Origin: an uncultured bacterium
Lineage (GTDB): Bacteria > Acidobacteriota > Aminicenantia > Aminicenantales > Saccharicenantaceae
Length of the DNA stretch: 64,000 nucleotides
Direction: 5' to 3'
Assembly (NCBI GenBank): GCA_937920515.1
Contig: CALEUG010000004.1
Span: 124,001 to 188,000 of the forward strand
Numbering within the stretch: position 1 is the first letter of the stretch; the number at the start of each line of letters is the position of its first letter. Below the pieces are notes generated by a model. The model saw only the letters and a program-made list of their open reading frames with translations. It did no database searches and had not been told where the DNA came from. A program made the position numbers and the translations under genes. This document shows positions 1 through 64,000 of this stretch, in pieces.

Positions 1-648
1 ACCAAGTCCATCACCACCGGGGGCCTGGCCATAGGTGGAGCCCTGATCAGCAAAAAGCCCATCGTCACCAGGGTCAAGAATGACGACCCCAATTTCAAGG
101 CCAGTTTTGCCGAATACGTTAAGTTCTGGCCTTACCGCGACAACGGTCCGGCTGCTTCTCCCTTCAACGCCCTGATGGCCATCAACGACCTGCGCACGCT
201 GCGCATGAGAATGGACACGGTCAGCCAGAACTGCCAGAAGGTGGCCGAATTCCTGGAAAAACATCCCCGCGTCTACCAGGTGGACTATCTGGGGCTGCCG
301 AGTTACAAGCTTTATCCGCTGGCCAAAAAATACATGAAACTGGTTGACTCGGATGATGGCAGTGGACAGGAAGTTAATCGCTACGGACATTTGATGAGCT
401 TCAGGGTGGACGGACCACCGGAAAATGCCCGGAAGGTTTTCGACCGGTTCCGGATCATTTTCCGGGCAACCGACCTGGGACGTATCAAGAGCGTGGCCAC
501 CATTCCGGCAATCTCCACCCACCAGCAGCAGGGCGAAGAGGCCCGGAGAATGGCTGACATCCCGCCCCAGCTCATCAGGCTCTGCGTGGGCGCCGAAAAC
601 CCTGACGACATAATTGAGGACCTCAACCAGGCCCTCAATTCTCTCTGA
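1..648 (+). CDS. Trans-sulfuration PLP-dependent enzyme (Cys/Met metabolism family), C-terminal part
   Basis: The reading frame is open from the first base, so the N-terminal half lies outside the window. The visible 215 residues begin at the family's PLP-lysine region: a T-K-S dipeptide context followed by T-T-G-G puts the Schiff-base lysine at the second visible residue. The C-terminal substrate domain follows, ending with a HEQ-like S-T-H-Q block and an R-L-C-V-G-A-E stretch that resembles the family's R-L-S-V-G-x-E, whose arginine binds the substrate carboxylate. Family members act on cystathionine, homocysteine or O-acylhomoserine in the cytoplasm; the exact reaction cannot be told from this part. 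A roughly 20-residue glycine- and aspartate-rich insertion precedes the H-L-M-S-F strand. The class is fairly sure, the substrate is not. Confidence 0.8.
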   Translation, partial: TKSITTGGLAIGGALISKKPIVTRVKNDDPNFKASFAEYVKFWPYRDNGPAASPFNALMAINDLRTLRMRMDTVSQNCQKVAEFLEKHPRVYQVDYLGLPSYKLYPLAKKYMKLVDSDDGSGQEVNRYGHLMSFRVDGPPENARKVFDRFRIIFRATDLGRIKSVATIPAISTHQQQGEEARRMADIPPQLIRLCVGAENPDDIIEDLNQALNSL

Positions 649-672
649 TCGGCCCTGTATTTGCAGCCGGGT

Positions 673-701
673 TTGAATTTTGCCACCGGCTCGACTAAAA
701 T
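673..701 (+). promoter_or_regulatory. Predicted leaderless promoter of murA
   Basis: TTGAAT (673-678), a 17-bp spacer and TAAAAT (696-701) are followed by only 6 nt before the murA ATG at 708. Transcription starting about 7 nt after the -10 box would begin at the start codon itself. No Shine-Dalgarno sequence is visible. The same geometry recurs at several other genes in this window. Confidence 0.5.
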
Positions 702-707
702 CAGGTC

Positions 708-2003
708 ATGGAAGCGCTGAGAATTTACACTGAAAAACCGTACCAGCTCCAGGGAGAGGTTATCATCAGCGGGGCCAAGAACGCCGTTCTCCCGGCCCTG
801 GCCGCTTCACTCCTGACCGCCGAAGAAGTCCACCTCACCAATATCCCGCTGGTCAAGGATGTTCAAACCATGCTGACACTGCTGGCCGAGCTGGGAGCCG
901 AATACAACCTCAAAAAGAAATCCATAGCCATCAGAACGAAAAAAATTCTCTCCGAACAGGCCCCCTACCAGCTGGTGCGGGCGATGAGGGCCTCCATCCT
1001 GGTGCTGGGCCCGCTTCTGGCCAGGCGGGGACGGGCGGTGGTAGCCCTGCCCGGAGGCTGCGCCATCGGGACCAGGCCGGTGGACCTGCATATCACCGGA
1101 CTGCAGAGACTCGGAGCCGATATAAAAATAGAGCACGGCTACATCGTGGCCGAGGCCAGAAGACTGAAGGGGGCCGAGTTCGAGTTCGAAAAAAAGACGG
1201 TCACCGGAACCGAAAACCTGGTGATGGCTGCGGCCCTGGCCCGGGGTGAAACCGTTCTTAAGAATTGCGCCCTGGAACCGGAAGTCAGCAGCCTGTGCGA
1301 ACTTCTGGTCAAGATGGGAGCCAGAATTGACGGCATAGGAGAAGAAACTCTCCGTATCAGGGGAGTAGAGGAGCTGGGTCCGGCCAGCCATCGAATTATT
1401 CCCGACCGGATTGAAGCCGGGACTTTCCTGGTAGCCGCTGCCCTGACCGGAGGCGACCTTGTTCTGAGGGAAGTGGAACCGGCCCATCTCCAGGCCCTGG
1501 TTGACAGGCTGACCTTTTCCGGGGCCAGAATAGAAAAGGCCGGAAGGCGTTCACTCCGGATTATCGGCAGCCAGGAAATAAAACCCCAGGATGTGACCAC
1601 GGCTCCCTACCCCGGATTTCCCACCGACATGCAGGCCCAGTTCATGGTCCTGATGACCCAGGCCAGCGGCACTTCCATCATCACCGAGACCATCTTCGAC
1701 CGGCGCTTTGCCCACGCCAACGAGCTGATCAGGCTGGGGGCCAGCATCGAGATTCAGGGAGACAAAGCCATCGTCAGGGGCCGCACTCCGCTGTCCGGAG
1801 CCGAGGTGGTGGCCACTGACCTGAGGGCTTCAGCCTGCCTGGTGCTGGCCGGGCTGGTGGCCACCGGCCAGACCACGATCAACGACATCGAGCACCTGGA
1901 CCGCGGTTACGAAAAAATAGAAGAAAAGTTGAAGACGCTTGGAGTGAAGATTGACCGCCTTAAAAACAATAATAACCACAGGATGGGGGCAAAACATGAG
2001 TGA
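708..2003 (+). CDS. murA: UDP-N-acetylglucosamine 1-carboxyvinyltransferase
   Basis: MurA transfers enolpyruvate from PEP to UDP-GlcNAc, the first committed step of peptidoglycan synthesis, in the cytoplasm. The 431-residue length is close to the family norm. The N-terminal S-G-A-K-N-A motif (substrate lysine, about residue 24) and the P-G-G-C-A-I-G-x-R-P-V-D-L loop are present. Cysteine 118 corresponds to the catalytic, fosfomycin-targeted cysteine 115 of E. coli. Late in the protein, F-P-T-D-M-Q-A-Q and T-I-F-D-R-R-F are the usual EPSP-synthase-fold blocks. It has its own predicted leaderless promoter, and its last 8 nt overlap the next gene. The tail after residue 410 is short, basic and asparagine-rich. 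Confidence 0.97.
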   Translation: MEALRIYTEKPYQLQGEVIISGAKNAVLPALAASLLTAEEVHLTNIPLVKDVQTMLTLLAELGAEYNLKKKSIAIRTKKILSEQAPYQLVRAMRASILVLGPLLARRGRAVVALPGGCAIGTRPVDLHITGLQRLGADIKIEHGYIVAEARRLKGAEFEFEKKTVTGTENLVMAAALARGETVLKNCALEPEVSSLCELLVKMGARIDGIGEETLRIRGVEELGPASHRIIPDRIEAGTFLVAAALTGGDLVLREVEPAHLQALVDRLTFSGARIEKAGRRSLRIIGSQEIKPQDVTTAPYPGFPTDMQAQFMVLMTQASGTSIITETIFDRRFAHANELIRLGASIEIQGDKAIVRGRTPLSGAEVVATDLRASACLVLAGLVATGQTTINDIEHLDRGYEKIEEKLKTLGVKIDRLKNNNNHRMGAKHE

Positions 2004-2340
2004 TTGCATTTTCTGTAAAATTATCCGCAAAGAAATTCCGGCCGCAATCGTCTACGAAGACGAGGAGGTCCTGGCCTTCGATGACATCAGGCCACAGGCT
2101 CCGGTCCACACCCTGATTATTCCCAGAAAACACCTGGCCAGCCTGAAAGAAACCGGGTCGGAAGAAGCCGGCCTGCTGGGTCGGATCCTGATCCGGACCG
2201 CTGAAATCGCCAGGCTGAAGGGTATTGACCACAGCGGCTACCGGGTGGTGGTCAACACCGGACCCGACTCCGGCCAGGAAGTCTTTCATATCCATTTCCA
2301 TCTCCTGGGCGGACGCCGCCTGGGCTGGCCGCCCGGTTAA
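1996..2340 (+). CDS. HIT family nucleotide hydrolase
   Basis: This 114-residue protein is of the HINT/PKCI type, which hydrolyses phosphoramidates and related nucleotide conjugates. It starts S-D-C-I-F-C-K-I-I, with the two cysteines common in bacterial HINT proteins, and carries the histidine triad H-I-H-F-H at residues 98-102, preceded by N-T-G-P-D-S-G-Q-E-V. The frame is open further upstream inside murA, but the ATG at 1996 gives the exact family N-terminus and has purine-rich sequence in front. The 8-nt overlap with murA suggests translational coupling. The physiological substrate is unknown. Confidence 0.93.
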   Translation: MSDCIFCKIIRKEIPAAIVYEDEEVLAFDDIRPQAPVHTLIIPRKHLASLKETGSEEAGLLGRILIRTAEIARLKGIDHSGYRVVVNTGPDSGQEVFHIHFHLLGGRRLGWPPG

Positions 2341-2388
2341 GCGGAAGTTCCGGGAAATTTATTTCGGGCAGGAAAGGCGCTATCCAGC

Positions 2389-2862
2389 ATGGCCTACCTG
2401 ATCGACGGCAACAACCTGATGGGGCAGGCTGACCCCTACTATAAGTTTGACCCGGCCAGCCGCAACCGGCTGGTAGCCCGGCTGCTGCTTTTTCAGAAAA
2501 TAACCCGCTCGCGAGTCTTCCTGGTGTTCGACGGAAGCCCCCCCCTCGACGAACGCGAAATAAAGTTCAACCCGAAATTCACCGTGCTTTTCCCTGAACC
2601 CGGCCAGCCGGCCGACGGGCTGATAGAAGAAATTCTCTCCCGAAAAAACGACCGTCGCTACTTCCTGGTGGTAAGTTCTGACCGGAGACTCAGAGAAATC
2701 GCCCGGACCCACGGCGCCAGGTCGATGAGCACCATCGACTTTCTTAAACAGCTCAAGCAGACCCTGAAAGACCACCGGCAGGAGAGGGAACTGCAAAAGC
2801 AAACGGACGATTCCACTCCCCTGGAAATATCTCTCTGGAACGAACTGTTTAAGAGAAAATGA
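2389..2862 (+). CDS. NYN-domain (YacP-like) RNA-binding protein or nuclease
   Basis: This 157-residue protein looks like the YacP/Rae1 NYN (PIN-like) family. It opens with the strand-plus-acid motif L-I-D-G-N-N-L (D6). Further acidic motifs follow at V-F-D-G-S-P near residue 48 and at V-S-S-D-R-R-L in the second half, which together would make the metal-binding acidic centre of a PIN-like nuclease. Known relatives cut mRNA on ribosomes. Its stop overlaps the next start (ATGA at 2859-2862). The C-terminal 40 residues are charged and probably helical. The fold is fairly certain, the RNA target is not. Confidence 0.75.
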   Translation: MAYLIDGNNLMGQADPYYKFDPASRNRLVARLLLFQKITRSRVFLVFDGSPPLDEREIKFNPKFTVLFPEPGQPADGLIEEILSRKNDRRYFLVVSSDRRLREIARTHGARSMSTIDFLKQLKQTLKDHRQERELQKQTDDSTPLEISLWNELFKRK

Positions 2863-3719
2863 AAAGCTTTTCGGTCATCGGTTCAGGACACGTGGGCACG
2901 GCCCTGGCCCTGGCTCTCTGCCAGAAAGGACTGGAGTTAAAATATCTCGCCGACAGCTCGCCGGCCCGGGCCAGACAGGCCCGGAAACTGGTCGGGCAGG
3001 GCAGGGCCACCGGCGATAACCTGCTGGCGGTGAGGTCAGCCGGACTGATCTTCATCTGCGTGCCGGACGACCTGATAGCAGAAGTGGTTAAGGAAATATC
3101 GGCCGCAGACCTCGACGGCAAATTTGTCTTTCATACCAGCGGCGCCTGCTCTTCAGAACTTCTCCAGCCCCTTGCCCGGAAGGGAGCCCGGGTTGCCTCC
3201 TTCCATCCAGCCCAGACTTTTGCCGATTATCCGGGTGATCCCGGCGTCTTCAAAGGAATATACATAGGAATAGAAGGACAGCCAGAAGCCGTTGAGCTCG
3301 GGAAAAAGCTGGCTGTCAGGCTGGGCTCCCGGGTACTGTTGCTGTCGGCCGCAGAAAAACCGCTCTATCACCTGGCCATGTGCGTTTCCTCCAACTTCCT
3401 GGTGATTCTGTTGTTTGAAGTCAAAGAACTGCTGAAGACGGTTGGCCTGGAAGAACCGGCCGTTCTGGAAATCCTGGCACCCCTTCTTAATAAAACTTTA
3501 CAGAACGTAAAAAACCTTGGGGTCGAGGTTAGCCTGACCGGCCCCCTGGCGCGCGGGGATTTGAAGACAGTGGAAAAACACCTGGCCCTGACCGCCGGGA
3601 GACCCGGGCTGGACAGGGTCTACAGAGCCATGGCTCTCGAAGCCCTGAAGCTGGCGGAGAATAGAGGTTTGAGCCGGGAGAAAATCAAAGCATTGAAGCG
3701 TCTGCTGGAACAAAAATAA
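2859..3719 (+). CDS. Rossmann-like/DUF2520 domain protein
   Basis: A 286-residue protein with an N-terminal dinucleotide-binding fold (G-S-G-H-V-G-T-A at residues 8-15) and a helical C-terminal half of the DUF2520 type. The H-T-S-G-A and S-F-H-P-A-Q-T-F blocks in the middle are characteristic of this family, which resembles F420/NADP oxidoreductases and ketopantoate reductases. The reaction has not been established as far as I know, so NAD(P)-dependent reduction is an inference. It overlaps the upstream gene by 4 nt, and its last 35 nt overlap the convergent murB. Confidence 0.85.
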   Translation: MKSFSVIGSGHVGTALALALCQKGLELKYLADSSPARARQARKLVGQGRATGDNLLAVRSAGLIFICVPDDLIAEVVKEISAADLDGKFVFHTSGACSSELLQPLARKGARVASFHPAQTFADYPGDPGVFKGIYIGIEGQPEAVELGKKLAVRLGSRVLLLSAAEKPLYHLAMCVSSNFLVILLFEVKELLKTVGLEEPAVLEILAPLLNKTLQNVKNLGVEVSLTGPLARGDLKTVEKHLALTAGRPGLDRVYRAMALEALKLAENRGLSREKIKALKRLLEQK

Positions 3720-4629
3720 CTTCTTCTTCCAGCCTTATTCCAGTAGTCTGCCAGACCTTTTCTTTGAGTTCAGCAGCCAGGGTTAAAACCTGGCGGGCGG
3801 TAGCCCCGCCCAGGTTAATTATGAAGTTGCAGTGACCCGGATAGACTGAGGCCTGTCCCACCCTCATTCCCCTGGCTCCGGCCTGCTCCAGAAGCTGCCC
3901 GGCCGGAATCTTGCACCCTCCTGGCAGCACCGGATTCTTGAAGTAACTGCCGGCGCAGGGGACCTGGCCCGGGGGATGCTTCCTGGCCCTTTGATTGAGA
4001 TAATCTTCCACCTTTTTGAGCATCTCCGGCCTGGACCCGGGTTCTACTTTAAGAGTGGCCCTGAGGATAATTTTATGGTCTTTTTTAAGGGAAGAATAAC
4101 GGTACTCGAAATGAAGTTCCTCCGGGCATAGGGTCTGTTCTTGCCCTTCACCATAAAGCACGGTTACCGCCAGTACCCGGTCCCCTATTGCCTGCCCAAA
4201 AGCCCCGGCATTGCCAAAAACGGCCCCGCCGACGGTGCCTGGAATCCCGGCCAGAAATTCCAGGCCGGCCAGTCCTTCCTGGATCGTCTGCCCGACCAGC
4301 TCGGACAGATGCGTTCCGCTGGCTACTTCCAGGCTGCCTTCCTCGGGCCGGAATTGCAGACCGGAAGCCGAATTTCTGATAACCAACCCGCGGTAACCGG
4401 CATCATCAAACAGAAGGTTGTAACCGCCGCCTATCACATAGAACGGGAAGTTGTATTTTCGGGCGGCTTTAACGGCCGCGGCCAGTTCGGTCAGATCGTG
4501 GACCTCAATAAAATAATCGGCTGGCCCGCCTATCCGGAAGCTGGAATAATCGGCCAGGGGTACTCTGCTGCTCAGAGACAGGCCTGTCTCCTCGAAAAAA
4601 ACCTGGCTGAAATCTTGAAACTCTTTCAT
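3685..4629 (-). CDS. murB: UDP-N-acetylenolpyruvoylglucosamine reductase
   Basis: MurB reduces the MurA product with NADPH through FAD to give UDP-MurNAc. This 314-residue protein shows S-S-F-R-I-G-G-P-A-D (29-38), the FAD-binding G-G-G-Y-N-L-L (67-73) and I-P-G-T-V-G-G-A-V (129-137). The catalytic serine sits in A-G-S-Y-F-K-N-P (S228) and the final glutamate lies near residue 302. It lacks the long extra loop of type I (E. coli) MurB, so it is type II. It lies on the opposite strand to murA, 1.7 kb away, and converges with the DUF2520 gene. A near-leaderless promoter is predicted just upstream. Confidence 0.96.
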   Translation of the reverse strand: MKEFQDFSQVFFEETGLSLSSRVPLADYSSFRIGGPADYFIEVHDLTELAAAVKAARKYNFPFYVIGGGYNLLFDDAGYRGLVIRNSASGLQFRPEEGSLEVASGTHLSELVGQTIQEGLAGLEFLAGIPGTVGGAVFGNAGAFGQAIGDRVLAVTVLYGEGQEQTLCPEELHFEYRYSSLKKDHKIILRATLKVEPGSRPEMLKKVEDYLNQRARKHPPGQVPCAGSYFKNPVLPGGCKIPAGQLLEQAGARGMRVGQASVYPGHCNFIINLGGATARQVLTLAAELKEKVWQTTGIRLEEEVIFVPADASML

Positions 4630-4642
4630 ATTTTTTATATTT

Positions 4643-4671
4643 ATTATATTGAATGGGCAAAATTAAGTCTA
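4643..4671 (-). promoter_or_regulatory. Predicted promoter of murB
   Basis: Read on the minus strand: TAGACT (4671-4666), a 17-bp spacer, then a perfect TATAAT (4648-4643), with only 13 nt to the ATG at 4629. The expected start point leaves a leader of about 6 nt, too short for a ribosome-binding site, and none is visible. Confidence 0.5.
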
Positions 4672-4735
4672 ATTGGATATCTGGCATATAAATTGCATTA
4701 AAATAGCCGGAGAGATCGGAATTAAAATTCCGGTA

Positions 4736-4767
4736 TTGACATTTTGACTGTCAAGGAGCAAGATATT
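4736..4767 (+). promoter_or_regulatory. Promoter/operator region of the TPR gene with TTGAC palindrome
   Basis: A TTGACA box at 4736-4741 is followed by a perfect 11-bp palindrome, TTGACTGTCAA, at 4744-4754, so TTGAC occurs twice in direct orientation 8 bp apart and once inverted. A weak A/T-rich -10 candidate lies at about 4761-4767. The palindrome sits between the boxes, where a repressor would block polymerase. The promoter assignment is tentative; the repeat itself is plain in the sequence. Confidence 0.35.
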
Positions 4768-4797
4768 GAGCAAATTATTTTTTGAGCGAGGTTAGAG

Positions 4798-5973
4798 ATG
4801 AAAAGAACTTTACTGTTATCGCTATTAATACTGCTGGCAGCTGGAGCTGTCTGGGCGCAGAACCCGGCGGACGAAGCTTACATCAAGGCCATGACCGCCC
4901 AGGATAATTGCGAGAAGGTCAAGCTGCTAAAAGAGTACATCAATCAATATGCCGGCAAGGGTTCCCAGTACGAGAATTATGCTTATGCATATCTGTGCTT
5001 GATCCCCTGCCCGAGCAAGAGCCTCCAGGAATCAATCAACTACGGGGAAAAGGCCCTCAGCGCCGGCGGTCTTGATGCCGAGGTCAGGGTCTCGCTCATG
5101 GTTTTCCTGGCCGATAACTATATCAACCAGGGACAGAATCTGGATAAAGCCAGGAACTACGGCAACCAGCTGATTGAAGTCGGCAAGGCCGAAAAATCCA
5201 AGGAAGGGGCCAGTCCTGACAAGTGGAACAAGATTATCGCCGCCGGGTACTACATCCTGGGCAGCGCGGCTGAAAAATCAAAGGACACGGACGCCGCGGT
5301 AGAAGCCTATCTCAACGCCTACTCCATGAGCAAAGACAATAAAATCATGGCCTCAGTTCGCAAGATGGGCAAGACCTACGCCGATGCCAAGAATTACGCC
5401 GAAGCTGAAAAAGTTTACTGGGCCATCTACAACCAGACCAGGGACCCCAACGATGCCAATATCCTGGGACAGATGCTGCACCGGGCCGGAAAGAACGACG
5501 AAGCACTGAGCCTGCTGAAAGAAGCTTACCGCAAGAAGAAAACAGGCGAGGTGGCCTTCTCCATCGCCGTCATCCTGGCCAACAAGGCCAAGACCGACCC
5601 TTCGGTCGTGAACGAAGCCGTCCGCTATTCACTGGAGGCGGCCTTCCTGCCCAACCCCAATTCCGAAAAGGCCAAGGAGATGGCCGAGGGCCTGTTCTTC
5701 ACCATGAACAAGGACCTGAAGTACAACGAAACAGTGCTGGCCATACAGAACAAGCTCAAGGAACTGGAAGAGTTGACCAAAATTTTCAACGAACGTTTTG
5801 GCGGCAAGAGCGAAGATGAACTGAGCGACAAGGACAAGAAGAAAATGAAAGAATTCCAGGCTGACATAGATGTCGTCCAGGCAGAAATCGATAAGCTCAA
5901 AAAGCAGCAGGAAGCGGCCATCGCCAAATTCAACCAGTTGATGGAAGAAACCAAACGCCGGCTGGGCAAATAA
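4798..5973 (+). CDS. Exported TPR-repeat protein with C-terminal coiled coil
   Basis: A 391-residue protein beginning with a clear signal peptide (K-R, a leucine-rich core, then A-V-W-A before Q21). The mature part consists of helical repeats of TPR character from about residue 40 to 290 (A-Y-A-Y-L-C-L, A-Y-L-N-A-Y-S-M, A-E-K-V-Y-W-A-I-Y, A-L-S-L-L-K-E-A-Y). A highly charged lysine/glutamate coiled coil runs from about 300 to the end. It is probably a periplasmic scaffold; no catalytic motif is seen. It stands alone between divergent murB and ligA, with a palindrome in its promoter region. The function is unknown. Confidence 0.75.
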   Translation: MKRTLLLSLLILLAAGAVWAQNPADEAYIKAMTAQDNCEKVKLLKEYINQYAGKGSQYENYAYAYLCLIPCPSKSLQESINYGEKALSAGGLDAEVRVSLMVFLADNYINQGQNLDKARNYGNQLIEVGKAEKSKEGASPDKWNKIIAAGYYILGSAAEKSKDTDAAVEAYLNAYSMSKDNKIMASVRKMGKTYADAKNYAEAEKVYWAIYNQTRDPNDANILGQMLHRAGKNDEALSLLKEAYRKKKTGEVAFSIAVILANKAKTDPSVVNEAVRYSLEAAFLPNPNSEKAKEMAEGLFFTMNKDLKYNETVLAIQNKLKELEELTKIFNERFGGKSEDELSDKDKKKMKEFQADIDVVQAEIDKLKKQQEAAIAKFNQLMEETKRRLGK

Positions 5974-6051
5974 TCAGGGATAAGCTTAAATGCCATCCGG
6001 TCCAGAGGCCGGAGTCGGGCTTCACTCTTCTGGCTTTTTCTCTTAAAATGA

Positions 6052-8088
<2,037 letters not shown>

Positions 8089-8089
8089 G

Positions 8090-9547
8090 CTATTTCTTTT
8101 TCTTGAAAATTTTTGACAGGTCTAATTCCAGCAAGCCCTTCAGGCCGGTTTTTTTCTCCCCCTTTTCCAGTTCTGCCAGGGCTGCCCTTGCCTGGTGATG
8201 GTCGGGCTCGATTTCCAGGGCCTTCTGCAGGTGTTTCCTGGCTTTGATCTTTAAGCCTTCTCCCAGATAAAGCAGGCCCAGCCCGACATAGCCCTCGGCG
8301 TTCCATGGTTCCATTTCTATGGCCCGCAGGAAATCTTCCTCGGCTTTTTTCTTGTAGGCCGGCAACTTAGACTCGGCCATGGCCAGCAGCAGGTAATAAT
8401 CGGCCTTGGCCCTTTTCAGGCGAATGGCTTCTTCCAGAAATATGATGGCTTCTTCATACATTCCCTGGTTGTACAGGGTTCTACCCTGCCTGTACTTAAT
8501 CTCAGCTTTCCTGGCCAGGTCATCGGCCGTTTCCTGGGAAGGAGCCACCAGTTGCTGGTCATACTGCTTCCTTTTATCGGACTCACTCAACGTCCGGTAA
8601 GCTGTGGTAATGGCGTTGAAGACCTCGTTGACCAGGCCGTGGTCGGTCAGGGCCGTGTTGAACCGGTCGGGATGGTATTTTCTGGCCAGGTTGAAATAGG
8701 CTTTTTTAATTTCTTCCTCGTTGGCTACCCTGGAAACACCCAGCAGCTCGTAGTGGTTGCGCGTCCTCAGCTGGGATTTTATTTCCTTGAGCTCTTCAAT
8801 CCGGGCTTCCAGCTCGTCCTGCTCCAGCTTCCTGCGGCTCTCAGATGAATAATCATCTTTTCTGTAACTGGTATCGGCCGTAGACACTTCCACCATGTCC
8901 AGGCAATAGAACAGGTACAGGCAGCGGAAAAAATTCTCCTGGCTGAACCGGGCCGGAACGGCCATCCGGTCGATAACCTGGGGAGTGGAAAATCTTTCCA
9001 GCAGAGCTTTTTCCTCATCGGTCAGAAAATAGGCATAGCGGATATTCTTCAGGGCAATTTTGCGGCCGGCAAAAAACTTTTGCAGGCTGGAATTATATTT
9101 CATCCGCCGCAGCCCATAATCGATGATGAACGGGACATCGACCGCCGGCAGTTCTTCAGTCGGGGACTGAACTTCCCTCTCCTGAAAGCTGAGCTCGCCA
9201 TCGAAGTATGAAAAAATGCCCAGCAGGGACTCGCGAATCTGAAAACTCAGGGCTTCCCGCAGGTCGGCTTCCTTGATGACCCCGCCCCGTTTCAGGGATT
9301 CTCCCAGTGGCTGGTTGGGCTGGATGAAGTCTTCTATGTTCTGGAAGGTCTGATCCTGTATTTTCTGAAGCTTGAACAGGATTTCGCCCAGCCGCTCCGA
9401 CCTGACGTTTGTCTTGACCTGAATCGGCTTGCCCTTGATGAAGAAAAAATGCTTTTCTATTTCCTGGCGCTTGAAGGACAGACGCCCTGTCCGGCTGTTG
9501 AAGAATATCTCCTTCAGAAAAGCACCAACATGGTTTAACGAACTCAC
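8090..9547 (-). CDS. DUF4388-DnaJ-TPR fusion protein
   Basis: 485 residues in three parts. Residues 1-130 resemble DUF4388/PATAN, a domain often found in bacterial signalling proteins (G-R-L-S-F near 21, G-E-L-S-F near 117). Residues 264-331 are a complete J domain with the H-P-D tripeptide at 292-294, needed to stimulate DnaK ATPase. Residues 345-465 form about three TPR units, and the protein ends in a lysine run. No signal peptide or membrane segment is seen. It probably recruits Hsp70 to partners bound by the TPRs. The start is GTG at 9547 with AAGGG upstream. Domain calls are fairly sure, the role is not. Confidence 0.8.
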   Translation of the reverse strand: MSSLNHVGAFLKEIFFNSRTGRLSFKRQEIEKHFFFIKGKPIQVKTNVRSERLGEILFKLQKIQDQTFQNIEDFIQPNQPLGESLKRGGVIKEADLREALSFQIRESLLGIFSYFDGELSFQEREVQSPTEELPAVDVPFIIDYGLRRMKYNSSLQKFFAGRKIALKNIRYAYFLTDEEKALLERFSTPQVIDRMAVPARFSQENFFRCLYLFYCLDMVEVSTADTSYRKDDYSSESRRKLEQDELEARIEELKEIKSQLRTRNHYELLGVSRVANEEEIKKAYFNLARKYHPDRFNTALTDHGLVNEVFNAITTAYRTLSESDKRKQYDQQLVAPSQETADDLARKAEIKYRQGRTLYNQGMYEEAIIFLEEAIRLKRAKADYYLLLAMAESKLPAYKKKAEEDFLRAIEMEPWNAEGYVGLGLLYLGEGLKIKARKHLQKALEIEPDHHQARAALAELEKGEKKTGLKGLLELDLSKIFKKKK

Positions 9548-9626
9548 AATCGGGCCCTTTCAGGTAATGCTTTTAATAATTTATACAATCGGCGCCGATT
9601 TTTCAACCCCGGGCTGCAGCCGGGAA

Positions 9627-9656
9627 TGGACAGAATATCCTGATTTGTGCTATTTT
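9627..9656 (+). promoter_or_regulatory. Predicted leaderless promoter of the NAD-synthetase glutaminase gene
   Basis: TGGACA (9627-9632), an 18-bp spacer and TATTTT (9651-9656) are followed by exactly 6 nt before the ATG at 9663. No Shine-Dalgarno sequence precedes that ATG. Confidence 0.4.
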
Positions 9657-9662
9657 CAATTT

Positions 9663-10520
9663 ATGAAAATAGCCCTGGCTCAGATTTCACCAGTCCTTGG
9701 CAACCCTGAAAGAAACCTCAAAATTCACCTGGACTGCGTAAGGAAAGCCGTTTCTAAAAAGGCCAGCCTGATAGTTTTCCCCGAGCTCAGCCTGACCGGT
9801 TATACCCTAAAGGACCTGGCCGCCGAAATCGCCCTCAATCCCGGGAAATCCCCGGTCTTCAAGAAGCTGCTCGAAGCCTCGCGGGCGATAGACCTGGTGG
9901 TTGGCTTCGTGGAAGAGGCAGCCGACGACCCGGGCCTGGTTTATAACGCAGCCGCCTATCTCTCCCGTGGCCGGATTCTTCACGTCCATCGCAAGGTCTT
10001 CCTGCCGACTTCAGGCATGTTTGAGGAGGGGCGTTTTTTCGCCGCCGGGCGACAATTCAGGCCATTTGACACCGGGCGGGTGCGGACAGGCTTGCTCATC
10101 TGCCGGGATTTCCTGCATTACGGCTCAAGCTACTGTCACTTTGCCGGCGGAGCCGGATTGATTATAACCATCTCAGCCGCCCCGGGGCGGGGAATCGATG
10201 AATCCCGGGGCCAGGGTTTCGAGACCAGCCATATGTGGGAGTTGATGGGCGAGTCTGTGTCCTTTTTCTCCAGCGCCGTGATGGTCTACTGTAACCGTGT
10301 CGGTTATGAAGACGGGGCAGTCTTTGCCGGCGGGTCTTTCATCTATTCTCCCTTCGGTAAGCTTATAACCCGGCTGCCTTACCTGGAAGAGGATTTCGCC
10401 GTCATCGGTGTCGACCTGTCGGAGATTGCCCGGGCCAGGCAAAGCTGGCCTTTCCGTCGCGATGACCGGCCGGAAGTGATCTGGCAGTCCCTGGAGAAAA
10501 TCATAAGAGAAAACATATGA
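9663..10520 (+). CDS. Nitrilase-superfamily amidase, probable glutaminase partner of NAD synthetase
   Basis: 285 residues of carbon-nitrogen hydrolase fold with the complete catalytic triad: E41 (F-P-E-L-S-L-T-G-Y), K111 (H-R-K-V-F-L-P) and C147 (L-I-C-R-D-F). This resembles the N-terminal glutaminase domain of two-domain glutamine-dependent NAD synthetases. It ends in a 4-nt overlap with nadE, so it most likely supplies ammonia to it. The frame is open upstream to 9429, but that stretch runs antisense through the neighbouring gene, and the ATG at 9663 gives the family N-terminus M-K-I-A-L-A-Q. An unrelated amidase role cannot be excluded. Confidence 0.85.
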   Translation: MKIALAQISPVLGNPERNLKIHLDCVRKAVSKKASLIVFPELSLTGYTLKDLAAEIALNPGKSPVFKKLLEASRAIDLVVGFVEEAADDPGLVYNAAAYLSRGRILHVHRKVFLPTSGMFEEGRFFAAGRQFRPFDTGRVRTGLLICRDFLHYGSSYCHFAGGAGLIITISAAPGRGIDESRGQGFETSHMWELMGESVSFFSSAVMVYCNRVGYEDGAVFAGGSFIYSPFGKLITRLPYLEEDFAVIGVDLSEIARARQSWPFRRDDRPEVIWQSLEKIIRENI

Positions 10521-11329
10521 AGATTAACTTTCCTCTGGTCGTAAAAACCCTGACCGGTTTCATTCGGGAAGAAACCGGTAAGGCCGGCTTTGACCGCGCT
10601 ATAATAGGGCTTTCCGGAGGACTGGACTCGACCGTCTGCGCTTACCTGGCGGTCAAAGCTCTTGGGCCCAAAAGAGTTCTGGCCCTGATCATGCCGTACC
10701 GGAACCTGGATAAGGAAGGGGTGGCTCACGCCCGGCTGGTGGCCGGTTTGCTCAAGGTCAGGTCCAGGGAAATTGATATTTCTCCTCAAATAGATGCCTA
10801 CTTTTCCGCCTTCCCCACAGATAATCAGGTCCTGAAGGGCAACAAGATGGCCCGGGAAAGAATGTCCATCCTGTATGACTTTTCGGCCAGAGAAAAGGCC
10901 CTTATCCTGGGAACCAGCAACAAAACCGAATTGCTAATCGGCTATGGCACAATTCATGGTGACATGGCCTGCGGTATCAACCCCATGGGTGACCTTTACA
11001 AGACCCAGGTCCGGGAACTCGGGCGCTACCTGAAAATTCCGGAAGAAATCCTGACCAAGAAGCCGACCGCCGGACTGTGGCCAGGCCAGACCGATGAGGA
11101 AGAGATTGGCCTGCCCTACGAGGAGCTGGACCGGATTCTTTATCTCCTGGTGGACCGCCGCCAGAAGCCGGACGAGGTGGTCAAGGCCGGGTTTGAGAGT
11201 AAAAAGGTCAGGCGGATAGTGGAGATGATAAAAAAATCAGAATTCAAGAGAAGGATGCCTCCCATTGCTAAAATCTCCAGCCGGACGGTGGGCCATGATT
11301 TTCTTTATCCTTATGACTGGGATAAATAA
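10517..11329 (+). CDS. nadE: NAD+ synthase
   Basis: NadE amidates nicotinic acid adenine dinucleotide to NAD+ with ATP, the last step of NAD synthesis. The 270-residue protein has the ATP-pyrophosphatase P-loop L-S-G-G-L-D-S-T-V (32-40). It also has the G-T-S-N-K-T-E block and the K-P-T-A-G-L-W-P-G-Q-T-D-E loop typical of this enzyme. It is the stand-alone synthetase domain, and the glutaminase-like gene overlapping its start suggests that the pair uses glutamine. nadD lies a few kilobases downstream on the other strand. Confidence 0.95.
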   Translation: MKINFPLVVKTLTGFIREETGKAGFDRAIIGLSGGLDSTVCAYLAVKALGPKRVLALIMPYRNLDKEGVAHARLVAGLLKVRSREIDISPQIDAYFSAFPTDNQVLKGNKMARERMSILYDFSAREKALILGTSNKTELLIGYGTIHGDMACGINPMGDLYKTQVRELGRYLKIPEEILTKKPTAGLWPGQTDEEEIGLPYEELDRILYLLVDRRQKPDEVVKAGFESKKVRRIVEMIKKSEFKRRMPPIAKISSRTVGHDFLYPYDWDK

Positions 11330-11355
11330 AACGGTGGCAGAAACAGCAGCGAGTT

Positions 11356-11361
11356 TATAAT
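11356..11361 (+). promoter_or_regulatory. Predicted -10 box of rsmI
   Basis: A perfect TATAAT lies 9 nt before the rsmI ATG, so the transcript leader would be about 2-3 nt. No convincing -35 box is seen at 16-18 bp upstream. Confidence 0.3.
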
Positions 11362-11370
11362 TAAAAAAAC

Positions 11371-12048
11371 ATGAACCAGAAGGGTTCCCTTTACGTGGTC
11401 GGCACTCCCATCGGCAACCTGGAGGACATTACCCTTCGCGCCCTCAGAATTTTGAAAGAAGTCGAAATCATTGCCTGCGAGGATACCAGGCAGACAATAA
11501 AGCTCCTCAACGCTTACGGAATCAAGAAACGCCTGGTCTCATACTTCCACCCCAGGGAGAACCAGAAACTGCCAGAAATCCTGGCCTGGCTGGAAGCGGG
11601 CCGTGACGTGGCCCTGGTCTCGGATGCCGGGACACCGGGCGTTTCCGACCCGGGATTTCCACTGATCAAAGAAGCAATCAGGAGAAACATAAAGGTAATC
11701 CCGATACCGGGCCCGAGCGCCCTGACCGCCGCCCTGTCGGCTTCCGGCCTTCCCACCCACCGGGTGGTTTTTGCCGGTTTCCCCCCGCCTAAAAAGGGCA
11801 GCCTTAAAAATTTTCTGGCAAGGCTATCAGACACCGAGGGTACCCTGGTCTTTTTCCTGCCGATGCGCAAGCTGAAGCAATTCCTGGAGGTGGCGGGAGA
11901 AGTCTTCGGAGCGAGAGAGGCGGTCCTGGCCAGGGAATTGACCAAAGTCCACGAAGAGTTTATCAGGGGCACCCTGATCACCCTTAGCAAATCAATAACG
12001 GATGATAAAATAAGGGGAGAAGCCACCATTCTTATAAGGGGTAAATAA
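11371..12048 (+). CDS. rsmI: 16S rRNA (cytidine1402-2'-O)-methyltransferase
   Basis: RsmI 2'-O-methylates C1402 in the ribosomal P site using S-adenosylmethionine. The 225-residue protein has the tetrapyrrole-methylase fold: V-G-T-P-I-G-N-L-E-D-I-T at the N-terminus, C-E-D-T-R-Q-T, V-S-D-A-G-T-P-G-V-S-D-P-G, and I-P-G-P-S-A-L. It is shorter than the E. coli protein (about 286 residues) because the C-terminal helical extension is missing, as in many bacteria. It is probably transcribed from its own near-leaderless promoter. Confidence 0.95.
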   Translation: MNQKGSLYVVGTPIGNLEDITLRALRILKEVEIIACEDTRQTIKLLNAYGIKKRLVSYFHPRENQKLPEILAWLEAGRDVALVSDAGTPGVSDPGFPLIKEAIRRNIKVIPIPGPSALTAALSASGLPTHRVVFAGFPPPKKGSLKNFLARLSDTEGTLVFFLPMRKLKQFLEVAGEVFGAREAVLARELTKVHEEFIRGTLITLSKSITDDKIRGEATILIRGK

Positions 12049-12064
12049 TTTTTTTTAAAAAATA

Positions 12065-12094
12065 CTTGACAAATGTATACTCAAAATATATATT
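12065..12094 (+). promoter_or_regulatory. hsp20 promoter overlapped by a HAIR-like (HspR) operator
   Basis: The promoter is TTGACA (12066-12071), 17 bp, TATATT (12089-12094). Over it lies CTTGACA (12065-12071), 7 nt, ACTCAAA (12079-12085). This matches the HspR-associated inverted repeat (CTTGAGT, 7 nt, ACTCAAG) at 11 of 14 positions. Its placement across the -35 box and spacer in front of a small heat-shock gene fits repression by an HspR-type regulator. No hspR gene is in the window. Confidence 0.45.
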
Positions 12095-12130
12095 AATATT
12101 GCACTAAAGATTTTATAAGGAGGTGAGACC

Positions 12131-12616
12131 ATGGCCATCACTAAATGGGATCCTTTCAGGGACATCATGGTTCTGCGCGACAGGATGAACCGGCTGTTTG
12201 AGGATCTGGTTTCTTCTCCCAAATTTGAGGATTCGGATATCATCCAGAGCACCTGGTCTCCGGCCGTGGACATCTACGAAACCGAGAACGAGCTGGTTCT
12301 GACGGCCGAGCTCCCGGGCGTTAACGAAAAGGACGTTGAGATCAAGGTCGAGGATAACACCCTGAGCCTGAGGGGCGAGAGAAAATTCGAAAAGGAGACC
12401 AGGGAGGAGAACTATCACCGCATAGAGCGGGCCTACGGTTCCTTCTACCGGTCCTTCAGCCTGCCGAACTACGTGGATCAGGAGAAGATCAGTGCCGAGT
12501 ATGAAAACGGCCTGCTCAAGGTCCACATGCCCAAGAAAGCGGAAGTAAAGCCCCGCAAGGTCAAGATAGTGAAGCCTCAGACAGCCGAAAAATCCGGCGA
12601 AAAGGAAACCAAATAA
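12131..12616 (+). CDS. Small heat shock protein, Hsp20 family
   Basis: A 161-residue ATP-independent holdase. The N-terminal region carries the common D-P-F-R-D-I segment, followed by an alpha-crystallin domain at about residues 40-140 (P-A-V-D-I-Y-E-T, A-E-L-P-G-V-N-E-K-D-V, F-S-L-P, E-N-G-L-L-K-V). A lysine-rich tail carries V-K-I-V in place of the usual I-x-I. An AAGGAGGTGA ribosome-binding site precedes the start. The gene is monocistronic, bounded by a strong promoter with a HAIR-like operator and a clean terminator. Confidence 0.95.
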   Translation: MAITKWDPFRDIMVLRDRMNRLFEDLVSSPKFEDSDIIQSTWSPAVDIYETENELVLTAELPGVNEKDVEIKVEDNTLSLRGERKFEKETREENYHRIERAYGSFYRSFSLPNYVDQEKISAEYENGLLKVHMPKKAEVKPRKVKIVKPQTAEKSGEKETK

Positions 12617-12633
12617 CAGGTCGCCAGTATTAG

Positions 12634-12659
12634 CCCCCGTCTGAGGACGGGGGTTTTTT
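12634..12659 (+). terminator. Rho-independent terminator of hsp20
   Basis: An 8-bp perfect G+C-rich stem, CCCCCGTC / GACGGGGG, with a TGAG tetraloop is followed at once by six T's. It ends the hsp20 transcript. There is no T-run on the other strand, so it does not serve the convergent comF. Confidence 0.92.
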
Positions 12660-12662
12660 ATT

Positions 12663-13439
12663 TTAAACTGCCCGGGCAAGGGTCATGGCCCTGACTTCCC
12701 TGGCCCCGGCCCGGAGGAGCTCTGTGGCACATTCTTTCAGGGTCGAACCGGTGGTGTAAACGTCATCGACCAGCAAGACAGTCCGGCCGGCTATTTTCCC
12801 GGCCCTTCTTACCTCAAAAGCTCCCCGGAGGTTTTTTTCCCGCTCGGTTGCTTCCAGAGAAACCTGGGCCGGGGTATTCCTGGCCTTAATCAGCACTCTA
12901 TGCAGCAAGGGAACGTCACTCAGGCCGGAAAGGGCGCCGCTCAGGAGCTCGGCCTGATTGAAGCCGCGGACTTTTTCTCTTTTCCGATGCAGCGGAACAG
13001 GCAGGATGAAATCCAGGCCTTCAAATAAACCGTCAGTGGCCAGATGTTCATAGGCCATTAAGGCCAGCACCCGGCCGAGACTTTCGCAGCCCTTATACTT
13101 AAAAAGCAGGATGACCTCCTTCAGTCGTCCGGAATAGGGACCGAGCGAGCGGTGCCGGGAAAAGGGCGGCTGCTGCTCGAGGCACTGGCCACAGAGATGC
13201 CCCGCAGCAGCGGCCTGATGGTAGAACCGGCCGCAGACCGGGCAGACCGGGCCACGATGAAATTCCACCCGGTCAAGGCAGCGGGTACAGATTATCTTTT
13301 CCTCGGGGTCTTCCAGGGCCCGGCCGCAAAGCCGGCAGAAGGAAGGAAAAACAGTAACAGTCACCGGGTGTATTACCCGGCTCAGGCCGAAGCGCAGTTT
13401 CACCGTCTCTTTGATTCGCCCTCTTTCTTTTCCTGACAC
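12663..13439 (-). CDS. comF: ComF family phosphoribosyltransferase-like protein
   Basis: 258 residues with an N-terminal set of C-x-x-C pairs (C-R-L-C, C-T-R-C, C-P-V-C, C-G-Q-C) that form zinc ribbons. A type I phosphoribosyltransferase domain follows, with the PRPP-binding motif L-L-V-D-D-V-Y-T-T-G-S-T near residue 217. ComF relatives take part in DNA uptake in competent bacteria, though many carriers are not known to be competent. The ATG at 13439 lies 40 nt inside the upstream gene, suggesting translational coupling. It is the last gene of the rplU-to-comF series. Confidence 0.9.
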   Translation of the reverse strand: MSGKERGRIKETVKLRFGLSRVIHPVTVTVFPSFCRLCGRALEDPEEKIICTRCLDRVEFHRGPVCPVCGRFYHQAAAAGHLCGQCLEQQPPFSRHRSLGPYSGRLKEVILLFKYKGCESLGRVLALMAYEHLATDGLFEGLDFILPVPLHRKREKVRGFNQAELLSGALSGLSDVPLLHRVLIKARNTPAQVSLEATEREKNLRGAFEVRRAGKIAGRTVLLVDDVYTTGSTLKECATELLRAGAREVRAMTLARAV

Positions 13440-13777
13440 TCGATGCAGTAGGGAGCCCAGGGTATAATTTTCAATCTCTTTTTGCTTATCTCTTTATGAC
13501 AGATCAGGCACAGCCCGAATTCACCTTTCTGAAGTCTATCCAGGGCCTGGTCTATCAGCGACAGCTGTTCCCGTTCGCTGTCGGTCAGTCCCAGCAGAAA
13601 TTCCTTGGTATAAGAAGTCTCGGCCTTGTCCACCAGGTCCAGGGCCGTGTCAGTCTCAATTTCCTTGCTGTCATTGTAATACTGGCTCAGTTTTCTGATT
13701 ATGCTGTTCTTTTTTTCCAGCAGCAGCTTTTTGAATTCTTCTTTTTCTTTCTTACCGAGTTTGGCTTTAGCCGGCAT
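13400..13777 (-). CDS. TraR/DksA family zinc-finger regulator
   Basis: A 125-residue protein with an N-terminal lysine/glutamate-rich coiled coil, a mid-section of the DksA type (S-E-R-E-Q-L-S-L-I-D-Q-A-L-D-R-L) and a C-terminal zinc finger C-L-I-C ... C-I-E-C. Family members bind the RNA polymerase secondary channel and modulate initiation, often with ppGpp. The aspartates of the DksA coiled-coil tip are not obvious, so activity like DksA is uncertain. It lies between rlmH and comF in a translation-linked minus-strand series. Confidence 0.88.
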   Translation of the reverse strand: MPAKAKLGKKEKEEFKKLLLEKKNSIIRKLSQYYNDSKEIETDTALDLVDKAETSYTKEFLLGLTDSEREQLSLIDQALDRLQKGEFGLCLICHKEISKKRLKIIPWAPYCIECQEKKEGESKRR

Positions 13778-13788
13778 TTAACCCCCTC

Positions 13789-14256
13789 TCATTTTGGATA
13801 AGAATATCCTTTAATAAGGTTCATGGCCCGGTAGACCTGCTCCAGCAGGACAACCCTGGCCAGCTCGTGCGAAAAAGTCAGCGGAGACAGCGACAGCTGC
13901 AGGTCAGCTTTTTTCAGGATTTCCGGAGACAGCCCCAGAAAACCACCGACCAGGAACATGATTTTTCTGGCTGAAACCATCGCCTGTTTCTCCATTAATC
14001 TGGCCAGTTCCTCCGAGGTCATCATTTTTCCTTTATCCGAAAGGCAGATAATATAGCCATCCCTGAGATGTTTTTCAAGCCCCCTGGCTTCCGTTTCCAG
14101 TATCCGGCCGGGCTGGCTTTCTTTCACCCACCGGGCTTCGGCCGTTTCCACTATCCTGGCCCGGCAGAAAAGCTGCAGCCTGTTAAGGAACTCCTCCTGC
14201 AGGGCCCGCAGGTGACGATTCTTAGTTTTCCCGGGCCACAAAAATACCAGTTCCAT
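13789..14256 (-). CDS. rlmH: 23S rRNA (pseudouridine1915-N3)-methyltransferase
   Basis: RlmH is a small SPOUT methyltransferase that modifies pseudouridine 1915 in helix 69 on assembled 70S ribosomes. The 155-residue protein shows the knot motifs F-L-V-G-G-F-L-G-L-S and L-S-L-S-P-L-T-F-S-H-E-L-A-R. The conserved tail contains E-Q-V-Y-R-A and ends near Y-S-Y (usually Y-H-K/Y-H-R), which matters for activity. A separate promoter is predicted in the 70-nt gap behind rsfS. Confidence 0.93.
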   Translation of the reverse strand: MELVFLWPGKTKNRHLRALQEEFLNRLQLFCRARIVETAEARWVKESQPGRILETEARGLEKHLRDGYIICLSDKGKMMTSEELARLMEKQAMVSARKIMFLVGGFLGLSPEILKKADLQLSLSPLTFSHELARVVLLEQVYRAMNLIKGYSYPK

Positions 14257-14271
14257 CAGAAACGGGATTTA

Positions 14272-14299
14272 ATTAAATAGATTGTGGTAAAAAAGTCAA
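14272..14299 (-). promoter_or_regulatory. Predicted internal promoter before rlmH
   Basis: Read on the minus strand: TTGACT (14299-14294), a 16-bp spacer and TTTAAT (14277-14272). The ATG at 14256 follows after 15 nt, so the leader would be under 10 nt with no ribosome-binding site. Confidence 0.35.
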
Positions 14300-14326
14300 G
14301 ATATTTTTGCAGGATTTTCTGGTGGT

Positions 14327-14704
14327 TCAGTAATCCAGCCTGGGAGCATCAGCCCAGAGTTTTTCCAGGGCATAAAATTCCCGGGCCCTCCGGGAGAAAA
14401 TGTGAACCACAAAGTTCCCGTAATCAAGGAGTATCCATTCACCCGTTTCCAGGCCCTCGATGCCGAACGGCTTTATTTTTTCTCCGGCCAGTTCTTTCTC
14501 GATGCTCTCATAAATGGCTGCATTCTGGCGGGAAGAGTTTCCGTGCATGATTACAAAAAAATCGGTGAAGCTGGCCAGCTCCCGCAGGTCCAGGACGCAC
14601 AGGCCTTCGGCCTTTTTGGTTAGGGCGGCCCTGACCGACAGCCTGACTTCTCTGGGCAGACTTCTCTTGGTGAACTTTTTCGGTTTCTCTTGCGTTTCGG
14701 CCAT
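14327..14704 (-). CDS. rsfS: Ribosomal silencing factor RsfS
   Basis: RsfS (RsfA/Iojap) binds L14 on free 50S subunits and blocks subunit joining when nutrients are low. This 125-residue protein has the expected core: V-L-D-L-R-E-L-A-S-F-T-D-F-F-V-I, G-N-S-S-R-Q-N and the L-L-D-Y-G-N-F-V-V-H-I-F block. The C-terminal F-Y-A-L-E-K-L-W-A-D-A is standard. A GAGGAG site precedes the ATG. It follows nadD by 7 nt, the usual nadD-rsfS arrangement. Confidence 0.95.
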   Translation of the reverse strand: MAETQEKPKKFTKRSLPREVRLSVRAALTKKAEGLCVLDLRELASFTDFFVIMHGNSSRQNAAIYESIEKELAGEKIKPFGIEGLETGEWILLDYGNFVVHIFSRRAREFYALEKLWADAPRLDY

Positions 14705-14711
14705 TTTCTCC

Positions 14712-15362
14712 TCAGCGATAAAGTTTATGCCTTTCGATGTATTGTTCCACCCCCGGGGGCACCAGGCCGGTTATCGCTTGCCCGGCCCGCAGCCTTTTCC
14801 TTATGTCTGAAGAGGAAATATCGGGCGTCGGGACTTCCAGCAGATAGAGCTTGCCCGGTCCCGGGTTATCAGAGTTGAATAAAGCCTGGCTTCCTGGAGG
14901 CAGAACCCCGGCCGGTTTAATTCTTTCTATCACCTTCTCCAGTGATTTTATCCCGAATCCGGGCCGGCTGACAACAATAAAAGAACATTCCCGCAGCAAC
15001 CGGTCATAATCCTTCCAGGTTTCGATTTCCAGGAAAGCATCGGCTCCGACGATGAAGAAAAACTGGTCTTGCGGACGGGCCCGTTTCAACCTTCTCAAAG
15101 TAACTATGGAATAAGAGGGCCCGGGACGGCCAGCTTCCACCTCTGAAACCTGGAAAGCCGGGTGGCCCTGGCAGGCAATTTCCACCATCTTCAGACGGTG
15201 CCTGACCGGCGCCACCTCGACGGAACTCTTATGCGGAGGGATGTAGGAAGGAATGAACAGAATCGTATCCAGGGGAAAGTGGCCTAAGACCTCTTCGGCC
15301 ACTTTGAGGTGCCCGAGGTGGATCGGGTTGAATGTCCCTCCGAACAGGCCGGTTAAATTCAT
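14712..15362 (-). CDS. nadD: Nicotinate-nucleotide adenylyltransferase
   Basis: NadD joins ATP and nicotinate mononucleotide into deamido-NAD, which NadE then amidates; the nadE pair lies about 4 kb away. The 216-residue protein carries the nucleotidyltransferase motif G-G-T-F-N-P-I-H-L-G-H-L (residues 8-19) and the C-terminal S-S-S-D-I-R-K-R-L. I-P-P-H-K-S lies near residue 40. It sits between obgE and rsfS as in many bacteria. Confidence 0.95.
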   Translation of the reverse strand: MNLTGLFGGTFNPIHLGHLKVAEEVLGHFPLDTILFIPSYIPPHKSSVEVAPVRHRLKMVEIACQGHPAFQVSEVEAGRPGPSYSIVTLRRLKRARPQDQFFFIVGADAFLEIETWKDYDRLLRECSFIVVSRPGFGIKSLEKVIERIKPAGVLPPGSQALFNSDNPGPGKLYLLEVPTPDISSSDIRKRLRAGQAITGLVPPGVEQYIERHKLYR

Positions 15363-15374
15363 GGCACAGTGCTC

Positions 15375-16421
15375 TTAACGCTTTTCCTTTTCGGCTGCCG
15401 TTTTCTCGCCAGGCTTTGCATTCGTTTCGTTCAGAAGCCCGGCCAGCAATTTTACCAGGTCCTTCAGACCTTCTCCGGTGAGGGCAGAAATGGCCAGAAA
15501 CGGCTTTTTCTCCCTGGCAGCCAGTTTCCTGACAGCCAGCAATCTTTTCCTGTCCTCTCCCAGCAGGTCAATCTTGTTGGCCACAATCACCTGCTTTCTC
15601 CGGGCCAATTCCGGGTTGAAGGCTTCGAGTTCGGTCTGTATGATGCGGTAATCTTTTACCGGGTCACGTCCGCTCAGCGGGGAAACATCGATGAGGTGCA
15701 CCAGGATTCTGGTTCTCTCCACGTGCCTCAGGAACTGAATCCCGAGTCCATGGCCCCGATGGGCTCCCTCTATCAGTCCCGGGATATCGGCCACCACAAA
15801 ACTCCTCTCCTCGTCCAGGTCAACCACCCCGAGGTTCGGGGTCAGGGTGGTAAAGGGGTAGTCGGCTATTTCCGGCCGGGCGGCGGAGATCTTTGAAATC
15901 AGGGTGGACTTTCCGCTGTTGGGAAAACCAACCAGCCCCACGTCGGCGATCAATTTCAACTCCAGGATCAGTTCTATTTCCTCTCCCGGCCGGCCCTTTT
16001 CAAACTCCCGTGGCACCTGATGGGTGGGAGTGGCAAAAGAAGCGTTTCCCCGACCACCGCGACCACCTCTGGCAGCCAGATAAACCTCTCCGGGCTTCAA
16101 GAAGTCGTGGAGAACCCGGCCGGTGGCGGCATCCCTGACCATGGTTCCCACCGGAACCTTCAGGTAAAGGTCGCGCCCTCTTTTGCCCTGCTTGTTTGAC
16201 CCCTGGCCATTAGCTCCCTTTTTGGCTCTGTTAATCGGGTGATACCTGAAATAGGACAGGGTATTGAGGTTGGGGTCGCTCACCAGATAGATGTTGCCCC
16301 CGTCTCCGCCGCGGCCACCGTCCGGCCCGCCTTTCGGGACGCGATACTCCCTCCGGAAGCTGACGCAGCCGTCTCCGCCTTTGCCGGCAATCAGAATTAC
16401 ACGGACCTGGTCAACGAACAA
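15375..16421 (-). CDS. obgE: GTPase Obg/CgtA
   Basis: Obg is a GTPase for 50S maturation and stress response. The 348 residues comprise the glycine-rich Obg fold (about 1-158) and a G domain with P-loop G-F-P-N-S-G-K-S (165-172), the switch region F-T-T-L-T-P-N-L-G, D-I-P-G-L-I-E-G-A and N-K-I-D. There is no C-terminal OCT domain. The start is TTG at 16421, giving the typical M-F-V-D-Q-V N-terminus, with AGGTG upstream. It follows rpmA by about 100 nt. Confidence 0.96.
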   Translation of the reverse strand: MFVDQVRVILIAGKGGDGCVSFRREYRVPKGGPDGGRGGDGGNIYLVSDPNLNTLSYFRYHPINRAKKGANGQGSNKQGKRGRDLYLKVPVGTMVRDAATGRVLHDFLKPGEVYLAARGGRGGRGNASFATPTHQVPREFEKGRPGEEIELILELKLIADVGLVGFPNSGKSTLISKISAARPEIADYPFTTLTPNLGVVDLDEERSFVVADIPGLIEGAHRGHGLGIQFLRHVERTRILVHLIDVSPLSGRDPVKDYRIIQTELEAFNPELARRKQVIVANKIDLLGEDRKRLLAVRKLAAREKKPFLAISALTGEGLKDLVKLLAGLLNETNAKPGEKTAAEKEKR

Positions 16422-16525
16422 TTTATCACCTGTCTGGCTGTAAACCGATCAACCCGACCCGGTGGGCAGAAATTGTGCGGGAAATTATGGCCACAAAAAA
16501 GGCAATAACGGGATCTCGTCCCATC

Positions 16526-16795
16526 TCAGGAGGCTGTCCCGGTTGACTCCTCCAGGGGGATTACCGAGACATACTTGCCCATCCTTCCTTTATCTTCAAA
16601 CCTGACCACGCCAGTGATCAGGGCAAAAAGAGTATCATCGCTTCCCCGGCCGACGTTAAGCCCGGGACGGAAAGGCGTGCCCCGCTGGCGTACCAGGATG
16701 GAGCCAGCCTTGACCAGCTGGCCGCCAAATCTTTTTACTCCCAGCCGCTTGGGGTTGGAATCTCTGCCATTTACTCCTGACCTCTTATGAGCCAT
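16526..16795 (-). CDS. rpmA: 50S ribosomal protein L27
   Basis: L27 lies near the peptidyl-transferase centre. An ATG at 16801 is possible, but the one at 16795 gives the typical M-A-H-K N-terminus and leaves 8 nt to the AAGGAG site, against 2 nt for the upstream one. This gives 89 residues with the usual G-V-K-R-F-G-G-Q and G-T-x-F-x-P-G blocks. A 6-nt overhang separates it from the rplU stop. There is no N-terminal extension of the Firmicutes cleaved type. Confidence 0.96.
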
Positions 16796-16797
16796 GG

Positions 16798-17274
16798 TCA
16801 TTTCTCCTTGGTTTTGCCGGTTGTCTCTTTTTTAGCCGTTTTCCGGGCGGCTGTGGCCGATTTGCTGGCGGCCGGTTTTTTCTCTTTCCCGGTTGTCTCT
16901 TTCTTCCTGGTTTTCCCGGGAGCAGGTTCGACAGCTGGCTTTTCGCCTTCAACAACCTGTCCTTCGGGATAAATGCCGGAAATCCTGACCCTGGTCAGCA
17001 ACTGACGGTGTCCCTTTTTGCGACGGTAACCCTTGCGTCTTTTTTTCTTGAAAACGATGACTTTCTCGTCCTTGTAATCCTCCAGGACTTCAGCTGCTAC
17101 CCTGGCCTTCTCCAGATAGGGGGTGCCGACCTGGACCTGAGCTCCGTCTTCCAGCAGCAGAACCTGGTCAAAATGAACGACCTGTCCTTTTTCCGCGGCG
17201 AGTTTCTCGACGGAGAGGACGTCGCCTTCTTTAACTCGATACTGTTTTCCGCCTGTCTTGATTACCGCAAACAT
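16798..17274 (-). CDS. rplU: 50S ribosomal protein L21 with long basic tail
   Basis: The first 103 or so residues are a normal L21 ([28 protein letters not shown]). They are followed by about 55 extra residues, rich in lysine, alanine, threonine and glutamate, with the unit K-K-E-T-T-G-K occurring twice. Total length is 158, against about 103 in E. coli. GGAAGGTGA precedes the ATG. It heads the rplU-rpmA-obgE-nadD-rsfS series. The tail is probably disordered and may contact rRNA or assembly factors. Confidence 0.94.
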
Positions 17275-17312
17275 TGGATTTCACCTTCCAGGGAGATAAA
17301 AACTGGAGCTTA

Positions 17313-17341
17313 AATTTAACATATATGGCTATTTATGTCAA
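17313..17341 (-). promoter_or_regulatory. Predicted promoter of the rplU operon
   Basis: Read on the minus strand: TTGACA (17341-17336), a 17-bp spacer and TAAATT (17318-17313). A start near 17306 gives a leader of about 30 nt that includes the GGAAGGTGA ribosome-binding site. The rest of the 17275-17549 gap holds only this promoter and the tRNA-Val promoter. Confidence 0.55.
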
Positions 17342-17504
17342 CCTTGGCCCGGACCGGCTGGCCTTGCCCGGCTGGCCCATTAAACTCCAGTTGTCGTTAT
17401 TTTTCCCGGCTATTCAACAGAGCAATAATAATTTAATATTTCCGAGCCCCTGGAACCGGGCTTTTCCCTCGGGCTTCCGGCAGATGCCATCCCGGCACTG
17501 ATTC

Positions 17505-17533
17505 TTGACAATCCGGCTGCTTTCTCTTAAGTT
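17505..17533 (+). promoter_or_regulatory. Predicted promoter of tRNA-Val(UAC)
   Basis: TTGACA at 17505-17510 and a weak TAAGTT -10 candidate at 17528-17533 (17-bp spacer) lie just ahead of the tRNA at 17550. The -35 is perfect, the -10 poor. Confidence 0.35.
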
Positions 17534-17549
17534 AATGGTTAGTAATCCA

Positions 17550-17624
17550 GGGCGGTTAGCTCAGGGGCAGAGTGTCGGTCTTACAAACCGGAGGCCACTG
17601 GTTCGAACCCAGTACCGCCCACCA
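17550..17624 (+). tRNA. tRNA-Val (anticodon UAC)
   Basis: A full cloverleaf folds by hand: acceptor GGGCGGT/ACCGCCC, D arm GCTC/GAGT, anticodon stem TCGGT/ACCGG with loop CTTACAA (TAC at positions 34-36), and T arm ACTGG-TTCGAAC-CCAGT. The 3' CCA is encoded. A second valine tRNA, with anticodon GAC, lies at 53450. Confidence 0.95.
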
Positions 17625-17661
17625 TTGCCCTTTTCCGGGAAACCGGCACTGAAGGAAGGGA

Positions 17662-18939
17662 ATGAAAGGCAAAAGGATCCTGCTGGTCGAAGATGAGCTG
17701 CTGATAGCCCGCCACATCGAGCAGATGTTGAAGAACCTGGGCTACCAGGTGGCAGGAGTGGTGGAAAGCGGCGAGCAGGCCCTGCAGGCAGCCGCCGAGA
17801 AATCCCCGGACCTGGTACTGATGGATATCAGGTTAAAGGGTCAGCTCGACGGAATCGAGGCTGCCACCAGGATCTGGAAACTTTACTCCATCCCGATAGT
17901 CTACCTGACGGCTTTCACCGATGAAGATACACTGGTCAAAGCCACCCTGGCCGAGCCCTTCGGCTATCTGATCAAACCCTTCGAAGAGAAAGAACTCCTG
18001 GTGGCCATCGAGCTGGCTTATTACAAATACCAGGCTGACACAGAAAACAAAGAAAAGAGGCGCTGGCTGAAGGCCATCCTGTCCAGCATAACCGACGGAC
18101 TGATTTCCACCGACCGTGAAGGAATCATAAATTTCATCAACCCCGTGGCCGAAAGTCTCCTGGGAAAAACTGCCGGGCAGGTGGTCGGCCAGCCGCTGGA
18201 AAGAACCTTCCTGATCCAGGAAGGATTAACCGGCAGAACCTCTGGCCTGAACCTGGAATGGCTGGCCCCGGGTCTTGAGACCGAGCAGGACCTTTACCTG
18301 CTGAGAGGAGCAGACCGGCTGCCTGTCGAACTCCGCGGCTCTCTGATCCGGGACGAAGCCGGAAAAGTCGTCGGCTCGGTTCTGGTCTTCCGTGACATAA
18401 CCCAGAGAAAGCTCCAGGAGGAGCGCCTCAATTACCTGGCCATCCACGATGCCCTGACCGGCTTGCCCAACCGGCTGCTGTTCAACGACCGGTTAAGAAT
18501 CGGTCTGGAGCAGGCCAGGAGGAGAAACCTGAAGCTCGGGGTAATCATGCTGGACCTTGATTTTTTCAAAGTCATCAACGACACCTACGGTCATTCCTTT
18601 GGCGACCTGGTGCTCTTGGAAGCGGGGAAAATATTGAAGCAGCTCACCAGAAAGACCGACACCGTGGCCCGTTTCGGCGGGGACGAATTCACCATTCTGC
18701 TCGGAGAACTGCAGAACGCGGAAGCCGGCCTCCAGATAGCGGAGAGAATTGTTCAGGCCTTCAACCTGACGCTTATGGTTGATAACAGAAAGCTGGTTAT
18801 TACCGCCAGCCTGGGTCTGGCCCTCTTCCCCGACCACGGCCGGGAACCAGAAGAACTGCTGAAGCGGGCCGACCTGGCCCTCTACGCGGCCAAGGACGCC
18901 GGCCGGAACCGGGTCCAGCTTTACTCTGAAAAAATTTAA
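17662..18939 (+). CDS. Response regulator with PAS and GGDEF (diguanylate cyclase) output
   Basis: 425 residues. The receiver domain (1-120) has phosphoacceptor D55 in L-V-L-M-D-I, the T/S and K-P-F switch residues, and G-Y-L-I-K-P-F-E-E. A PAS domain occupies about 135-250 (S-S-I-T-D-G-L-I-S-T-D). The C-terminal GGDEF domain has an intact active-site motif at 339-343 and an inhibitory I-site, R330-x-x-D333, five residues before it. It should make c-di-GMP when phosphorylated, with product feedback. The start has GGAAGGG upstream. Its receiver closely resembles that of the HD-GYP protein two genes on, and a kinase lies between them. Confidence 0.93.
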   Translation: MKGKRILLVEDELLIARHIEQMLKNLGYQVAGVVESGEQALQAAAEKSPDLVLMDIRLKGQLDGIEAATRIWKLYSIPIVYLTAFTDEDTLVKATLAEPFGYLIKPFEEKELLVAIELAYYKYQADTENKEKRRWLKAILSSITDGLISTDREGIINFINPVAESLLGKTAGQVVGQPLERTFLIQEGLTGRTSGLNLEWLAPGLETEQDLYLLRGADRLPVELRGSLIRDEAGKVVGSVLVFRDITQRKLQEERLNYLAIHDALTGLPNRLLFNDRLRIGLEQARRRNLKLGVIMLDLDFFKVINDTYGHSFGDLVLLEAGKILKQLTRKTDTVARFGGDEFTILLGELQNAEAGLQIAERIVQAFNLTLMVDNRKLVITASLGLALFPDHGREPEELLKRADLALYAAKDAGRNRVQLYSEKI

Positions 18940-18966
18940 GAAACAAGCCTGCCCGGATAAAAAAAA

Positions 18967-18995
18967 TTGTTGAGCGCAGTGGTTTTGTGTAAAAT
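18967..18995 (+). promoter_or_regulatory. Predicted promoter of the GAF-PAS kinase gene
   Basis: TTGTTG (18967-18972), 17 bp and TAAAAT (18990-18995). The expected start near 19002 lies after the ATG at 18996, which argues for the downstream start at 19053. Confidence 0.35.
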
Positions 18996-19052
18996 ATGGT
19001 AAAGCCTGGATGGAGTAAAAAAAGAAAGTTGGTTTCGCCCGCCAGCCGAAAT

Positions 19053-20915
19053 ATGAAAATCTATTCATATTTCCTGAGTCCTTCTTTAAAAAAAATCTGG
19101 CTTTCTGCCGACCTGGTTGAACTGCTGCGCTGGTCCCAACCAGGCCCGGTCTGGCTGAACCTACAGCATTGGCTGTCCCTCGTTCATCCCGATGACCGGG
19201 AGAAAGCAGATATATCGACGCAGAAAAAAGCCGGAGAGCTGGACAGGCGTGTAACCTACCGTATAAAAATCGCTGATTCAGAATACCTGAACGTTGAGGA
19301 CCTCAGACAGGAAATCCTCGTTGAAGGCACCGGCACCAGGCTGGTCCTGGGTATGCTGTTCCCGGTTCCGCCTGAATCCGACCGTCACCGCCTGACCGTC
19401 CAGGAAGCGCTGTACGAGATAGCCCGGCTGAGCGTGGAAAAAGACAACCTGCAGGAACTCCTCCGGGCCATTCATCTGACCATCAGGAACCTGATGCCGG
19501 CCGAAAATTTTTACATAGCTCTTTATGATAAAGAAACCGGGCTGGTTTCTTTCCCTTATTTTGTGGATGAGTACGACCAGCCGCCACCGCCCCGGCCAGC
19601 GGGCCGGGGACTCACCGAATACGTGCTCAGGACAGGCCAGCCGCTCCTGGCCTCCCCGGAGGTCTTTGCCAGGCTGGAAAGCGAGGGCCAGGTTGAGTCC
19701 ATTGGGGCCCCTTCCGTTGACTGGCTGGGCGTTCCGCTGAAAATCCAGGATGAAGTCTTCGGGGTGATGGTGGTTCAGAGTTATACCGAAGGCCTGCGCT
19801 ACAACGAAGAACAACTGAAGGTCTTATCCTTCGTGGCCAGCCAGGCTGCCCTGGTGATAAAAAAGAACCTGGCCGAAGAGCTGAGGAAAGAAACCGAGCG
19901 CCTGCTGACCGACTCCTTTGCTTCCATTCAGGACGGGATTTCCATCCTGGACCTGGAGATGAAAATTGTCCGGGTAAACCCGGTAATGGAAAAATGGTAC
20001 GCCCATGCCCTGCCGCTGGTGGGGAAGAAATGCCATGTAGCCTACCACGGAAAAGATGACTTCTGTGTGCCCTGCCCGAGCCTCAACACCCTGCGAACCC
20101 TGAAACCTGCCTGCGAAGTTGTCCCCAGAACAGGCCCCGGGGGAAAAATTACGGGCTGGCTGGAGCTCTTTTCCTTTCCCCTCATAGACCATGTAACCGG
20201 TCGGTTAAAAGGCGTTATAGAATATGTCCGGGACATAACAGAGAGAAAAAGAGCCGAGGAGGCCATGCTGGCCTCTCTGAAGGAAAAGGAAATTCTCCTG
20301 AAAGAGGTGCATCACCGGGTCAAAAATAACATGCAGATCATTTCTTCCCTGCTCAACCTGCAGTCGGGTTACCTTAAAGACCCCGAGGCCAGAAGTGCCC
20401 TCAGGGAGAGCCAGAATCGAATTTATTCTATGGCGCTGGTCCACGATAAACTCTACCGGGAAAAGGACCTGGCTTCGATCGATTTTGGCGATTATGCCGA
20501 GAAATTGCTGGTGCACCTGTTTCAGGTTCATTTTCCGAACAGCGAGGGCGTTACCTACTCGGTCCGGGTTGAAGCCCCGGCCCTGACCGTGGATATGGCC
20601 ATTCCACTGGGACTCATTCTAACCGAGCTTGTCACCAACAGCCTGCAGCATGCCTTCAGCCCCGGGCAAGGAGGTTCTCTCAAAGTATCCCTGCTGCCGG
20701 AAGGAAATTACCTGGTACTCGAGGTCAGGGATAACGGCCGGGGATATGAGCCCTCAGCTGGAAGTCGCTTCGGCCTGGAAATTGTCAGGCTGCTTTCGGC
20801 CCAGTTAGGTGGAGAATTCAAAATAACCGGCCTGGCCGGCGGGGGCACCCTGGCCAGGGTATCTTTCCCAGGCCCCGGCCAGCTCCGGGTTGAGAAATCC
20901 GCTGAAAACCTTTAA
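19053..20915 (+). CDS. Soluble GAF-PAS histidine kinase (HisKA_2 type)
   Basis: The 620 residues include an N-terminal PAS-like region (about 1-100), a GAF domain (about 125-275), a PAS domain (about 295-410, with C-V-P-C in its loop), and a HisKA_2 dimerisation segment with E-V-H-H-R-V-K-N-N-M-Q (phosphoacceptor H421 or H420). A HATPase domain with D-N-G-R-G follows. No membrane span is seen, so it senses a cytoplasmic signal. An upstream ATG at 18996 would add 19 basic residues, but the predicted -10 box ends one base before it, so I prefer 19053. It lies between two c-di-GMP response regulators. Confidence 0.88.
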   Translation: MKIYSYFLSPSLKKIWLSADLVELLRWSQPGPVWLNLQHWLSLVHPDDREKADISTQKKAGELDRRVTYRIKIADSEYLNVEDLRQEILVEGTGTRLVLGMLFPVPPESDRHRLTVQEALYEIARLSVEKDNLQELLRAIHLTIRNLMPAENFYIALYDKETGLVSFPYFVDEYDQPPPPRPAGRGLTEYVLRTGQPLLASPEVFARLESEGQVESIGAPSVDWLGVPLKIQDEVFGVMVVQSYTEGLRYNEEQLKVLSFVASQAALVIKKNLAEELRKETERLLTDSFASIQDGISILDLEMKIVRVNPVMEKWYAHALPLVGKKCHVAYHGKDDFCVPCPSLNTLRTLKPACEVVPRTGPGGKITGWLELFSFPLIDHVTGRLKGVIEYVRDITERKRAEEAMLASLKEKEILLKEVHHRVKNNMQIISSLLNLQSGYLKDPEARSALRESQNRIYSMALVHDKLYREKDLASIDFGDYAEKLLVHLFQVHFPNSEGVTYSVRVEAPALTVDMAIPLGLILTELVTNSLQHAFSPGQGGSLKVSLLPEGNYLVLEVRDNGRGYEPSAGSRFGLEIVRLLSAQLGGEFKITGLAGGGTLARVSFPGPGQLRVEKSAENL

Positions 20916-20916
20916 G

Positions 20917-20945
20917 TTGCGTTATCCCCGGCATCCTTATAAAAT
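20917..20945 (+). promoter_or_regulatory. Predicted promoter of the HD-GYP response regulator
   Basis: TTGCGT (20917-20922), 17 bp and TAAAAT (20940-20945), giving a short leader of about 14 nt with GAGG before the ATG at 20966. The three signalling genes therefore appear to have separate promoters. Confidence 0.35.
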
Positions 20946-20965
20946 ATCGTGGGTTAGAGGTCAGG

Positions 20966-22309
20966 ATGAGCAAGGCCAGGATATTGATTGTTGAAGATGA
21001 AAACCTGGTGGCCAGAGACCTCCAGAACATGGTCCGGCTTCTCGGTTATGAAGTTACCGGTGTGGTCCAGACAGGGGAAGAAGTTATCGGTAGCATAAGC
21101 CAGAAAAAGCCGGACCTGGTCCTGATGGACATCGTTCTCAAGGGCAAACTGGACGGGATTGCCGTGGCCGCGGTTATCTGGGAGGAATATGGCATCCCGG
21201 TGGTCTACATTACCTCTTTCGCCGACGACCTGACTTTCGAACGGGCCAAGCTGACCGAGCCCTTCGGCTATCTGATCAAGCCCTTTGAAGAGCGAGAACT
21301 GGAGCTAACCATAGAAACAGCTCTCTACAAGGCCAGGATGCAACTGCTGCTCAGGGAAAAAGAGCAGTGGCTGTCCACCATTCTCCGGAGTATCGGGGAT
21401 GGAATAATAGTCCTCAATGCCGAAGGGTTGATATCGTTCATTAACCCGGTGGCCCAGAAAATAACCGGCTGGTCAGAAAAGGAAGCTCTCGGCCAGAAAT
21501 TCGAACAGATCTTTTGCCTGAAAAAAAATTCGCTACTACCGCCTGCTTCCGAGGTCTTCTCTTTCCAGGAAGCGGTCCTGGTCTCCAGAAACGGGCTGGA
21601 AATCACGATTGAGCAGACAGAGGCCCCCATGTCAACTGACCGGGGTCTTGGCCCCGAAAGGGTTATCGTTTTCCGCGATATAACTTCCCGCAAAAAAGTT
21701 GAAAGGGAACTTCAGGAGAGCTGGGCCAGGTTGCAGAGAGCCTTTCAGGGAACCGTTCAGGCGATTTCCACCACCATCGAAATGCGCGACCCTTACACCG
21801 CCGGTCACCAGCGGCGGGTGGCCAGGCTGGCCGAGGCCATCGCCATGGAACTGGGACTGCCAGAAACTGAAGTGGAAGGACTGAAACTGGCGGCCGAAAT
21901 CCATGATATCGGGAAGATATACGTGCCGTCTGAAATCCTGAGCAAGCCGACCAAGCTGACCGAACTGGAATACACGATTATCAAGACCCATCCCCAGGCC
22001 GGGTATGATATCCTGAAAAACATCGAATTCCCCTGGCCCATCGCCCGGATCGTCCTCCAGCATCACGAAAGGATTAACGGCTCGGGTTACCCCAGCGGAC
22101 TGAAAGCCGGAGAGATTCTGCCCGAAGCCCGCATCCTGGCTGTGGCTGACGTGGTGGAAGCCATGTCTTCCCACCGACCCTACCGCCCGGCCTTCGGCCT
22201 GGACCGGGCCCTGGAAGAAATAAAACAAAATCGGGGAATCCTGTACGGGGCTGAAGAAGTGGATGCCTGCCTGCGGCTGATCACCGAAAAAGCTTTCACC
22301 CTGGATTGA
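20966..22309 (+). CDS. Response regulator with PAS and HD-GYP (c-di-GMP phosphodiesterase) output
   Basis: 447 residues. The receiver (1-120) has D55 in L-V-L-M-D-I and G-Y-L-I-K-P-F-E-E. A PAS domain runs from about 135 to 250 and an HD-GYP domain from 270 to the end. The HD pair is at 313-314 (H-D-I-G-K), followed by H-H-E-R-I-N-G-S-G-Y-P with G-Y-P at 374-376. HD-GYP proteins degrade c-di-GMP to pGpG or GMP. The receiver and PAS parts look like a copy of those in the GGDEF protein at 17662, so the two were probably made by duplication and then given opposite outputs. Confidence 0.93.
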   Translation: MSKARILIVEDENLVARDLQNMVRLLGYEVTGVVQTGEEVIGSISQKKPDLVLMDIVLKGKLDGIAVAAVIWEEYGIPVVYITSFADDLTFERAKLTEPFGYLIKPFEERELELTIETALYKARMQLLLREKEQWLSTILRSIGDGIIVLNAEGLISFINPVAQKITGWSEKEALGQKFEQIFCLKKNSLLPPASEVFSFQEAVLVSRNGLEITIEQTEAPMSTDRGLGPERVIVFRDITSRKKVERELQESWARLQRAFQGTVQAISTTIEMRDPYTAGHQRRVARLAEAIAMELGLPETEVEGLKLAAEIHDIGKIYVPSEILSKPTKLTELEYTIIKTHPQAGYDILKNIEFPWPIARIVLQHHERINGSGYPSGLKAGEILPEARILAVADVVEAMSSHRPYRPAFGLDRALEEIKQNRGILYGAEEVDACLRLITEKAFTLD

Positions 22310-22380
22310 ACCGGCTTCTCCCGGGATTTTTCCGGACCATTATCCAGCTCTGTCCTGGTGATTTCTGAGTATAAAAAAAG

Positions 22381-22455
22381 CGCCCCCGACGGGATTCGAA
22401 CCCGTGTTGCCGCCTTGAAAGGGCGATGTCCTAGGCCGGGCTAGACGACAGGGGC
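22381..22455 (-). tRNA. tRNA-Glu (anticodon UUC)
   Basis: On the minus strand the acceptor GCCCCTG pairs with CGGGGGC. The anticodon stem CGCCC/GGCGG carries loop-centred TTC, and the T arm is ACGGG-TTCGAAT-CCCGT. No CCA is encoded; a run of seven T's follows the gene almost at once and probably ends transcription. It is second in the tRNA-Lys-tRNA-Glu pair. Confidence 0.93.
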
Positions 22456-22460
22456 GCAAA

Positions 22461-22532
22461 TGAGCCGTGCTGGACTCGAACCAGCGACACCCGGCTTAAA
22501 AGGCCGGTGCTCTCCCTCTGAGCTAACGGCCC
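22461..22532 (-). tRNA. tRNA-Lys (anticodon UUU)
   Basis: A minus-strand cloverleaf: acceptor GGGCCGT/ACGGCTC, D arm GCTC/GAGC, anticodon stem CCGGC/GCCGG with loop CTTTTAA (TTT), T arm GCTGG-TTCGAGT-CCAGC and discriminator A. CCA is not encoded. Five bases separate it from tRNA-Glu. Confidence 0.94.
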
Positions 22533-22557
22533 CTTTTCCAGACCGCAAGAAAGATTA

Positions 22558-22585
22558 TTTATAGCTGAAAATCACAAAAAGTCAA
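22558..22585 (-). promoter_or_regulatory. Predicted promoter of tRNA-Lys/tRNA-Glu
   Basis: Read on the minus strand: TTGACT (22585-22580), 16 bp and TATAAA (22563-22558), about 25 nt before the tRNA-Lys 5' end. Confidence 0.5.
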
Positions 22586-22627
22586 TAAGACCAACTACGA
22601 TATCAGGACCGGCTGCGCAGAATTATC

Positions 22628-23323
22628 TCAACTGACCGGCACGAAATCGATAATCTTCCACTGCCCGCTATAAGCCACCTTGCCGGTTTCATCCTTGAGA
22701 ACGTATTTCCTCATCTCTACTTTATACTTTCTCTCAACCCCGGCTTTGTTCTTAACGCTGATGACCAGTTCCTTGGTATGAACGTCGCCGTTCAGGCTCC
22801 GGATACCGGGCAGGTTTTTCAATCCTAAAGAAAAAAGGGTGATTTGCTCTTCCCTGGCAGCAGCTTCCTTGGCTTCACCGTACTGTCTCTGCAGTTCTTT
22901 GTGGATGTTGTATTCTTCATCATACTTGGCCTGGAGCTGCTCAACTTTTTTCTTGAGGGTCGCCCTGGCTGCCGAGGTCCTGGCATTGTCCAGCTCGTCT
23001 GTGGCCGCATCCAGGGCATCCTTGGCATCCACCACCGGTCCGATGTGGTCGTCAACTTTCTTCTTGGCCTCGGCCTCTTTTTCGTTCAAAGCAGGCAGAC
23101 TGACCGGCTCCACCTTCTCCGGGCTGACTTCGACAATGGTAAAGCTGGCATAGTCAATTTCCAGCGGTTTCCAGGCCATAGCCGCCATGGTTTGATTATC
23201 TTTCATAGAGACGGCATGGAAATATTTGTCCAGCAGGGTTTTTTCGGGAGTTGAGGAACAGGCCGCAGAGATCAAGACCACAACAGTAATAAGACCGATC
23301 AACCAAAGGCTTTTAACTTTCAT
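22628..23323 (-). CDS. Predicted lipoprotein with central coiled coil
   Basis: 231 residues with a lipoprotein signal peptide. The lipobox I-S-A-A-C puts the lipidated cysteine at residue 22, followed by S-S, so no aspartate inner-membrane retention signal is seen. Residues 95-155 are a charged alanine/lysine coiled coil. The last 60 residues look like a small beta domain (Y-S-G-Q-W-K-I-I-D-F). It begins 11 nt inside the 3' end of gatA with its own AGGAGGA site. I do not recognise the family. It is probably an outer-membrane or periplasmic lipoprotein. Confidence 0.75.
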   Translation of the reverse strand: MKVKSLWLIGLITVVVLISAACSSTPEKTLLDKYFHAVSMKDNQTMAAMAWKPLEIDYASFTIVEVSPEKVEPVSLPALNEKEAEAKKKVDDHIGPVVDAKDALDAATDELDNARTSAARATLKKKVEQLQAKYDEEYNIHKELQRQYGEAKEAAAREEQITLFSLGLKNLPGIRSLNGDVHTKELVISVKNKAGVERKYKVEMRKYVLKDETGKVAYSGQWKIIDFVPVS

Positions 23324-24785
23324 TCTTCCTCCTTCCTCTGTTATTAATTCTATACATATTATTTTTGAATTTTATATTATTTTCAAGCAAAAAAGCAAAT
23401 TTAAATAATCTGTTTTCGCCAAACGGTTCGGACAGCACCTGCAGCCCTATCGGCAGACCGTCCGGCGTCAGCCCACAGGGAATAGAAATCCCGGGAATCC
23501 CGGCCAGACTGGCCGCCACCGTGTAATAGTCCTGAAGATACATGGCAATCGGGTCCTGCTTTTCTCCGAGCTTGAAGGCCGGTTCGGGCGTGGTCGGGGT
23601 CAGGATGAAATCAACCCGCCTGAAGGCGGCCTGCAGCTCGGCGGTTATGACCTGTCGGGCCCTGGCCGCCCTGGCGTAGTAAGCATCGTAATAGCCTGAA
23701 CTCAGGGCAAAGGTCCCCAGCAGTATCCGGCGTTTGACCTCGCTCCCGAAACCCGCGGTCCGGGTCCGGGCATACATATCAGCCAGCCCGGCCGCTTCCG
23801 CCCGGAAACCATAGCGTACCCCGTCGTATCTGGCCAGGTTGGAGCTGGCCTCAGACGGGGCAATTATGTAATAACAGGGAAGGGCCACCTCCCAGGACGG
23901 AAAATCCATCCGCACAACTTCAAATCCCAGGCCGGAAACCAATTCCTGTATCCGGTGGTAGATAGCGGCCACTTCGGGGTTGACACCTTTTAAGGACGCT
24001 TCGCCCAGAAAGCCGACCTTTATTTTCTCCTGAAAACTGTCCAGCCCTTCAAGATAATCAGGCACCGGATGGTCGGCGCAGGTTGAGTCCCGGCGGTCAA
24101 AGCCGGCTATGACTGAAGTGAGGAGAGCGCAATCCTCGACCGAGCGGGTTAGAGGCCCTATCTGGTCCAGCGAAGAGGCGAAGGCCACCAGTCCATACCT
24201 TGAAACTCGGCCGTAGGTGGGCTTCAATCCCACTATTCCACAAAAGGCAGCAGGTTGACGGACAGAGCCGCCTGTATCTGAACCCAGGGCAGCCATGGCT
24301 TCCAGGCCAGCCACCGCGGCCGCCGAACCCCCGCTGGAACCGCCCGGCACTCTTTCCAGGTCCCAGGGATTACGGGTCGGGAAGAAAGCCGAGTTCTCGG
24401 TGGATGAACCCATGGCAAACTCATCCATATTGGTTTTACCGATGATGATAGCGTCTTCAGTTTCCAGGCGCTCAACAACAGTGGCATCATAAGGAGGCAC
24501 GAAGTTTTCCAGGATTCTGGAGCCGCAGGTGGTTTTAAGACCGCGGGTGACAATGTTATCTTTTATGGCCAGCACGGCTCCGGCCAGGCGCCCTTTTTCC
24601 CTTCTGCCATCAATTTCCTTAGCCCGGCTCAGGGCCCGGTCACAGGCCAGCGTCAGATAGGCCCTGATTTCCCTATCGACTGATTCAATATGGCTGATGT
24701 ATGATTCGACAATTTCCGCGGCTTTCAACTGGCCAGCCCTGACCAGGTCAACCGCTTCCCTCAGGCCAAGATCAATGTATCTCAT
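23313..24785 (-). CDS. gatA: Asp-tRNA(Asn)/Glu-tRNA(Gln) amidotransferase subunit A
   Basis: GatA is the glutaminase subunit of the complex that corrects Glu-tRNA(Gln) or Asp-tRNA(Asn). The 490 residues contain the amidase-signature triad: K75 (A-I-K-D-N-I), S150 in P-G-G-S-S-G-G-S, and S174 in S-D-T-G-G-S-V-R. The start overlaps the gatC stop by 4 nt. gatB is not in this window, so the complex is completed from elsewhere. The final 20 residues are basic, asparagine-rich and encoded by A+T-rich DNA. Confidence 0.96.
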   Translation of the reverse strand: MRYIDLGLREAVDLVRAGQLKAAEIVESYISHIESVDREIRAYLTLACDRALSRAKEIDGRREKGRLAGAVLAIKDNIVTRGLKTTCGSRILENFVPPYDATVVERLETEDAIIIGKTNMDEFAMGSSTENSAFFPTRNPWDLERVPGGSSGGSAAAVAGLEAMAALGSDTGGSVRQPAAFCGIVGLKPTYGRVSRYGLVAFASSLDQIGPLTRSVEDCALLTSVIAGFDRRDSTCADHPVPDYLEGLDSFQEKIKVGFLGEASLKGVNPEVAAIYHRIQELVSGLGFEVVRMDFPSWEVALPCYYIIAPSEASSNLARYDGVRYGFRAEAAGLADMYARTRTAGFGSEVKRRILLGTFALSSGYYDAYYARAARARQVITAELQAAFRRVDFILTPTTPEPAFKLGEKQDPIAMYLQDYYTVAASLAGIPGISIPCGLTPDGLPIGLQVLSEPFGENRLFKFAFLLENNIKFKNNMYRINNRGRRKNES

Positions 24786-25063
24786 TTTTCTCTAAAAACC
24801 CTTGGAACCTTGACGAAATCCCCCTCTTTTTCGGGAGCCATGGCCAGAACTTCAGCCTGGGGAAGGGATGGTTCCACCCGGTCTTCTTCCAGCCGCAGGG
24901 AGAAATCTAACCGGGTATATTTTTCTTCCCCTTCGGTGACCAGGCTGGAAAGCTGCCCGACCCAGTCGATTATCTTTTCCATCTGGCCGGGAAGAATTTT
25001 TCGTTCTTCTTCGTTCAGCTCCAGGCTGGCCAGCCGGCTCAGGTGTTCCAGGTCAACTTTCAT
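24782..25063 (-). CDS. gatC: Asp-tRNA(Asn)/Glu-tRNA(Gln) amidotransferase subunit C
   Basis: GatC wraps around GatA and stabilises the complex. The 93 residues follow the family pattern: L-S-R-L-A-S-L-E-L-N-E-E-E at the N-terminus, then an amphipathic helix, L-R-E/L-R-L-E-E-D-R-V and the C-terminal F-V-K-V-P-R-V. The ATG has no ribosome-binding site and lies 7 nt after a perfect TATAAT on the minus strand, suggesting a leaderless mRNA for gatC-gatA-lipoprotein. Confidence 0.95.
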   Translation of the reverse strand: MKVDLEHLSRLASLELNEEERKILPGQMEKIIDWVGQLSSLVTEGEEKYTRLDFSLRLEEDRVEPSLPQAEVLAMAPEKEGDFVKVPRVFREK

Positions 25064-25070
25064 GTTAAAG

Positions 25071-25099
25071 ATTATAGAAAAGAAGGCGAAAATTCACAA
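25071..25099 (-). promoter_or_regulatory. Predicted leaderless promoter of gatC
   Basis: Read on the minus strand: TTGTGA (25099-25094), 17 bp, TATAAT (25076-25071), then 7 nt to the ATG at 25063. It is divergent from the hoxF promoter about 30 bp away. Confidence 0.5.
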
Positions 25100-25108
25100 G
25101 ATAACTCT

Positions 25109-25136
25109 TTGTAAAAAGCGGGGTTTATGATATAAA
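25109..25136 (+). promoter_or_regulatory. Predicted promoter of the hox operon
   Basis: TTGTAA (25109-25114), 16 bp and TATAAA (25131-25136). The expected start near 25143 leaves about 20 nt of leader with AAGGGG before the hoxF ATG. The 100-bp divergent gap with gatC leaves little room for extra regulation. Confidence 0.4.
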
Positions 25137-25163
25137 TAATTCTATTTATACAAGGGGTTGAAT

Positions 25164-26963
25164 ATGAATTATAAAAAAATTCTTCAAAAATACAGGAAAG
25201 ACCGGACCAGGCTGATAGAAATCCTGAAAGAAATCCAGGCGACTGAGGGTTACATTCCAGAAAAAGGTATCCTGTCCGTGGCCGATGAACTCGGTCTTTC
25301 CAGGGCCGAGGTGGAAGGGGTGATCAGCTTTTACCATTTTCTTTCGGCCCGGCCACTCGGGAAATACGTCATCTACCTCAACAATTCCATCACTGCCGAA
25401 ATGGCCGGCCGGGAAAAAGTGGCCCGGGCCTGGGAACAGGAAGCCGGCTGCAGTTTCGGCCAGACCTCGGCCGACGGCCTGTTCACACTCCTGGAAACCT
25501 CCTGCATAGGAATGAACGACCAGGAACCAGCAGCCCTAATCAACAGAGTGGTCTTTACCCGCCTCAACCCGGAAAAGGTCAGCCAGCTGGCAGGCTGGAT
25601 GAGGGAAGGCAGGGCGGTTGAGGACATGGTGGAAGAGACGGGCGACGGGGCCAACAACCACCAGCTCGTCCGGGCCATGGTCAGGAACAATATCAGGAAA
25701 ACAGGTCCGGTTGTTTTTGGCGACTATTCAGCCGGCCAGGCCATCCGTAAAGCCCTGGAAACAACCCCTGAGGGCATTATCGATGAAGTAAAAAAAGCCA
25801 ACCTGCTGGGCCGGGGCGGAGCCGGTTTCCCGACGGGCTTGAAATGGGAATTCTGCCGGAAAGAAAAGGGCGAACAGCGTTTTGTCATCTGCAACGCCGA
25901 CGAAGGCGAGCCCGGGACTTTCAAAGACCGGGTCATCCTGACCGAAAGGCCGGAAATGGTGTTTGAAGGCATGGCCATCGCCGGTTATGCCGTCGGGGCC
26001 AGGCTGGGCATCCTCTACCTGAGGCATGAATACTCTTACCTGCGACGCTACCTGGAACATGTGCTGCAGAAGATGAGAGAACAGGGCTGGCTGGGACAGA
26101 ATATCGCCGGCCGGGGCTTTGCCTTTGATATCGAGATCAAGATGGGCGCCGGGGCCTACGTCTGCGGCGAAGAATCGGCCCTGATCGAATCAGCCGAGGG
26201 CAAGCGGGGAGAGCCGCGGGACCGACCCCCGTTCCCGGTTCAGAAGGGCTACCTGAACCTGCCCAGCACGGTCAATAACGTTGAAACCCTGGCCACGGCC
26301 ACCCAGATAATTGTCCACGGGGCTAACTGGTTCCGGTCGATGGGCACTCCTGTTTCAACCGGGACTAAACTTTTGAGTGTTTCTGGAGATTGTCAGAAGC
26401 CAGGCATATATGAAGTGGAGTACGGCCTGACCATCAAAGAATTGCTGGAGATGGTGGGGGCCGAAGATACACTGGCTGTTCAGGTGGGTGGGCCTTCGGG
26501 TAACTGCATTTCGGAAGCCGGCTTCGGGCGGAAGATCTGCTTTTCTGACCTGCCCACCGGTGGTTCCATCATCATCTTCAACCGCAGTCGCGACCTGTTC
26601 GCGGTGGTACGCAATTTTCTGGATTTCTTCATAGAAGAAAGCTGTGGTTGGTGTGTGCCCTGCCGGGCCGGCAACGTCCTGCTTAAGAAAAAGTTTGAGA
26701 AGATAGCCTCAGGTCTGGGCACAGTCCAGGACCTGAAAGAAATAGAGGCCTGGGGGAAAATCATCAAGTCCACGAGCCGCTGCGGCCTGGGTCAGACCTC
26801 CCCCAACCCGGTGCTGACCACCCTGTCCAATTTCCGGGAAGTGTACGAAAGCCGGGTCAGCAAAGAAGCAGATTTTATTCCCGAGTTTGACCTTAACCGG
26901 GCCGTGGCCGAGGCCTGCGCCATTACCGGCAGAAAATTCCAGGAGGAACAGGAACATGCCTGA
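25164..26963 (+). CDS. hoxF: NAD-reducing hydrogenase diaphorase subunit HoxF (NuoE-NuoF fusion)
   Basis: 599 residues joining a NuoE-like domain (about 1-145) to a NuoF-like domain (about 170-590). The NuoF part has the FMN motif G-R-G-G-A-G-F-P-T-G, the NADH-binding G-A-G-A-Y-V-C-G-E-E-S-A-L and the [4Fe-4S] ligands C-G-W-C-V-P-C plus a later cysteine. In the NuoE part only one of four [2Fe-2S] cysteines is evident (C114, in S-C-I-G-M-N), so this cluster is probably absent, as I recall for some soluble hydrogenases. A TTG at 25158 is open, but the ATG at 25164 is better spaced from AAGGGG. It transfers electrons between NAD(H) and the hydrogenase module. Confidence 0.92.
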   Translation: MNYKKILQKYRKDRTRLIEILKEIQATEGYIPEKGILSVADELGLSRAEVEGVISFYHFLSARPLGKYVIYLNNSITAEMAGREKVARAWEQEAGCSFGQTSADGLFTLLETSCIGMNDQEPAALINRVVFTRLNPEKVSQLAGWMREGRAVEDMVEETGDGANNHQLVRAMVRNNIRKTGPVVFGDYSAGQAIRKALETTPEGIIDEVKKANLLGRGGAGFPTGLKWEFCRKEKGEQRFVICNADEGEPGTFKDRVILTERPEMVFEGMAIAGYAVGARLGILYLRHEYSYLRRYLEHVLQKMREQGWLGQNIAGRGFAFDIEIKMGAGAYVCGEESALIESAEGKRGEPRDRPPFPVQKGYLNLPSTVNNVETLATATQIIVHGANWFRSMGTPVSTGTKLLSVSGDCQKPGIYEVEYGLTIKELLEMVGAEDTLAVQVGGPSGNCISEAGFGRKICFSDLPTGGSIIIFNRSRDLFAVVRNFLDFFIEESCGWCVPCRAGNVLLKKKFEKIASGLGTVQDLKEIEAWGKIIKSTSRCGLGQTSPNPVLTTLSNFREVYESRVSKEADFIPEFDLNRAVAEACAITGRKFQEEQEHA

Positions 26964-27654
26964 TAAGATTAAATTCACGATTGACGGAAAGGATTGCCAG
27001 GCCGACCCCGGTATGACCATCTACGAGGCGGCCAGGGCCAGCGGCATTTACATCCCGGTCCTTTGCCACTTTGAGGGGCTCAAGCCGGTCGGTAGCTGCC
27101 GCATCTGCTCGGTCCGGGTTAACGGCCGCTGGATGGCCTCCTGCACCCAGCCGGTGACACCCGGCATGGTCATCGAAAACACCAGCCCCGAAGTGGAAGA
27201 GCACCGCAGGGCCATCATAGAAATGCTGTTTGTCGAGGGTAACCATTTCTGCCCGGCCTGCGAGAAAAGCGGCAACTGCGAGCTCCAGGCCCTGGCCTAC
27301 CGCTACCAGATTATGGTTCCCCAGTTTCCCTACCTGTTCCCGAAGAAAGATATCGAAGCCTTCCCGAAATTCCTGCTGGAACACAATCGCTGTGTTCAGT
27401 GCCAGCGCTGCATCCGGGCCATCCAGACTCCGGACGGCAAAAAAATCTTTGCCATGAAGAACCGCTCGGGCCGGGTCAGGATCAATGTCGACAGGAAACT
27501 GGCTGCCAGCTTGAGTGACGAGGAAGCCCGGAAAGCCATGGATATCTGCCCGGTAGGGGCCATTCTCAAAAAAGAGGTTGGTTTCCGCGTTCCCATAGGC
27601 CAGCGCAGGTACGACAAGAAGCCTATTGGCAGCGAGATCGAAGAAAAGAGATAA
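26956..27654 (+). CDS. hoxU: NAD-reducing hydrogenase subunit HoxU
   Basis: The 232-residue NuoG-like electron-transfer subunit. It has an N-terminal [2Fe-2S] ferredoxin domain (C-H-F-E ... C-R-I-C ... C), the His-Cys3 [4Fe-4S] motif H-F-C-P-A-C-E-K-S-G-N-C-E-L-Q, and a further [4Fe-4S] set (C-V-Q-C-Q-R-C ... I-C-P-V-G). The start at 26956 lies within the last 8 nt of hoxF and is preceded by AGGAGG. It wires the FMN site in HoxF to the hydrogenase small subunit. Confidence 0.93.
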   Translation: MPDKIKFTIDGKDCQADPGMTIYEAARASGIYIPVLCHFEGLKPVGSCRICSVRVNGRWMASCTQPVTPGMVIENTSPEVEEHRRAIIEMLFVEGNHFCPACEKSGNCELQALAYRYQIMVPQFPYLFPKKDIEAFPKFLLEHNRCVQCQRCIRAIQTPDGKKIFAMKNRSGRVRINVDRKLAASLSDEEARKAMDICPVGAILKKEVGFRVPIGQRRYDKKPIGSEIEEKR

Positions 27655-27666
27655 CGAGGTAAGAAC

Positions 27667-28212
27667 ATGAGCAAACCGGTCATCGCCACCGCTTCCTTAG
27701 CCGGATGTTTTGGCTGCCACATGTCCTTCCTGGACATAGACGAAAGAATCCTGGACCTCATCGAACTGGTGGAGTTTGACAAGTCTCCCATTGATGACAT
27801 CAAGAAATTCAGTCGCCCGGTGGATATCGGGTTGATAGAGGGGGGCTGCTGCAACGCCGAGAATGTCGAGGTCCTGAGGTATTTCCGGGAAAATTGCAAG
27901 ATCCTGGTTTCGGTCGGTGAATGCGCGGTCATGGGCGGACTGCCAGCCATGCGCAACACCATACCCCTTAAAGAATGCCTGGAGGAAGCTTATCTCAATT
28001 CTCCGACCGTGGCTCCCGAAGACCGCCTGATACCGGCCGACGAGGATATCCCGATTCTCCTGGACCGGGTTTATCCCTGCCACGAAATAGTCAAAATAGA
28101 TTACTTTCTTCCGGGCTGCCCTCCCTCGGCCGACCTGATCTGGGAAGCGTTGACGGCTCTTATCCAGGGAAGGCCCCTGCGGCTGGAATATGAACTGGTA
28201 AAATATGATTAG
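27667..28212 (+). CDS. hoxY: NAD-reducing hydrogenase small subunit HoxY
   Basis: 181 residues of [NiFe]-hydrogenase small subunit that hold the proximal [4Fe-4S] cluster: C-F-G-C near the N-terminus, then G-G-C-C, G-E-C and G-C-P-P further on. It has no twin-arginine signal and no C-terminal anchor, so the enzyme is cytoplasmic, as expected for group 3d. It lies 12 nt after hoxU. Confidence 0.93.
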   Translation: MSKPVIATASLAGCFGCHMSFLDIDERILDLIELVEFDKSPIDDIKKFSRPVDIGLIEGGCCNAENVEVLRYFRENCKILVSVGECAVMGGLPAMRNTIPLKECLEEAYLNSPTVAPEDRLIPADEDIPILLDRVYPCHEIVKIDYFLPGCPPSADLIWEALTALIQGRPLRLEYELVKYD

Positions 28213-28225
28213 AGGGTTAAAGAGC

Positions 28226-29674
28226 ATGAGCAGAAAAATTACCATAGAACCGGTAACCAGGGTTGAAGGACACGGGAAAGTCACCATCAGGCTTGATGAC
28301 GACGGGAAGGTAGCCCAGGCCCGTTTCCACGTGGTCGAGTTCCGCGGTTTCGAGCGCTTTGTCCAGGGAAGGCCCTACTGGGAAATTCCCGTACTGGTGC
28401 AGCGGCTGTGCGGCATCTGCCCGGTCAGCCATCACCTGGCCGGGGCCAAGGCCATGGACATAATCGCCGGCGTTCCCCCCGAAAAGCTAACCCCGACCGC
28501 CGAAAAAATCCGCAGGCTGATGCACTACGGACAGATGCTCCAGTCCCATGCCCTGCATTTCTTCCACCTGGCCTCGCCCGACCTGCTGTTCGGTTTTGAT
28601 GCTGACCCGGCCATAAGGAATATCATCGGGGTGGCCAAGACCCACAGGGAAATAGCAGTCAGGGGCGTCCTGCTGCGGAAGTTCGGGCAGGAGATAATAA
28701 AGGCCACGGCCGGCAAAAAGATTCACGGCACCGGGGCCATTCCCGGCGGGGTTAACAAGAGCCTGACTCCGGAAGAAAGAGATTTTTTCCTTAAATCTCC
28801 CGCCCCCTATAACATCGATACCATGATTGACTGGGCCCAGGAAGCCATCCAGCTGTTCAAGAAATTACATTCAGAAAACAGGGCTGTCCTGGACAATTTT
28901 GCCCACTTCCCATCCAGCCACCTGAGCCTGGTCCGCCGGGACGGCGCCCTGGATTTTTACCACGGGGTGCTGCGGGCGGTGAATGCCGAAGGCCGGAAAG
29001 TCCTCAACGACGTCGATTACCAGGACTACCTGGATTACATCGGAGAAGAGGTCCGCAATTTCAGCTACATGAAATTCCCCTATCTCAAAAAGCTGGGAAA
29101 AGAAAAAGGCTGGTACCGGGTGGGGCCGATTGCCAGGCTTAACACCTGCGATTTCATTCCCAGCCCGCGGGCCCAGAAAGAGTTTGAAGAATACAAAGCC
29201 TACACAAATGGAAAACCCAATAATATGACCCTGCACAGCCACTGGGCCAGGTTGATTGAGGCTTTACATGCGGCCGAAGTGATAAAAGAATTGCTGAACG
29301 ACAAGGATATAACCGGAGACCAGCTGGTCAAAAAAGGCAAAAAGAAACAAGAGGGAGTCGGCCTGATAGAAGCCCCGCGCGGCACGCTGTTCCATCACTA
29401 CCGGATTAACGACGACGACCAGGTGACCATGGCCAACCTCATAGTCTCCACCACCAACAACAACCAGGCCTACAACGAAGCGGTCAGGCTGGTAGCCGAA
29501 GAGTATATCTCCGGAAAGCCGGAAATAACCGAGGGCATGCTCAACCGGGTGGAGGTGGCCATCCGGGCCTACGACCCCTGCCTGAGCTGCGCCACCCACG
29601 CCCTGGGCCAGATGCCGCTGGAAGTCGAGATGTACGATTCCAGGGGCCAGCTCGTCGACCGCAAGAGGAAATAA
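28226..29674 (+). CDS. hoxH: NAD-reducing hydrogenase large subunit HoxH
   Basis: 482 residues, carrying the Ni-Fe site. The N-terminal ligands are C62 and C65 (R-L-C-G-I-C-P-V-S-H), the C-terminal ones C452 and C455 (D-P-C-L-S-C-A-T-H). The 24 residues after H458 are the usual peptide removed by the maturation protease once nickel is inserted. An ATG at 28205 is also open, but the start at 28226 (M-S-R-K-I-T-I-E-P-V-T-R-V-E-G-H) fits the family and follows AGAGGG. The set HoxFUYH without a separate HoxE points to the bidirectional NAD-linked group. Confidence 0.94.
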   Translation: MSRKITIEPVTRVEGHGKVTIRLDDDGKVAQARFHVVEFRGFERFVQGRPYWEIPVLVQRLCGICPVSHHLAGAKAMDIIAGVPPEKLTPTAEKIRRLMHYGQMLQSHALHFFHLASPDLLFGFDADPAIRNIIGVAKTHREIAVRGVLLRKFGQEIIKATAGKKIHGTGAIPGGVNKSLTPEERDFFLKSPAPYNIDTMIDWAQEAIQLFKKLHSENRAVLDNFAHFPSSHLSLVRRDGALDFYHGVLRAVNAEGRKVLNDVDYQDYLDYIGEEVRNFSYMKFPYLKKLGKEKGWYRVGPIARLNTCDFIPSPRAQKEFEEYKAYTNGKPNNMTLHSHWARLIEALHAAEVIKELLNDKDITGDQLVKKGKKKQEGVGLIEAPRGTLFHHYRINDDDQVTMANLIVSTTNNNQAYNEAVRLVAEEYISGKPEITEGMLNRVEVAIRAYDPCLSCATHALGQMPLEVEMYDSRGQLVDRKRK

Positions 29675-29676
29675 CC

Positions 29677-30228
29677 ACGAAAACCGCGGTTAAAAAGGAC
29701 ATCCTGGTTTACGGCATAGGGAATCCCGGGCGGCAGGATGACGGCCTGGGTCCGGCCTTTATCTCCGAGCTTGAAAAAAGAGACCTGGCCGGCCTGACCC
29801 TGGAGGCTGATTACCAGCTCCAGGTGGAAGATGCCCTGCTTTTTGCCGAACATAAAAAGGTCATCATTGTAGATGCCCTCAAGACCGGAGATAAGCCTTT
29901 TATATTTAAGAAGATAAAACCTGTCAGGAATTTCAGCTTTACCACCCATGCCCTGTCGCCCGAAGCCGTGGCCTATCTCTGCCTGGAGCTATATAAACAA
30001 AAGCCTGATACTATGACTCTGGCCATCAGGGGTTACGAGTTCGAGGTGGGAGAAGGATTAAGCCCGGCCGCCAGAGAAAACCTGGAAGCGGCCTTAAAAT
30101 TCTTGACGAAAAAATTAACGCGGGCTGCCGACAGGTCCCTTCCCTCTGCTATAATGAATAGACCAGTCAGACCTGAATCAAAGAGAACCGGACATGGAAA
30201 AAAGCAAAAAAGAAGTACTGGTGCTTGA
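29677..30228 (+). CDS. Hydrogenase maturation protease (HoxW/HycI type), apparent ACG start
   Basis: The protease cuts the C-terminal peptide from HoxH. The N-terminal nickel-sensing motif is G-I-G-N-P-G-R-Q-D-D-G-L-G, then V-I-I-V-D-A-L and a T-T-H-A-L-S-P-E block with the second metal ligand. The first in-frame ATG/GTG/TTG (GTG at 29824) would cut off this essential motif. ACG at 29677, 3 nt after the hoxH stop and 7 nt after AAGAGGA, gives T/M-K-T-A-V-K-K-D-I-L-V-Y and 183 residues. The codon is either a true non-standard start or an ATG altered by mutation or sequencing error. The 3' end overlaps hypB by 35 nt. Confidence 0.82.
   Translation, partial: TKTAVKKDILVYGIGNPGRQDDGLGPAFISELEKRDLAGLTLEADYQLQVEDALLFAEHKKVIIVDALKTGDKPFIFKKIKPVRNFSFTTHALSPEAVAYLCLELYKQKPDTMTLAIRGYEFEVGEGLSPAARENLEAALKFLTKKLTRAADRSLPSAIMNRPVRPESKRTGHGKKQKRSTGA
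30128..30155 (+). promoter_or_regulatory. Predicted internal promoter for hypB-hypA
   Basis: CCGACA (30128-30133), 16 bp and a perfect TATAAT (30150-30155) lie inside the protease gene, 38 nt before the hypB ATG at 30194. They could give the hyp genes expression independent of the hydrogenase. Confidence 0.35.
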
Positions 30229-30871
30229 GGACATCCTCGGCTCAAACAAAAAGATCGCCTCTTCCATACGCCAGAAGCTGGAAGAAAAAGGCATACTGGC
30301 GGTTAACCTTCTGAGCTCGCCCGGCTCCGGGAAAACCAGCCTGCTGGAAAAAATAGGGATGAAGCTAAAAGACCGTCACAAGATAGGCGTGATTGAAGGC
30401 GATGTAGAAACAGAAAGAGACGCCGAGAGAATAAGAAATATAGGCCTTCCGGCCTGGCAGATAACCACTCACGGCGCCTGCCACTTAGAAGCCAGGATGC
30501 TGGCCCGGATTTTTGACCGGATTCCGGCCGACCTGGATTTTCTTTTCATAGAAAACGTGGGAAACCTGGTCTGTCCGGCCAGCTTTGACCTCGGGGAAAA
30601 ATTGCGCCTGGTCCTGCTCTCCGTGCCGGAAGGAGACGACAAGCCCAGAAAATATCCGGAAGCTTTTATCACTTCACAGGTTTTGGTCATCACCAAATGC
30701 GACCTGCTTCCCTACCTTCCCTTCGATGTAGAGAGAGTCGTCAGGGAGGCCCTGGAAATAAATCCCGGGCTGGAAATTTTCAGAACCTCGGCGGTAAACG
30801 GAGCCGGAGTTGAGGAGCTCTGCGCTTTTCTGGAAAAAAAACTCAAGGAGCTGCGCGAGCCAAATGCATGA
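30194..30871 (+). CDS. hypB: Hydrogenase nickel incorporation GTPase HypB
   Basis: 225 residues. HypB uses GTP to help load nickel into the hydrogenase large subunit. The P-loop S-S-P-G-S-G-K-T-S (41-49), G-D-V-E-T-E-R-D, the I-E-N-V-G-N-L-V-C-P block, and T-K-C-D-L-L are present. The N-terminus lacks both the C-x-x-C-G-C motif of E. coli and a histidine-rich nickel store. The last 8 nt overlap hypA. hypCDEF are not here. Confidence 0.95.
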   Translation: MEKSKKEVLVLEDILGSNKKIASSIRQKLEEKGILAVNLLSSPGSGKTSLLEKIGMKLKDRHKIGVIEGDVETERDAERIRNIGLPAWQITTHGACHLEARMLARIFDRIPADLDFLFIENVGNLVCPASFDLGEKLRLVLLSVPEGDDKPRKYPEAFITSQVLVITKCDLLPYLPFDVERVVREALEINPGLEIFRTSAVNGAGVEELCAFLEKKLKELREPNA

Positions 30872-31223
30872 GCTGTCGATTGTGGCTGACTTATTTACCA
30901 TAATCGAAGAACAGGCCCGTAAGGCTAAGGCTTCCAGGGTCACCAGGGTTCGCGTTCTGATCGGAGAGCTTTCCGGGGTGGTGCCCGAGCTCTTTCGCTC
31001 TGCCTTCCATAGCTACAAAAAAGGAACTATTGCCGACAAAGCCAGGCTGGAAATAAAGATTACCAAAATAAAATTTAAGTGCCAGAACTGCGGGAAAGAA
31101 ATTAAGACCCGGGACATTTCTTCCCCTGATTTTTCCTATGCCTGCCCCTTCTGCGGTTCCAAAGAGATGGAACTCATAAGCGGGCGTGACCTCTACTTAG
31201 AAAAACTTGAAATAGAAACCTGA
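30864..31223 (+). CDS. hypA: Hydrogenase nickel insertion protein HypA
   Basis: 119 residues. HypA binds nickel through its N-terminal M-H-E and a zinc in a C-x-x-C pair of ribbons, here C73/C76 and C94/C97. The frame is open further upstream, but the ATG at 30864 gives the obligatory M-H-E-L-S-I-V, where H2 is the nickel ligand. It is translationally coupled to hypB and closes the hydrogenase block. Confidence 0.95.
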   Translation: MHELSIVADLFTIIEEQARKAKASRVTRVRVLIGELSGVVPELFRSAFHSYKKGTIADKARLEIKITKIKFKCQNCGKEIKTRDISSPDFSYACPFCGSKEMELISGRDLYLEKLEIET

Positions 31224-31315
31224 TACCGCCTGAAGCCATCATCCCAAATAATAAGAGTCCAGCTTCTCTCCGTCGGCAGGATAATCTCTTAAAATTTTGA
31301 AAAATACTGAAAGGA

Positions 31316-31570
31316 TTAAATTGCCTGAGGTCTTTCGCAGGTAATAGTATTCCAAAAACCAGTTTTGGGGTCTTTGGTACACTTAATCACACAATCCTGC
31401 CCTTCCCAACCCGATTGAGCCCCACATCCACCCTGGGTACAAGTTCCTGGAAAAACATCTTTGCAATAAATATCTCTCCCACCCGCCTGGCCAGAACCTA
31501 TGGCTACAAAAAGCATTACAAAGGACACACAAAAAAGAAAAATGACCATAAGAGACCTTAAGATTTTCAT
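31316..31570 (-). CDS. Small cysteine-rich secreted peptide
   Basis: 84 residues with a strong hydrophobic signal segment (residues 5-24) and a mature part of about 55 residues with six cysteines (C36, C44, C49, C60, C64, C78). These could form three disulphides outside the cytoplasm. The mature peptide has many glycines and several aromatic residues. I know no exact family. The arrangement recalls the small secreted NVEALA-type peptides found next to 6-bladed propeller genes in Bacteroides, but the NVEALA motif is absent. Its start overlaps the propeller gene's stop by 4 nt, so the two are translated together. The DNA is visibly A+T-richer than the surroundings. Confidence 0.65.
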   Translation of the reverse strand: MKILRSLMVIFLFCVSFVMLFVAIGSGQAGGRDIYCKDVFPGTCTQGGCGAQSGWEGQDCVIKCTKDPKTGFWNTITCERPQAI

Positions 31571-32628
31571 CTTAAACCCTCCTTTTTATACTTTTGAAAT
31601 ATCCCTATCATAAAAGCTCCATTGGTTTTGCCTTGAAAAGAAACGGCAAATGAAATGCTATTTTTTTCATTCGAGGGAATTAGCCTAACCATTTCAGGAT
31701 AAATATTATCAGGCAGAATTATTCTTTCTCTTATCTCTAGGGATTTTTTGTCGACAACCAGAACTTCATACACGTCGCCGGTTACATATCCTAACATTAA
31801 AAGATATAAATAACCCCCGTCAAGACAGGCATCACCGAAAATCCTCCAATTCGTAACAGTTCCGTCGCTATTCTTCTTTACTCCCTTTTCAAAGAATATT
31901 TTTCTGTATTGCTCCCGATATTTTTCAAGATTCCCCGGTCCGGATAACTTTTTTTCCAATATTAGCAAGCCAGAGAGATCATATACTCTGATCTCTCCAA
32001 ATAAATAAGAAACATAATAAACATAGTTTCCATCAAATAATGCAGCTCCATCATTCGCAATGCGGTCCAGCAAACCAGGCGCAATTTCTTTGCTTAAAGA
32101 ATAATCCAAATCATATTTCTGGCCGATTGAGTTAATTCTTTGACCCTGATAATCATAAAGCCCTATCAGGTCTTGTTTCCCTGGAATCGGTTCCAACACC
32201 GCTATCCTTCCATGGGCAGCATCAAAATTAAGAATTCCGGTGAACGTCCTGACCCTCCGGATGAAACTTCCCTGCGGATCATACATAACTATTCCTGTAT
32301 TATCTTTTACAAATATCAGGCCTGTGCTTTTATCAACGGAAATATTAGCCGGCCACTGTAATTCTCCCGGCCCCTGGCCCCACCTTCCAAAGTTAGCCAA
32401 AAGCTCTCCATCTCTATTGAATTTAAATACCGTATGTTCTCTATTATCCACCGCATAAATTAAGCCTTCTTTATCCACGTCAATCTTAGGAAGTGTCTTA
32501 AAATAAATGCTCTGTTGGGGAAAATAAGCGGTCAATTTGACTGTTGTAACTTCTATCCTTTTAGACTCATTCGACCACAAAAACAAAAGGGGCAAAATGC
32601 AAATCCCGATTACAGATAATTTTTTCAT
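31567..32628 (-). CDS. 6-bladed beta-propeller protein, exported
   Basis: 353 residues with an N-terminal hydrophobic export signal (residues 5-18) and NHL-like repeats: D-V-D-K-E-G-L-I-Y-A-V-D, V-F-K-F-N-R-D-G-E-L-L, F-G-R-W-G-Q-G-P-G-E-L, V-K-D-N-T-G-I-V-M-Y-D. The G-x-G-P-G-E-L turn is typical of the 6-bladed propeller families common in Bacteroidota and Aminicenantes. It probably binds a ligand at the cell surface or in the periplasm; no catalytic residue is evident. It is the middle gene of three without gaps: it begins immediately after the membrane-protein stop and overlaps the peptide gene. Codon choice is A+T-leaning. Confidence 0.8.
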   Translation of the reverse strand: MKKLSVIGICILPLLFLWSNESKRIEVTTVKLTAYFPQQSIYFKTLPKIDVDKEGLIYAVDNREHTVFKFNRDGELLANFGRWGQGPGELQWPANISVDKSTGLIFVKDNTGIVMYDPQGSFIRRVRTFTGILNFDAAHGRIAVLEPIPGKQDLIGLYDYQGQRINSIGQKYDLDYSLSKEIAPGLLDRIANDGAALFDGNYVYYVSYLFGEIRVYDLSGLLILEKKLSGPGNLEKYREQYRKIFFEKGVKKNSDGTVTNWRIFGDACLDGGYLYLLMLGYVTGDVYEVLVVDKKSLEIRERIILPDNIYPEMVRLIPSNEKNSISFAVSFQGKTNGAFMIGIFQKYKKEGLR

Positions 32629-33156
32629 TCAAAAACCCTTTATGTTAACGATTTGGCCATTAATGACAAATATAAAGAAGTTCAGATTAACATTCCACGT
32701 ATTCTTATTGCATTTTAAGTAGGCAGAATACCATTCATCATCCATTCGTCCTATATCAACCGGTCCGTCAATGTTAAATACTCTTCTGAAATTTTGAATG
32801 TCAGCATCGCTGTGATCGGGGGTGAATAAAAATATTATCCTTAAATCAGGATACATTTTTATCGTTTCATAATCGACCAAAGGACGGCAGGTCATATTCA
32901 AGTAATAAATTAAATAAATGGCTGAATTATTATAATATTCCGGTTTTTTTCTAATAATCTTTGAAATGCTATTCTTACAACCAAAGCCCTTCCCTTTATG
33001 ATAAAAAAGGTATGTCGAGGTCAAGATGGTAAATATTGCGATTAAGAGGAAGACCGTTTCAATTTTTGAAAGCTTCTTCTTATCCCCATTTCTTCGTACC
33101 CTTAATTTTGCGATCTTGCCGACTACGTTACTTCTATAGGTTAAAAAAAAAAACAT
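32629..33156 (-). CDS. Membrane-anchored protein of the propeller cassette, possibly thioredoxin-like
   Basis: 175 residues if started at the ATG at 33156; a GTG at 33186 would add 10. A basic N-terminus precedes one transmembrane segment (V-F-L-L-I-A-I-F-T-I-L-T), followed by an extracytoplasmic domain. D-L-R-I-I-F-L-F-T-P-D-H-S-D near the middle and a final strand F-F-I-F-V-I-N-G-Q-I-V vaguely resemble a redoxin fold without the C-x-x-C centre. That reading is a guess. Directly after the ATG comes an 11-base homopolymer (plus-strand A's, 33143-33153), so length errors or slippage could affect the N-terminus. It is the first gene of the three-gene cassette. Confidence 0.6.
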   Translation of the reverse strand: MFFFLTYRSNVVGKIAKLRVRRNGDKKKLSKIETVFLLIAIFTILTSTYLFYHKGKGFGCKNSISKIIRKKPEYYNNSAIYLIYYLNMTCRPLVDYETIKMYPDLRIIFLFTPDHSDADIQNFRRVFNIDGPVDIGRMDDEWYSAYLKCNKNTWNVNLNFFIFVINGQIVNIKGF

Positions 33157-33233
33157 CTTTGTCAAGAGGGGAGTTTCAGTTAGCACAGCAGTTTTTAATA
33201 CCCATCCGGAAGCGTATTGACCTCAGCCTGGCG

Positions 33234-33262
33234 TTGAAACACCAACAGTCGTCTGCTAAAAT
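33234..33262 (+). promoter_or_regulatory. Predicted leaderless promoter of guaA
   Basis: TTGAAA (33234-33239), 17 bp and TAAAAT (33257-33262), then exactly 6 nt before the ATG at 33269, with no ribosome-binding site. This is the clearest match to the layout seen at murA. Confidence 0.55.
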
Positions 33263-33268
33263 CTGTTT

Positions 33269-34801
33269 ATGAATAAAGCCCTGATACTGGATTTCGGGTC
33301 GCAGTATACCCAGCTTATCGCCCGGAAAGTGCGAGAGCTGGGGGTGTACTCTGAGATTCATCCTTTCAACCTTGGCCTGAAGAAAATAAAGAGTTATTCT
33401 CCCGGAGCCATCATCCTGTCCGGAGGTCCGAAGAGCGTTTACGAGCCCGACTCTCCTCACCCCGACCCGGGAATTTTCCAGCTGGGAATTCCCATCCTTG
33501 GTATCTGTTACGGGCTGCAACTCATTGCCCACCACCTGGGCGGCCAGATTCACAAGGCACCTGAGCGAGAATACGGCTTCGCCTGGCTTCAGACAATCGA
33601 CAGGTCGGGACTGCTGCGCGGCTTAAAGGATAAAACCCAGGTCTGGATGAGCCACGGCGACCGCCTGGAAACCATTCCCGAAGGTTTTACTGTGACCGGC
33701 AAGACAGCCAATTCCAGGGCTGCCGTGATTGAGAACCATAAGCGCCAGATTTATGGCGTTCAATTCCATCCGGAAGTGGCCCACACCCAGGAAGGCAAAA
33801 AAATCCTCGGGAATTTCCTTTTCCGCCTGGCCGGCCTCAGGGCTGACTGGAACATGAGGTCCTTCATCCGGGACAAGATCCAGAAAATACGCCAGCAGGT
33901 GGGCAAAGAAAAAGTTATCTGCGGCCTGAGCGGGGGAATAGATTCCCTGGTGACCTCCCTTATCATCCAGAAAGCGGTTGGAAAACAGCTGATCTGTATT
34001 TTCGTCAACAACGGGCTGCTGCGAAAGGGTGAATATGAGACCCTGCTTGAAACATTCCGGCGGAAATTTTCGCTCCGGGTTATTGGCGTTGAGGCTGAAG
34101 ACAAATTTTTAGAAAAATTGAAAGGCGTCATCTCGCCGGAAAAAAAGCGCAGAATAATCGGCCAGACGTTCATTGAAATATTTGAAGAGGAAGCCCGAAA
34201 GCTCGGCCACGTAAAATTTCTGGCCCAGGGCACCATTTATCCCGATGTCATCGAGAGCACCTCGGTTAAAGGGCCTTCCCACACCATAAAATCCCATCAT
34301 AACGTTGGCGGGCTGCCGGAAAACCTGAAGTTCCTGCTGGTCGAGCCCCTGCGCGAGCTGTTCAAGGACGAGGTTCGGGCCCTGGCCCTGGAACTCGGAG
34401 TAAGCCGCGAATTCATCCAGCAGCATCCTTTCCCCGGGCCCGGGCTGGCCGTGCGAATCGTCGGAGAAGTCAACCGGAAAAACCTGTGCCTGGTCAGGGA
34501 GGCCGATGCCATCCTGCTGGAAGAAATCCGCAGGGCCAGGATCCACAATAAGTTATGGCAGGCCTTCGCTGTGCTGCTTCCGGTGCGCTCGGTCGGGGTG
34601 ATGGGCGACCAGAGAACTTACCAGCGGGTGGTGGCAGTCCGCCTGGTTCAGAGCTCGGACGGCATGACTGCTAACTGGTATCAGGCTTCGCCCCGTTTGC
34701 TTAAAAAAATCTCCACCAGGATCGTCAACGAGGTTGACGGAGTCAATCGGGTGGTTTACGATATCACCTCCAAACCGCCAGGAACTATCGAATGGGAATA
34801 G
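33269..34801 (+). CDS. guaA: GMP synthase (glutamine-hydrolysing)
   Basis: GuaA converts XMP to GMP using glutamine. The 510 residues contain a class I amidotransferase domain (nucleophile C80 in G-I-C-Y-G, histidine in Q-F-H-P-E-V), an ATP-pyrophosphatase domain (L-S-G-G-I-D-S-L-V) and the C-terminal dimerisation domain with P-F-P-G-P-G-L-A-V-R and I-T-S-K-P-P-G-T-I-E-W-E. No purine riboswitch fits in the very short leader. dnaE follows after 33 nt. Confidence 0.98.
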   Translation: MNKALILDFGSQYTQLIARKVRELGVYSEIHPFNLGLKKIKSYSPGAIILSGGPKSVYEPDSPHPDPGIFQLGIPILGICYGLQLIAHHLGGQIHKAPEREYGFAWLQTIDRSGLLRGLKDKTQVWMSHGDRLETIPEGFTVTGKTANSRAAVIENHKRQIYGVQFHPEVAHTQEGKKILGNFLFRLAGLRADWNMRSFIRDKIQKIRQQVGKEKVICGLSGGIDSLVTSLIIQKAVGKQLICIFVNNGLLRKGEYETLLETFRRKFSLRVIGVEAEDKFLEKLKGVISPEKKRRIIGQTFIEIFEEEARKLGHVKFLAQGTIYPDVIESTSVKGPSHTIKSHHNVGGLPENLKFLLVEPLRELFKDEVRALALELGVSREFIQQHPFPGPGLAVRIVGEVNRKNLCLVREADAILLEEIRRARIHNKLWQAFAVLLPVRSVGVMGDQRTYQRVVAVRLVQSSDGMTANWYQASPRLLKKISTRIVNEVDGVNRVVYDITSKPPGTIEWE

Positions 34802-34834
34802 CCAGCTAACGGCTGCACCCGAAGGGTCTTAATT

Positions 34835-37800
34835 ATGGATAATGCTTTCATTCACCTCCACCTTCACAGCGAGTACAGCATCCTGGACGGCTGCCTGCGC
34901 CTTACCGACCTGGTGGAGACTGTCTCCAGATACAATATGCCGGCCGTGGCTCTGACCGACCACGGGAACATATTTGGGGCGGTTGAATTCTTCAAGGCTG
35001 CCAGGAAGCAGGGTGTCAAACCCATCATCGGCTGTGAAGTCTACCTGGCCCCTCATTCCAGGTTCGACAGAAAGCCGGGAAACGGAGATGAAACCAACAA
35101 CTTCCATCTTGTGCTCCTGGTAAAAGACGAAAAAGGCTACCGTAACCTGTGCCGGCTGCTGACGGCCGCCTACCTGGAAGGCTTCTACTACCGCCCGCGC
35201 ATTGATAAAGCAATCCTGAGAGATTGTTCATCAGGTCTGATCGCTCTTTCCAGCTGTCTGAAGGGTGAAATCAACGACTACCTGGTCAAGGACATGGAAG
35301 ACAGGGCCGAGCAGGCCGCCCGGGAATACCTGGAAATCTTCGGAGAAGAAAATTTCTACCTGGAGCTGCAGGACCACGGGCTGCCCGAGCAGAAGAAGAT
35401 AATTCCCGGGATTGCCGCCCTGGCCAGGAAACTGGGCCTGCCGCTGGTGGCCACCAACGACGTCCATTTCCTGAAAAAGGAAGACGCCCAGATCCAGGAC
35501 GTGCTGCTGTGCATTCAGACCGGTAAAAAACTTTCAGATACCGACAGAATGCATTTCTCCAGCGACCAGTTTTACCTCAAGTCGACCGACGAGATGCGGA
35601 CGCTTTTCCGGGATTATCCAGAAGCCCTGAGCAACACCCGCCACCTGGCCGCCCGCTGCAACTTTGAGTTCCCGCTCACCGGTCATTTTCTTCCCAATTT
35701 CAAGGCGCCCGGCCAGCAGAACCTCCGTGACTATTTTGAAGAGGTGGTGCGCCGGGGCTTTGAGCAACGGCTGCCCGGTATCCAGGAGAAGATCAACCGG
35801 GGAGCAAATCCCCACACCCTGGAAGAGTACCAGCTCCGCCTGGAAAGGGAAATAAAGCTCATCGAGCAGATGGGTTTCGAGGGCTATTTCCTGGTGGTCT
35901 GGGACCTGATCAGTGCCGCCCGCAAAAAAGGGATACCGGTCGGCCCGGGACGCGGTTCAGCCGCCGGCAGCCTGATCGCCTACTGCCTGGGCATAACCCA
36001 GATTGACCCCATAGAATACGACCTGCTGTTCGAGCGTTTCCTCAACCCCGAGAGAATCAGCCTGCCTGACATTGATATTGATTTCTGTGGCCGCCGCCGC
36101 CAGGAAGTTATAGATTATGTGACCGAGAAATACGGCCAGGAAAACGTCTGCCAGATCATAACCTTCGGAACCATGGCCGCCCGCCAGGCCATCCGGGATG
36201 CCGGCCGGGTGATGGAAATCCCCCTGAACGAAGTGGACCGGGTGGCCAAGCTGATCCCGGCCCAGGGGCCGGAGGCCAGTATTGAAGGGGCGCTCCGGAG
36301 CGTGCCGGAACTCAAGGATTTATACCAGAAGAACGAAAGAATCGCCCGCCTGCTGGATATAGCCCGGAAGCTCGAAGGCCAGGTCCGACATCCTTCCATT
36401 CATGCCGCTGGCATCGTCATCACCCCCCGGCCGCTGGTGGAATTCATCCCTCTTTACCAATCCAACAAGGGTGAAATCACCACCCAGTTTCCCATGGGCG
36501 ACATCGAGGCCATCGGCCTGCTCAAAATGGATATCCTGGGCCTGCGCAACCTGACGGTCATCACCGACGCCCTGGACCTCATAGCCAGGGACACCGGCCA
36601 GAGGCCAGACCTCGACAGGATACCGCTGGATGACCCGGCCACCTTCGAAGTTTTCCAGCAGGGACGAACCAACGGAGTCTTCCAGTTTGAAAGTTATGGA
36701 ATGAAAGACCAGCTGCGCAAATTCAAACCCGAAGAATTCCGTGACCTGATTGCCCTGAATGCCCTCTACCGTCCCGGCCCGCTGAAAAGCGGCATGACCG
36801 ACGAATTCGTTGAGCGCAAGCGCCACCCGGAAAAGGTCTCCTACGAAGTCCCGCAGTTAGAGCCTATCCTCAAAGAAACCCGCGGCATTATCGTCTACCA
36901 GGAACAGGTGATGCGCCTGGCCACTGTCCTGGCCGGGTTCACCATGGCCGAGGCCGACCTGCTGCGCAAGGCCATGGGCAAAAAAATCAAGGAGATGATG
37001 AAAGCCCAGCGGGAAAAATTCATCCAGGGCTGCAAGAAGAACGGCATTCACCAGTCCAAGGCAGAAAAGATATTCGACCAGATAGTCCAGTTTGCCGAAT
37101 ATGGCTTCAACAAATCCCACAGCGCCGCCTACGCTTACCTGGCTTACCAGACGGCTTACCTCAAGGCCCATTACCCTGTTCACTTCCTGGCCGCTCTGCT
37201 GACCTCGGAAGCTGAAAAAGGCGACACCTCCCAGATGGTTAAATACATCAACGAATGCCGCGAGCTGGGGATTCCTGTCCTTCCCCCCGACATCAACCGC
37301 AGCCTCTACAATTTCTCGGTCGAAGGCCAGGCAATTCGAATCGGCCTGTCGGCCATCAAGAACGTGGGAGAGAACACCATCCAGGAACTGATTGCCCTGA
37401 GGGATAAAAAGGGCGGCTTTAAGAACCTGTTTGACCTGTTTGATGACTACGATTCTCGCCTCCTCAACCGCAAGGCCCTGGAAAGCCTGATCAAAGCCGG
37501 GGCCCTGGATTCCCTGGGCTGGAAGAGAGCCCAGCTCTACCGGTTGATTGATGTCCTGATTGAATACGGGCACCAGAAGCAAAAAGCCCGAGAAGAAAAG
37601 TCTATTTCTCTTTTCGGAGACGAATATGTCCGCCGCCCCGACTTCCCGCCTGAAGTCCTGGCCATGAACGAATGGGATGAAGAAACACTCCTGGCCTACG
37701 AAAAGGAAGTCCTGGGGACTTACCTCTCCAGCCATCCTCTCGCCCGCTACCGGAAGTGGCTGGCCAACCTGGTCAGCCACTCGGTGGAAGCCCTGGACCC

Positions 37801-38317
37801 GGAAGAAGATTTCGACCGGGAGGTCAGGCTGTGCGGGATAATCATCTCGGTCAAGCTGCTCAAGACCAGGAAAGAGGAACGAATGGCCACCTTTGTCCTG
37901 GAAGATCTGAGCGGGCAGGTGGACGTAACAGTCTTTCCCGAAGCCTACAACAAGTTCAACCCATATCTCAAGGAAGGACAGCTGGTCTGGTTGAAAGGAC
38001 GGATGGCCACCGACAGTTACGATGCCAGGAAAATCCTGGCCTCCCAGATAATGCCCCTGGCCGAAGCACTGGAAAAGCTGGCCCGGAAGACCGTCATCAG
38101 GGTTGAGCTGGATTGTCTTGATGAAGAGCGCATCCTCCAGATGAAAAGTATCCTGGAGTCTTTCCCCGGCGATTGCCCGCTCTACCTGCAGCTGGAAAAC
38201 AGTTCGACTTCCTGCCTGGTTCAATCGGCCGAGGCCCAGAGCGTCAGGCCCTCAGAGGAATTCATCGAGAGAATGGAAGAGCTGTTCGGGCCGGGCTCGG
38301 TGCTGGTTGAATATTAA
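34835..38317 (+). CDS. dnaE: DNA polymerase III subunit alpha
   Basis: The replicative polymerase, 1160 residues. An N-terminal PHP domain (H-L-H-L-H-S-E-Y-S near residue 7) is followed by the palm with G-P-G-R-G-S-A-A-G-S and the catalytic acids D412, D414 and D416 in P-D-I-D-I-D-F. Then come a helix-hairpin-helix region near 840-880 and an OB fold at about 985-1065 (V-R-L-C-G-I-I-I-S). It is the DnaE1 type and lacks the inserted exonuclease of PolC. The PHP histidines look intact, so residual proofreading is possible. Confidence 0.98.
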   Translation: MDNAFIHLHLHSEYSILDGCLRLTDLVETVSRYNMPAVALTDHGNIFGAVEFFKAARKQGVKPIIGCEVYLAPHSRFDRKPGNGDETNNFHLVLLVKDEKGYRNLCRLLTAAYLEGFYYRPRIDKAILRDCSSGLIALSSCLKGEINDYLVKDMEDRAEQAAREYLEIFGEENFYLELQDHGLPEQKKIIPGIAALARKLGLPLVATNDVHFLKKEDAQIQDVLLCIQTGKKLSDTDRMHFSSDQFYLKSTDEMRTLFRDYPEALSNTRHLAARCNFEFPLTGHFLPNFKAPGQQNLRDYFEEVVRRGFEQRLPGIQEKINRGANPHTLEEYQLRLEREIKLIEQMGFEGYFLVVWDLISAARKKGIPVGPGRGSAAGSLIAYCLGITQIDPIEYDLLFERFLNPERISLPDIDIDFCGRRRQEVIDYVTEKYGQENVCQIITFGTMAARQAIRDAGRVMEIPLNEVDRVAKLIPAQGPEASIEGALRSVPELKDLYQKNERIARLLDIARKLEGQVRHPSIHAAGIVITPRPLVEFIPLYQSNKGEITTQFPMGDIEAIGLLKMDILGLRNLTVITDALDLIARDTGQRPDLDRIPLDDPATFEVFQQGRTNGVFQFESYGMKDQLRKFKPEEFRDLIALNALYRPGPLKSGMTDEFVERKRHPEKVSYEVPQLEPILKETRGIIVYQEQVMRLATVLAGFTMAEADLLRKAMGKKIKEMMKAQREKFIQGCKKNGIHQSKAEKIFDQIVQFAEYGFNKSHSAAYAYLAYQTAYLKAHYPVHFLAALLTSEAEKGDTSQMVKYINECRELGIPVLPPDINRSLYNFSVEGQAIRIGLSAIKNVGENTIQELIALRDKKGGFKNLFDLFDDYDSRLLNRKALESLIKAGALDSLGWKRAQLYRLIDVLIEYGHQKQKAREEKSISLFGDEYVRRPDFPPEVLAMNEWDEETLLAYEKEVLGTYLSSHPLARYRKWLANLVSHSVEALDPEEDFDREVRLCGIIISVKLLKTRKEERMATFVLEDLSGQVDVTVFPEAYNKFNPYLKEGQLVWLKGRMATDSYDARKILASQIMPLAEALEKLARKTVIRVELDCLDEERILQMKSILESFPGDCPLYLQLENSSTSCLVQSAEAQSVRPSEEFIERMEELFGPGSVLVEY

Positions 38318-38327
38318 CCCGCCCTGA

Positions 38328-38356
38328 TTGACAGAAAAAGCCTAAAAATGTAGATT
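38328..38356 (+). promoter_or_regulatory. Predicted promoter for the receiver-like gene and valS
   Basis: TTGACA (38328-38333), 17 bp and TAGATT (38351-38356), about 48 nt before the GTG start at 38405, with GAGG in the leader. Confidence 0.5.
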
Positions 38357-38404
38357 AAATTATCTGTTTTCAGAAGATTTACAGCCTGATAACCGAGGTT
38401 CAAG

Positions 38405-39001
38405 GTGGCCTACAACCTGATAGTCGCCGACAGCAGCCCGGCTATCCGCCGGCTCTGCCAGTCCATTTTTCCTGAGGAAAACTTCAAGTTGCACCTGGCC
38501 AGCAAGCTCGACGAGCTTAACCAGCTGCTGGAAACAGTCAACCCGGAGGCCCTGATTCTCGGGTCTTCGCTGCTGGAAGCTTCCGACAGCCTGCCTTCCC
38601 TGCAGGCCAGACTGGCAGGCAGCCGGGTCCCGGTCTTTCTGGTGGCCGGCACCTTCGAACCGCTGCCACGCGACTGCCGGGAATGGCTCAAGCCGGAAAA
38701 AATATTCCTGAAGCCTTTTTATTCTGAAAGCCTGGCCGAGGCCGTCCGGGAAGCGGTGGAGAAAAGGCGGGTTCCCGACACTCTACCAGAAGAACTTCCG
38801 GACAGCCCGTTTAAAGAGACGCCGGCCGCCGGTAGCCTGGTCAGCCCCGCCCTTCTCAGAGAGCTGCGCCATGTTATTCAGCAGGAAGTTCTGGAGGCCG
38901 AACGGGAACTGGAAAAGAGGCTCAGGGCCAGCCTTCAGGCGGCCGACCGGGCTGAGCCCAAAACCAGGGAGCCCGGCGGTGGCCAGCTAAGCGGCCATTG
39001 A
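38405..39001 (+). CDS. Degenerate receiver (pseudo-response regulator)
   Basis: 198 residues, GTG start with GAGG upstream. Residues 1-118 have the CheY-like fold: the acidic pocket survives only as V-A-D-S-S near residue 8, and F-L-K-P-F supplies the switch lysine. The phosphorylated aspartate position reads L-I-L-G-S-S, so no phosphate can be accepted there. The remaining 80 residues hold a linker and an amphipathic helix (V-I-Q-Q-E-V-L-E-A-E-R-E-L-E-K-R-L). It probably acts as a protein-interaction module. It lies 24 nt before valS, in the same direction. Confidence 0.75.
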   Translation: MAYNLIVADSSPAIRRLCQSIFPEENFKLHLASKLDELNQLLETVNPEALILGSSLLEASDSLPSLQARLAGSRVPVFLVAGTFEPLPRDCREWLKPEKIFLKPFYSESLAEAVREAVEKRRVPDTLPEELPDSPFKETPAAGSLVSPALLRELRHVIQQEVLEAERELEKRLRASLQAADRAEPKTREPGGGQLSGH

Positions 39002-39025
39002 ATTCAATAAAAGGTTAATGGAGAA

Positions 39026-41650
39026 ATGAGACAGAAGAAACTGCTGGAGAAAGCTTACGATCCAAAACCGGTGGAGGAGAGGTGGTCCAGGTTCTGGCTG
39101 GACGAAAAATTATTCGTGGCTGACGTTCACTCCCCCCGGCCGAAATTTTCCATGGTTCTGCCCCCGCCCAACGTCACCGGGGTCCTGCACATGGGACATG
39201 CCCTGTGCTTCACCCTGCCCGACATCATCGTCCGCTGGAAGCGAATGCAGGGCTACAACACCATGTGGCTTCCGGGCACAGACCATGCCTCAATTGCGGT
39301 GCACAACGTAATTGAACAGAGCCTGGCCGAGAAGGGCCTCAGCCGGGAAAAAATCGGGCGCGAGGAATTCCTGAAGGTGGCCTGGGAATGGAAGAAAAAG
39401 TATGGTGGGGCCATCATCGACCAGTTGAAACGACTCGGCTGCTCCCTGGACTGGTCCCGGGAACGCTTCACCATGGACGAGGGTTTTTCCCAAGCGGTAA
39501 AATACGTTTTTGTCTCCCTGTACCGGGAAGGTTTGATTTACAGAGATTATTATTTGGTCAACCGTTGCCCGCGCTGCCAGACCGTGCTGAGCGATATCGA
39601 AATTGAACACCGGGAACTCCAGGGCCAGCTCTGGTACATCAATTACCCGCTTCCGGGAAGTGAGGACGGTATTGTGGTGGCCACCACCCGGCCGGAAACC
39701 ATGCTGGGCGACACGGCCGTGGCCGTCCATCCGGAAGACGAAAGGTACCTGAAGTATCACGGTAAAAAGGTCCTGCTGCCGCTCCAGAACCGGCTGATAC
39801 CGGTCATTACCGACGAGCGGGTGGAAAAAGACTTCGGGACCGGGGCAGTCAAGGTGACTCCGGCTCACGACCCGGTGGATTTCGAGCTGGGCAAAAAGCA
39901 TGACCTGGAACAGGTCATTGTGATTGACGGCAGCGGCAAAATGACCGAGGCCGCCGGAAAAGATTTCCAGGGGCTGGACCGGTTCGCCTGCCGCCAGAAG
40001 GTGGTGGAAAAATTGAAGCAGCTGGGCCTGCTGGTCCGGACCGAGGATTACACCCACTCCGTCGGCCATTGCTACCGCTGCAAGACGGTGATTGAGCCCC
40101 ATCTTTCCTGGCAGTGGTTCGTGAAAATCGAGCCCCTGGCCCGGGAAGCCATCAGGGTGGTGGAAGAAAAGAAAATCGTCTTCATCCCGGAAAACTGGAC
40201 CAGGACCTACTTCGAATGGATGTACAAGATCCACGACTGGTGCATATCCAGGCAACTGTGGTGGGGACACCGCATCCCGGCCTATTACTGCCAGAATTGC
40301 CAGCACCTGATGGTGGAAATGGAAGAGCCAGCCACCTGCGAAAAGTGCGGCGGCCCGGTCAGACAGGACGAAGATGTTCTCGACACCTGGTTCTCCTCGG
40401 CCCTCTGGCCCTTCGCCACCCTGGGCTGGCCGGAGCAGACTGAAGACCTCAAAGTTTTTTATCCCACCGACCTGATGGCCACCGGCTTCGACATCATCTT
40501 TTTCTGGGTGGCCAGGATGATCATGATGGGCCTGAAATTCATGAAGGACATCCCGTTCCGGGAAGTTTTTATCAACGGCCTGGTCCGGGATATGAAAAGG
40601 CGCAAGATGAGCAAGTCCGAGGGCAACATAATCGACCCCCTGGAAATGATAGAAAAGTACGGAACCGACGCCCTGCGTTTCACCCTGTCCTCGCTGGCCG
40701 TTCCAGGAATGGACATCGCCCTGTCCGAAGAGCGTATGGCCGGTTACCGGGCTTTTGCCAACAAGATCTGGAACGCCTCGCGCTTTGTCCTGATGAACCT
40801 AAGCGAAGAAGCCATCCAGCCGGAACAGGACAAGCTCAGCCTGCCCAACCGCTGGATCCGCAGCCGGCTGGCCAGGGTCGGCCGGCAGCTCAACGACTCA
40901 CTCCGGGAATACAAGTTCTACGAAGCCTCGGAGACCATCTACCACTTCATCTGGCACGAGTTCTGCGACTGGTATCTGGAATTCATCAAGCCCGAGCTCA
41001 GGGAAGGCAACCGTGCTACCCGGGCGGTTATGGAAGATACCCTGGAAAAAATACTGCGCCTGCTCCATCCTTTCATGCCTTACATAACCGAAGAAATCTG
41101 GCACCACCTGCCTGGCAGCGGGCGCTCCCTGCTGGAGGCCGAATGGCCGGAATTCCCGCCGGACTGGCTGGATGATGGAGCTGAAGCCACCATGAAATTC
41201 CTGCAGGAAGTCATCTCCGAGGTCCGCACCATCAGGGCCGAAAACCGGGTCCCGGTAAAAGACAGGGTTAGCCTCTGGCTGGCCGGGGGGAAGCCAAGCC
41301 GGATGGTGGCCGAACCCTATCAGGCAGCCATCAAGCTCCTGGCCGGCGTGGAAAATATTGAGTACGTGGAAGCTCTGCCCCAGGATAAGAAGCTGCTCAG
41401 AGGCCTGGCCGGGACAACTGAAATCGGCCTGCTGGTGGCCCATGCCATCGACCTGGAGCAGGAAAAAGAGAGGCTGGAAAAAGAATTAAACAGGCTTCAA
41501 GAAGATATCGACCGGCTGGAAGTGCGCCTTAACAACCCGGACTTTGTGACCCGGGCCCCGGCCGCGGTGGTCGAAGAGCACCGGAAAAGACTGGACGAAC
41601 TGCGCCTGAAACGGGCTTCCCTGGAAAAGAGCCGGCAGGAGCTTCTTTAA
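39026..41650 (+). CDS. valS: Valyl-tRNA synthetase
   Basis: A class I synthetase, 874 residues. The HIGH motif is H-M-G-H-A in P-P-P-N-V-T-G-V-L-H-M-G-H; the KMSKS motif is in R-R-K-M-S-K-S-E-G-N. The editing domain includes T-T-R-P-E-T-M-L-G-D. A zinc-finger-like C-x-x-C set appears near 420-440 (Y-Y-C-Q-N-C ... C-E-K-C), and the C-terminal coiled coil binds tRNA. Two tRNA-Val genes lie in the same window. No T-box leader is present. Confidence 0.98.
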   Translation: MRQKKLLEKAYDPKPVEERWSRFWLDEKLFVADVHSPRPKFSMVLPPPNVTGVLHMGHALCFTLPDIIVRWKRMQGYNTMWLPGTDHASIAVHNVIEQSLAEKGLSREKIGREEFLKVAWEWKKKYGGAIIDQLKRLGCSLDWSRERFTMDEGFSQAVKYVFVSLYREGLIYRDYYLVNRCPRCQTVLSDIEIEHRELQGQLWYINYPLPGSEDGIVVATTRPETMLGDTAVAVHPEDERYLKYHGKKVLLPLQNRLIPVITDERVEKDFGTGAVKVTPAHDPVDFELGKKHDLEQVIVIDGSGKMTEAAGKDFQGLDRFACRQKVVEKLKQLGLLVRTEDYTHSVGHCYRCKTVIEPHLSWQWFVKIEPLAREAIRVVEEKKIVFIPENWTRTYFEWMYKIHDWCISRQLWWGHRIPAYYCQNCQHLMVEMEEPATCEKCGGPVRQDEDVLDTWFSSALWPFATLGWPEQTEDLKVFYPTDLMATGFDIIFFWVARMIMMGLKFMKDIPFREVFINGLVRDMKRRKMSKSEGNIIDPLEMIEKYGTDALRFTLSSLAVPGMDIALSEERMAGYRAFANKIWNASRFVLMNLSEEAIQPEQDKLSLPNRWIRSRLARVGRQLNDSLREYKFYEASETIYHFIWHEFCDWYLEFIKPELREGNRATRAVMEDTLEKILRLLHPFMPYITEEIWHHLPGSGRSLLEAEWPEFPPDWLDDGAEATMKFLQEVISEVRTIRAENRVPVKDRVSLWLAGGKPSRMVAEPYQAAIKLLAGVENIEYVEALPQDKKLLRGLAGTTEIGLLVAHAIDLEQEKERLEKELNRLQEDIDRLEVRLNNPDFVTRAPAAVVEEHRKRLDELRLKRASLEKSRQELL

Positions 41651-41674
41651 GCCTGAAGCCTCGCAGCATATAAA
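41646..41674 (+). promoter_or_regulatory. Predicted leaderless promoter of birA
   Basis: A weak TTTAAG (41646-41651), 17 bp and TATAAA (41669-41674), then exactly 6 nt before the ATG at 41681. No ribosome-binding site is present. Confidence 0.35.
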
Positions 41675-41680
41675 AATAAG

Positions 41681-42445
41681 ATGCCTGTTCATTTAAATAA
41701 CTTTTTCCCGGGCCAGCCCCTGTTTATATTCTCCCGGGCCTTTTCCACCATGGACATTGCCCGGCGGCTGGCCGCCCTGAATTTTCCGGAAGGAACCGCC
41801 GTCATGGCCGAAGAGCAGCTGGCAGGTAGAGGAACAAAAGGCCGGAGCTGGCATTCGGCCAGGGGCAAGGGCCTTTATGTTTCTTTCATCCTGCGACCGT
41901 CGCCCCGCAGCCTCAACCTCCTGCCAGCGGCCTCCGGTCTGGCCGCGGCCGAAGCCATCCAGATATTATCAGGAGTCAGAGCCAGTTTAAAATGGCCGAA
42001 CGACCTGGTTTACCGCGGCCAGAAGCTGGGAGGAGTTCTCTGCGAGGGAGGAAGCTTTTCCGGTAAACATTCCTGGACCGTGGCCGGAATCGGTCTCAAC
42101 CTCAACCACCGGCTGGCTGACTTCCCCCGGGAACTTTCAGGACTGGCCACGTCTCTTTTCCTGATAACGGGGAAGACCTGGAAACCCGGGGAACTCCTGG
42201 GCCATCTTGGTTCCAGGCTTGAATTCTGGTATAATACCGTTGAAAAAGGGCAGAAAGACTTCCTCTTAGAAAGCTACCTGGAAAGACTATCGTTCCACCC
42301 CGGTCAGATGCTTTTGCTGCGCACTGCGGAAGGCGAGCTGGCCGGGCAGTTTCAGGGACTGGATGAGAAGGGCGGCCTCAAACTCAAGACAGGTTCCGAG
42401 ATCAGGGTTTTCTATGCCTCAGAGATAATCAAGGTTTTATCATAA
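41681..42445 (+). CDS. birA: Biotin-[acetyl-CoA-carboxylase] ligase
   Basis: The enzyme activates biotin with ATP and attaches it to carrier proteins. 254 residues: the biotinyl-AMP loop G-R-G-T-K-G-R-S-W-H-S (about 50-60), K-W-P-N-D-L-V-Y, G-G-V-L-C-E and the G-I-G-L-N strand are as expected. The N-terminal helix-turn-helix of E. coli BirA is missing, so this is a ligase without repressor function. coaX follows after 20 nt. Confidence 0.95.
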   Translation: MPVHLNNFFPGQPLFIFSRAFSTMDIARRLAALNFPEGTAVMAEEQLAGRGTKGRSWHSARGKGLYVSFILRPSPRSLNLLPAASGLAAAEAIQILSGVRASLKWPNDLVYRGQKLGGVLCEGGSFSGKHSWTVAGIGLNLNHRLADFPRELSGLATSLFLITGKTWKPGELLGHLGSRLEFWYNTVEKGQKDFLLESYLERLSFHPGQMLLLRTAEGELAGQFQGLDEKGGLKLKTGSEIRVFYASEIIKVLS

Positions 42446-42465
42446 ACCGACTGCAGGAGAAAAAA

Positions 42466-43251
42466 ATGCTGATAGTGTTCGACATCGGGAATACCACCAC
42501 CGGGGTGGGCCTGTTCCAGGGCAAGAAGCTCCTGGCCGACTGGAAAATTAAGAGTGACCGGGAAAAAACGGCCGACGAATACGGTATCATGCTGAAAAAT
42601 CTGCTGGAGCACGGAAAATTCGCAGTCCAGAAAATTAAGGGTGCCATTATCTCCTCGGTGGTCCCGCCCCTCACCCCTGTCTTTCAGTCAGCCTGCGAAA
42701 AATTCTTCCGGGTCAGGCCTCTGGTGGTCGGGCCGGGAATTAAAACGGGCATTCCAATCCTGTACGAAAACCCGGCTGAAGTGGGTTCTGACCGGATCGT
42801 GGGGGCCTGCGCCGCCTACGAAAAATACGGCGGTCCCTGCCTGGTGGTGGACTTCGGCACCGCCACCACCTTTGATGCCATCTCGGCCAGTGGCGAGTAC
42901 CTGGGTGGAGCCATAGCCCCGGGCTTAGAAATTTCAGCCGAGGCTCTTTACCTGCGGACGGCCAGGCTGCCCCGGATTGAAGTCCGCAAGCCGAAATCCG
43001 CCATCGGGCGGACGACGGTCAGCAGCATGCAATCCGGGTTGTTTTTTGGCTATGTCGGTTTGGTCAGGAATATCATCGCCCAGATTTCAGCCGAGCTGGC
43101 TTCCCGGCCGACGGTGGTGGCCACCGGTGGCCTGGCCGGTCTGGTGGCCGCAGAGATCCCTGAAATTGCCCACTGCGAACCAGACCTGGTCCTGCAGGGG
43201 CTGCGTTCTATCTACGAGAAGAACCGGGCCGCGGAGAAAGTGGAGAGATGA
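42466..43251 (+). CDS. coaX: Type III pantothenate kinase
   Basis: CoaX phosphorylates pantothenate, the first step of coenzyme A synthesis, and is insensitive to CoA feedback. 261 residues of ASKHA fold: D-I-G-N-T-T-T at residues 5-11, D-R-I-V-G-A near 105, V-D-F-G-T-A-T-T-F-D near 125 and A-T-G-G-L-A near 222. The birA-coaX pair is common. The stop overlaps the next gene by 4 nt. Confidence 0.96.
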   Translation: MLIVFDIGNTTTGVGLFQGKKLLADWKIKSDREKTADEYGIMLKNLLEHGKFAVQKIKGAIISSVVPPLTPVFQSACEKFFRVRPLVVGPGIKTGIPILYENPAEVGSDRIVGACAAYEKYGGPCLVVDFGTATTFDAISASGEYLGGAIAPGLEISAEALYLRTARLPRIEVRKPKSAIGRTTVSSMQSGLFFGYVGLVRNIIAQISAELASRPTVVATGGLAGLVAAEIPEIAHCEPDLVLQGLRSIYEKNRAAEKVER

Positions 43252-43889
43252 ACGAAGACTGGTCCAGACGCCAGGACTATTATCAGAAAATTGCCAGGGC
43301 ATTCCTGAAGCATCAGCCGGCGATCTTTTTCATCCCGCCCCGTGACCTGGAGCTTATTTCCGAGTGGGAAAAACTAAACCTGCCGCTGGAAGTGATCATC
43401 GAGGGTATAGACCGGACCTTCGCCCGCCGGCTGGCCGGCCGTAGAAAAAGGAATATTTATTCTTTGAGTCAGTGCGAAAAGGAAATTCTGAAAGCCTATG
43501 CCCAGCACCAGGAAAGGCTGGTCGGACAGCAGGCTCCTCAGGCTCCTGACCCGGCCATAAAAGCAGCCCGGGTCCTCGGGGAGGTCCGGTCCAGCCTGGA
43601 AACCCTGCCCGCTGAATTGTCTGATGTCCGCCGGATTCTGGAAGAAGCTCTGGCAGCCCTGCAGGCCGTCCCCCTGGAGGAAGCCCGGCTAGAAGCACTG
43701 GATGAAGAGCTGGACCGCATTCTCTGGGATTTAACGCCAGAAGAACAGAAGCGGGAAGCCCTGGCCGCCGCCCGACAGGATTATCCCGGGCGAACCGACA
43801 GCCAGCTGGAAGAGATCAGGCGGACCAGGATAGTCAGGGACAGACGCCAGCAGTTAAGGTTGCCACGCCTGGCCCTTTTTTACTATTAA
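43248..43889 (+). CDS. Uncharacterised protein coupled to coaX
   Basis: 213 residues, no signal peptide or membrane span. The N-terminal 60 residues contain F-F-I-P-P-R-D-L-E-L-I-S-E-W and L-P-L-E-V-I-I-E-G-I-D-R-T-F, a compact helical domain. The middle is alanine/proline-rich, and the C-terminal half is a charged helical region ending in R-L-P-R-L-A-L-F-Y-Y. I do not recognise the family. The ATGA overlap with coaX and the 31-nt gap before rnr show that it is a real gene of this operon. Confidence 0.75.
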   Translation: MNEDWSRRQDYYQKIARAFLKHQPAIFFIPPRDLELISEWEKLNLPLEVIIEGIDRTFARRLAGRRKRNIYSLSQCEKEILKAYAQHQERLVGQQAPQAPDPAIKAARVLGEVRSSLETLPAELSDVRRILEEALAALQAVPLEEARLEALDEELDRILWDLTPEEQKREALAAARQDYPGRTDSQLEEIRRTRIVRDRRQQLRLPRLALFYY

Positions 43890-43920
43890 AGATAAAAACT
43901 TAAGAAAGAAGGATTATTTC

Positions 43921-46011
43921 ATGGAAAAAAGAATTGTTGAGTTTATTAAAAAGAATAGAAAGCCCGTCAGCTTTAACCGGCTGATTGGAGCCTTAAACCT
44001 GAATAAAAAGGAAAGAAGAAAGTTGCCGGCAACCCTGAGACACCTGGAAAGGAAAGGATTGTTGAAAATAATGGGCGACAGGGTGGGACAGACGCAACCG
44101 ACAACCACCTTCAGAGGAATTTTTTCCCTTAACCCGCGCGGTTTCGGTTTTGTCACGCCGGAAGACCCGGAACAGGGTACCAGGGACATATTCATCCCGC
44201 CCCATCAAACGGCCGGGGCGGTGACCGGCGACCTGGTGGAAGTGCTGGTAAGAGAGAAGGGATTGGCCGGCAAGCCGGAAGGCCGTATCATCAGAATCAT
44301 CAAGAAGGGACGCAGTTCGCTCTACGGGCTCTTCCTGGAGATAAATTATCAACCTTTTGTACTCCCGATGGACACCCTGTTTGAAGAACCGGTGCCGGTC
44401 AAAATCAAGGGCCGGAAAAAACCGCGGCCCGGTCAAATCGTGGAGATAAACCGGACCTCTCTGGAGCTGCAACGGATTCTCGGTTACCAGGACGAGCCCG
44501 GGGTTGACCTGCAGGTAATCATCAACCAGCACAACCTGCCGCAAGAATTTTCAGATCAGGCCCTGACCGAGGCGGCCGCGCTGCCCGATCAGCCCGGTCC
44601 CCATGACTTTGAGGACAGGGTAGACCTGCGCAGCTGGACTACGGTCACCATAGACGGAGAAAAAGCCCGGGACTTCGACGACGCGGTCAGCATCAGAAAA
44701 CTGGCCGGCGGAAACTACCTTCTGGGCGTTCATATCGCCGACGTCTCCCACTACGTTACGCCTGGTTCGGCCCTTGACCGGGAGGCCTATCTCCGAGGCA
44801 CCAGCGTCTATTTCCCCGACCTGACCCTGCCCATGCTGCCGGAGAAACTGTCCAACGGCCTGTGCAGCCTGCGCCCCAGAGTTCCCAGGCTTACCGTCTC
44901 GGCCGTCATGGAGATAGATCGCAATGGACAGTTAGTTAAAGCCGATTTTTATCCCTCGGTCATCCAGACGGTTGAGCGCCTGACCTACACCCGGGTGTTC
45001 AGAATTTTTCAGGGCGACCTGAAGGAACAGGGCCGATACCAGCATGTCCTGGCAGACCTGATGGAAATGAGAGAGCTGGCCAGAATTCTTAAGGCCCGAA
45101 GACTAAGGCAGGGCAGCCTGGATTTCGACCTGGTGGAGCCAGAGCTGGTCTACCAGGAAGGATTGTTGACAACCGTAGTACCTTCCGAAAGAAACGAAGC
45201 TCACTGCCTGGTAGAAGAGTTCATGCTGATGGCCAACGTGGCCGTGGCTAACTACCTGACCGAACTCGGACAGCCCTGCCTCTACCGCGTCCATCCGGCT
45301 CCCGTCCGCTCCGACCTGGAAAAGCTGCGCAACCTGCTCGTTCACTTCGGGCTCGACCTGCCCCGCTCCAGCCAGATCAGGTCGGCCGATCTGCAGAAGG
45401 TCATCGAGGCTTTTAAGGGCCGGCCGGAGGAGAAATTCATCACCATCCAGGTGCTGCGCTCTTTAAGGCTGGCCGTTTACTCGGAAGAAAACTGCGGACA
45501 TTTCGGGCTGGCCCAGTCAACCTACACTCATTTCACCTCACCCATCAGGCGCTACCCCGACCTGGTAACCCACCGCCTCCTGAAACGGGCTCTGACCGGT
45601 CGGAAACCGAGACCTCTGCCGCTGGCCAGCCTGGCCCTGCACTGCTCGCAGCGGGAAAGAATAGCCGACGAAGCCGAGCGCTCGCTGATAGAGTGGAGAA
45701 TACTCCGGCTGCTGAAGAACAAGCTTGGCCAGGAATTCTCCGGCCTGATCACCGACATCAACCGGGCCGGCCTGGTGGTCGAGCTCGACGATTATTTTAT
45801 CGACGGCCTGGTGCCCTACTCAGCGCTGGGAGATGACTTTTTCCTGAGGAAAAATGAAAAGGTGCTTCGCGGCCGCTACACCGGTACCACCTTTTCCCTG
45901 GGAGACCGGATCAGGGTGGTCCTGGCCAGCTGCAACCCGCTTCTGAAAAAGGTGGAATTTGCCCTGGCCCCCCGCCAAGATATAAGCTTACCGTCCGGAA
46001 AAGGAAGATGA
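43921..46011 (+). CDS. rnr: Ribonuclease R
   Basis: A 3'-5' exoribonuclease that can pass through structured RNA. 696 residues: an N-terminal winged helix (1-60), cold-shock domains, the RNB catalytic domain with D-G-E-K-A-R-D-F-D-D-A-V (metal-binding aspartates near 250), H-F-T-S-P-I-R-R-Y-P-D near 540, and a C-terminal S1 domain near 610-690. It lacks the long lysine-rich tail of E. coli RNase R. Its stop overlaps the SelB-like gene (ATGA), which suggests a functional pair. Confidence 0.97.
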   Translation: MEKRIVEFIKKNRKPVSFNRLIGALNLNKKERRKLPATLRHLERKGLLKIMGDRVGQTQPTTTFRGIFSLNPRGFGFVTPEDPEQGTRDIFIPPHQTAGAVTGDLVEVLVREKGLAGKPEGRIIRIIKKGRSSLYGLFLEINYQPFVLPMDTLFEEPVPVKIKGRKKPRPGQIVEINRTSLELQRILGYQDEPGVDLQVIINQHNLPQEFSDQALTEAAALPDQPGPHDFEDRVDLRSWTTVTIDGEKARDFDDAVSIRKLAGGNYLLGVHIADVSHYVTPGSALDREAYLRGTSVYFPDLTLPMLPEKLSNGLCSLRPRVPRLTVSAVMEIDRNGQLVKADFYPSVIQTVERLTYTRVFRIFQGDLKEQGRYQHVLADLMEMRELARILKARRLRQGSLDFDLVEPELVYQEGLLTTVVPSERNEAHCLVEEFMLMANVAVANYLTELGQPCLYRVHPAPVRSDLEKLRNLLVHFGLDLPRSSQIRSADLQKVIEAFKGRPEEKFITIQVLRSLRLAVYSEENCGHFGLAQSTYTHFTSPIRRYPDLVTHRLLKRALTGRKPRPLPLASLALHCSQRERIADEAERSLIEWRILRLLKNKLGQEFSGLITDINRAGLVVELDDYFIDGLVPYSALGDDFFLRKNEKVLRGRYTGTTFSLGDRIRVVLASCNPLLKKVEFALAPRQDISLPSGKGR

Positions 46012-47102
46012 AGTTAGAACAAGCCAGTTTTTATGCTGCGGCCGAAGGAGCGGTCCTCCAGCCCGACCAGGAGCTGAGCGGGAAACTGCTTCTCCTGGAA
46101 CGGAAATGCCCCGCTTCCGTTCGGACCACCTCCGTCAACTCCAGCCGTTCCGGGCAGCCTTATCTCCTGGTTACTTCCAGATTGCCCCGGCCCCCGGCCT
46201 GGAACGACCGATTTAAATTTCAGGCGGCCGGTTCCCCGGAGCCCATTGGCCTGCGGGTCATCTGCCCGGCGGCCTGGCGCCCCAAAAAAGCCAGGGAAGA
46301 AAAACTGGTTGCCTGGCTGGACAGGCTGAGTGGTTCAGAGGAAGAGATGTTGCTGGCCCTGGCGGATGAAGCCGGAGTGCGTGGTCTGAGACAGGAAGAC
46401 CTGGCCTCCTTCTGCCGGCTGACTCCCGAGAAGCTTCGCTGCCTGGCCATGAACCTGGAACAAGAGGGGCAGGTTCACATCCTGGAATTTTCACCGGTCT
46501 TTCTTTTGAGCCAGAGAAGCTTCGATTTTCTTCTGGTGAAAATCGCCGGATACGTGGAAAGCTACCATCAGAAAAGACCCGCCGAGACCGGCGTTCCTTT
46601 GAAAAAAATAAAAGAACGCTTCGGCCTGCCCCGACCGATTCTGCTGCTGGCCCTCAACCGCCTGGCCCGCGACGGGAAAGTTGTCCTGGAAGGCGAACAG
46701 GTAACCCTCAGCAGCTTCCAGGCCAGGCTTTCCGGTGAAGAAGCGGCCATCCTCAGGCATATCGAGGATCTGCTGCTCCAGGAAAAATTTTCCTCTTCCT
46801 CTTTCGACCAGCTGGTCAGGAAGTTCAGGCTGCATCCCAGCCGTCTCACCGCGCTGCTCGACCTGCTGCTGCGCCAGAAAAAGATAGTCAAGAGCCAGGA
46901 AGGCTTCCTGCTGCACGCCGACTGGCTGGAGAACCTCAAACAACAGCTGGCCGGGTTAAAAAAAAGGGGGCAGAAGGAACTGAGTGTCGGTGATTTCAAG
47001 AAATTGACCGGGCTGACCCGCAAATATGCCATTCCACTTCTGGAATTCCTGGATGAACTGGGTCTCACCCGCCGGGTCGGCAACCGCCGGCTAATTCTCT
47101 GA
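46008..47102 (+). CDS. SelB-like winged-helix protein without GTPase domain
   Basis: 364 residues. The last 250 match the architecture of SelB domain IV, the four winged helices that bind the SECIS hairpin: L-L-A-L-A-D-E-A-G-V-R-G-L-R-Q-E-D-L-A, a Y-H-Q-K-R-P segment, and the C-terminal signature F-K-K-L-T-G-L-T-R-K-Y-A-I-P followed by L-L-E-F-L-D and T-R-R-V-G-N-R-R. The N-terminal 100 residues may be a remnant of an EF-Tu-like beta domain, but no P-loop or G domain exists. The rnr gene upstream is complete, so this is not a simple frameshifted selB. It may bind RNA or DNA alone; coupling to RNase R favours RNA. Confidence 0.7.
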   Translation: MKLEQASFYAAAEGAVLQPDQELSGKLLLLERKCPASVRTTSVNSSRSGQPYLLVTSRLPRPPAWNDRFKFQAAGSPEPIGLRVICPAAWRPKKAREEKLVAWLDRLSGSEEEMLLALADEAGVRGLRQEDLASFCRLTPEKLRCLAMNLEQEGQVHILEFSPVFLLSQRSFDFLLVKIAGYVESYHQKRPAETGVPLKKIKERFGLPRPILLLALNRLARDGKVVLEGEQVTLSSFQARLSGEEAAILRHIEDLLLQEKFSSSSFDQLVRKFRLHPSRLTALLDLLLRQKKIVKSQEGFLLHADWLENLKQQLAGLKKRGQKELSVGDFKKLTGLTRKYAIPLLEFLDELGLTRRVGNRRLIL

Positions 47103-47146
47103 CTACCACCAGAGAACCAGGCCGCGATACCTGGATGCGCCCCAAA

Positions 47147-47165
47147 TCCTACTAATTTAGTAGGA
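47147..47165. repeat. Perfect 19-bp palindrome between convergent genes
   Basis: TCCTACTAA, one central T and TTAGTAGGA form a perfect inverted repeat between the ends of the SelB-like gene and the 694-residue-protein gene. There is no T-run beside it, so it is a poor intrinsic terminator. It could be a weak bidirectional terminator, an RNA 3'-end hairpin or a protein site. Confidence 0.6.
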
Positions 47166-47177
47166 ATATCGGGATGG

Positions 47178-49262
47178 CTATTTCTTTTCCTTTTCTTCTT
47201 CCTCGGCCTGCCCGGGCTGCTTCTTACCAAGAGCCGACTTCAGCATCTCGGCAAAGAAACCGAACTTGGGCTCTTCCTTGGCCATCTCAATTTCCACCGG
47301 GATGGTTTCTTCGCCGCCCGCGGCCACCTCTTCCAGCTCTTCTTCCTGGGCCTTGATGGCTTCCAGGGCCTCGATTTCCGATTCTTCTTCCATTATTTTT
47401 TCTTCGATCACCCGCCGTTCGCTCTTCTTGGGTTTGGGCCCCTTTTCTTCGGCCTTGGGTTTCTTTTTCTTGAGCGGTTTTTCTTTTTCCTTTTCCTTCT
47501 TCAGGGGTTCAAGGCGAACCTGGATCTCGGGCTCGGGTGGTGGAATTTCCGCCTCCACCGGTCCGGCTTCTTCCGGTGCTTCGGCCGGCACGGCAGCCGC
47601 CTCGGCTTCAACCCTGGCTTCCTCCACCTCACCCCAGGCCAGCTGCTCGGCCAGCGAAGACAGCAGCGAGGCTTCGGCCCGGAGCTCTTCTTCGGTCGGC
47701 GCCTCGGCCGGAACTTTGACTTCCTGGTAAAAATAAAGCCCTTCTTTCTTTTCCGAGGCCACAAACTCCGGGGCAGCACTGAGGACGTATTCCACGTCTT
47801 CGGCCGTGGTCGGCTTCAGCAGGTCAACCATGTGATAAATCCTGAGGAAATGAACCGAACGGGTGTTACCGGTGAGCTCGGGCGAGGTCAGGATTTTAAC
47901 CAGGAGCTGCCTGAGGTCCAGGCCCTGGCTCTCTTCAGACAACTGGAGCAACCTGGTTACCACCTCTTTTTCCAGAAAGATACTCTTGTTGGGCATGGCC
48001 AGGGTAAAGACTTCCTGGCCGCTTAAGTTAAAGCGGCCGCTTTCCCGGTCATATTCCAGGAAGAAGGTGGATGTTTTTTTCTTGGATTTTTTTATCCAGA
48101 AGGTCAACCGGTCGGGCCCCTTCTTGTTTAGGGTCAGGCTGGTACCCTGGGGAACGTTATTGGACCGGAAGAATTCAGCCAGGCCCAGCAGGTAATTCCC
48201 TTCAGGAAAATAATAAACGGTGTATATCTTCCCGTCCTCGTCATCCACCAGCTGGTATTCGCGTGAGTCGAAGGCCCGGCTCAGACTGCGGGGCACCCGG
48301 ATGGCTCCGGACAGAATTTCCCGCCAGGTCAGGTAGACCTTGAAGGGAAAATTTTCTACCCGGGTATGCTGGAGAACCTCAACCTCGCCCAGGTCGGGGA
48401 CGGCCACCGGCTCGGCCGAGATGGGCAGGCCAGAGGGCAGGTTGTTGAGCACGCTCTTAAGGTGCCACTTACCCCAGTTGCTGGTTGAGAGGCAGGTGAA
48501 TTCCCGCCGGTATTTTTTCTCCAGCAGGTGATTCAGGGCCAGGCAATAGAGCTCGAACAGGTCGGAGGATGGTTCCAGACCAAAATGCTGCCGGACCAGG
48601 TTCTGAGTCGACTCGGAACTGAGGGAGCCGGCCAGGGCGGCAGAAATTTCACTGATCTTATCCTCGCTTATCTCGGGCTTCCTGGAATTATGCTGCCAGA
48701 AATCATTCCAGCCGAAAAAGCTGTCGGAAGCCGCCAGCATCTTGCGCAGGTTTCTCTCCAGGGTCTTCAGGTCTTTTTCGGTGAGAGGCAACTCGGTCAG
48801 TCGCGGGTCCTGTTCCTGGCCCAGGAGGGCCGGTTCCAGACCCCTGTTCTCCAGGTTGGAGGGCAGCAGAACCTGGGTTCTGGTTTTCTTCATGTAGTCG
48901 ATATACTTCCGGAAGGGCCCGCCCCCGTCGTAATCAACTTCCAGCATTTCGCACTGGTAGCCGGGAAAGCTAACCTTGTTTATGATTCTGAGCACTACCC
49001 CGCCCTGAAAATGCTCGGTCTGCTTGCTGCCAACCTGAAGATTCTCATCATATTCCTTGTAGATGAAATCCCCGACCTCGTAGCGGGCGTAGGGGTCGTA
49101 GACTTTAACCGGCTGGATTCTCTGACTGGCCGTTTTGGCAAAGGCCAGCTTCTCGGCCAGCTCGGGCGTTGACAGCGGACGGTTAGTCCGAAGTAATTCC
49201 TGTTCAATCACAGCCATATCTTCGGCAGTTATGGCTGTAAGTTTTTGTGTATCTTTTTCCAT
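47178..49262 (-). CDS. Large uncharacterised protein with disordered acidic/basic tail
   Basis: 694 residues, no signal peptide. The N-terminus (D-M-A-V-I-E-Q-E-L-L-R-T-N-R-P-L-S-T-P-E-L) looks like a winged-helix start. Residues 60-130 hold a beta-rich patch (Y-E-V-G-D-F-I-Y-K-E-Y) that could be an SH3-like or Gre/CarD-like fold. The middle has several beta segments around W-K-S/F-F-L-E-Y-D. From about 525 to the end it is low-complexity, alternating glutamate/alanine/proline with lysine blocks. I do not recognise the family. It lies 3 nt after argF, so it is probably co-transcribed with the carbamoyl-phosphate genes. Long open frames on the other strand are its shadow. Confidence 0.78.
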   Translation of the reverse strand: MEKDTQKLTAITAEDMAVIEQELLRTNRPLSTPELAEKLAFAKTASQRIQPVKVYDPYARYEVGDFIYKEYDENLQVGSKQTEHFQGGVVLRIINKVSFPGYQCEMLEVDYDGGGPFRKYIDYMKKTRTQVLLPSNLENRGLEPALLGQEQDPRLTELPLTEKDLKTLERNLRKMLAASDSFFGWNDFWQHNSRKPEISEDKISEISAALAGSLSSESTQNLVRQHFGLEPSSDLFELYCLALNHLLEKKYRREFTCLSTSNWGKWHLKSVLNNLPSGLPISAEPVAVPDLGEVEVLQHTRVENFPFKVYLTWREILSGAIRVPRSLSRAFDSREYQLVDDEDGKIYTVYYFPEGNYLLGLAEFFRSNNVPQGTSLTLNKKGPDRLTFWIKKSKKKTSTFFLEYDRESGRFNLSGQEVFTLAMPNKSIFLEKEVVTRLLQLSEESQGLDLRQLLVKILTSPELTGNTRSVHFLRIYHMVDLLKPTTAEDVEYVLSAAPEFVASEKKEGLYFYQEVKVPAEAPTEEELRAEASLLSSLAEQLAWGEVEEARVEAEAAAVPAEAPEEAGPVEAEIPPPEPEIQVRLEPLKKEKEKEKPLKKKKPKAEEKGPKPKKSERRVIEEKIMEEESEIEALEAIKAQEEELEEVAAGGEETIPVEIEMAKEEPKFGFFAEMLKSALGKKQPGQAEEEEKEKK

Positions 49263-49265
49263 TGC

Positions 49266-50186
49266 CTATTTTTTCCCCATTAATAGCATCATTATAACTT
49301 TCTGCACGTGCAGCCGGTTCTCGGCCTGGTCATAAACTATGGAGTTGGGCGAATCGATCACCTCGTCCGTGACCTCTTCTCCCCGGTGAGCCGGCAGGCA
49401 GTGCATGAAATAAGTATCCGGTTTGGCCCTGGAGAATAATTCCCGGTTTACCTGGTAGGGCAGGAAAATCTTTTTCCTGGCTTCTTTCTCCGCTTCCTGG
49501 CCCATGGAGGCCCAGACATCGGTGTAAATGGCATCGGCTTCCTGAACGGCTTCAACCGGGTCGTTGGTGATGGTCAGTTCAAAGCCCGTTTCCCGACCAT
49601 CTTCTCTGGCCCAGGCCACGATTTCAGGCCTGGGCTCATAACCGGGCGGCGTGGCCACGGCCATTCTCGTTCCAGCCTTGGCCGCGGCCAGCATCAGGCT
49701 GTGGCAGACGTTATTGCCGTCGCCAACGTAGGCCAGCTTCAGGCCGGCCAGATGGCCCTTCTTCTCCCTCAGGGTGAAAAAGTCAGCCATGGCCTGGCAG
49801 GGATGGAGCAGGTCAGTCAGGGCATTGATGACCGGTAGCCTGGTGGATTCGGCCAGCTCCAGGATGATGTTATGGCCGAAAGTCCGGATCATGATGCCAT
49901 CCACCCAGCGCTCGAGGTTCTTGCCGATGTCCCGCACTCCTTCCCTGGAGCCCATCTGGATATCCGAGGGAGCCAGGTAAACGGCCTCCCCGCCCAGCTG
50001 CAGCATGCCGACTTCAAAGGTCATCCTGGTCCGGAGCGAAGGCTTCTGGAATATCATGGCCAGAATCTTATCCTTTAATACCTTGCGGTACTTTCCTGGA
50101 TTCTTCTTCATCTTCTCGGTCAGGTCCATTATTTCCTGGAATTCATAGGTGCTCAGGTCATGAATGGTGATAAAATCTTTTTTCAT
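49266..50186 (-). CDS. argF: Ornithine carbamoyltransferase
   Basis: The enzyme interconverts ornithine plus carbamoyl phosphate and citrulline. 306 residues: the carbamoyl-phosphate motif S-L-R-T-R at 50-54, H-P-C-Q-A-M-A-D near 140, the ornithine loop D-V-W-A-S-M-G and H-C-L-P near 270. The start overlaps the arcC stop by 4 nt and has GGAGG upstream. Coupling to carbamate kinase favours the catabolic direction (ArcB-like), although the gene order does not prove it. Confidence 0.95.
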   Translation of the reverse strand: MKKDFITIHDLSTYEFQEIMDLTEKMKKNPGKYRKVLKDKILAMIFQKPSLRTRMTFEVGMLQLGGEAVYLAPSDIQMGSREGVRDIGKNLERWVDGIMIRTFGHNIILELAESTRLPVINALTDLLHPCQAMADFFTLREKKGHLAGLKLAYVGDGNNVCHSLMLAAAKAGTRMAVATPPGYEPRPEIVAWAREDGRETGFELTITNDPVEAVQEADAIYTDVWASMGQEAEKEARKKIFLPYQVNRELFSRAKPDTYFMHCLPAHRGEEVTDEVIDSPNSIVYDQAENRLHVQKVIMMLLMGKK

Positions 50187-51169
50187 ATCTGTCCTCCAAT
50201 TTCCAAGGTAGTTCCTGGTTTTTCTCCGGCGACTATCCTCGTCCCGGAGCGATTGAGCAGGGCGGCCTTTAAGTGGCTGGCGGAAGTTATCAGGACTTCG
50301 TGGCCGCCGGCTTCGATATACTCAATGGCTGCCCTGATCTTAGGTCCCATGGAGCCGGGCGGGAACTGGCCCTCTTCCAGGTACTTCCTGGCTTCCTCAA
50401 CGGTAATCACCGGTAGCGGCTTCTGGTCGGGCTTCCCGAAATTATAATAGACACGGGGGATGCCGGTAAGGATGATGAACAGATCGGCCCCGACTTCCCT
50501 GGCCAGCAGGCTGGCCGCATAATCCTTGTCGATAACGGCTTCCACCCCCTCGTAAAGGCCACGGCTGTTCAGAACGACCGGGATGCCGCCGCCACCGGCA
50601 GCAATCACCACCCGGCCGGACATCACCAGGTCCCTGATGATCCATTTTGGAACAACGTCTATGGGTTTGGGCGAAGCCACAACCTTGCGGTAGCCTCGGC
50701 CGGCGTCTTCCACCATGACCCATTTTTTCTGGCGGGCCAGTTGCTGGGCCCGGAAACGGGGGTAGAACGGCCCTACCGGCTTGGTCGGCTTCTGGAAGGC
50801 CGGGTCATCCTTGTCAACCACAACCTGGGTGATGATGGTAGCCACATCCTTGTCAATAGAATTTTTTCGCAACTCATTGACGATGGCTTTTTCCAGCATG
50901 AAACCCATGCTGCCCTCGGTCATGGCATCGCAGACATCCAGGGTGAAAGGGGGTATCTTGTTGGAAGCCTCTTCCATCTGGATGAGGAGGTTACCCACCT
51001 GCGGGCCATTGCCGTGGACGACAATAAGCTCATAGCCCTTCTTGATGATCTGAACCATCAGCTCGGCCGCTTTCCGGGAATTGCGCATCTGTTCTTCCTG
51101 CAGACCTCTCTGGTTTTCCGGCAGAATGGCATTCCCGCCGAAAGCGATAAGGGCAATCCTGGTCTTCAT
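50183..51169 (-). CDS. arcC: Carbamate kinase
   Basis: Carbamate kinase makes ATP from carbamoyl phosphate and ADP, the energy-yielding step of citrulline fermentation. 328 residues: I-A-F-G-G-N-A-I at the N-terminus, V-V-H-G-N-G-P-Q-V-G, A-G-G-G-G-I-P-V, and the late S-M-G-P-K block. It lies 31 nt behind the GTPase gene and overlaps argF. No arginine deiminase gene is near. Confidence 0.96.
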   Translation of the reverse strand: MKTRIALIAFGGNAILPENQRGLQEEQMRNSRKAAELMVQIIKKGYELIVVHGNGPQVGNLLIQMEEASNKIPPFTLDVCDAMTEGSMGFMLEKAIVNELRKNSIDKDVATIITQVVVDKDDPAFQKPTKPVGPFYPRFRAQQLARQKKWVMVEDAGRGYRKVVASPKPIDVVPKWIIRDLVMSGRVVIAAGGGGIPVVLNSRGLYEGVEAVIDKDYAASLLAREVGADLFIILTGIPRVYYNFGKPDQKPLPVITVEEARKYLEEGQFPPGSMGPKIRAAIEYIEAGGHEVLITSASHLKAALLNRSGTRIVAGEKPGTTLEIGGQI

Positions 51170-51200
51170 GCTTTTTACCTCTGTCTCCCCCTGTCCTGTA

Positions 51201-52505
51201 TTAAAAATCCTTGAGCACAGTTTTCAGGTTCGGGGTGCCGACTTCATCCAGCTCGTAGCGAACCCTGAGCATGGGCTTGTTTACCTTGATCACCCGGTTC
51301 AGGTCGATCGGGGTGGCGCTGACCACCAGGTCACAGTCAATCCGGTTGATGGTAGCCGCCAGCTCTTTCATCTGCTTTTCTCCGTAGCCCATGGCCGGCA
51401 AAACCTTATCCAGGTGATTGTATTTCTCAAAAGTCTTCTTGATACTGCCCACGGCAAAAGGCCTGGGGTCAATTACCTCGGCGGCCTGGTATTTCTGGGA
51501 GGCCACTATTCCGGCCCCGTAGCGCATGCCACCATGGGTCAGAGTGGGTCCATCCTCTATAACCAGAACCCTTTTGCCTGTTATCTGAGAACCGTCTTCC
51601 ACGTAGATCGGAGAGTTAGCTTTAATTACCTTAGCTCTCGGGTTAACCTTCTTTATGTTATCGAGTACCTGCTGGACCTTATCCTGGTCGGCCGTGTCAA
51701 TCTTGTTGACCACGTAAACATCGGCCCGGCGGAAATTGGTCTCGCCCGGATGGTAGCGAAGCTCGTGTCCAGCCCGGTGCGGATCGACCACCACGATCTC
51801 CAGGTCAGGCCTGTAAAAAGAGAAATCGTTGTTGCCACCATCCCAGAGAATCACGTCGGCCTCTTTTTCGGCCTGTTTCAGGATGGCTCCATAATCGACC
51901 CCGGCATAGACCACTATGCCATTGTCAATGTGGGGTTCGTATTCTTCTCTCTCTTCGATGGTGCACTCGTGACGGTCAAGGTCCTCGTAGGTGGCAAACC
52001 TCTGTACAGCCTGTTTCACCAGGTCGCCGTAGGGCATCGGGTGACGGATGACCACCACCCGGCGTCCCTTGGCCTTCAGGGTCAGCGCTACCTTCCTGGT
52101 GGTCTGGCTCTTGCCGGAACCGGTCCTTACGGCGCAAACCGACACCACGGGTTTGCGGCTCTTGATCATCGTATCATTCGGTCCGAGCAGCACGAAGCTG
52201 GCTCCGGCCGCCAGCACCTCGGAGGCCTTATTCATCACGTATTCATGAGAAACATCGCTGTAAGCGAAATGAACTTCATCCACCCTGTAGCTCTTGATAA
52301 GATCGGTCAGGTCAGCTTCCGAATAGATGGGAATTCCCCGGGGATAGAGCTTACCGGCCAGAGCCGCGGGGTACTTGCGGCCTTCAATGTCGGGAATCTG
52401 GGTAGCGGTAAAAGCCACCACCCTGTAATCTTTGTTGTCCCTGAAGAAGACGTTGAAGTTGTGGAAATCTCTTCCGGCAGCTCCCATAATTATGACCTTT
52501 TTCAT
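51201..52505 (-). CDS. P-loop GTPase of the cyclic 2,3-diphosphoglycerate synthetase family
   Basis: 434 residues. The N-terminal Rossmann-like part begins K-K-V-I-I-M-G-A-A-G-R-D-F-H-N-F. Next comes a P-loop A-V-R-T-G-S-G-K-S (125-133) and a G-domain-like half with D-G-G-N-N-D and V-N-K-I-D. The family includes archaeal cyclic-2,3-diphosphoglycerate synthetase and many bacterial members without a known reaction. Here it leads an operon with carbamate kinase and ornithine carbamoyltransferase, which suggests a role in carbamoyl-phosphate or citrulline metabolism rather than the archaeal osmolyte. AAGGAG precedes the ATG. Confidence 0.85.
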   Translation of the reverse strand: MKKVIIMGAAGRDFHNFNVFFRDNKDYRVVAFTATQIPDIEGRKYPAALAGKLYPRGIPIYSEADLTDLIKSYRVDEVHFAYSDVSHEYVMNKASEVLAAGASFVLLGPNDTMIKSRKPVVSVCAVRTGSGKSQTTRKVALTLKAKGRRVVVIRHPMPYGDLVKQAVQRFATYEDLDRHECTIEEREEYEPHIDNGIVVYAGVDYGAILKQAEKEADVILWDGGNNDFSFYRPDLEIVVVDPHRAGHELRYHPGETNFRRADVYVVNKIDTADQDKVQQVLDNIKKVNPRAKVIKANSPIYVEDGSQITGKRVLVIEDGPTLTHGGMRYGAGIVASQKYQAAEVIDPRPFAVGSIKKTFEKYNHLDKVLPAMGYGEKQMKELAATINRIDCDLVVSATPIDLNRVIKVNKPMLRVRYELDEVGTPNLKTVLKDF

Positions 52506-52541
52506 TCTGAAAAACTCCTTTTAGGCTTAAATTTCAACTCG

Positions 52542-52555
52542 GCCCGTCGCCGGGC
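52542..52555 (-). promoter_or_regulatory. GNRA-capped hairpin in the operon leader
   Basis: Read on the minus strand, GCCCG-GCGA-CGGGC is a 5-bp G+C stem with a GNRA tetraloop in the leader of the GTPase-arcC-argF operon, 37 nt before the ATG. It could protect the mRNA or be part of a larger leader structure. No known riboswitch was recognised. Confidence 0.35.
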
Positions 52556-52569
52556 AAAATTAACAGATA

Positions 52570-52599
52570 AGTATAGCAAAAAAAGGGGTTTAAAGTCTA
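52570..52599 (-). promoter_or_regulatory. Predicted promoter of the GTPase-arcC-argF operon
   Basis: Read on the minus strand: TAGACT (52599-52594), 18 bp and TATACT (52575-52570). The start would lie about 60 nt before the ATG at 52505. Nothing else is seen in the gap to 52766. Confidence 0.45.
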
Positions 52600-52766
52600 A
52601 TCCTGCCCGGCCACTCAGGGACTTGTCCTGTTCCCCGGCTTCCGTTTCTTCTTCCAGCCCGGACGGTCGTAACCGGGATGGCCCGGGTCTTTCCTGCCTG
52701 ATTTCCGAACCGGAAGCCAGGCCGGTTTTTGCCTGTTGGGTATACCCTTCATCAGTATCCTCTGCC

Positions 52767-53240
52767 TTACAGAGGGATTATATCCACCACCAGGGTGGCC
52801 GGGTCCAGGATGGCCACGGTGCTCACTCCCCTGACCCAGCCGCAGACTTCACCGGGATTGACCACGACAAGGTTTCCATCTCGGTTTACCTGGGCCCGGT
52901 GGGTATGGCCGAAAACCACGACGTCAGCCCTGGCCGGGAGAGGTGGTTCTACCGGGTAATGAGAAACATGGAAGCGAAGATGTGCATGGATGAAAACCAG
53001 GGGGCCAGCTGCGATCTGGCCGAATGCCCGGAAGACTTCAGCCAGGCCTTCTTTTTCGCCGTCACAGTTGCCAAAAACAGCCTTCACCGGGCAGCGCAGG
53101 TTCTTCAATTCCCTGGCTGCAAAGGGAGCCACCACATCGCCGGCATGAATCACCAGAGAACATCCTGCCCGGTTGAAGAGGTCTACCGCCTGGCGCATGG
53201 CCGGCAGATGGTCATGGGAATCTGACATAATGCCTATCAT
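52767..53240 (-). CDS. YfcE/MJ0936-family metallophosphoesterase
   Basis: A 157-residue calcineurin-like phosphodiesterase. Metal ligands: D7 and H9 (M-S-D-S-H), the A-G-D-V-V block, F-G-N-C-D, H-A-H and the final G-H-T-H. Relatives hydrolyse simple phosphodiesters and some cyclic nucleotides in vitro; the natural substrate is unclear. It stands alone, between the GTPase operon and tRNA-Val, transcribed from the minus strand. Confidence 0.92.
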   Translation of the reverse strand: MIGIMSDSHDHLPAMRQAVDLFNRAGCSLVIHAGDVVAPFAARELKNLRCPVKAVFGNCDGEKEGLAEVFRAFGQIAAGPLVFIHAHLRFHVSHYPVEPPLPARADVVVFGHTHRAQVNRDGNLVVVNPGEVCGWVRGVSTVAILDPATLVVDIIPL

Positions 53241-53394
53241 GTTTCTATTATACCCATCTTCGGGGCAAATGTCAGACGGACATCCAACAGGAGACCTGAA
53301 GATAATGGCCGGCCCAGGCGATTATCATCCCGGTGTAAAAAAGATGGTTCCCCCTTAACAGATCAGTACCTCCTGACTCTGAAAACACCCTTGC

Positions 53395-53424
53395 TTGACA
53401 GTTAAGGCTTGATTTAATTAATAT
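53395..53424 (+). promoter_or_regulatory. Predicted promoter of tRNA-Val(GAC)
   Basis: TTGACA (53395-53400), 18 bp and TAATAT (53419-53424), about 25 nt before the tRNA 5' end at 53450. The rest of the gap from 53241 holds nothing recognisable. Confidence 0.5.
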
Positions 53425-53449
53425 ATATGAGCTTATAAAAGCGTTGGAC

Positions 53450-53524
53450 AGGCGCGTAGCTCAGTGGGAGAGCGCTTCCTTGACGCGGAAGAGGTCGTGG
53501 GTTCAATCCCCTCCGCGCCTACCA
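53450..53524 (+). tRNA. tRNA-Val (anticodon GAC)
   Basis: Acceptor AGGCGCG/CGCGCCT (perfect from A53450), D arm GCTC/GAGC and anticodon stem CTTCC/GGAAG with loop TTGACGC (GAC). The T arm is GTGGG-TTCAATC-CCCTC with one U-U mismatch. CCA is encoded. Confidence 0.92.
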
Positions 53525-53530
53525 CCTTTT

Positions 53531-53561
53531 CTAATTTTTATCTCCTGCGGATAAAAGTTAG
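53531..53561 (+). other. 12-bp hairpin between tRNA-Val and thrS
   Basis: CTAATTTTTATC (53531-53542) pairs with GATAAAAGTTAG (53550-53561), 12 bp with one G-T wobble, around the loop TCCTGCG. It may end the tRNA transcript, although no T-run follows the stem. It lies upstream of the thrS extended -10 box (TGATAAGAT, 53570-53578), so it is unlikely to be in the thrS mRNA if that promoter is used. Confidence 0.4.
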
Positions 53562-53569
53562 CCCGGGTG

Positions 53570-53578
53570 TGATAAGAT
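53570..53578 (+). promoter_or_regulatory. Predicted extended -10 promoter of thrS
   Basis: TGA followed by TAAGAT is an extended -10 element 32 nt before the thrS ATG, with no -35 box. No T-box or threonine operator-like structure is seen in the short leader. Confidence 0.35.
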
Positions 53579-53610
53579 AGAATTAAAGTAAGAAAAGTTG
53601 ACTTTAACCG

Positions 53611-55533
53611 ATGGAAGACCTGATCAGAATCAAGGTTGAGCAGTCCGTTTTTTTTATAAAAAAGGGTGCTCCTCTGTCCGAATTGCTATCCGAGCTGCCG
53701 CTGACGGAAAAACCGCTGTTGTTCCGCTCGGACGGCCAGCTCCTGGACCTGAGCCACCCGGTCGACCGGGAAAGGGAAATTTCCCTGGTTTACTCTTCCG
53801 ACCCTGAAGCCCTGGAAGTTCTGAGGCACAGTGCTGCCCACCTGCTGGCCCATGCCGTAACCGACCTCTTTCCCGGAATCCAGGTGGGAGTCGGGCCGGC
53901 CATAGAAAATGGCTTCTACTACGACTTTCTCCGCGACACCCCGTTCACTCCGGAAGACCTGGAAGCCATAGAAAAACGGATGAGAGAGATTGTTGACCTC
54001 AACCAGCCGGTAAGACGGCTGATAGTCAGCAAGGAAGAAGCCATCAAAATCTTCCGCGACCGTGGTCAAACCCTTAAAGTTGAGCTGATCCAGGAAAAAG
54101 GCGGCGACCGGGTTTCCTGCTACGAGCAGGGAGATTTCATAGATTTTTGCCTGGGCCCCCACCTGCCGTCAACCGGCCATATCCAGCATTTCAAGTTGCT
54201 GTCTGTTTCCGGCGCTTACTGGAAAGGCGACGAGCGCGGGCCACAGATGCAGAGAATATACGGCACCGCCTTCTTCAGCCAGAAAGAGCTCCAGGATTAC
54301 CTTAATTTCCTGGAAGAAGCGAAAAAGCGCGACCATCGCCACCTTGGTCAGGAACTGGACCTTTACGGGACCAGCGAAGACCTGGGCGGGGGGCTGGTCA
54401 TCTGGCATCCTAAAGGCGCTATCATCCGACATCTGATAGAGTCTTTCTGGAAAGACGAACACTTAAAGGACGGTTACGACTTCATCTATTCTCCGCACAT
54501 TGCCAAGCTTGACCTGTGGAAGAGAAGCGGCCACACCGAGTTTTACGAGGCCATGTTCCCGCCGCTTGAGTTTGAGGGCTTCCAGTACCAGCTCAAACCG
54601 ATGAACTGTCCATTCCATATCATTGCCTATAAATCCAGGCAGCGATCCTACCGCGAGCTTCCCCTGCGCTGGGCCGAGCTGGGCACCGTTTACCGCTACG
54701 AAAGAAGTGGCGTGCTGCACGGCCTGTGCCGGGTGCGTGGCTTCACCCAGGATGATGCCCATATTTTCTGCCGGGGAGACCAGCTGGAAGATGAAATCAA
54801 GAGGGTCATCCGGCTGGCCATAAAATTGCTGAGCGCTTTCGGTTTCAAGGACTATGGCATCTACCTGGCCACCAGACCCGATAAGTATGTCGGACGCCTG
54901 GAAGACTGGAACAAAGCGGAAAAAGCCCTGGAAGAAGCCCTGAAACACGCCGGCCTTCCCTACCAGATCGATGAGGGCGAAGGCGTTTTTTACGGGCCCA
55001 AGATAGATATCAAGATCCGGGATGCCATCGGCCGGCTCTGGCAGTGCACCACCGTCCAGCTGGATTTTAACCTGGCCGAGCGTTTTGAACTGAGCTATGT
55101 CGGTGAGGACGGAAATTTCCACCGGCCGTTCCTGATTCATCGGGCGCTGCTGGGTTCTATGGAGAGGTTCTTCGGCGTGCTGATAGAGCATTACAAGGGT
55201 AGCTTCCCGCTCTGGCTGGCCCCGGTCCAGATGGTCATCCTGCCCATAGCCGACCGGCATGAAGACTACGCCCGGGAACTCCAGGAAAAATTCAGGGCAG
55301 AAGGCTTCCGGGTTCAGGTGGACGGCTCCAGAGAGAAGGTCAACAAGAAAATCCGGCAGGCCGAGTTGCAGAAGATTCCTCTGATGGCCATCGTCGGGGA
55401 TAAAGAAGTTGCCAGCCGCAACCTGTCCCTCAGGATTCACGGCCAGGGCGACCGCGGGCAGTTTCCGGTTGGCAACCTGATGGCCCGGCTGAACGACCTG
55501 GTAAACAGCAAATCTTTAGAAATCAAAATATAA
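53611..55533 (+). CDS. thrS: Threonyl-tRNA synthetase
   Basis: A class II synthetase, 640 residues. It has an N-terminal TGS domain (1-60), an editing domain with H-S-A-A-H-L-L-A-H and C-L-G-P-H, and a catalytic core with the zinc-site M-N-C-P-F-H, R-Y-E and H-R-A-L-L-G-S-M-E-R-F. The anticodon-binding domain is C-terminal (about 540-640). It heads the thrS-infC-rpmI-rplT-pheST series found in many bacteria. Confidence 0.98.
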   Translation: MEDLIRIKVEQSVFFIKKGAPLSELLSELPLTEKPLLFRSDGQLLDLSHPVDREREISLVYSSDPEALEVLRHSAAHLLAHAVTDLFPGIQVGVGPAIENGFYYDFLRDTPFTPEDLEAIEKRMREIVDLNQPVRRLIVSKEEAIKIFRDRGQTLKVELIQEKGGDRVSCYEQGDFIDFCLGPHLPSTGHIQHFKLLSVSGAYWKGDERGPQMQRIYGTAFFSQKELQDYLNFLEEAKKRDHRHLGQELDLYGTSEDLGGGLVIWHPKGAIIRHLIESFWKDEHLKDGYDFIYSPHIAKLDLWKRSGHTEFYEAMFPPLEFEGFQYQLKPMNCPFHIIAYKSRQRSYRELPLRWAELGTVYRYERSGVLHGLCRVRGFTQDDAHIFCRGDQLEDEIKRVIRLAIKLLSAFGFKDYGIYLATRPDKYVGRLEDWNKAEKALEEALKHAGLPYQIDEGEGVFYGPKIDIKIRDAIGRLWQCTTVQLDFNLAERFELSYVGEDGNFHRPFLIHRALLGSMERFFGVLIEHYKGSFPLWLAPVQMVILPIADRHEDYARELQEKFRAEGFRVQVDGSREKVNKKIRQAELQKIPLMAIVGDKEVASRNLSLRIHGQGDRGQFPVGNLMARLNDLVNSKSLEIKI

Positions 55534-55553
55534 TATATAAAAGGAGGTCAACT

Positions 55554-56213
55554 ATTTATCATCGAGAACCTTATCGCCCGGCCAAAGCCAAGGAAAGACC
55601 GCACCGGATCAATGAGATGATCAGAGCTCCGGAAATCAGGGTGATTGATGAGGACAAGAACCAGCTGGGGATAATGAACGTTCCCCAGGCCCTGGCCCTG
55701 GCCAGGGAAAAGGGGCTGGACCTGGTGGAAATCGCCCCCCAGGCCAACCCGCCGGTTTGCCGGATAATGGATTACGGTAAGTTCCTCTATGAGCTTCGCA
55801 AGAAAGAGCATGAAGCCAGGAAACACCAGAAGCAGGTCCAGATCAAGGAAATCAAGTTCCGACCGAAGATCAGCATCCACGATTACAACTTCAAGATGAA
55901 ACATGTCCGGCGGTTCATCGAGGAAGGTAACAAGGTTAAGATAACCATAATGATAAGAGGCAGGGAAAGAGCCCATCCCGAGATGGCCCAGCAGATCATG
56001 AACAGAATCCTGAGCGATGTCTCCGACATCGCCCGCCAGGACGGCGAAGTCAAGACGCACGATTGGGCCACCATGGCGTTGATAGTGCCGATAAAAACAG
56101 GAGGTAAAGATGCCAAAACTAAAAACCAAAAAAGCAGCCAGAAAGAGGTTCAAGATAACAGCCAGCAAAAAAGTGCTGCACAAAAAAGCCAACAAGAGCC
56201 ACATTCTGACTAA
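55554..56213 (+). CDS. infC: Translation initiation factor IF-3, ATT start
   Basis: IF-3 proofreads initiation codons and keeps subunits apart. The first ATG in frame (55617) would cut 21 residues. The frame extends up to ATT at 55554, five bases after a perfect AAGGAGGT, giving Y-H-R-E-P-Y-R-P then R-I-N-E-M-I-R-A-P-E. An ATT start is known in E. coli infC, where IF-3 represses its own translation by rejecting that codon. The 219-residue protein has both IF-3 domains, and beyond the usual end (near I-V-P-I-K) about 35 glutamine/lysine/serine-rich residues encoded within rpmI in another frame (104-nt overlap). Confidence 0.94.
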   Translation: MYHREPYRPAKAKERPHRINEMIRAPEIRVIDEDKNQLGIMNVPQALALAREKGLDLVEIAPQANPPVCRIMDYGKFLYELRKKEHEARKHQKQVQIKEIKFRPKISIHDYNFKMKHVRRFIEEGNKVKITIMIRGRERAHPEMAQQIMNRILSDVSDIARQDGEVKTHDWATMALIVPIKTGGKDAKTKNQKSSQKEVQDNSQQKSAAQKSQQEPHSD

Positions 56214-56310
56214 GAAAGCTGCCAAGAGAATAAGGCAGTTAGGCAAGCCGGCCGAACTCAGCCCGGCGGACCGCAAGACTGTCAAGAAAATGCTACCCTA
56301 TGATTTTTAG
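56110..56310 (+). CDS. rpmI: 50S ribosomal protein L35
   Basis: 66 residues of standard L35: M-P-K-L-K-T-K-K-A-A-R-K-R-F at the start, H-I-L-T-K-K near 31, and K-M-L-P-Y. The AGGAGGTAAAG site lies within infC. The first 104 nt also encode the C-terminal extension of IF-3 in a different frame. Confidence 0.97.
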   Translation: MPKLKTKKAARKRFKITASKKVLHKKANKSHILTKKAAKRIRQLGKPAELSPADRKTVKKMLPYDF

Positions 56311-56363
56311 GGAGACACTCCAGGCTGACTGTTGATACCATTTTCTAGAAAGGAGAAGCGCCG

Positions 56364-56720
56364 ATGCCAAGAGTAAAAAGAAGCGCCAAGAAAAGAGCCA
56401 GAAGGAAAAAGATATTAAAATTAGCCAAAGGTTACTGGGGAACCAAGAAAAGCAATTACCGGACCGCCAAGGAGACTGTGGAAAAGGGCCTGCAGTACGC
56501 CTACCGCGACCGCCGGGCCAGGAAAAGGGATTTCCGCCAGCTGTGGATCATAAGGATCAAGGCTGCGGCCGAGGCCAACGGCCTGTCCTACAGTCGTTTC
56601 ATCAAGGGCTTAAAGGCCCTTAACATCGACCTCGACCGGAAAATACTGGCAGAAATCGCCGTGTCCGCTCCCCAGACTTTCGCTTTCCTGGTGGATAAGG
56701 CCAAACAAGCCCAGGTCTGA
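56364..56720 (+). CDS. rplT: 50S ribosomal protein L20
   Basis: 118 residues, typical in length and sequence ([35 protein letters not shown]). L20 is an early assembly protein and, in some bacteria, represses its own operon by binding the leader. AAAGGAGAA precedes the ATG. The 53-nt gap after rpmI shows no obvious L20-binding pseudoknot. Confidence 0.97.
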
Positions 56721-56728
56721 GCGGGGCC

Positions 56729-57763
56729 ATGAGCAGCCTGCTGGAAAAAATCGACCATTACCGCCGGCTCTTTGCCGACCAGGTATCCAGGGTGAAGGAG
56801 GCCCGGCAGGTGGAAGAACTGCGCCAGGCTTTCCTGGGCAGAAAGAAAGGCCACCTGACCCTGCTGTTCGAAGAATTCAAGACCCTGGGACCGGATGAGA
56901 AAAAGAGCGCCGGGCGGCTTCTCAACGAGCTTAAAACAGATATCCAGAACCTCCTGGCCGAGCTGGAACAAAAACTCCAGTCCCCGGCCCGGGTGAAACA
57001 GCTGGAAGACCTGACCCTGCCGGGCAGGCAGCTCTACTGGGGCTCGCCCCACCCCATCACCCTCTTCCAGAGGGAAATCGAGAGAATTTTCATTTCCATG
57101 GGTTTCTCCGTGGAAGAAGGCCCGGAGATAGAAACCGATTATTACAACTTTGAAGCCCTGAATTTCCCGCCGCATCATCCGGCCCGCGACAGCTGGGACA
57201 CCCTGTACATAAACGACAAACTGCTTCTCAGGACGCACACTTCTCCGGTGCAGATCAGGGTGATGGAAAAAAAGAAACCGCCCATCAGGATTATTATCCC
57301 GGGCAAGGTTTTCCGGAGGGAAACGCCCGACCCCACCCACCTGCCGATGTTCTACCAGGTGGAAGGGCTGGTAGTGGACAGGGGCATAACCTTTGCCCAC
57401 CTGAAGGGAACCCTGGAATACTTTATCAAGACCCTGTTCGGAGAAAAAATAAAACTTCGCTTCCGGCCGAGCTTTTTTCCCTTCACCGAACCTTCGGCCG
57501 AGGTGGACATTGAATGCATCGTCTGCGGCGGGCAGGATGCTGCCTGCCGGGTCTGCGGCGGCAGCGGCTGGAAAGAAATCCTGGGAGCAGGAATGGTCGA
57601 CCCCCAGGTTTTCAAGAATGTAAACATCGACCCGGAAGTTTATTCCGGCTGGGCCTTCGGCCTGGGAATAGACCGGACGGCCATGTTCGCCTTCCAGATC
57701 CCGGAAATCAGGCATTTTTACGAGAACGACCTGAGATTTTTAAGGCAGTTTAACCGAAGATGA
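56729..57763 (+). CDS. pheS: Phenylalanyl-tRNA synthetase alpha subunit
   Basis: 344 residues. The N-terminal coiled coil is followed by the class II core: H-P-I-T-L-F-Q, E-I-E-T-D-Y-Y-N-F-E-A-L-N, R-T-H-T-S-P-V-Q and the motif 3 block G-L-G-I-D-R. A C-x-x-C pair set (I-V-C-G-G-Q-D-A-A-C-R-V-C-G) sits in the active-site loop region. It overlaps pheT by 4 nt. Confidence 0.97.
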   Translation: MSSLLEKIDHYRRLFADQVSRVKEARQVEELRQAFLGRKKGHLTLLFEEFKTLGPDEKKSAGRLLNELKTDIQNLLAELEQKLQSPARVKQLEDLTLPGRQLYWGSPHPITLFQREIERIFISMGFSVEEGPEIETDYYNFEALNFPPHHPARDSWDTLYINDKLLLRTHTSPVQIRVMEKKKPPIRIIIPGKVFRRETPDPTHLPMFYQVEGLVVDRGITFAHLKGTLEYFIKTLFGEKIKLRFRPSFFPFTEPSAEVDIECIVCGGQDAACRVCGGSGWKEILGAGMVDPQVFKNVNIDPEVYSGWAFGLGIDRTAMFAFQIPEIRHFYENDLRFLRQFNRR

Positions 57764-59802
57764 AAATATCTTATTCCTGGCTCAAAGAGTTCGTGAACCT
57801 CAATCTCCCGCCGGAGGAGCTGGCCGGCTGCCTGAACCAGATCGGGCTGATGGTGGAGTCGGTAACCCCGGTGGGCGAAGACACCGTCTTCGAAATAGAA
57901 ACCTATGCCAACCGGCCCGACACCCTCGGCCACCTGGGAGTGGCCCGGGAAATAGCTACCCTGCTGGAGCTAAGCCTCAAGACCAGGAACTGGCCCCTGA
58001 AGGAACTGCCCCAGGCCACCTCTGGCCTGGTGGACATCAACATCCTGGACCCCCAGCTCTGTCCGCGGTACTGCGGCCTGGTGGTCAAGGGAGTCAGGGT
58101 CGGGCCGTCCCCGGACTGGTTGAAGAAAAAGCTGGAAGCCGTCGGCCTCAGGCCGATCAACAACGTGGTGGACGTCAGCAATTTCGTCTGCTTTTCTCTC
58201 GGGCAGCCCATCCACACCTTTGACCTAAAAAAATTAAGAGGTGGGAAAATCAAAATCAGGAAAGCCAGAAAGGGAGAAACCATCCGGACTCTCGAAGGAC
58301 AGCCGGTGGAGCTGGACCAGGAAATGCTGGTGATAGCCGACGAAACGACACCGGTGGCCATTGCCGGGGTTATCGGCGGAGAAGAATCCGGTATAACCGA
58401 ATCCACCACCGACGTTTTTATAGAAAGCGCCAACTTCAACCCCGTTTCTATAAGGTTGACGGCCAAAAAACTGGGGATTAGCACCGACGCCTCTTACCGC
58501 TTCGAGCGCGGAGCTGACCCTAATGCCGCTCCGGCCGCGGCGGTCATGGCTGCTTCCCTGCTGTGCGAATTCGGCGGCCGGGTCTCCCGGGGCCTGCTCG
58601 ACCTCTATCCGGTCCCCCGGAAACCCAGAACAGTTACCCTGCGGCTTAGAAGAGTTAATGAGCTTCTCGGCCTGGAAATCGAGCCGGAATTTGTGGTGAA
58701 AACGCTCTCCAGCCTCGGGCTGAAACTCAGAGAACAGAGCCCCCGGGTCTGGACGGCCGAGATACCCACCTTCCGGGTTGACCTGGAAAGGGAAGCCGAC
58801 CTGGTCGAGGAGGTGGCCCGGTTCTATGGCTACGACCGTATCCCCAGCGCTGTAACCCCGGTCAAATCGTTTGAGCTTCCGGCCGACCGGAGGAGAGACC
58901 GGGTCTGGCGCCTGAAAGAAGTTCTCTTTCATCATGGTTTTGACGAAGTAATCAATTTCAGCTTCGCCGACCCGGAAAAGGAACTGCTCTGGCAAACCGG
59001 CTGCCGCCCGATAAAACTGAAGAATCCCATCTCAGCCAAATTATCTTCACTGAGGACCTCTCTTCTCCCCGGCCTGGTGGAAAATGCCGTCTGGAACTTC
59101 AACCGGGAAGCAGAAGGAGTGCATATTTTCGAGGTGGGCAATATATATTACTGGGAAGGGGAAGAGACACACCGCGAAAACCTGAACCTGGGAATCCTGA
59201 CCACCGGTCTCAGGTCGGGCAGAACCTGGAGAGAAGCAGAAAAAGAAACAGACTTCTACGTCCTTAAAGGTGCTCTGGAAGACGTTTGCAATTACCTCGG
59301 TTACGACCAGCTGTCCTTTGAACCGGTCGAGCATCCGTTCTTTGAACCCGGCCAGGCCCTGAAAATCCTGGTCAAGAAAGAGCCCGTCGGCCTGCTGGGG
59401 CTGCTGAACAGCAATCTGGCCAGGAACTATGACCTGGAACGTCCGGCTTACTGTGCCGAAATAGATTTGAACGAACTGCTGCGCAAACAACCCCGGGCTT
59501 TCAGATTCCAGCCGGTTCCCAGGTTCCCCGGCGTCAGCCGGGACCTGTCCTTCCTGGTAGAAGACAGCCTGACCTATCAGCAAATTCAAGAGCAGTTGCA
59601 AAAACTGAACATACCATACCTGGAAAATTTCCTGATCTATGACAGGTTCCAGGGGAAAAACCTGCCGCCGGGCAAAGTCAGTTTTTCTGTCAGATTTAAC
59701 TTCAGGCATTCAGCCCGCACCCTGCAGACCGAAGAGGTCGACCGGGCCATGCAGGAAATAACTTCGCAACTTAAATCCACCCTTAAGATTCAGTTGAGGT
59801 AA
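57760..59802 (+). CDS. pheT: Phenylalanyl-tRNA synthetase beta subunit, short form
   Basis: 680 residues, about 115 shorter than E. coli PheT. The N-terminal segment M-K-I-S-Y-S-W-L runs directly from E-S-V-T-P-V into E-I-E-T-Y-A-N-R-P-D. The EMAP/OB-fold tRNA-binding insertion usually found near residues 40-150 is therefore absent. The B3/B4 editing region, the B5 domain, the catalytic-like core and the C-terminal FDX-ACB domain (P-R-F-P-G-V-S-R-D-L-S-F near 590) are present. The loss looks clean, not like a frameshift. Confidence 0.96.
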   Translation: MKISYSWLKEFVNLNLPPEELAGCLNQIGLMVESVTPVGEDTVFEIETYANRPDTLGHLGVAREIATLLELSLKTRNWPLKELPQATSGLVDINILDPQLCPRYCGLVVKGVRVGPSPDWLKKKLEAVGLRPINNVVDVSNFVCFSLGQPIHTFDLKKLRGGKIKIRKARKGETIRTLEGQPVELDQEMLVIADETTPVAIAGVIGGEESGITESTTDVFIESANFNPVSIRLTAKKLGISTDASYRFERGADPNAAPAAAVMAASLLCEFGGRVSRGLLDLYPVPRKPRTVTLRLRRVNELLGLEIEPEFVVKTLSSLGLKLREQSPRVWTAEIPTFRVDLEREADLVEEVARFYGYDRIPSAVTPVKSFELPADRRRDRVWRLKEVLFHHGFDEVINFSFADPEKELLWQTGCRPIKLKNPISAKLSSLRTSLLPGLVENAVWNFNREAEGVHIFEVGNIYYWEGEETHRENLNLGILTTGLRSGRTWREAEKETDFYVLKGALEDVCNYLGYDQLSFEPVEHPFFEPGQALKILVKKEPVGLLGLLNSNLARNYDLERPAYCAEIDLNELLRKQPRAFRFQPVPRFPGVSRDLSFLVEDSLTYQQIQEQLQKLNIPYLENFLIYDRFQGKNLPPGKVSFSVRFNFRHSARTLQTEEVDRAMQEITSQLKSTLKIQLR

Positions 59803-59812
59803 GGAGGCCAAA

Positions 59813-60073
59813 TTGACATCCGAGCTGGAGCGGATTAAAATACTGGAGGGCAAGATAACTCAGCTGGCAGAGATTTTTTCCCGGCTTTCCCAGGAAAACG
59901 CCCGCCTCAAGGATGAGCTCAAGCACCTGAAGGCTGAGAAGAAGGAGCTGGAGGAAAGGCTGCGGAAGCTCTGCAGCCTGGAAGAAGAACTGAAGAAGCA
60001 GCAGGAAGAAAAAGAACAGGTCAAAAGCCGGATAGAGGCCCTGATCACTCAGATGGAAAAGCTGGGTGTATGA
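59813..60073 (+). CDS. Small coiled-coil protein, ZapB-like
   Basis: 86 residues, almost all coiled coil (leucine heptads from 5 to 80), TTG start at 59813 five bases after AAGGAGG. Its size, form and position directly before zapA (4-nt overlap) suggest a ZapB-like partner that links ZapA to the division ring or chromosome. Homology cannot be claimed because coiled coils look alike. Confidence 0.8.
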   Translation: MTSELERIKILEGKITQLAEIFSRLSQENARLKDELKHLKAEKKELEERLRKLCSLEEELKKQQEEKEQVKSRIEALITQMEKLGV

Positions 60074-60399
60074 AAGAGAAAATAATTGAGATTGAAATTT
60101 TTGGAAATAAATTCAGGATCTGCGTCAAAGGAGAAGAAGACGAAAGATACATCGGCCAGTTGACCTCTTTCGTTGATCAGAAAATGCGGGAGGTGGCCCT
60201 CAAATCGCGGTCGTCGGACCTGGCCAAGATCGCCGTCCTGACCGCCCTGAACATTGCCGACGAGCTGTACGTATCGCAAAGCCGGATCGATCAACTGAAA
60301 GAGGCCCTCAGCCACCTGGAAATGGAACTGGCCAGGATCGAGGATCAGGTTAAGCAACATGAAAATGATTATGAAACTCTGGAAAAACTTACCCCTTAA
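60070..60399 (+). CDS. zapA: Cell division protein ZapA
   Basis: 109 residues. ZapA bundles FtsZ filaments at midcell. The globular head includes I-E-I-F-G-N-K-F-R-I and I-A-V-L-T-A-L-N-I-A-D-E-L, followed by a C-terminal coiled coil. In many bacteria zapA is followed by the 6S RNA gene, which makes the next 190 nt worth examining. Confidence 0.88.
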   Translation: MKEKIIEIEIFGNKFRICVKGEEDERYIGQLTSFVDQKMREVALKSRSSDLAKIAVLTALNIADELYVSQSRIDQLKEALSHLEMELARIEDQVKQHENDYETLEKLTP

Positions 60400-60588
60400 T
60401 GCAGGAGATTTTTTGTCTGTTTCTTTCGATAGATTAGACCACGAGTCTAATTGCGGGATATTTTCAGAGAGAAAAAACCGTGGCTTCTGTCACAGCCTTA
60501 AGGGGCGGAAGCTCTTTATCCTTCCAGAGTAATGGCCTGACCTCACCCCAGCTCCTTTGGCCCTGTGGTCCGGTGAGGAGGTTTGACC
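60400..60588 (+). ncRNA. Structured intergenic region, possible 6S RNA or rny leader
   Basis: The gap between zapA and rny is long for this operon and contains several hairpins. These are the perfect repeat ATTAGAC-CACGA-GTCTAAT (60433-60451), GGAAG/CTTCC (60507-60525), CACAG/CTGTG (60491-60495 with 60563-60567) and CCTCACC/GGTGAGG (60541-60578). The 6S RNA gene often follows zapA, so it is a candidate, but I could not fold the full 6S rod with a central bubble. No T-run terminator is visible. A cis-acting leader of rny is the main alternative. Confidence 0.25.
60541..60581 (+). promoter_or_regulatory. Hairpin sequestering the rny ribosome-binding site
   Basis: CCTCACC (60541-60547) is fully complementary to GGTGAGG (60572-60578), the first part of the GGTGAGGAGG ribosome-binding site of rny (ATG at 60589). 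The 24-nt loop holds further G+C-rich sequence. Pairing would lower initiation, so rny translation may be controlled by RNA folding or a trans-acting RNA or protein. Confidence 0.4.
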
Positions 60589-62151
60589 ATGAAGGCCGTA
60601 CTGATCGCGGGAATCCCCGTTTTATCTTTAATTCTCCTGTTTTTTATTTTCCTGCTGCTCAAGCGGAGCCGCGGGTTAAAAGGGTTGCTGCAGGCCGAAG
60701 CCCGGGCTAAAGAGATACTGGCCAGGGCGGCCGAAGAAGCCGAAAAAATAAAAAAACAGGCTGAGGCCGAGGCCCGGGAAAAGGATGCTGCCCGGCAGGC
60801 CGAGTTTGAAGCCCAGACCAGGGAAAAAAGGCGCAAACTGAGTGAGCTGGAAAGGCGCCTGCTCAACAAGGAAGAGGCCCTGGAACGGCGCTATCAGAAC
60901 CTGGAGAGGAAAGAAAGGGACCTGTCGGCCAAGGAGCGCCGTCTGTATGGAAAAGAAAAAGAACTGGAGGCCCTGGAACAGAAAATCACCGAGACTCTCC
61001 AGAAGCAGACGGAAGAACTGGAACGCATCGCCGGCCTGACCCAGGAAGAAGCCCGCAATACCCTGATCAGAAAGATCGAAGATGAGGCCAAGCTTCAGGC
61101 CGTTCAAGCCATCAGGCGGGTGGAAGAAGAAACCCGGGAGAAGAGCAAGGCCCTGGCCCGGGAGATAATCTCCAACGCCATCCAGCGTTCGGCCGCCGAG
61201 CACGTGGTGGAGACCACTGTTTCAGTGGTGGACCTGCCCTCAGATGACATGAAGGGCAGGATCATCGGGCGCGAAGGCCGCAACATCCGGGCCCTGGAGA
61301 TGGCCACAGGAGTTGACATCATCGTCGACGACACGCCGGAAGCAGTTATCCTGTCGAGTTTTGACCCGCTGAGGCGAGAGCTGGCCAGGATGGCCATTGA
61401 AAAACTGGTGGCCGATGGCCGGATTCATCCGGCCAGGATTGAGGATATTGTGGAACAGGTGAGGGCCGAGCTGGAAGAGAAAATAAAACAGGAAGGCGAA
61501 AATACCCTGTACGAGCTCGGCATCCAGAACCTGCATCCTGAGCTGATCAAGTATCTCGGCAAACTGAAATACCGCACCAGCTACGGCCAGAACGTCCTGC
61601 AGCACTCTAAAGAAGTGGCCATGCTGTCTGCCCTGATGGCCAGGGAGCTGGGAGCCGACGTCAACGTGGCCCTGCGGGCCGGGCTCCTCCATGATATAGG
61701 CAAGGCGGTGGATAAGGACTACGAGGGCACCCACACCGAACTCTCCGTGGAATTGACCAAGAAGTACGGTGAATCAGAAGCGGTCATCCAGGCCATTGCC
61801 TCTCACCACCGGGACATAGATTTCCCCTCGGTGGAAGCCGTGCTGGTTCAGGCGGCCGACACCCTTTCGGCCGCTCGACCGGGCGCCAGGCGTGAACTGC
61901 TGGAAACCTACATCCAGCGCCTGGAGAAGCTGGAACAGATCGCCACTTCCTTTGAGGGCGTGGCCAAGGCCTTTGCCCTGCAGGCCGGCCGGGAAATCCG
62001 GATCATCGTCGACGCCCAGAAAGTTTCAGACGACCGGGCCATGGTCATCGCCCGGGACATCGCCCAGAAAATCAAGGATGAGCTCGACTACCCCGGGCAG
62101 ATCAAGGTCATGGTCATAAGAGAGATGAGAGCGGTGGAGTATGCCAGATAA
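60589..62151 (+). CDS. rny: Ribonuclease Y
   Basis: The 520-residue membrane-bound endoribonuclease that starts mRNA decay in bacteria lacking RNase E. One N-terminal transmembrane segment (4-24) is followed by a long coiled coil to about 200, a KH domain ([10 protein letters not shown] near 225), and an HD domain (L-L-H-D-I-G-K-A). A TTG at 60583 is open, but the ATG at 60589 is 7 nt from GGAGG. The last 11 nt overlap the next gene. Confidence 0.97.
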
Positions 62152-62944
62152 ATTTGGAGTCCTGTTCATCGGAGACCTCATCGGCCGACCGGGACGGCGG
62201 GCCCTTTCCCGGTTCCTGCCAGAACTGCGGAAAAAGTACCGGCCCGACCTGGTGGTGGTCAACGCCGAAAACGCCGCCGGCGGCAATGGCCTGACCGAGG
62301 AAACGGGCAAGGAACTGTTTTTCCAGGTGGATGTGCTGACCTCCGGCAACCATATCTGGGACAAGAAAGAAGTCCTGAACTACATGGAGAGGGAAACCCG
62401 GCTGCTGCGCCCGGCCAACTACCCGGCGGTCAACCCCGGTCACGGTTACTACATTTACCAGAGCGAAAAGGGAATCAAGGCAGCCGTGGTCAACCTTCAG
62501 GGACGGGTCTTCATGGAGCCAATCGACTGCCCCTTCCTTACCGCCGACCGCCTGCTGTCAGAAATTATTCCGATTACTCCGATAGTTATAATAGACTTTC
62601 ACGCCGAGGCCACCTCGGAAAAGCAGGCCCTGGGATGGTATCTTAACGGCCGGGTGTCGGCGGTCATAGGCACTCACACCCATATCCCCACCGCCGACGA
62701 AAGGCTGCTGCCGGGCGGGACCGCCTACATAACTGACGTGGGGATGGCCGGTGGCCTGAATTCTGTCATCGGGATGAAACCGGAACAGGCCCTGCAGAGG
62801 TTCCTGACGGCCAGGCCACAACGCTTCGAGCCGGCCACCGACGGCCTGATGCTGAGCGCCGTCTTTATTGATATTGACCCGGCCAGTGGAAAGGCCTTGA
62901 CAATAAGGCGCGAGTTTTTAACCGAGGATCAGAGTGAAGAGTGA
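62141..62944 (+). CDS. YmdB-like metallophosphoesterase (TIGR00282 type)
   Basis: 267 residues: [11 protein letters not shown] at the N-terminus, N-A-E-N-A-A-G-G near 40, L-T-S-G-N-H-I-W near 66, [10 protein letters not shown] near 150 and the C-terminal [10 protein letters not shown]. In Bacillus the YmdB relative is a phosphodiesterase acting on 2',3'-cyclic nucleotides and affects mRNA decay with RNase Y. Its 11-nt overlap with rny supports a similar link here. Confidence 0.92.
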
Positions 62945-64000
62945 AAGCCTGATTATCAAGGACCGCGTTTACACGGTCAGCGAGCTGACCCGGCTGGTCC
63001 GGCTGGAGCTGGAATCGGCTTTTCCCTTCGTCTGGGTGGAAGGGGAAATATCCAACCTCAGGCAGCCGGCTTCCGGCCATTTTTACTTTACCCTCAAAGA
63101 TGAAAACGCCCAGCTGCGCTCTGTCCTGTTCCGCAACGAGGCCAGTCGCATTCAGTCAGAACTGAAGAAAAACAGCCCGTCCCCGCGGTTTGAGCTTAAA
63201 GATGGGATGAAGGTTATCTGCGGTGGCCGGATAACCGTTTACGAAAAGAGCGGGGATTACCAGCTGGTGGTGGAAAAGCTGGAACCGCGGGGCAAGGGAG
63301 CGCTGCAGCTGGCCTTCGAACAGCTGAAGGCCAAGCTACAGGCCGAAGGTCTGTTCGACTCCAGGCACAAGAAAAAACTTCCCCTGCTACCCAAGAAAAT
63401 CGGAATCGTAACCTCTCCCACGGGGGCGGCCATTCGCGATATCCTCAGGATTATCGAACGCCGCTTCAATCGCCTGCATATCATCATTTACCCTTCCCTG
63501 GTTCAGGGAGAAGGGGCGGCCCAGAATATCGCCCGCGGCCTGGACTACTTCAGCCGCCGGGATGATATAGATGTGGTCATTGTCGGCCGGGGCGGCGGCT
63601 CGATAGAAGACCTCTGGGCTTTTAACGAAGAGGTGGTGGCCAGGGCCATCTTCAACTGCATGAAAACCAAACCGGTCATCTCGGCCGTCGGGCACGAAAT
63701 AGACTTCACCATCGCCGACTTCGTGGCTGACATCCGGGCTTCCACCCCCTCGGCCGCGGCCGAAATGGTCGTCTCCAAGGAAGAAGAATTCCGGGATAAG
63801 ATCGACAACCTGCTCAACCGCCTCTGCCAGCTGGAAAAATATTTCCTGGAGAGGCTGCGCAGCCGGGTCAACCTCCTGGCCGAAGAGCGCATCATCCGCA
63901 ATTTCAGATTCCGCCTGATGAGCCTCGGCCAGAGGGTGGACGAGCTCGACAACCGGGCCTGGAAGGCCATCCAGAGCAGGAAACAGGCACTGTCCGATTA
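62934..64000 (+). CDS. xseA: Exodeoxyribonuclease VII large subunit, N-terminal part
   Basis: The frame runs to the window edge, so 355 residues are seen of about 400-450. The start is GTG at 62934, which overlaps the upstream gene by 11 nt and gives V-K-S-E-S-L then Y-T-V-S-E-L-T-R. The OB-fold domain shows W-V-E-G-E-I-S-N-L-R, S-G-H-F-Y-F-T-L-K-D and G-K-G-A-L-Q-L-A-F-E. The catalytic domain begins I-G-I-V-T-S-P-T-G-A-A-I-R-D and contains V-G-R-G-G-G-S-I-E-D-L-W-A-F-N and A-V-G-H-E-I-D. A coiled coil follows at the edge. xseB should be just outside the window. Confidence 0.96.
   Translation, partial: MKSESLIIKDRVYTVSELTRLVRLELESAFPFVWVEGEISNLRQPASGHFYFTLKDENAQLRSVLFRNEASRIQSELKKNSPSPRFELKDGMKVICGGRITVYEKSGDYQLVVEKLEPRGKGALQLAFEQLKAKLQAEGLFDSRHKKKLPLLPKKIGIVTSPTGAAIRDILRIIERRFNRLHIIIYPSLVQGEGAAQNIARGLDYFSRRDDIDVVIVGRGGGSIEDLWAFNEEVVARAIFNCMKTKPVISAVGHEIDFTIADFVADIRASTPSAAAEMVVSKEEEFRDKIDNLLNRLCQLEKYFLERLRSRVNLLAEERIIRNFRFRLMSLGQRVDELDNRAWKAIQSRKQALSD

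What the first reader, a model, noticed from the sequence alone, without database searches (positions are those of the whole stretch)
31316..33186. A+T-rich three-gene cassette: membrane protein, 6-bladed propeller, cysteine-rich secreted peptide
Three genes are packed without gaps (adjacent stop/start, then a 4-nt overlap), so they work as a unit. All three products are exported or membrane-bound. The DNA is visibly A+T-richer than the hydrogenase genes before it and guaA after it, suggesting transfer. The small peptide (six mature cysteines) beside an NHL-type propeller recalls Bacteroides propeller/NVEALA loci, but it has no NVEALA motif and comes with a different membrane protein. A secreted disulphide-rich peptide with a dedicated surface binder could be a signal, toxin or adhesin system. 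That function is inference.
Basis: partly seen in the sequence, partly recalled or inferred. Interest (0 to 1): 0.72.

Follow-up and report, generated by a model that had tools for sequence, protein, structure and literature searches.

The report
Mobile cysteine-peptide, propeller and thioredoxin-like cassette
A small mobile three-gene unit in uncultured Aminicenantia bacteria encodes an exported cysteine-rich peptide, an exported propeller protein and a membrane-anchored, probably thioredoxin-like protein; it has moved between species as one block, but what it does is still unknown.

Summary
Three packed A+T-rich genes lie on the minus strand between hypA and guaA: a membrane protein (T), a six-bladed propeller (PF17170) and an 84-aa exported peptide with six mature cysteines. 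The host is close to Candidatus Saccharicenans subterraneus.

The triad is real and mobile. With the window, T has a propeller within 3.5 kb at 23 of 24 places in the class and the peptide at 18 of 24. Against BY38 the cassette is 97.1% identical, the rest of the 64 kb 87.0%; 0 of 68 outside bins reach 96%. Three relatives have hypA and guaA adjacent without it; one keeps a peptide remnant.

T is probably a diverged thioredoxin-fold protein (profile P 5.6e-5, weaker with smaller sets), without the second active-site cysteine in the window's lineage. The layout with other cysteine-rich peptides recurs in this genome and genus.

Best reading: a secreted disulphide peptide with a dedicated thiol protein and a propeller partner, working like MauA/MauD/MauB. 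Its purpose is not shown. It is not NVEALA by profile.

The parts
32629..33186 (-). T: one N-terminal membrane segment plus a probable thioredoxin-like domain; invariant Cys100 in CRPL (CRPC in 4 of 11 aligned members). Real start probably about 24 codons downstream of the listed GTG.
   Evidence: no Pfam match; AlphaFold model too poor to decide
31567..32628 (-). six-bladed NHL-type beta-propeller with signal sequence (PF17170, 40 bits, cut-off 22.9)
31316..31570 (-). 84-aa exported peptide with six mature cysteines (Cys36, 44, 49, 60, 64, 78), net charge 0 in the mature part as I cut it
31224..33268 (.). hypA-guaA intergenic insertion site. Bins from 31250 to 33049 are 94-99% identical to BY38; 150-bp bins on either side are 72-94% (a last bin holding a single aligned base left out).

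Best explanation
A horizontally exchanged three-gene module that makes one secreted, disulphide-bonded peptide. The peptide is exported by its signal sequence. T, anchored in the inner membrane with a thioredoxin-like domain outside, handles the peptide's cysteines (forms, shuffles or holds them; in the window's lineage with a single active-site cysteine). The exported propeller binds the peptide as partner, carrier or receptor. The division of labour would be like MauA (Cys-rich small subunit), MauB (propeller) and MauD (thioredoxin-like) of methylamine dehydrogenase, sometimes with MauE too. Shown: the conserved triad, the six invariant cysteines in close relatives, recent transfer as a unit. 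Likely but not proved: thioredoxin relation of T. Inferred: disulphide formation, the T-peptide and propeller-peptide contacts, and any role outside the cell.
For: T has a propeller within 3.5 kb at 22 of 23 places plus the window (three of the 22 are decayed pieces; the miss ends at a contig edge; 10 of the 23 propellers were in the search profile by construction). Peptide at 17 of 23 plus the window; 9 of the 17 were in peptide profile A2 by construction, 7 were found by A2 independently, 1 only by A5, which contained it. Six Cys invariant in 11 close members; five of the six in all 18 of a wider set. T profile against seven redoxin-like proteins (six from beside propellers, one stand-alone): Prob 66%, P 5.6e-5; T's domain alone Prob 29.5%, P 5.7e-4, score 27.1 against a best of 13.9 in 40 column shuffles, with the invariant Cys on the first Cys of CxxC in the printed alignment. 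Among CxxC proteins of sister cassettes L040 matches AhpC-TSA at E 6e-13. MauE (PF07291) stands next to the cassette in L031, L088 and L090. Same layout with other Cys-rich peptides in this genome: L039, L040, broken in L042. Cys-rich exported ORFs in 8 of 40 regions around other propellers against 0 of 20 control regions; CxxC membrane proteins in 5 of 40 against 1 of 20.
Confidence: 0.45

Rival explanations
1. A peptide-based system between bacteria (bacteriocin-like, kin recognition or signal) in which the peptide acts on other cells and the propeller or T gives receptor or immunity functions. Compatible with the best explanation; differs in claiming the purpose.
For: Patchy distribution (peptide profile matches in 14 of 142 genomes of the class), recent transfer, broken or decayed copies (G015:C29, G009:C10, G037:C8 and C10) and several peptide types in one layout.
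Against: Mature peptide has net charge 0; only 3 of the 7 residue differences from BY38 fall in the mature part; no PADLOC match; no fourth gene that could be an immunity gene is packed with the three.
Confidence: 0.25
2. A surface complex for binding a nutrient or glycan, the peptide being a structural subunit stabilised by disulphides.
For: Propellers of this kind are numerous in the genus (1 to 22 matches per genome at E 1e-6), and 32 of 40 sampled regions show no Cys-rich peptide.
Against: Apart from the three genes and sometimes MauE, I saw by eye no gene that recurs beside the cassette in the lists; these neighbours were mostly not searched against families.
Confidence: 0.15
3. A small amine-dehydrogenase-like enzyme: propeller as heavy subunit, peptide as catalytic small subunit with a quinone made from Trp.
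For: Gene set recalls mauB, mauA, mauD and mauE; a Trp (W55) is present in 10 of 11 close peptides.
Against: No Trp is conserved in the wider set of 18, so a tryptophan-derived quinone is unlikely; the propeller matches PF17170 and no methylamine dehydrogenase heavy-chain model is listed in the Pfam or NCBIfam scan.
Confidence: 0.08
4. Ordinary neighbouring genes without a shared function, kept together by chance.
For: Small operons with overlapping starts are common (general knowledge).
Against: Conserved triad at several unrelated sites and transfer as one block.
Confidence: 0.03

Closest known systems
mau cluster (MauB, MauE, MauD, MauA) of methylamine dehydrogenase
   Same: propeller plus small Cys-rich exported subunit plus membrane thioredoxin-like protein (these roles are recalled); MauE itself beside some cassettes. 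PMC7794033 (passages read) states that MauE and MauD take part in maturation of the enzyme.
   Different: no conserved Trp in the wider peptide set, no match listed to a heavy-chain family, no MauE beside the window cassette, T often lacks CxxC.
MauE/MauD-containing candidate RiPP clusters of Streptomyces (decRiPPter, PMC7794033; passages read)
   Same: small Cys-rich precursor (at least 8 Cys there) next to homologues of mauE, and in one family also mauD, without other mau genes
   Different: no propeller is mentioned in the passages I read; other phylum; six Cys and a signal sequence here.
Bacteroides NVEALA peptides (PF14055) with six-bladed propellers
   Same: small exported Cys-containing peptide beside a six-bladed propeller (recalled for Bacteroides, not tested)
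   Different: no PF14055 match of the peptide nor in 21 genomes of this group (control Bacteroides ihuae positive); no NVEALA motif in the sequence.
PF17170 six-bladed beta-propeller family
   Same: the propeller is a member above cut-off
   Different: 32 of 40 sampled regions around other propellers of the genus show no Cys-rich exported peptide.

Membership tests
PF17170 six-bladed propeller | profile score over the curated cut-off | tested here: met
   40 bits against 22.9; NHL-domain structures match profile A3
NVEALA (PF14055) | profile match of the peptide | tested here: not met
   no match listed at E up to 10 for P0001, nor at E up to 1 for five related peptides; 0 of 21 genomes at E 0.01
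NVEALA (PF14055) | NVEALA motif | tested here: not met
   absent from the sequence
NVEALA (PF14055) | same gene neighbourhood as in Bacteroides | not testable with these tools
   no Bacteroides genome could be chosen; the one Parabacteroides propeller seen lies beside SusC/SusD-type genes
Thioredoxin-fold thiol proteins (TlpA/AhpC-TSA/MauD type) | sequence profile relation | tested here: met
   P 5.6e-5 for T, 5.7e-4 for its domain alone, Cys100 on the CxxC; weaker with smaller sets (P 0.017-0.074)
Thioredoxin-fold thiol proteins (TlpA/AhpC-TSA/MauD type) | Pfam thioredoxin-clan match | tested here: not met
   none for P0003 nor for seven relatives of T scanned
Thioredoxin-fold thiol proteins (TlpA/AhpC-TSA/MauD type) | CxxC active site | tested here: not met
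   CRPL in the window; a CxxC that includes the invariant Cys in 10 of 19 aligned members
Thioredoxin-fold thiol proteins (TlpA/AhpC-TSA/MauD type) | fold | tested here: inconclusive
Methylamine dehydrogenase (mau) | conserved Trp pair in the small subunit (recalled) | tested here: not met
   no Trp conserved across 18 peptides
Methylamine dehydrogenase (mau) | heavy-chain family match | tested here: not met
   Pfam and NCBIfam scans of the propeller list no such family
Methylamine dehydrogenase (mau) | MauE next to the genes | tested here: not met
   the genome's only PF07291 match at E 1e-5 is on contig C2, the window is on C4; MauE is beside the cassette in L031, L088, L090
Known anti-phage defence genes | PADLOC profile match | tested here: not met
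   none for the three proteins

The most novel reading that the evidence does not exclude
Aminicenantia carry a family of mobile 'peptide cassettes': exchangeable secreted disulphide peptides of several folds, each with its own thioredoxin-like maturation protein and its own propeller partner, moving between species at favoured sites and acting between cells (recognition, signalling or antagonism). The layout is kept while the peptide is swapped.
Probability: 0.2. Interest if true: 0.8.

Novelty: new variant of a known kind. Interest (0 to 1): 0.55.

Why it matters
Propellers of this kind are numerous in this genus (1 to 22 per genome) and have no known job here. A conserved, recently transferred triad ties some of them to a small cysteine-rich peptide and a probable thiol protein, which turns 'propeller of unknown function' into testable questions: does T set the peptide's disulphides, and does the propeller bind it? 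If so, it would be a disulphide-peptide system in bacteria known mostly from metagenomes.

Tried and rejected
AlphaFold of the peptide (pLDDT 60.6) and of T (51.0), each from three sequences, were too poor to use; the fold search with T was undecided and is not used as proof. Sequence searches of the PDB gave nothing for the peptide profile and only six chance-level rows (E 0.99 or more) for T. Pattern scans of viral contigs confirmed no relative of peptide or T. Plasmids: five weak partial propeller matches. Phylum samples of 396 genomes: outside the class the peptide profile gave seven matches at E 0.003-0.009, not followed up, and the T profile none at 1e-4. Promoter and terminator scan no better than shuffles. 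PHROGs: nothing convincing.

Papers: 'NVEALA' 0; propeller with MauE 0; Aminicenantes with beta-propeller 0; propeller with TlpA 1, the two terms in separate table entries (passages). For some searches I saw only the listings (12 of 21, 2 of 2, 15 of 3,687, 8 of 27 and 10 of 121) and, passages of PMC7794033; nothing listed is about this system. I do not claim absence from print beyond these searches of open-licence papers.

Positive selection on the peptide: window against BY38 gives dN 0.036, dS 0.019, ratio 1.9, but it rests on seven residue changes, four of them in the signal sequence, so I do not claim it. Precise site-specific integration: the junctions show no shared attachment site that I could read by eye.

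Full report
What is there. The three ORFs are at the stated places on the minus strand between hypA (ends 31223) and guaA (starts 33269). T's stop touches the propeller start; the propeller stop overlaps the peptide start by 4 nt. G+C is 33.5-42.4% against 47-56% in four neighbouring genes, and GC3 35-39% against 56-73%. The genome is a 2.56-Mb assembly, close to Candidatus Saccharicenans subterraneus BY38, whose propeller is 96% identical; that this is class Aminicenantia is recalled from that name.

Proteins. The propeller is PF17170 (40 bits). The peptide has no convincing family match. In 11 close members its six cysteines and a GGC motif are invariant, and G54-W55 are kept in 10. T has no Pfam match. 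In 11 members Cys100 is invariant; four have CRPC, the window and two others CRPL, the rest neither. In 19 members 10 have a CxxC that includes that Cys.

T as a thioredoxin-like protein. Sister cassettes in the same genus carry CxxC proteins beside propellers. Of six scanned, L040 matches AhpC-TSA at E 6e-13; L181 (E 2e-5) and L188 are below the cut-off; L039, L198 and L205 have no thioredoxin match. The profile of T aligns with a set of seven redoxin-like proteins (six from beside propellers, one stand-alone) at Prob 66%, P 5.6e-5. For T's domain alone the figures are 29.5% and 5.7e-4, score 27.1 against at most 13.9 in 40 column shuffles, with the invariant Cys on the first Cys of the CxxC in the printed alignment. 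Smaller redoxin sets gave only P 0.017-0.074, and the structure model was too poor. I take the thioredoxin relation as likely, not proved.

Conservation as a triad. T is found in 18 of 142 genomes of the class, at 24 places after joining two fragments. With the window, 23 of 24 have a propeller within 3.5 kb and 18 of 24 a peptide. Of the 23 places other than the window, 10 propellers were in the search profile by construction and three are decayed pieces (G037:C10, G009:C10, G037:C8, the last at E 4e-4). The miss for the propeller is at a contig end (G012). For the peptide, the misses are two contig ends (G019, G012), two decayed loci (G009:C10, G037:C8; the latter has a broken peptide match), and two without a recognised peptide (G069, G111). 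Nine of the 17 peptides were in profile A2 by construction; seven were found by A2 independently, and G098 only by A5, in which it was included. Gene order varies: T-propeller-peptide in the window, peptide-propeller-T in L037 and L088.

Mobility. All 64 kb of the window align with BY38. Outside the cassette 68 bins of 900 bp average 87.1% identity (highest 93.1%); the cassette is 97.1%. dS is 0.077 (T), 0.079 (propeller) and 0.019 (peptide) against 0.51-0.96 in four flanking genes. The low-divergence block coincides with the cassette. Sixteen of 19 genomes of the genus have a hypA match, at 17 places. In G011, G008 and G003 guaA follows hypA after 191-201 bp with no cassette; G015 has 403 bp with a peptide remnant; G006 and G002 have 960 and 1243 bp of other sequence; at seven places neither guaA nor the cassette lies in the 1.5 kb that I saw. 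In G009 the cassette lies between hypA and a partial hypA copy of 249 nt, 97% identical, with an IS110-type remnant; Mutator and ISL3 transposase remnants lie upstream of the cassette in G003 and G017. So it has moved recently between species, perhaps by recombination across shared flanks (inferred), and sits at different sites elsewhere.

A wider pattern. In this genome L039 and L040 hold a Cys-rich exported peptide, a propeller and a CxxC protein in that order; L042 looks like a broken example. Around other propellers of the genus, 8 of 40 sampled regions (10 peptides in all) hold such a peptide against 0 of 20 control regions, and 5 of 40 against 1 of 20 a CxxC protein with a hydrophobic N-terminus. 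The 40 regions were picked by hand from the upper part of the list, one of them shows no propeller ORF, and the controls come from four genomes only, so the comparison is rough. Eleven such peptides match the window family at most weakly (best 8.0 bits with A2, 14.8 with A5, so a distant relation is not excluded), and three show C-x3-C-x6-C spacing by eye. MauE (E about 1e-25) flanks the cassette in L031, L088 and L090, but MauE also occurs in 100 of 142 genomes of the class, so its presence alone says little.

How it likely works. A secreted peptide rich in cysteines, a probable thiol protein facing the same compartment and an exported propeller that travel together suggest that T handles the peptide's disulphides and the propeller binds the peptide. 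This is how MauA, MauD and MauB would divide the work in methylamine dehydrogenase (recalled; PMC7794033, passages read, states that MauE and MauD act in its maturation, that MauE is thought to form disulphides and that the function of MauD is unclear). The enzyme itself is unlikely because no Trp is conserved in the wider peptide set. The purpose of the peptide is open; mobility and peptide exchange favour a role between cells, while the neutral charge argues against a classical cationic antimicrobial.

Verdict. New variant of a known kind, function inferred only.

Noticed in passing
L026 (G009:C11) 4395-4643 and 8118-8366: hypA is partly duplicated around the cassette (249 nt, 97% identical), with an IS110-type transposase remnant between.
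   Followed up: partly
L085 (G099:C174) 1-18001: Several propeller-like ORFs, Cys-rich peptides and CxxC proteins in one 18-kb stretch, with T-type cassettes on both strands.
   Followed up: partly
L198 (G003:C23) 5112-5587: Two adjoining small exported peptides ending in short Cys-rich tails near a propeller cassette.
   Followed up: no
L042 (G000:C15) 7424-7702 and neighbours: In the window's own genome, a Cys-rich peptide gene beside what looks like a propeller broken into pieces and a CRTC-containing protein.
   Followed up: no
L032 (G012:C69) 5525-5876 and L028 (G015:C3) 6003-7735: A second shared insertion spot: a broken T or the whole cassette after a long gene that looks, by eye, like a DNA polymerase III alpha subunit, in two genomes.
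   Followed up: no
L169 4036-4281: An 81-aa exported ORF with 10 cysteines after residue 25 directly behind a propeller.
   Followed up: no
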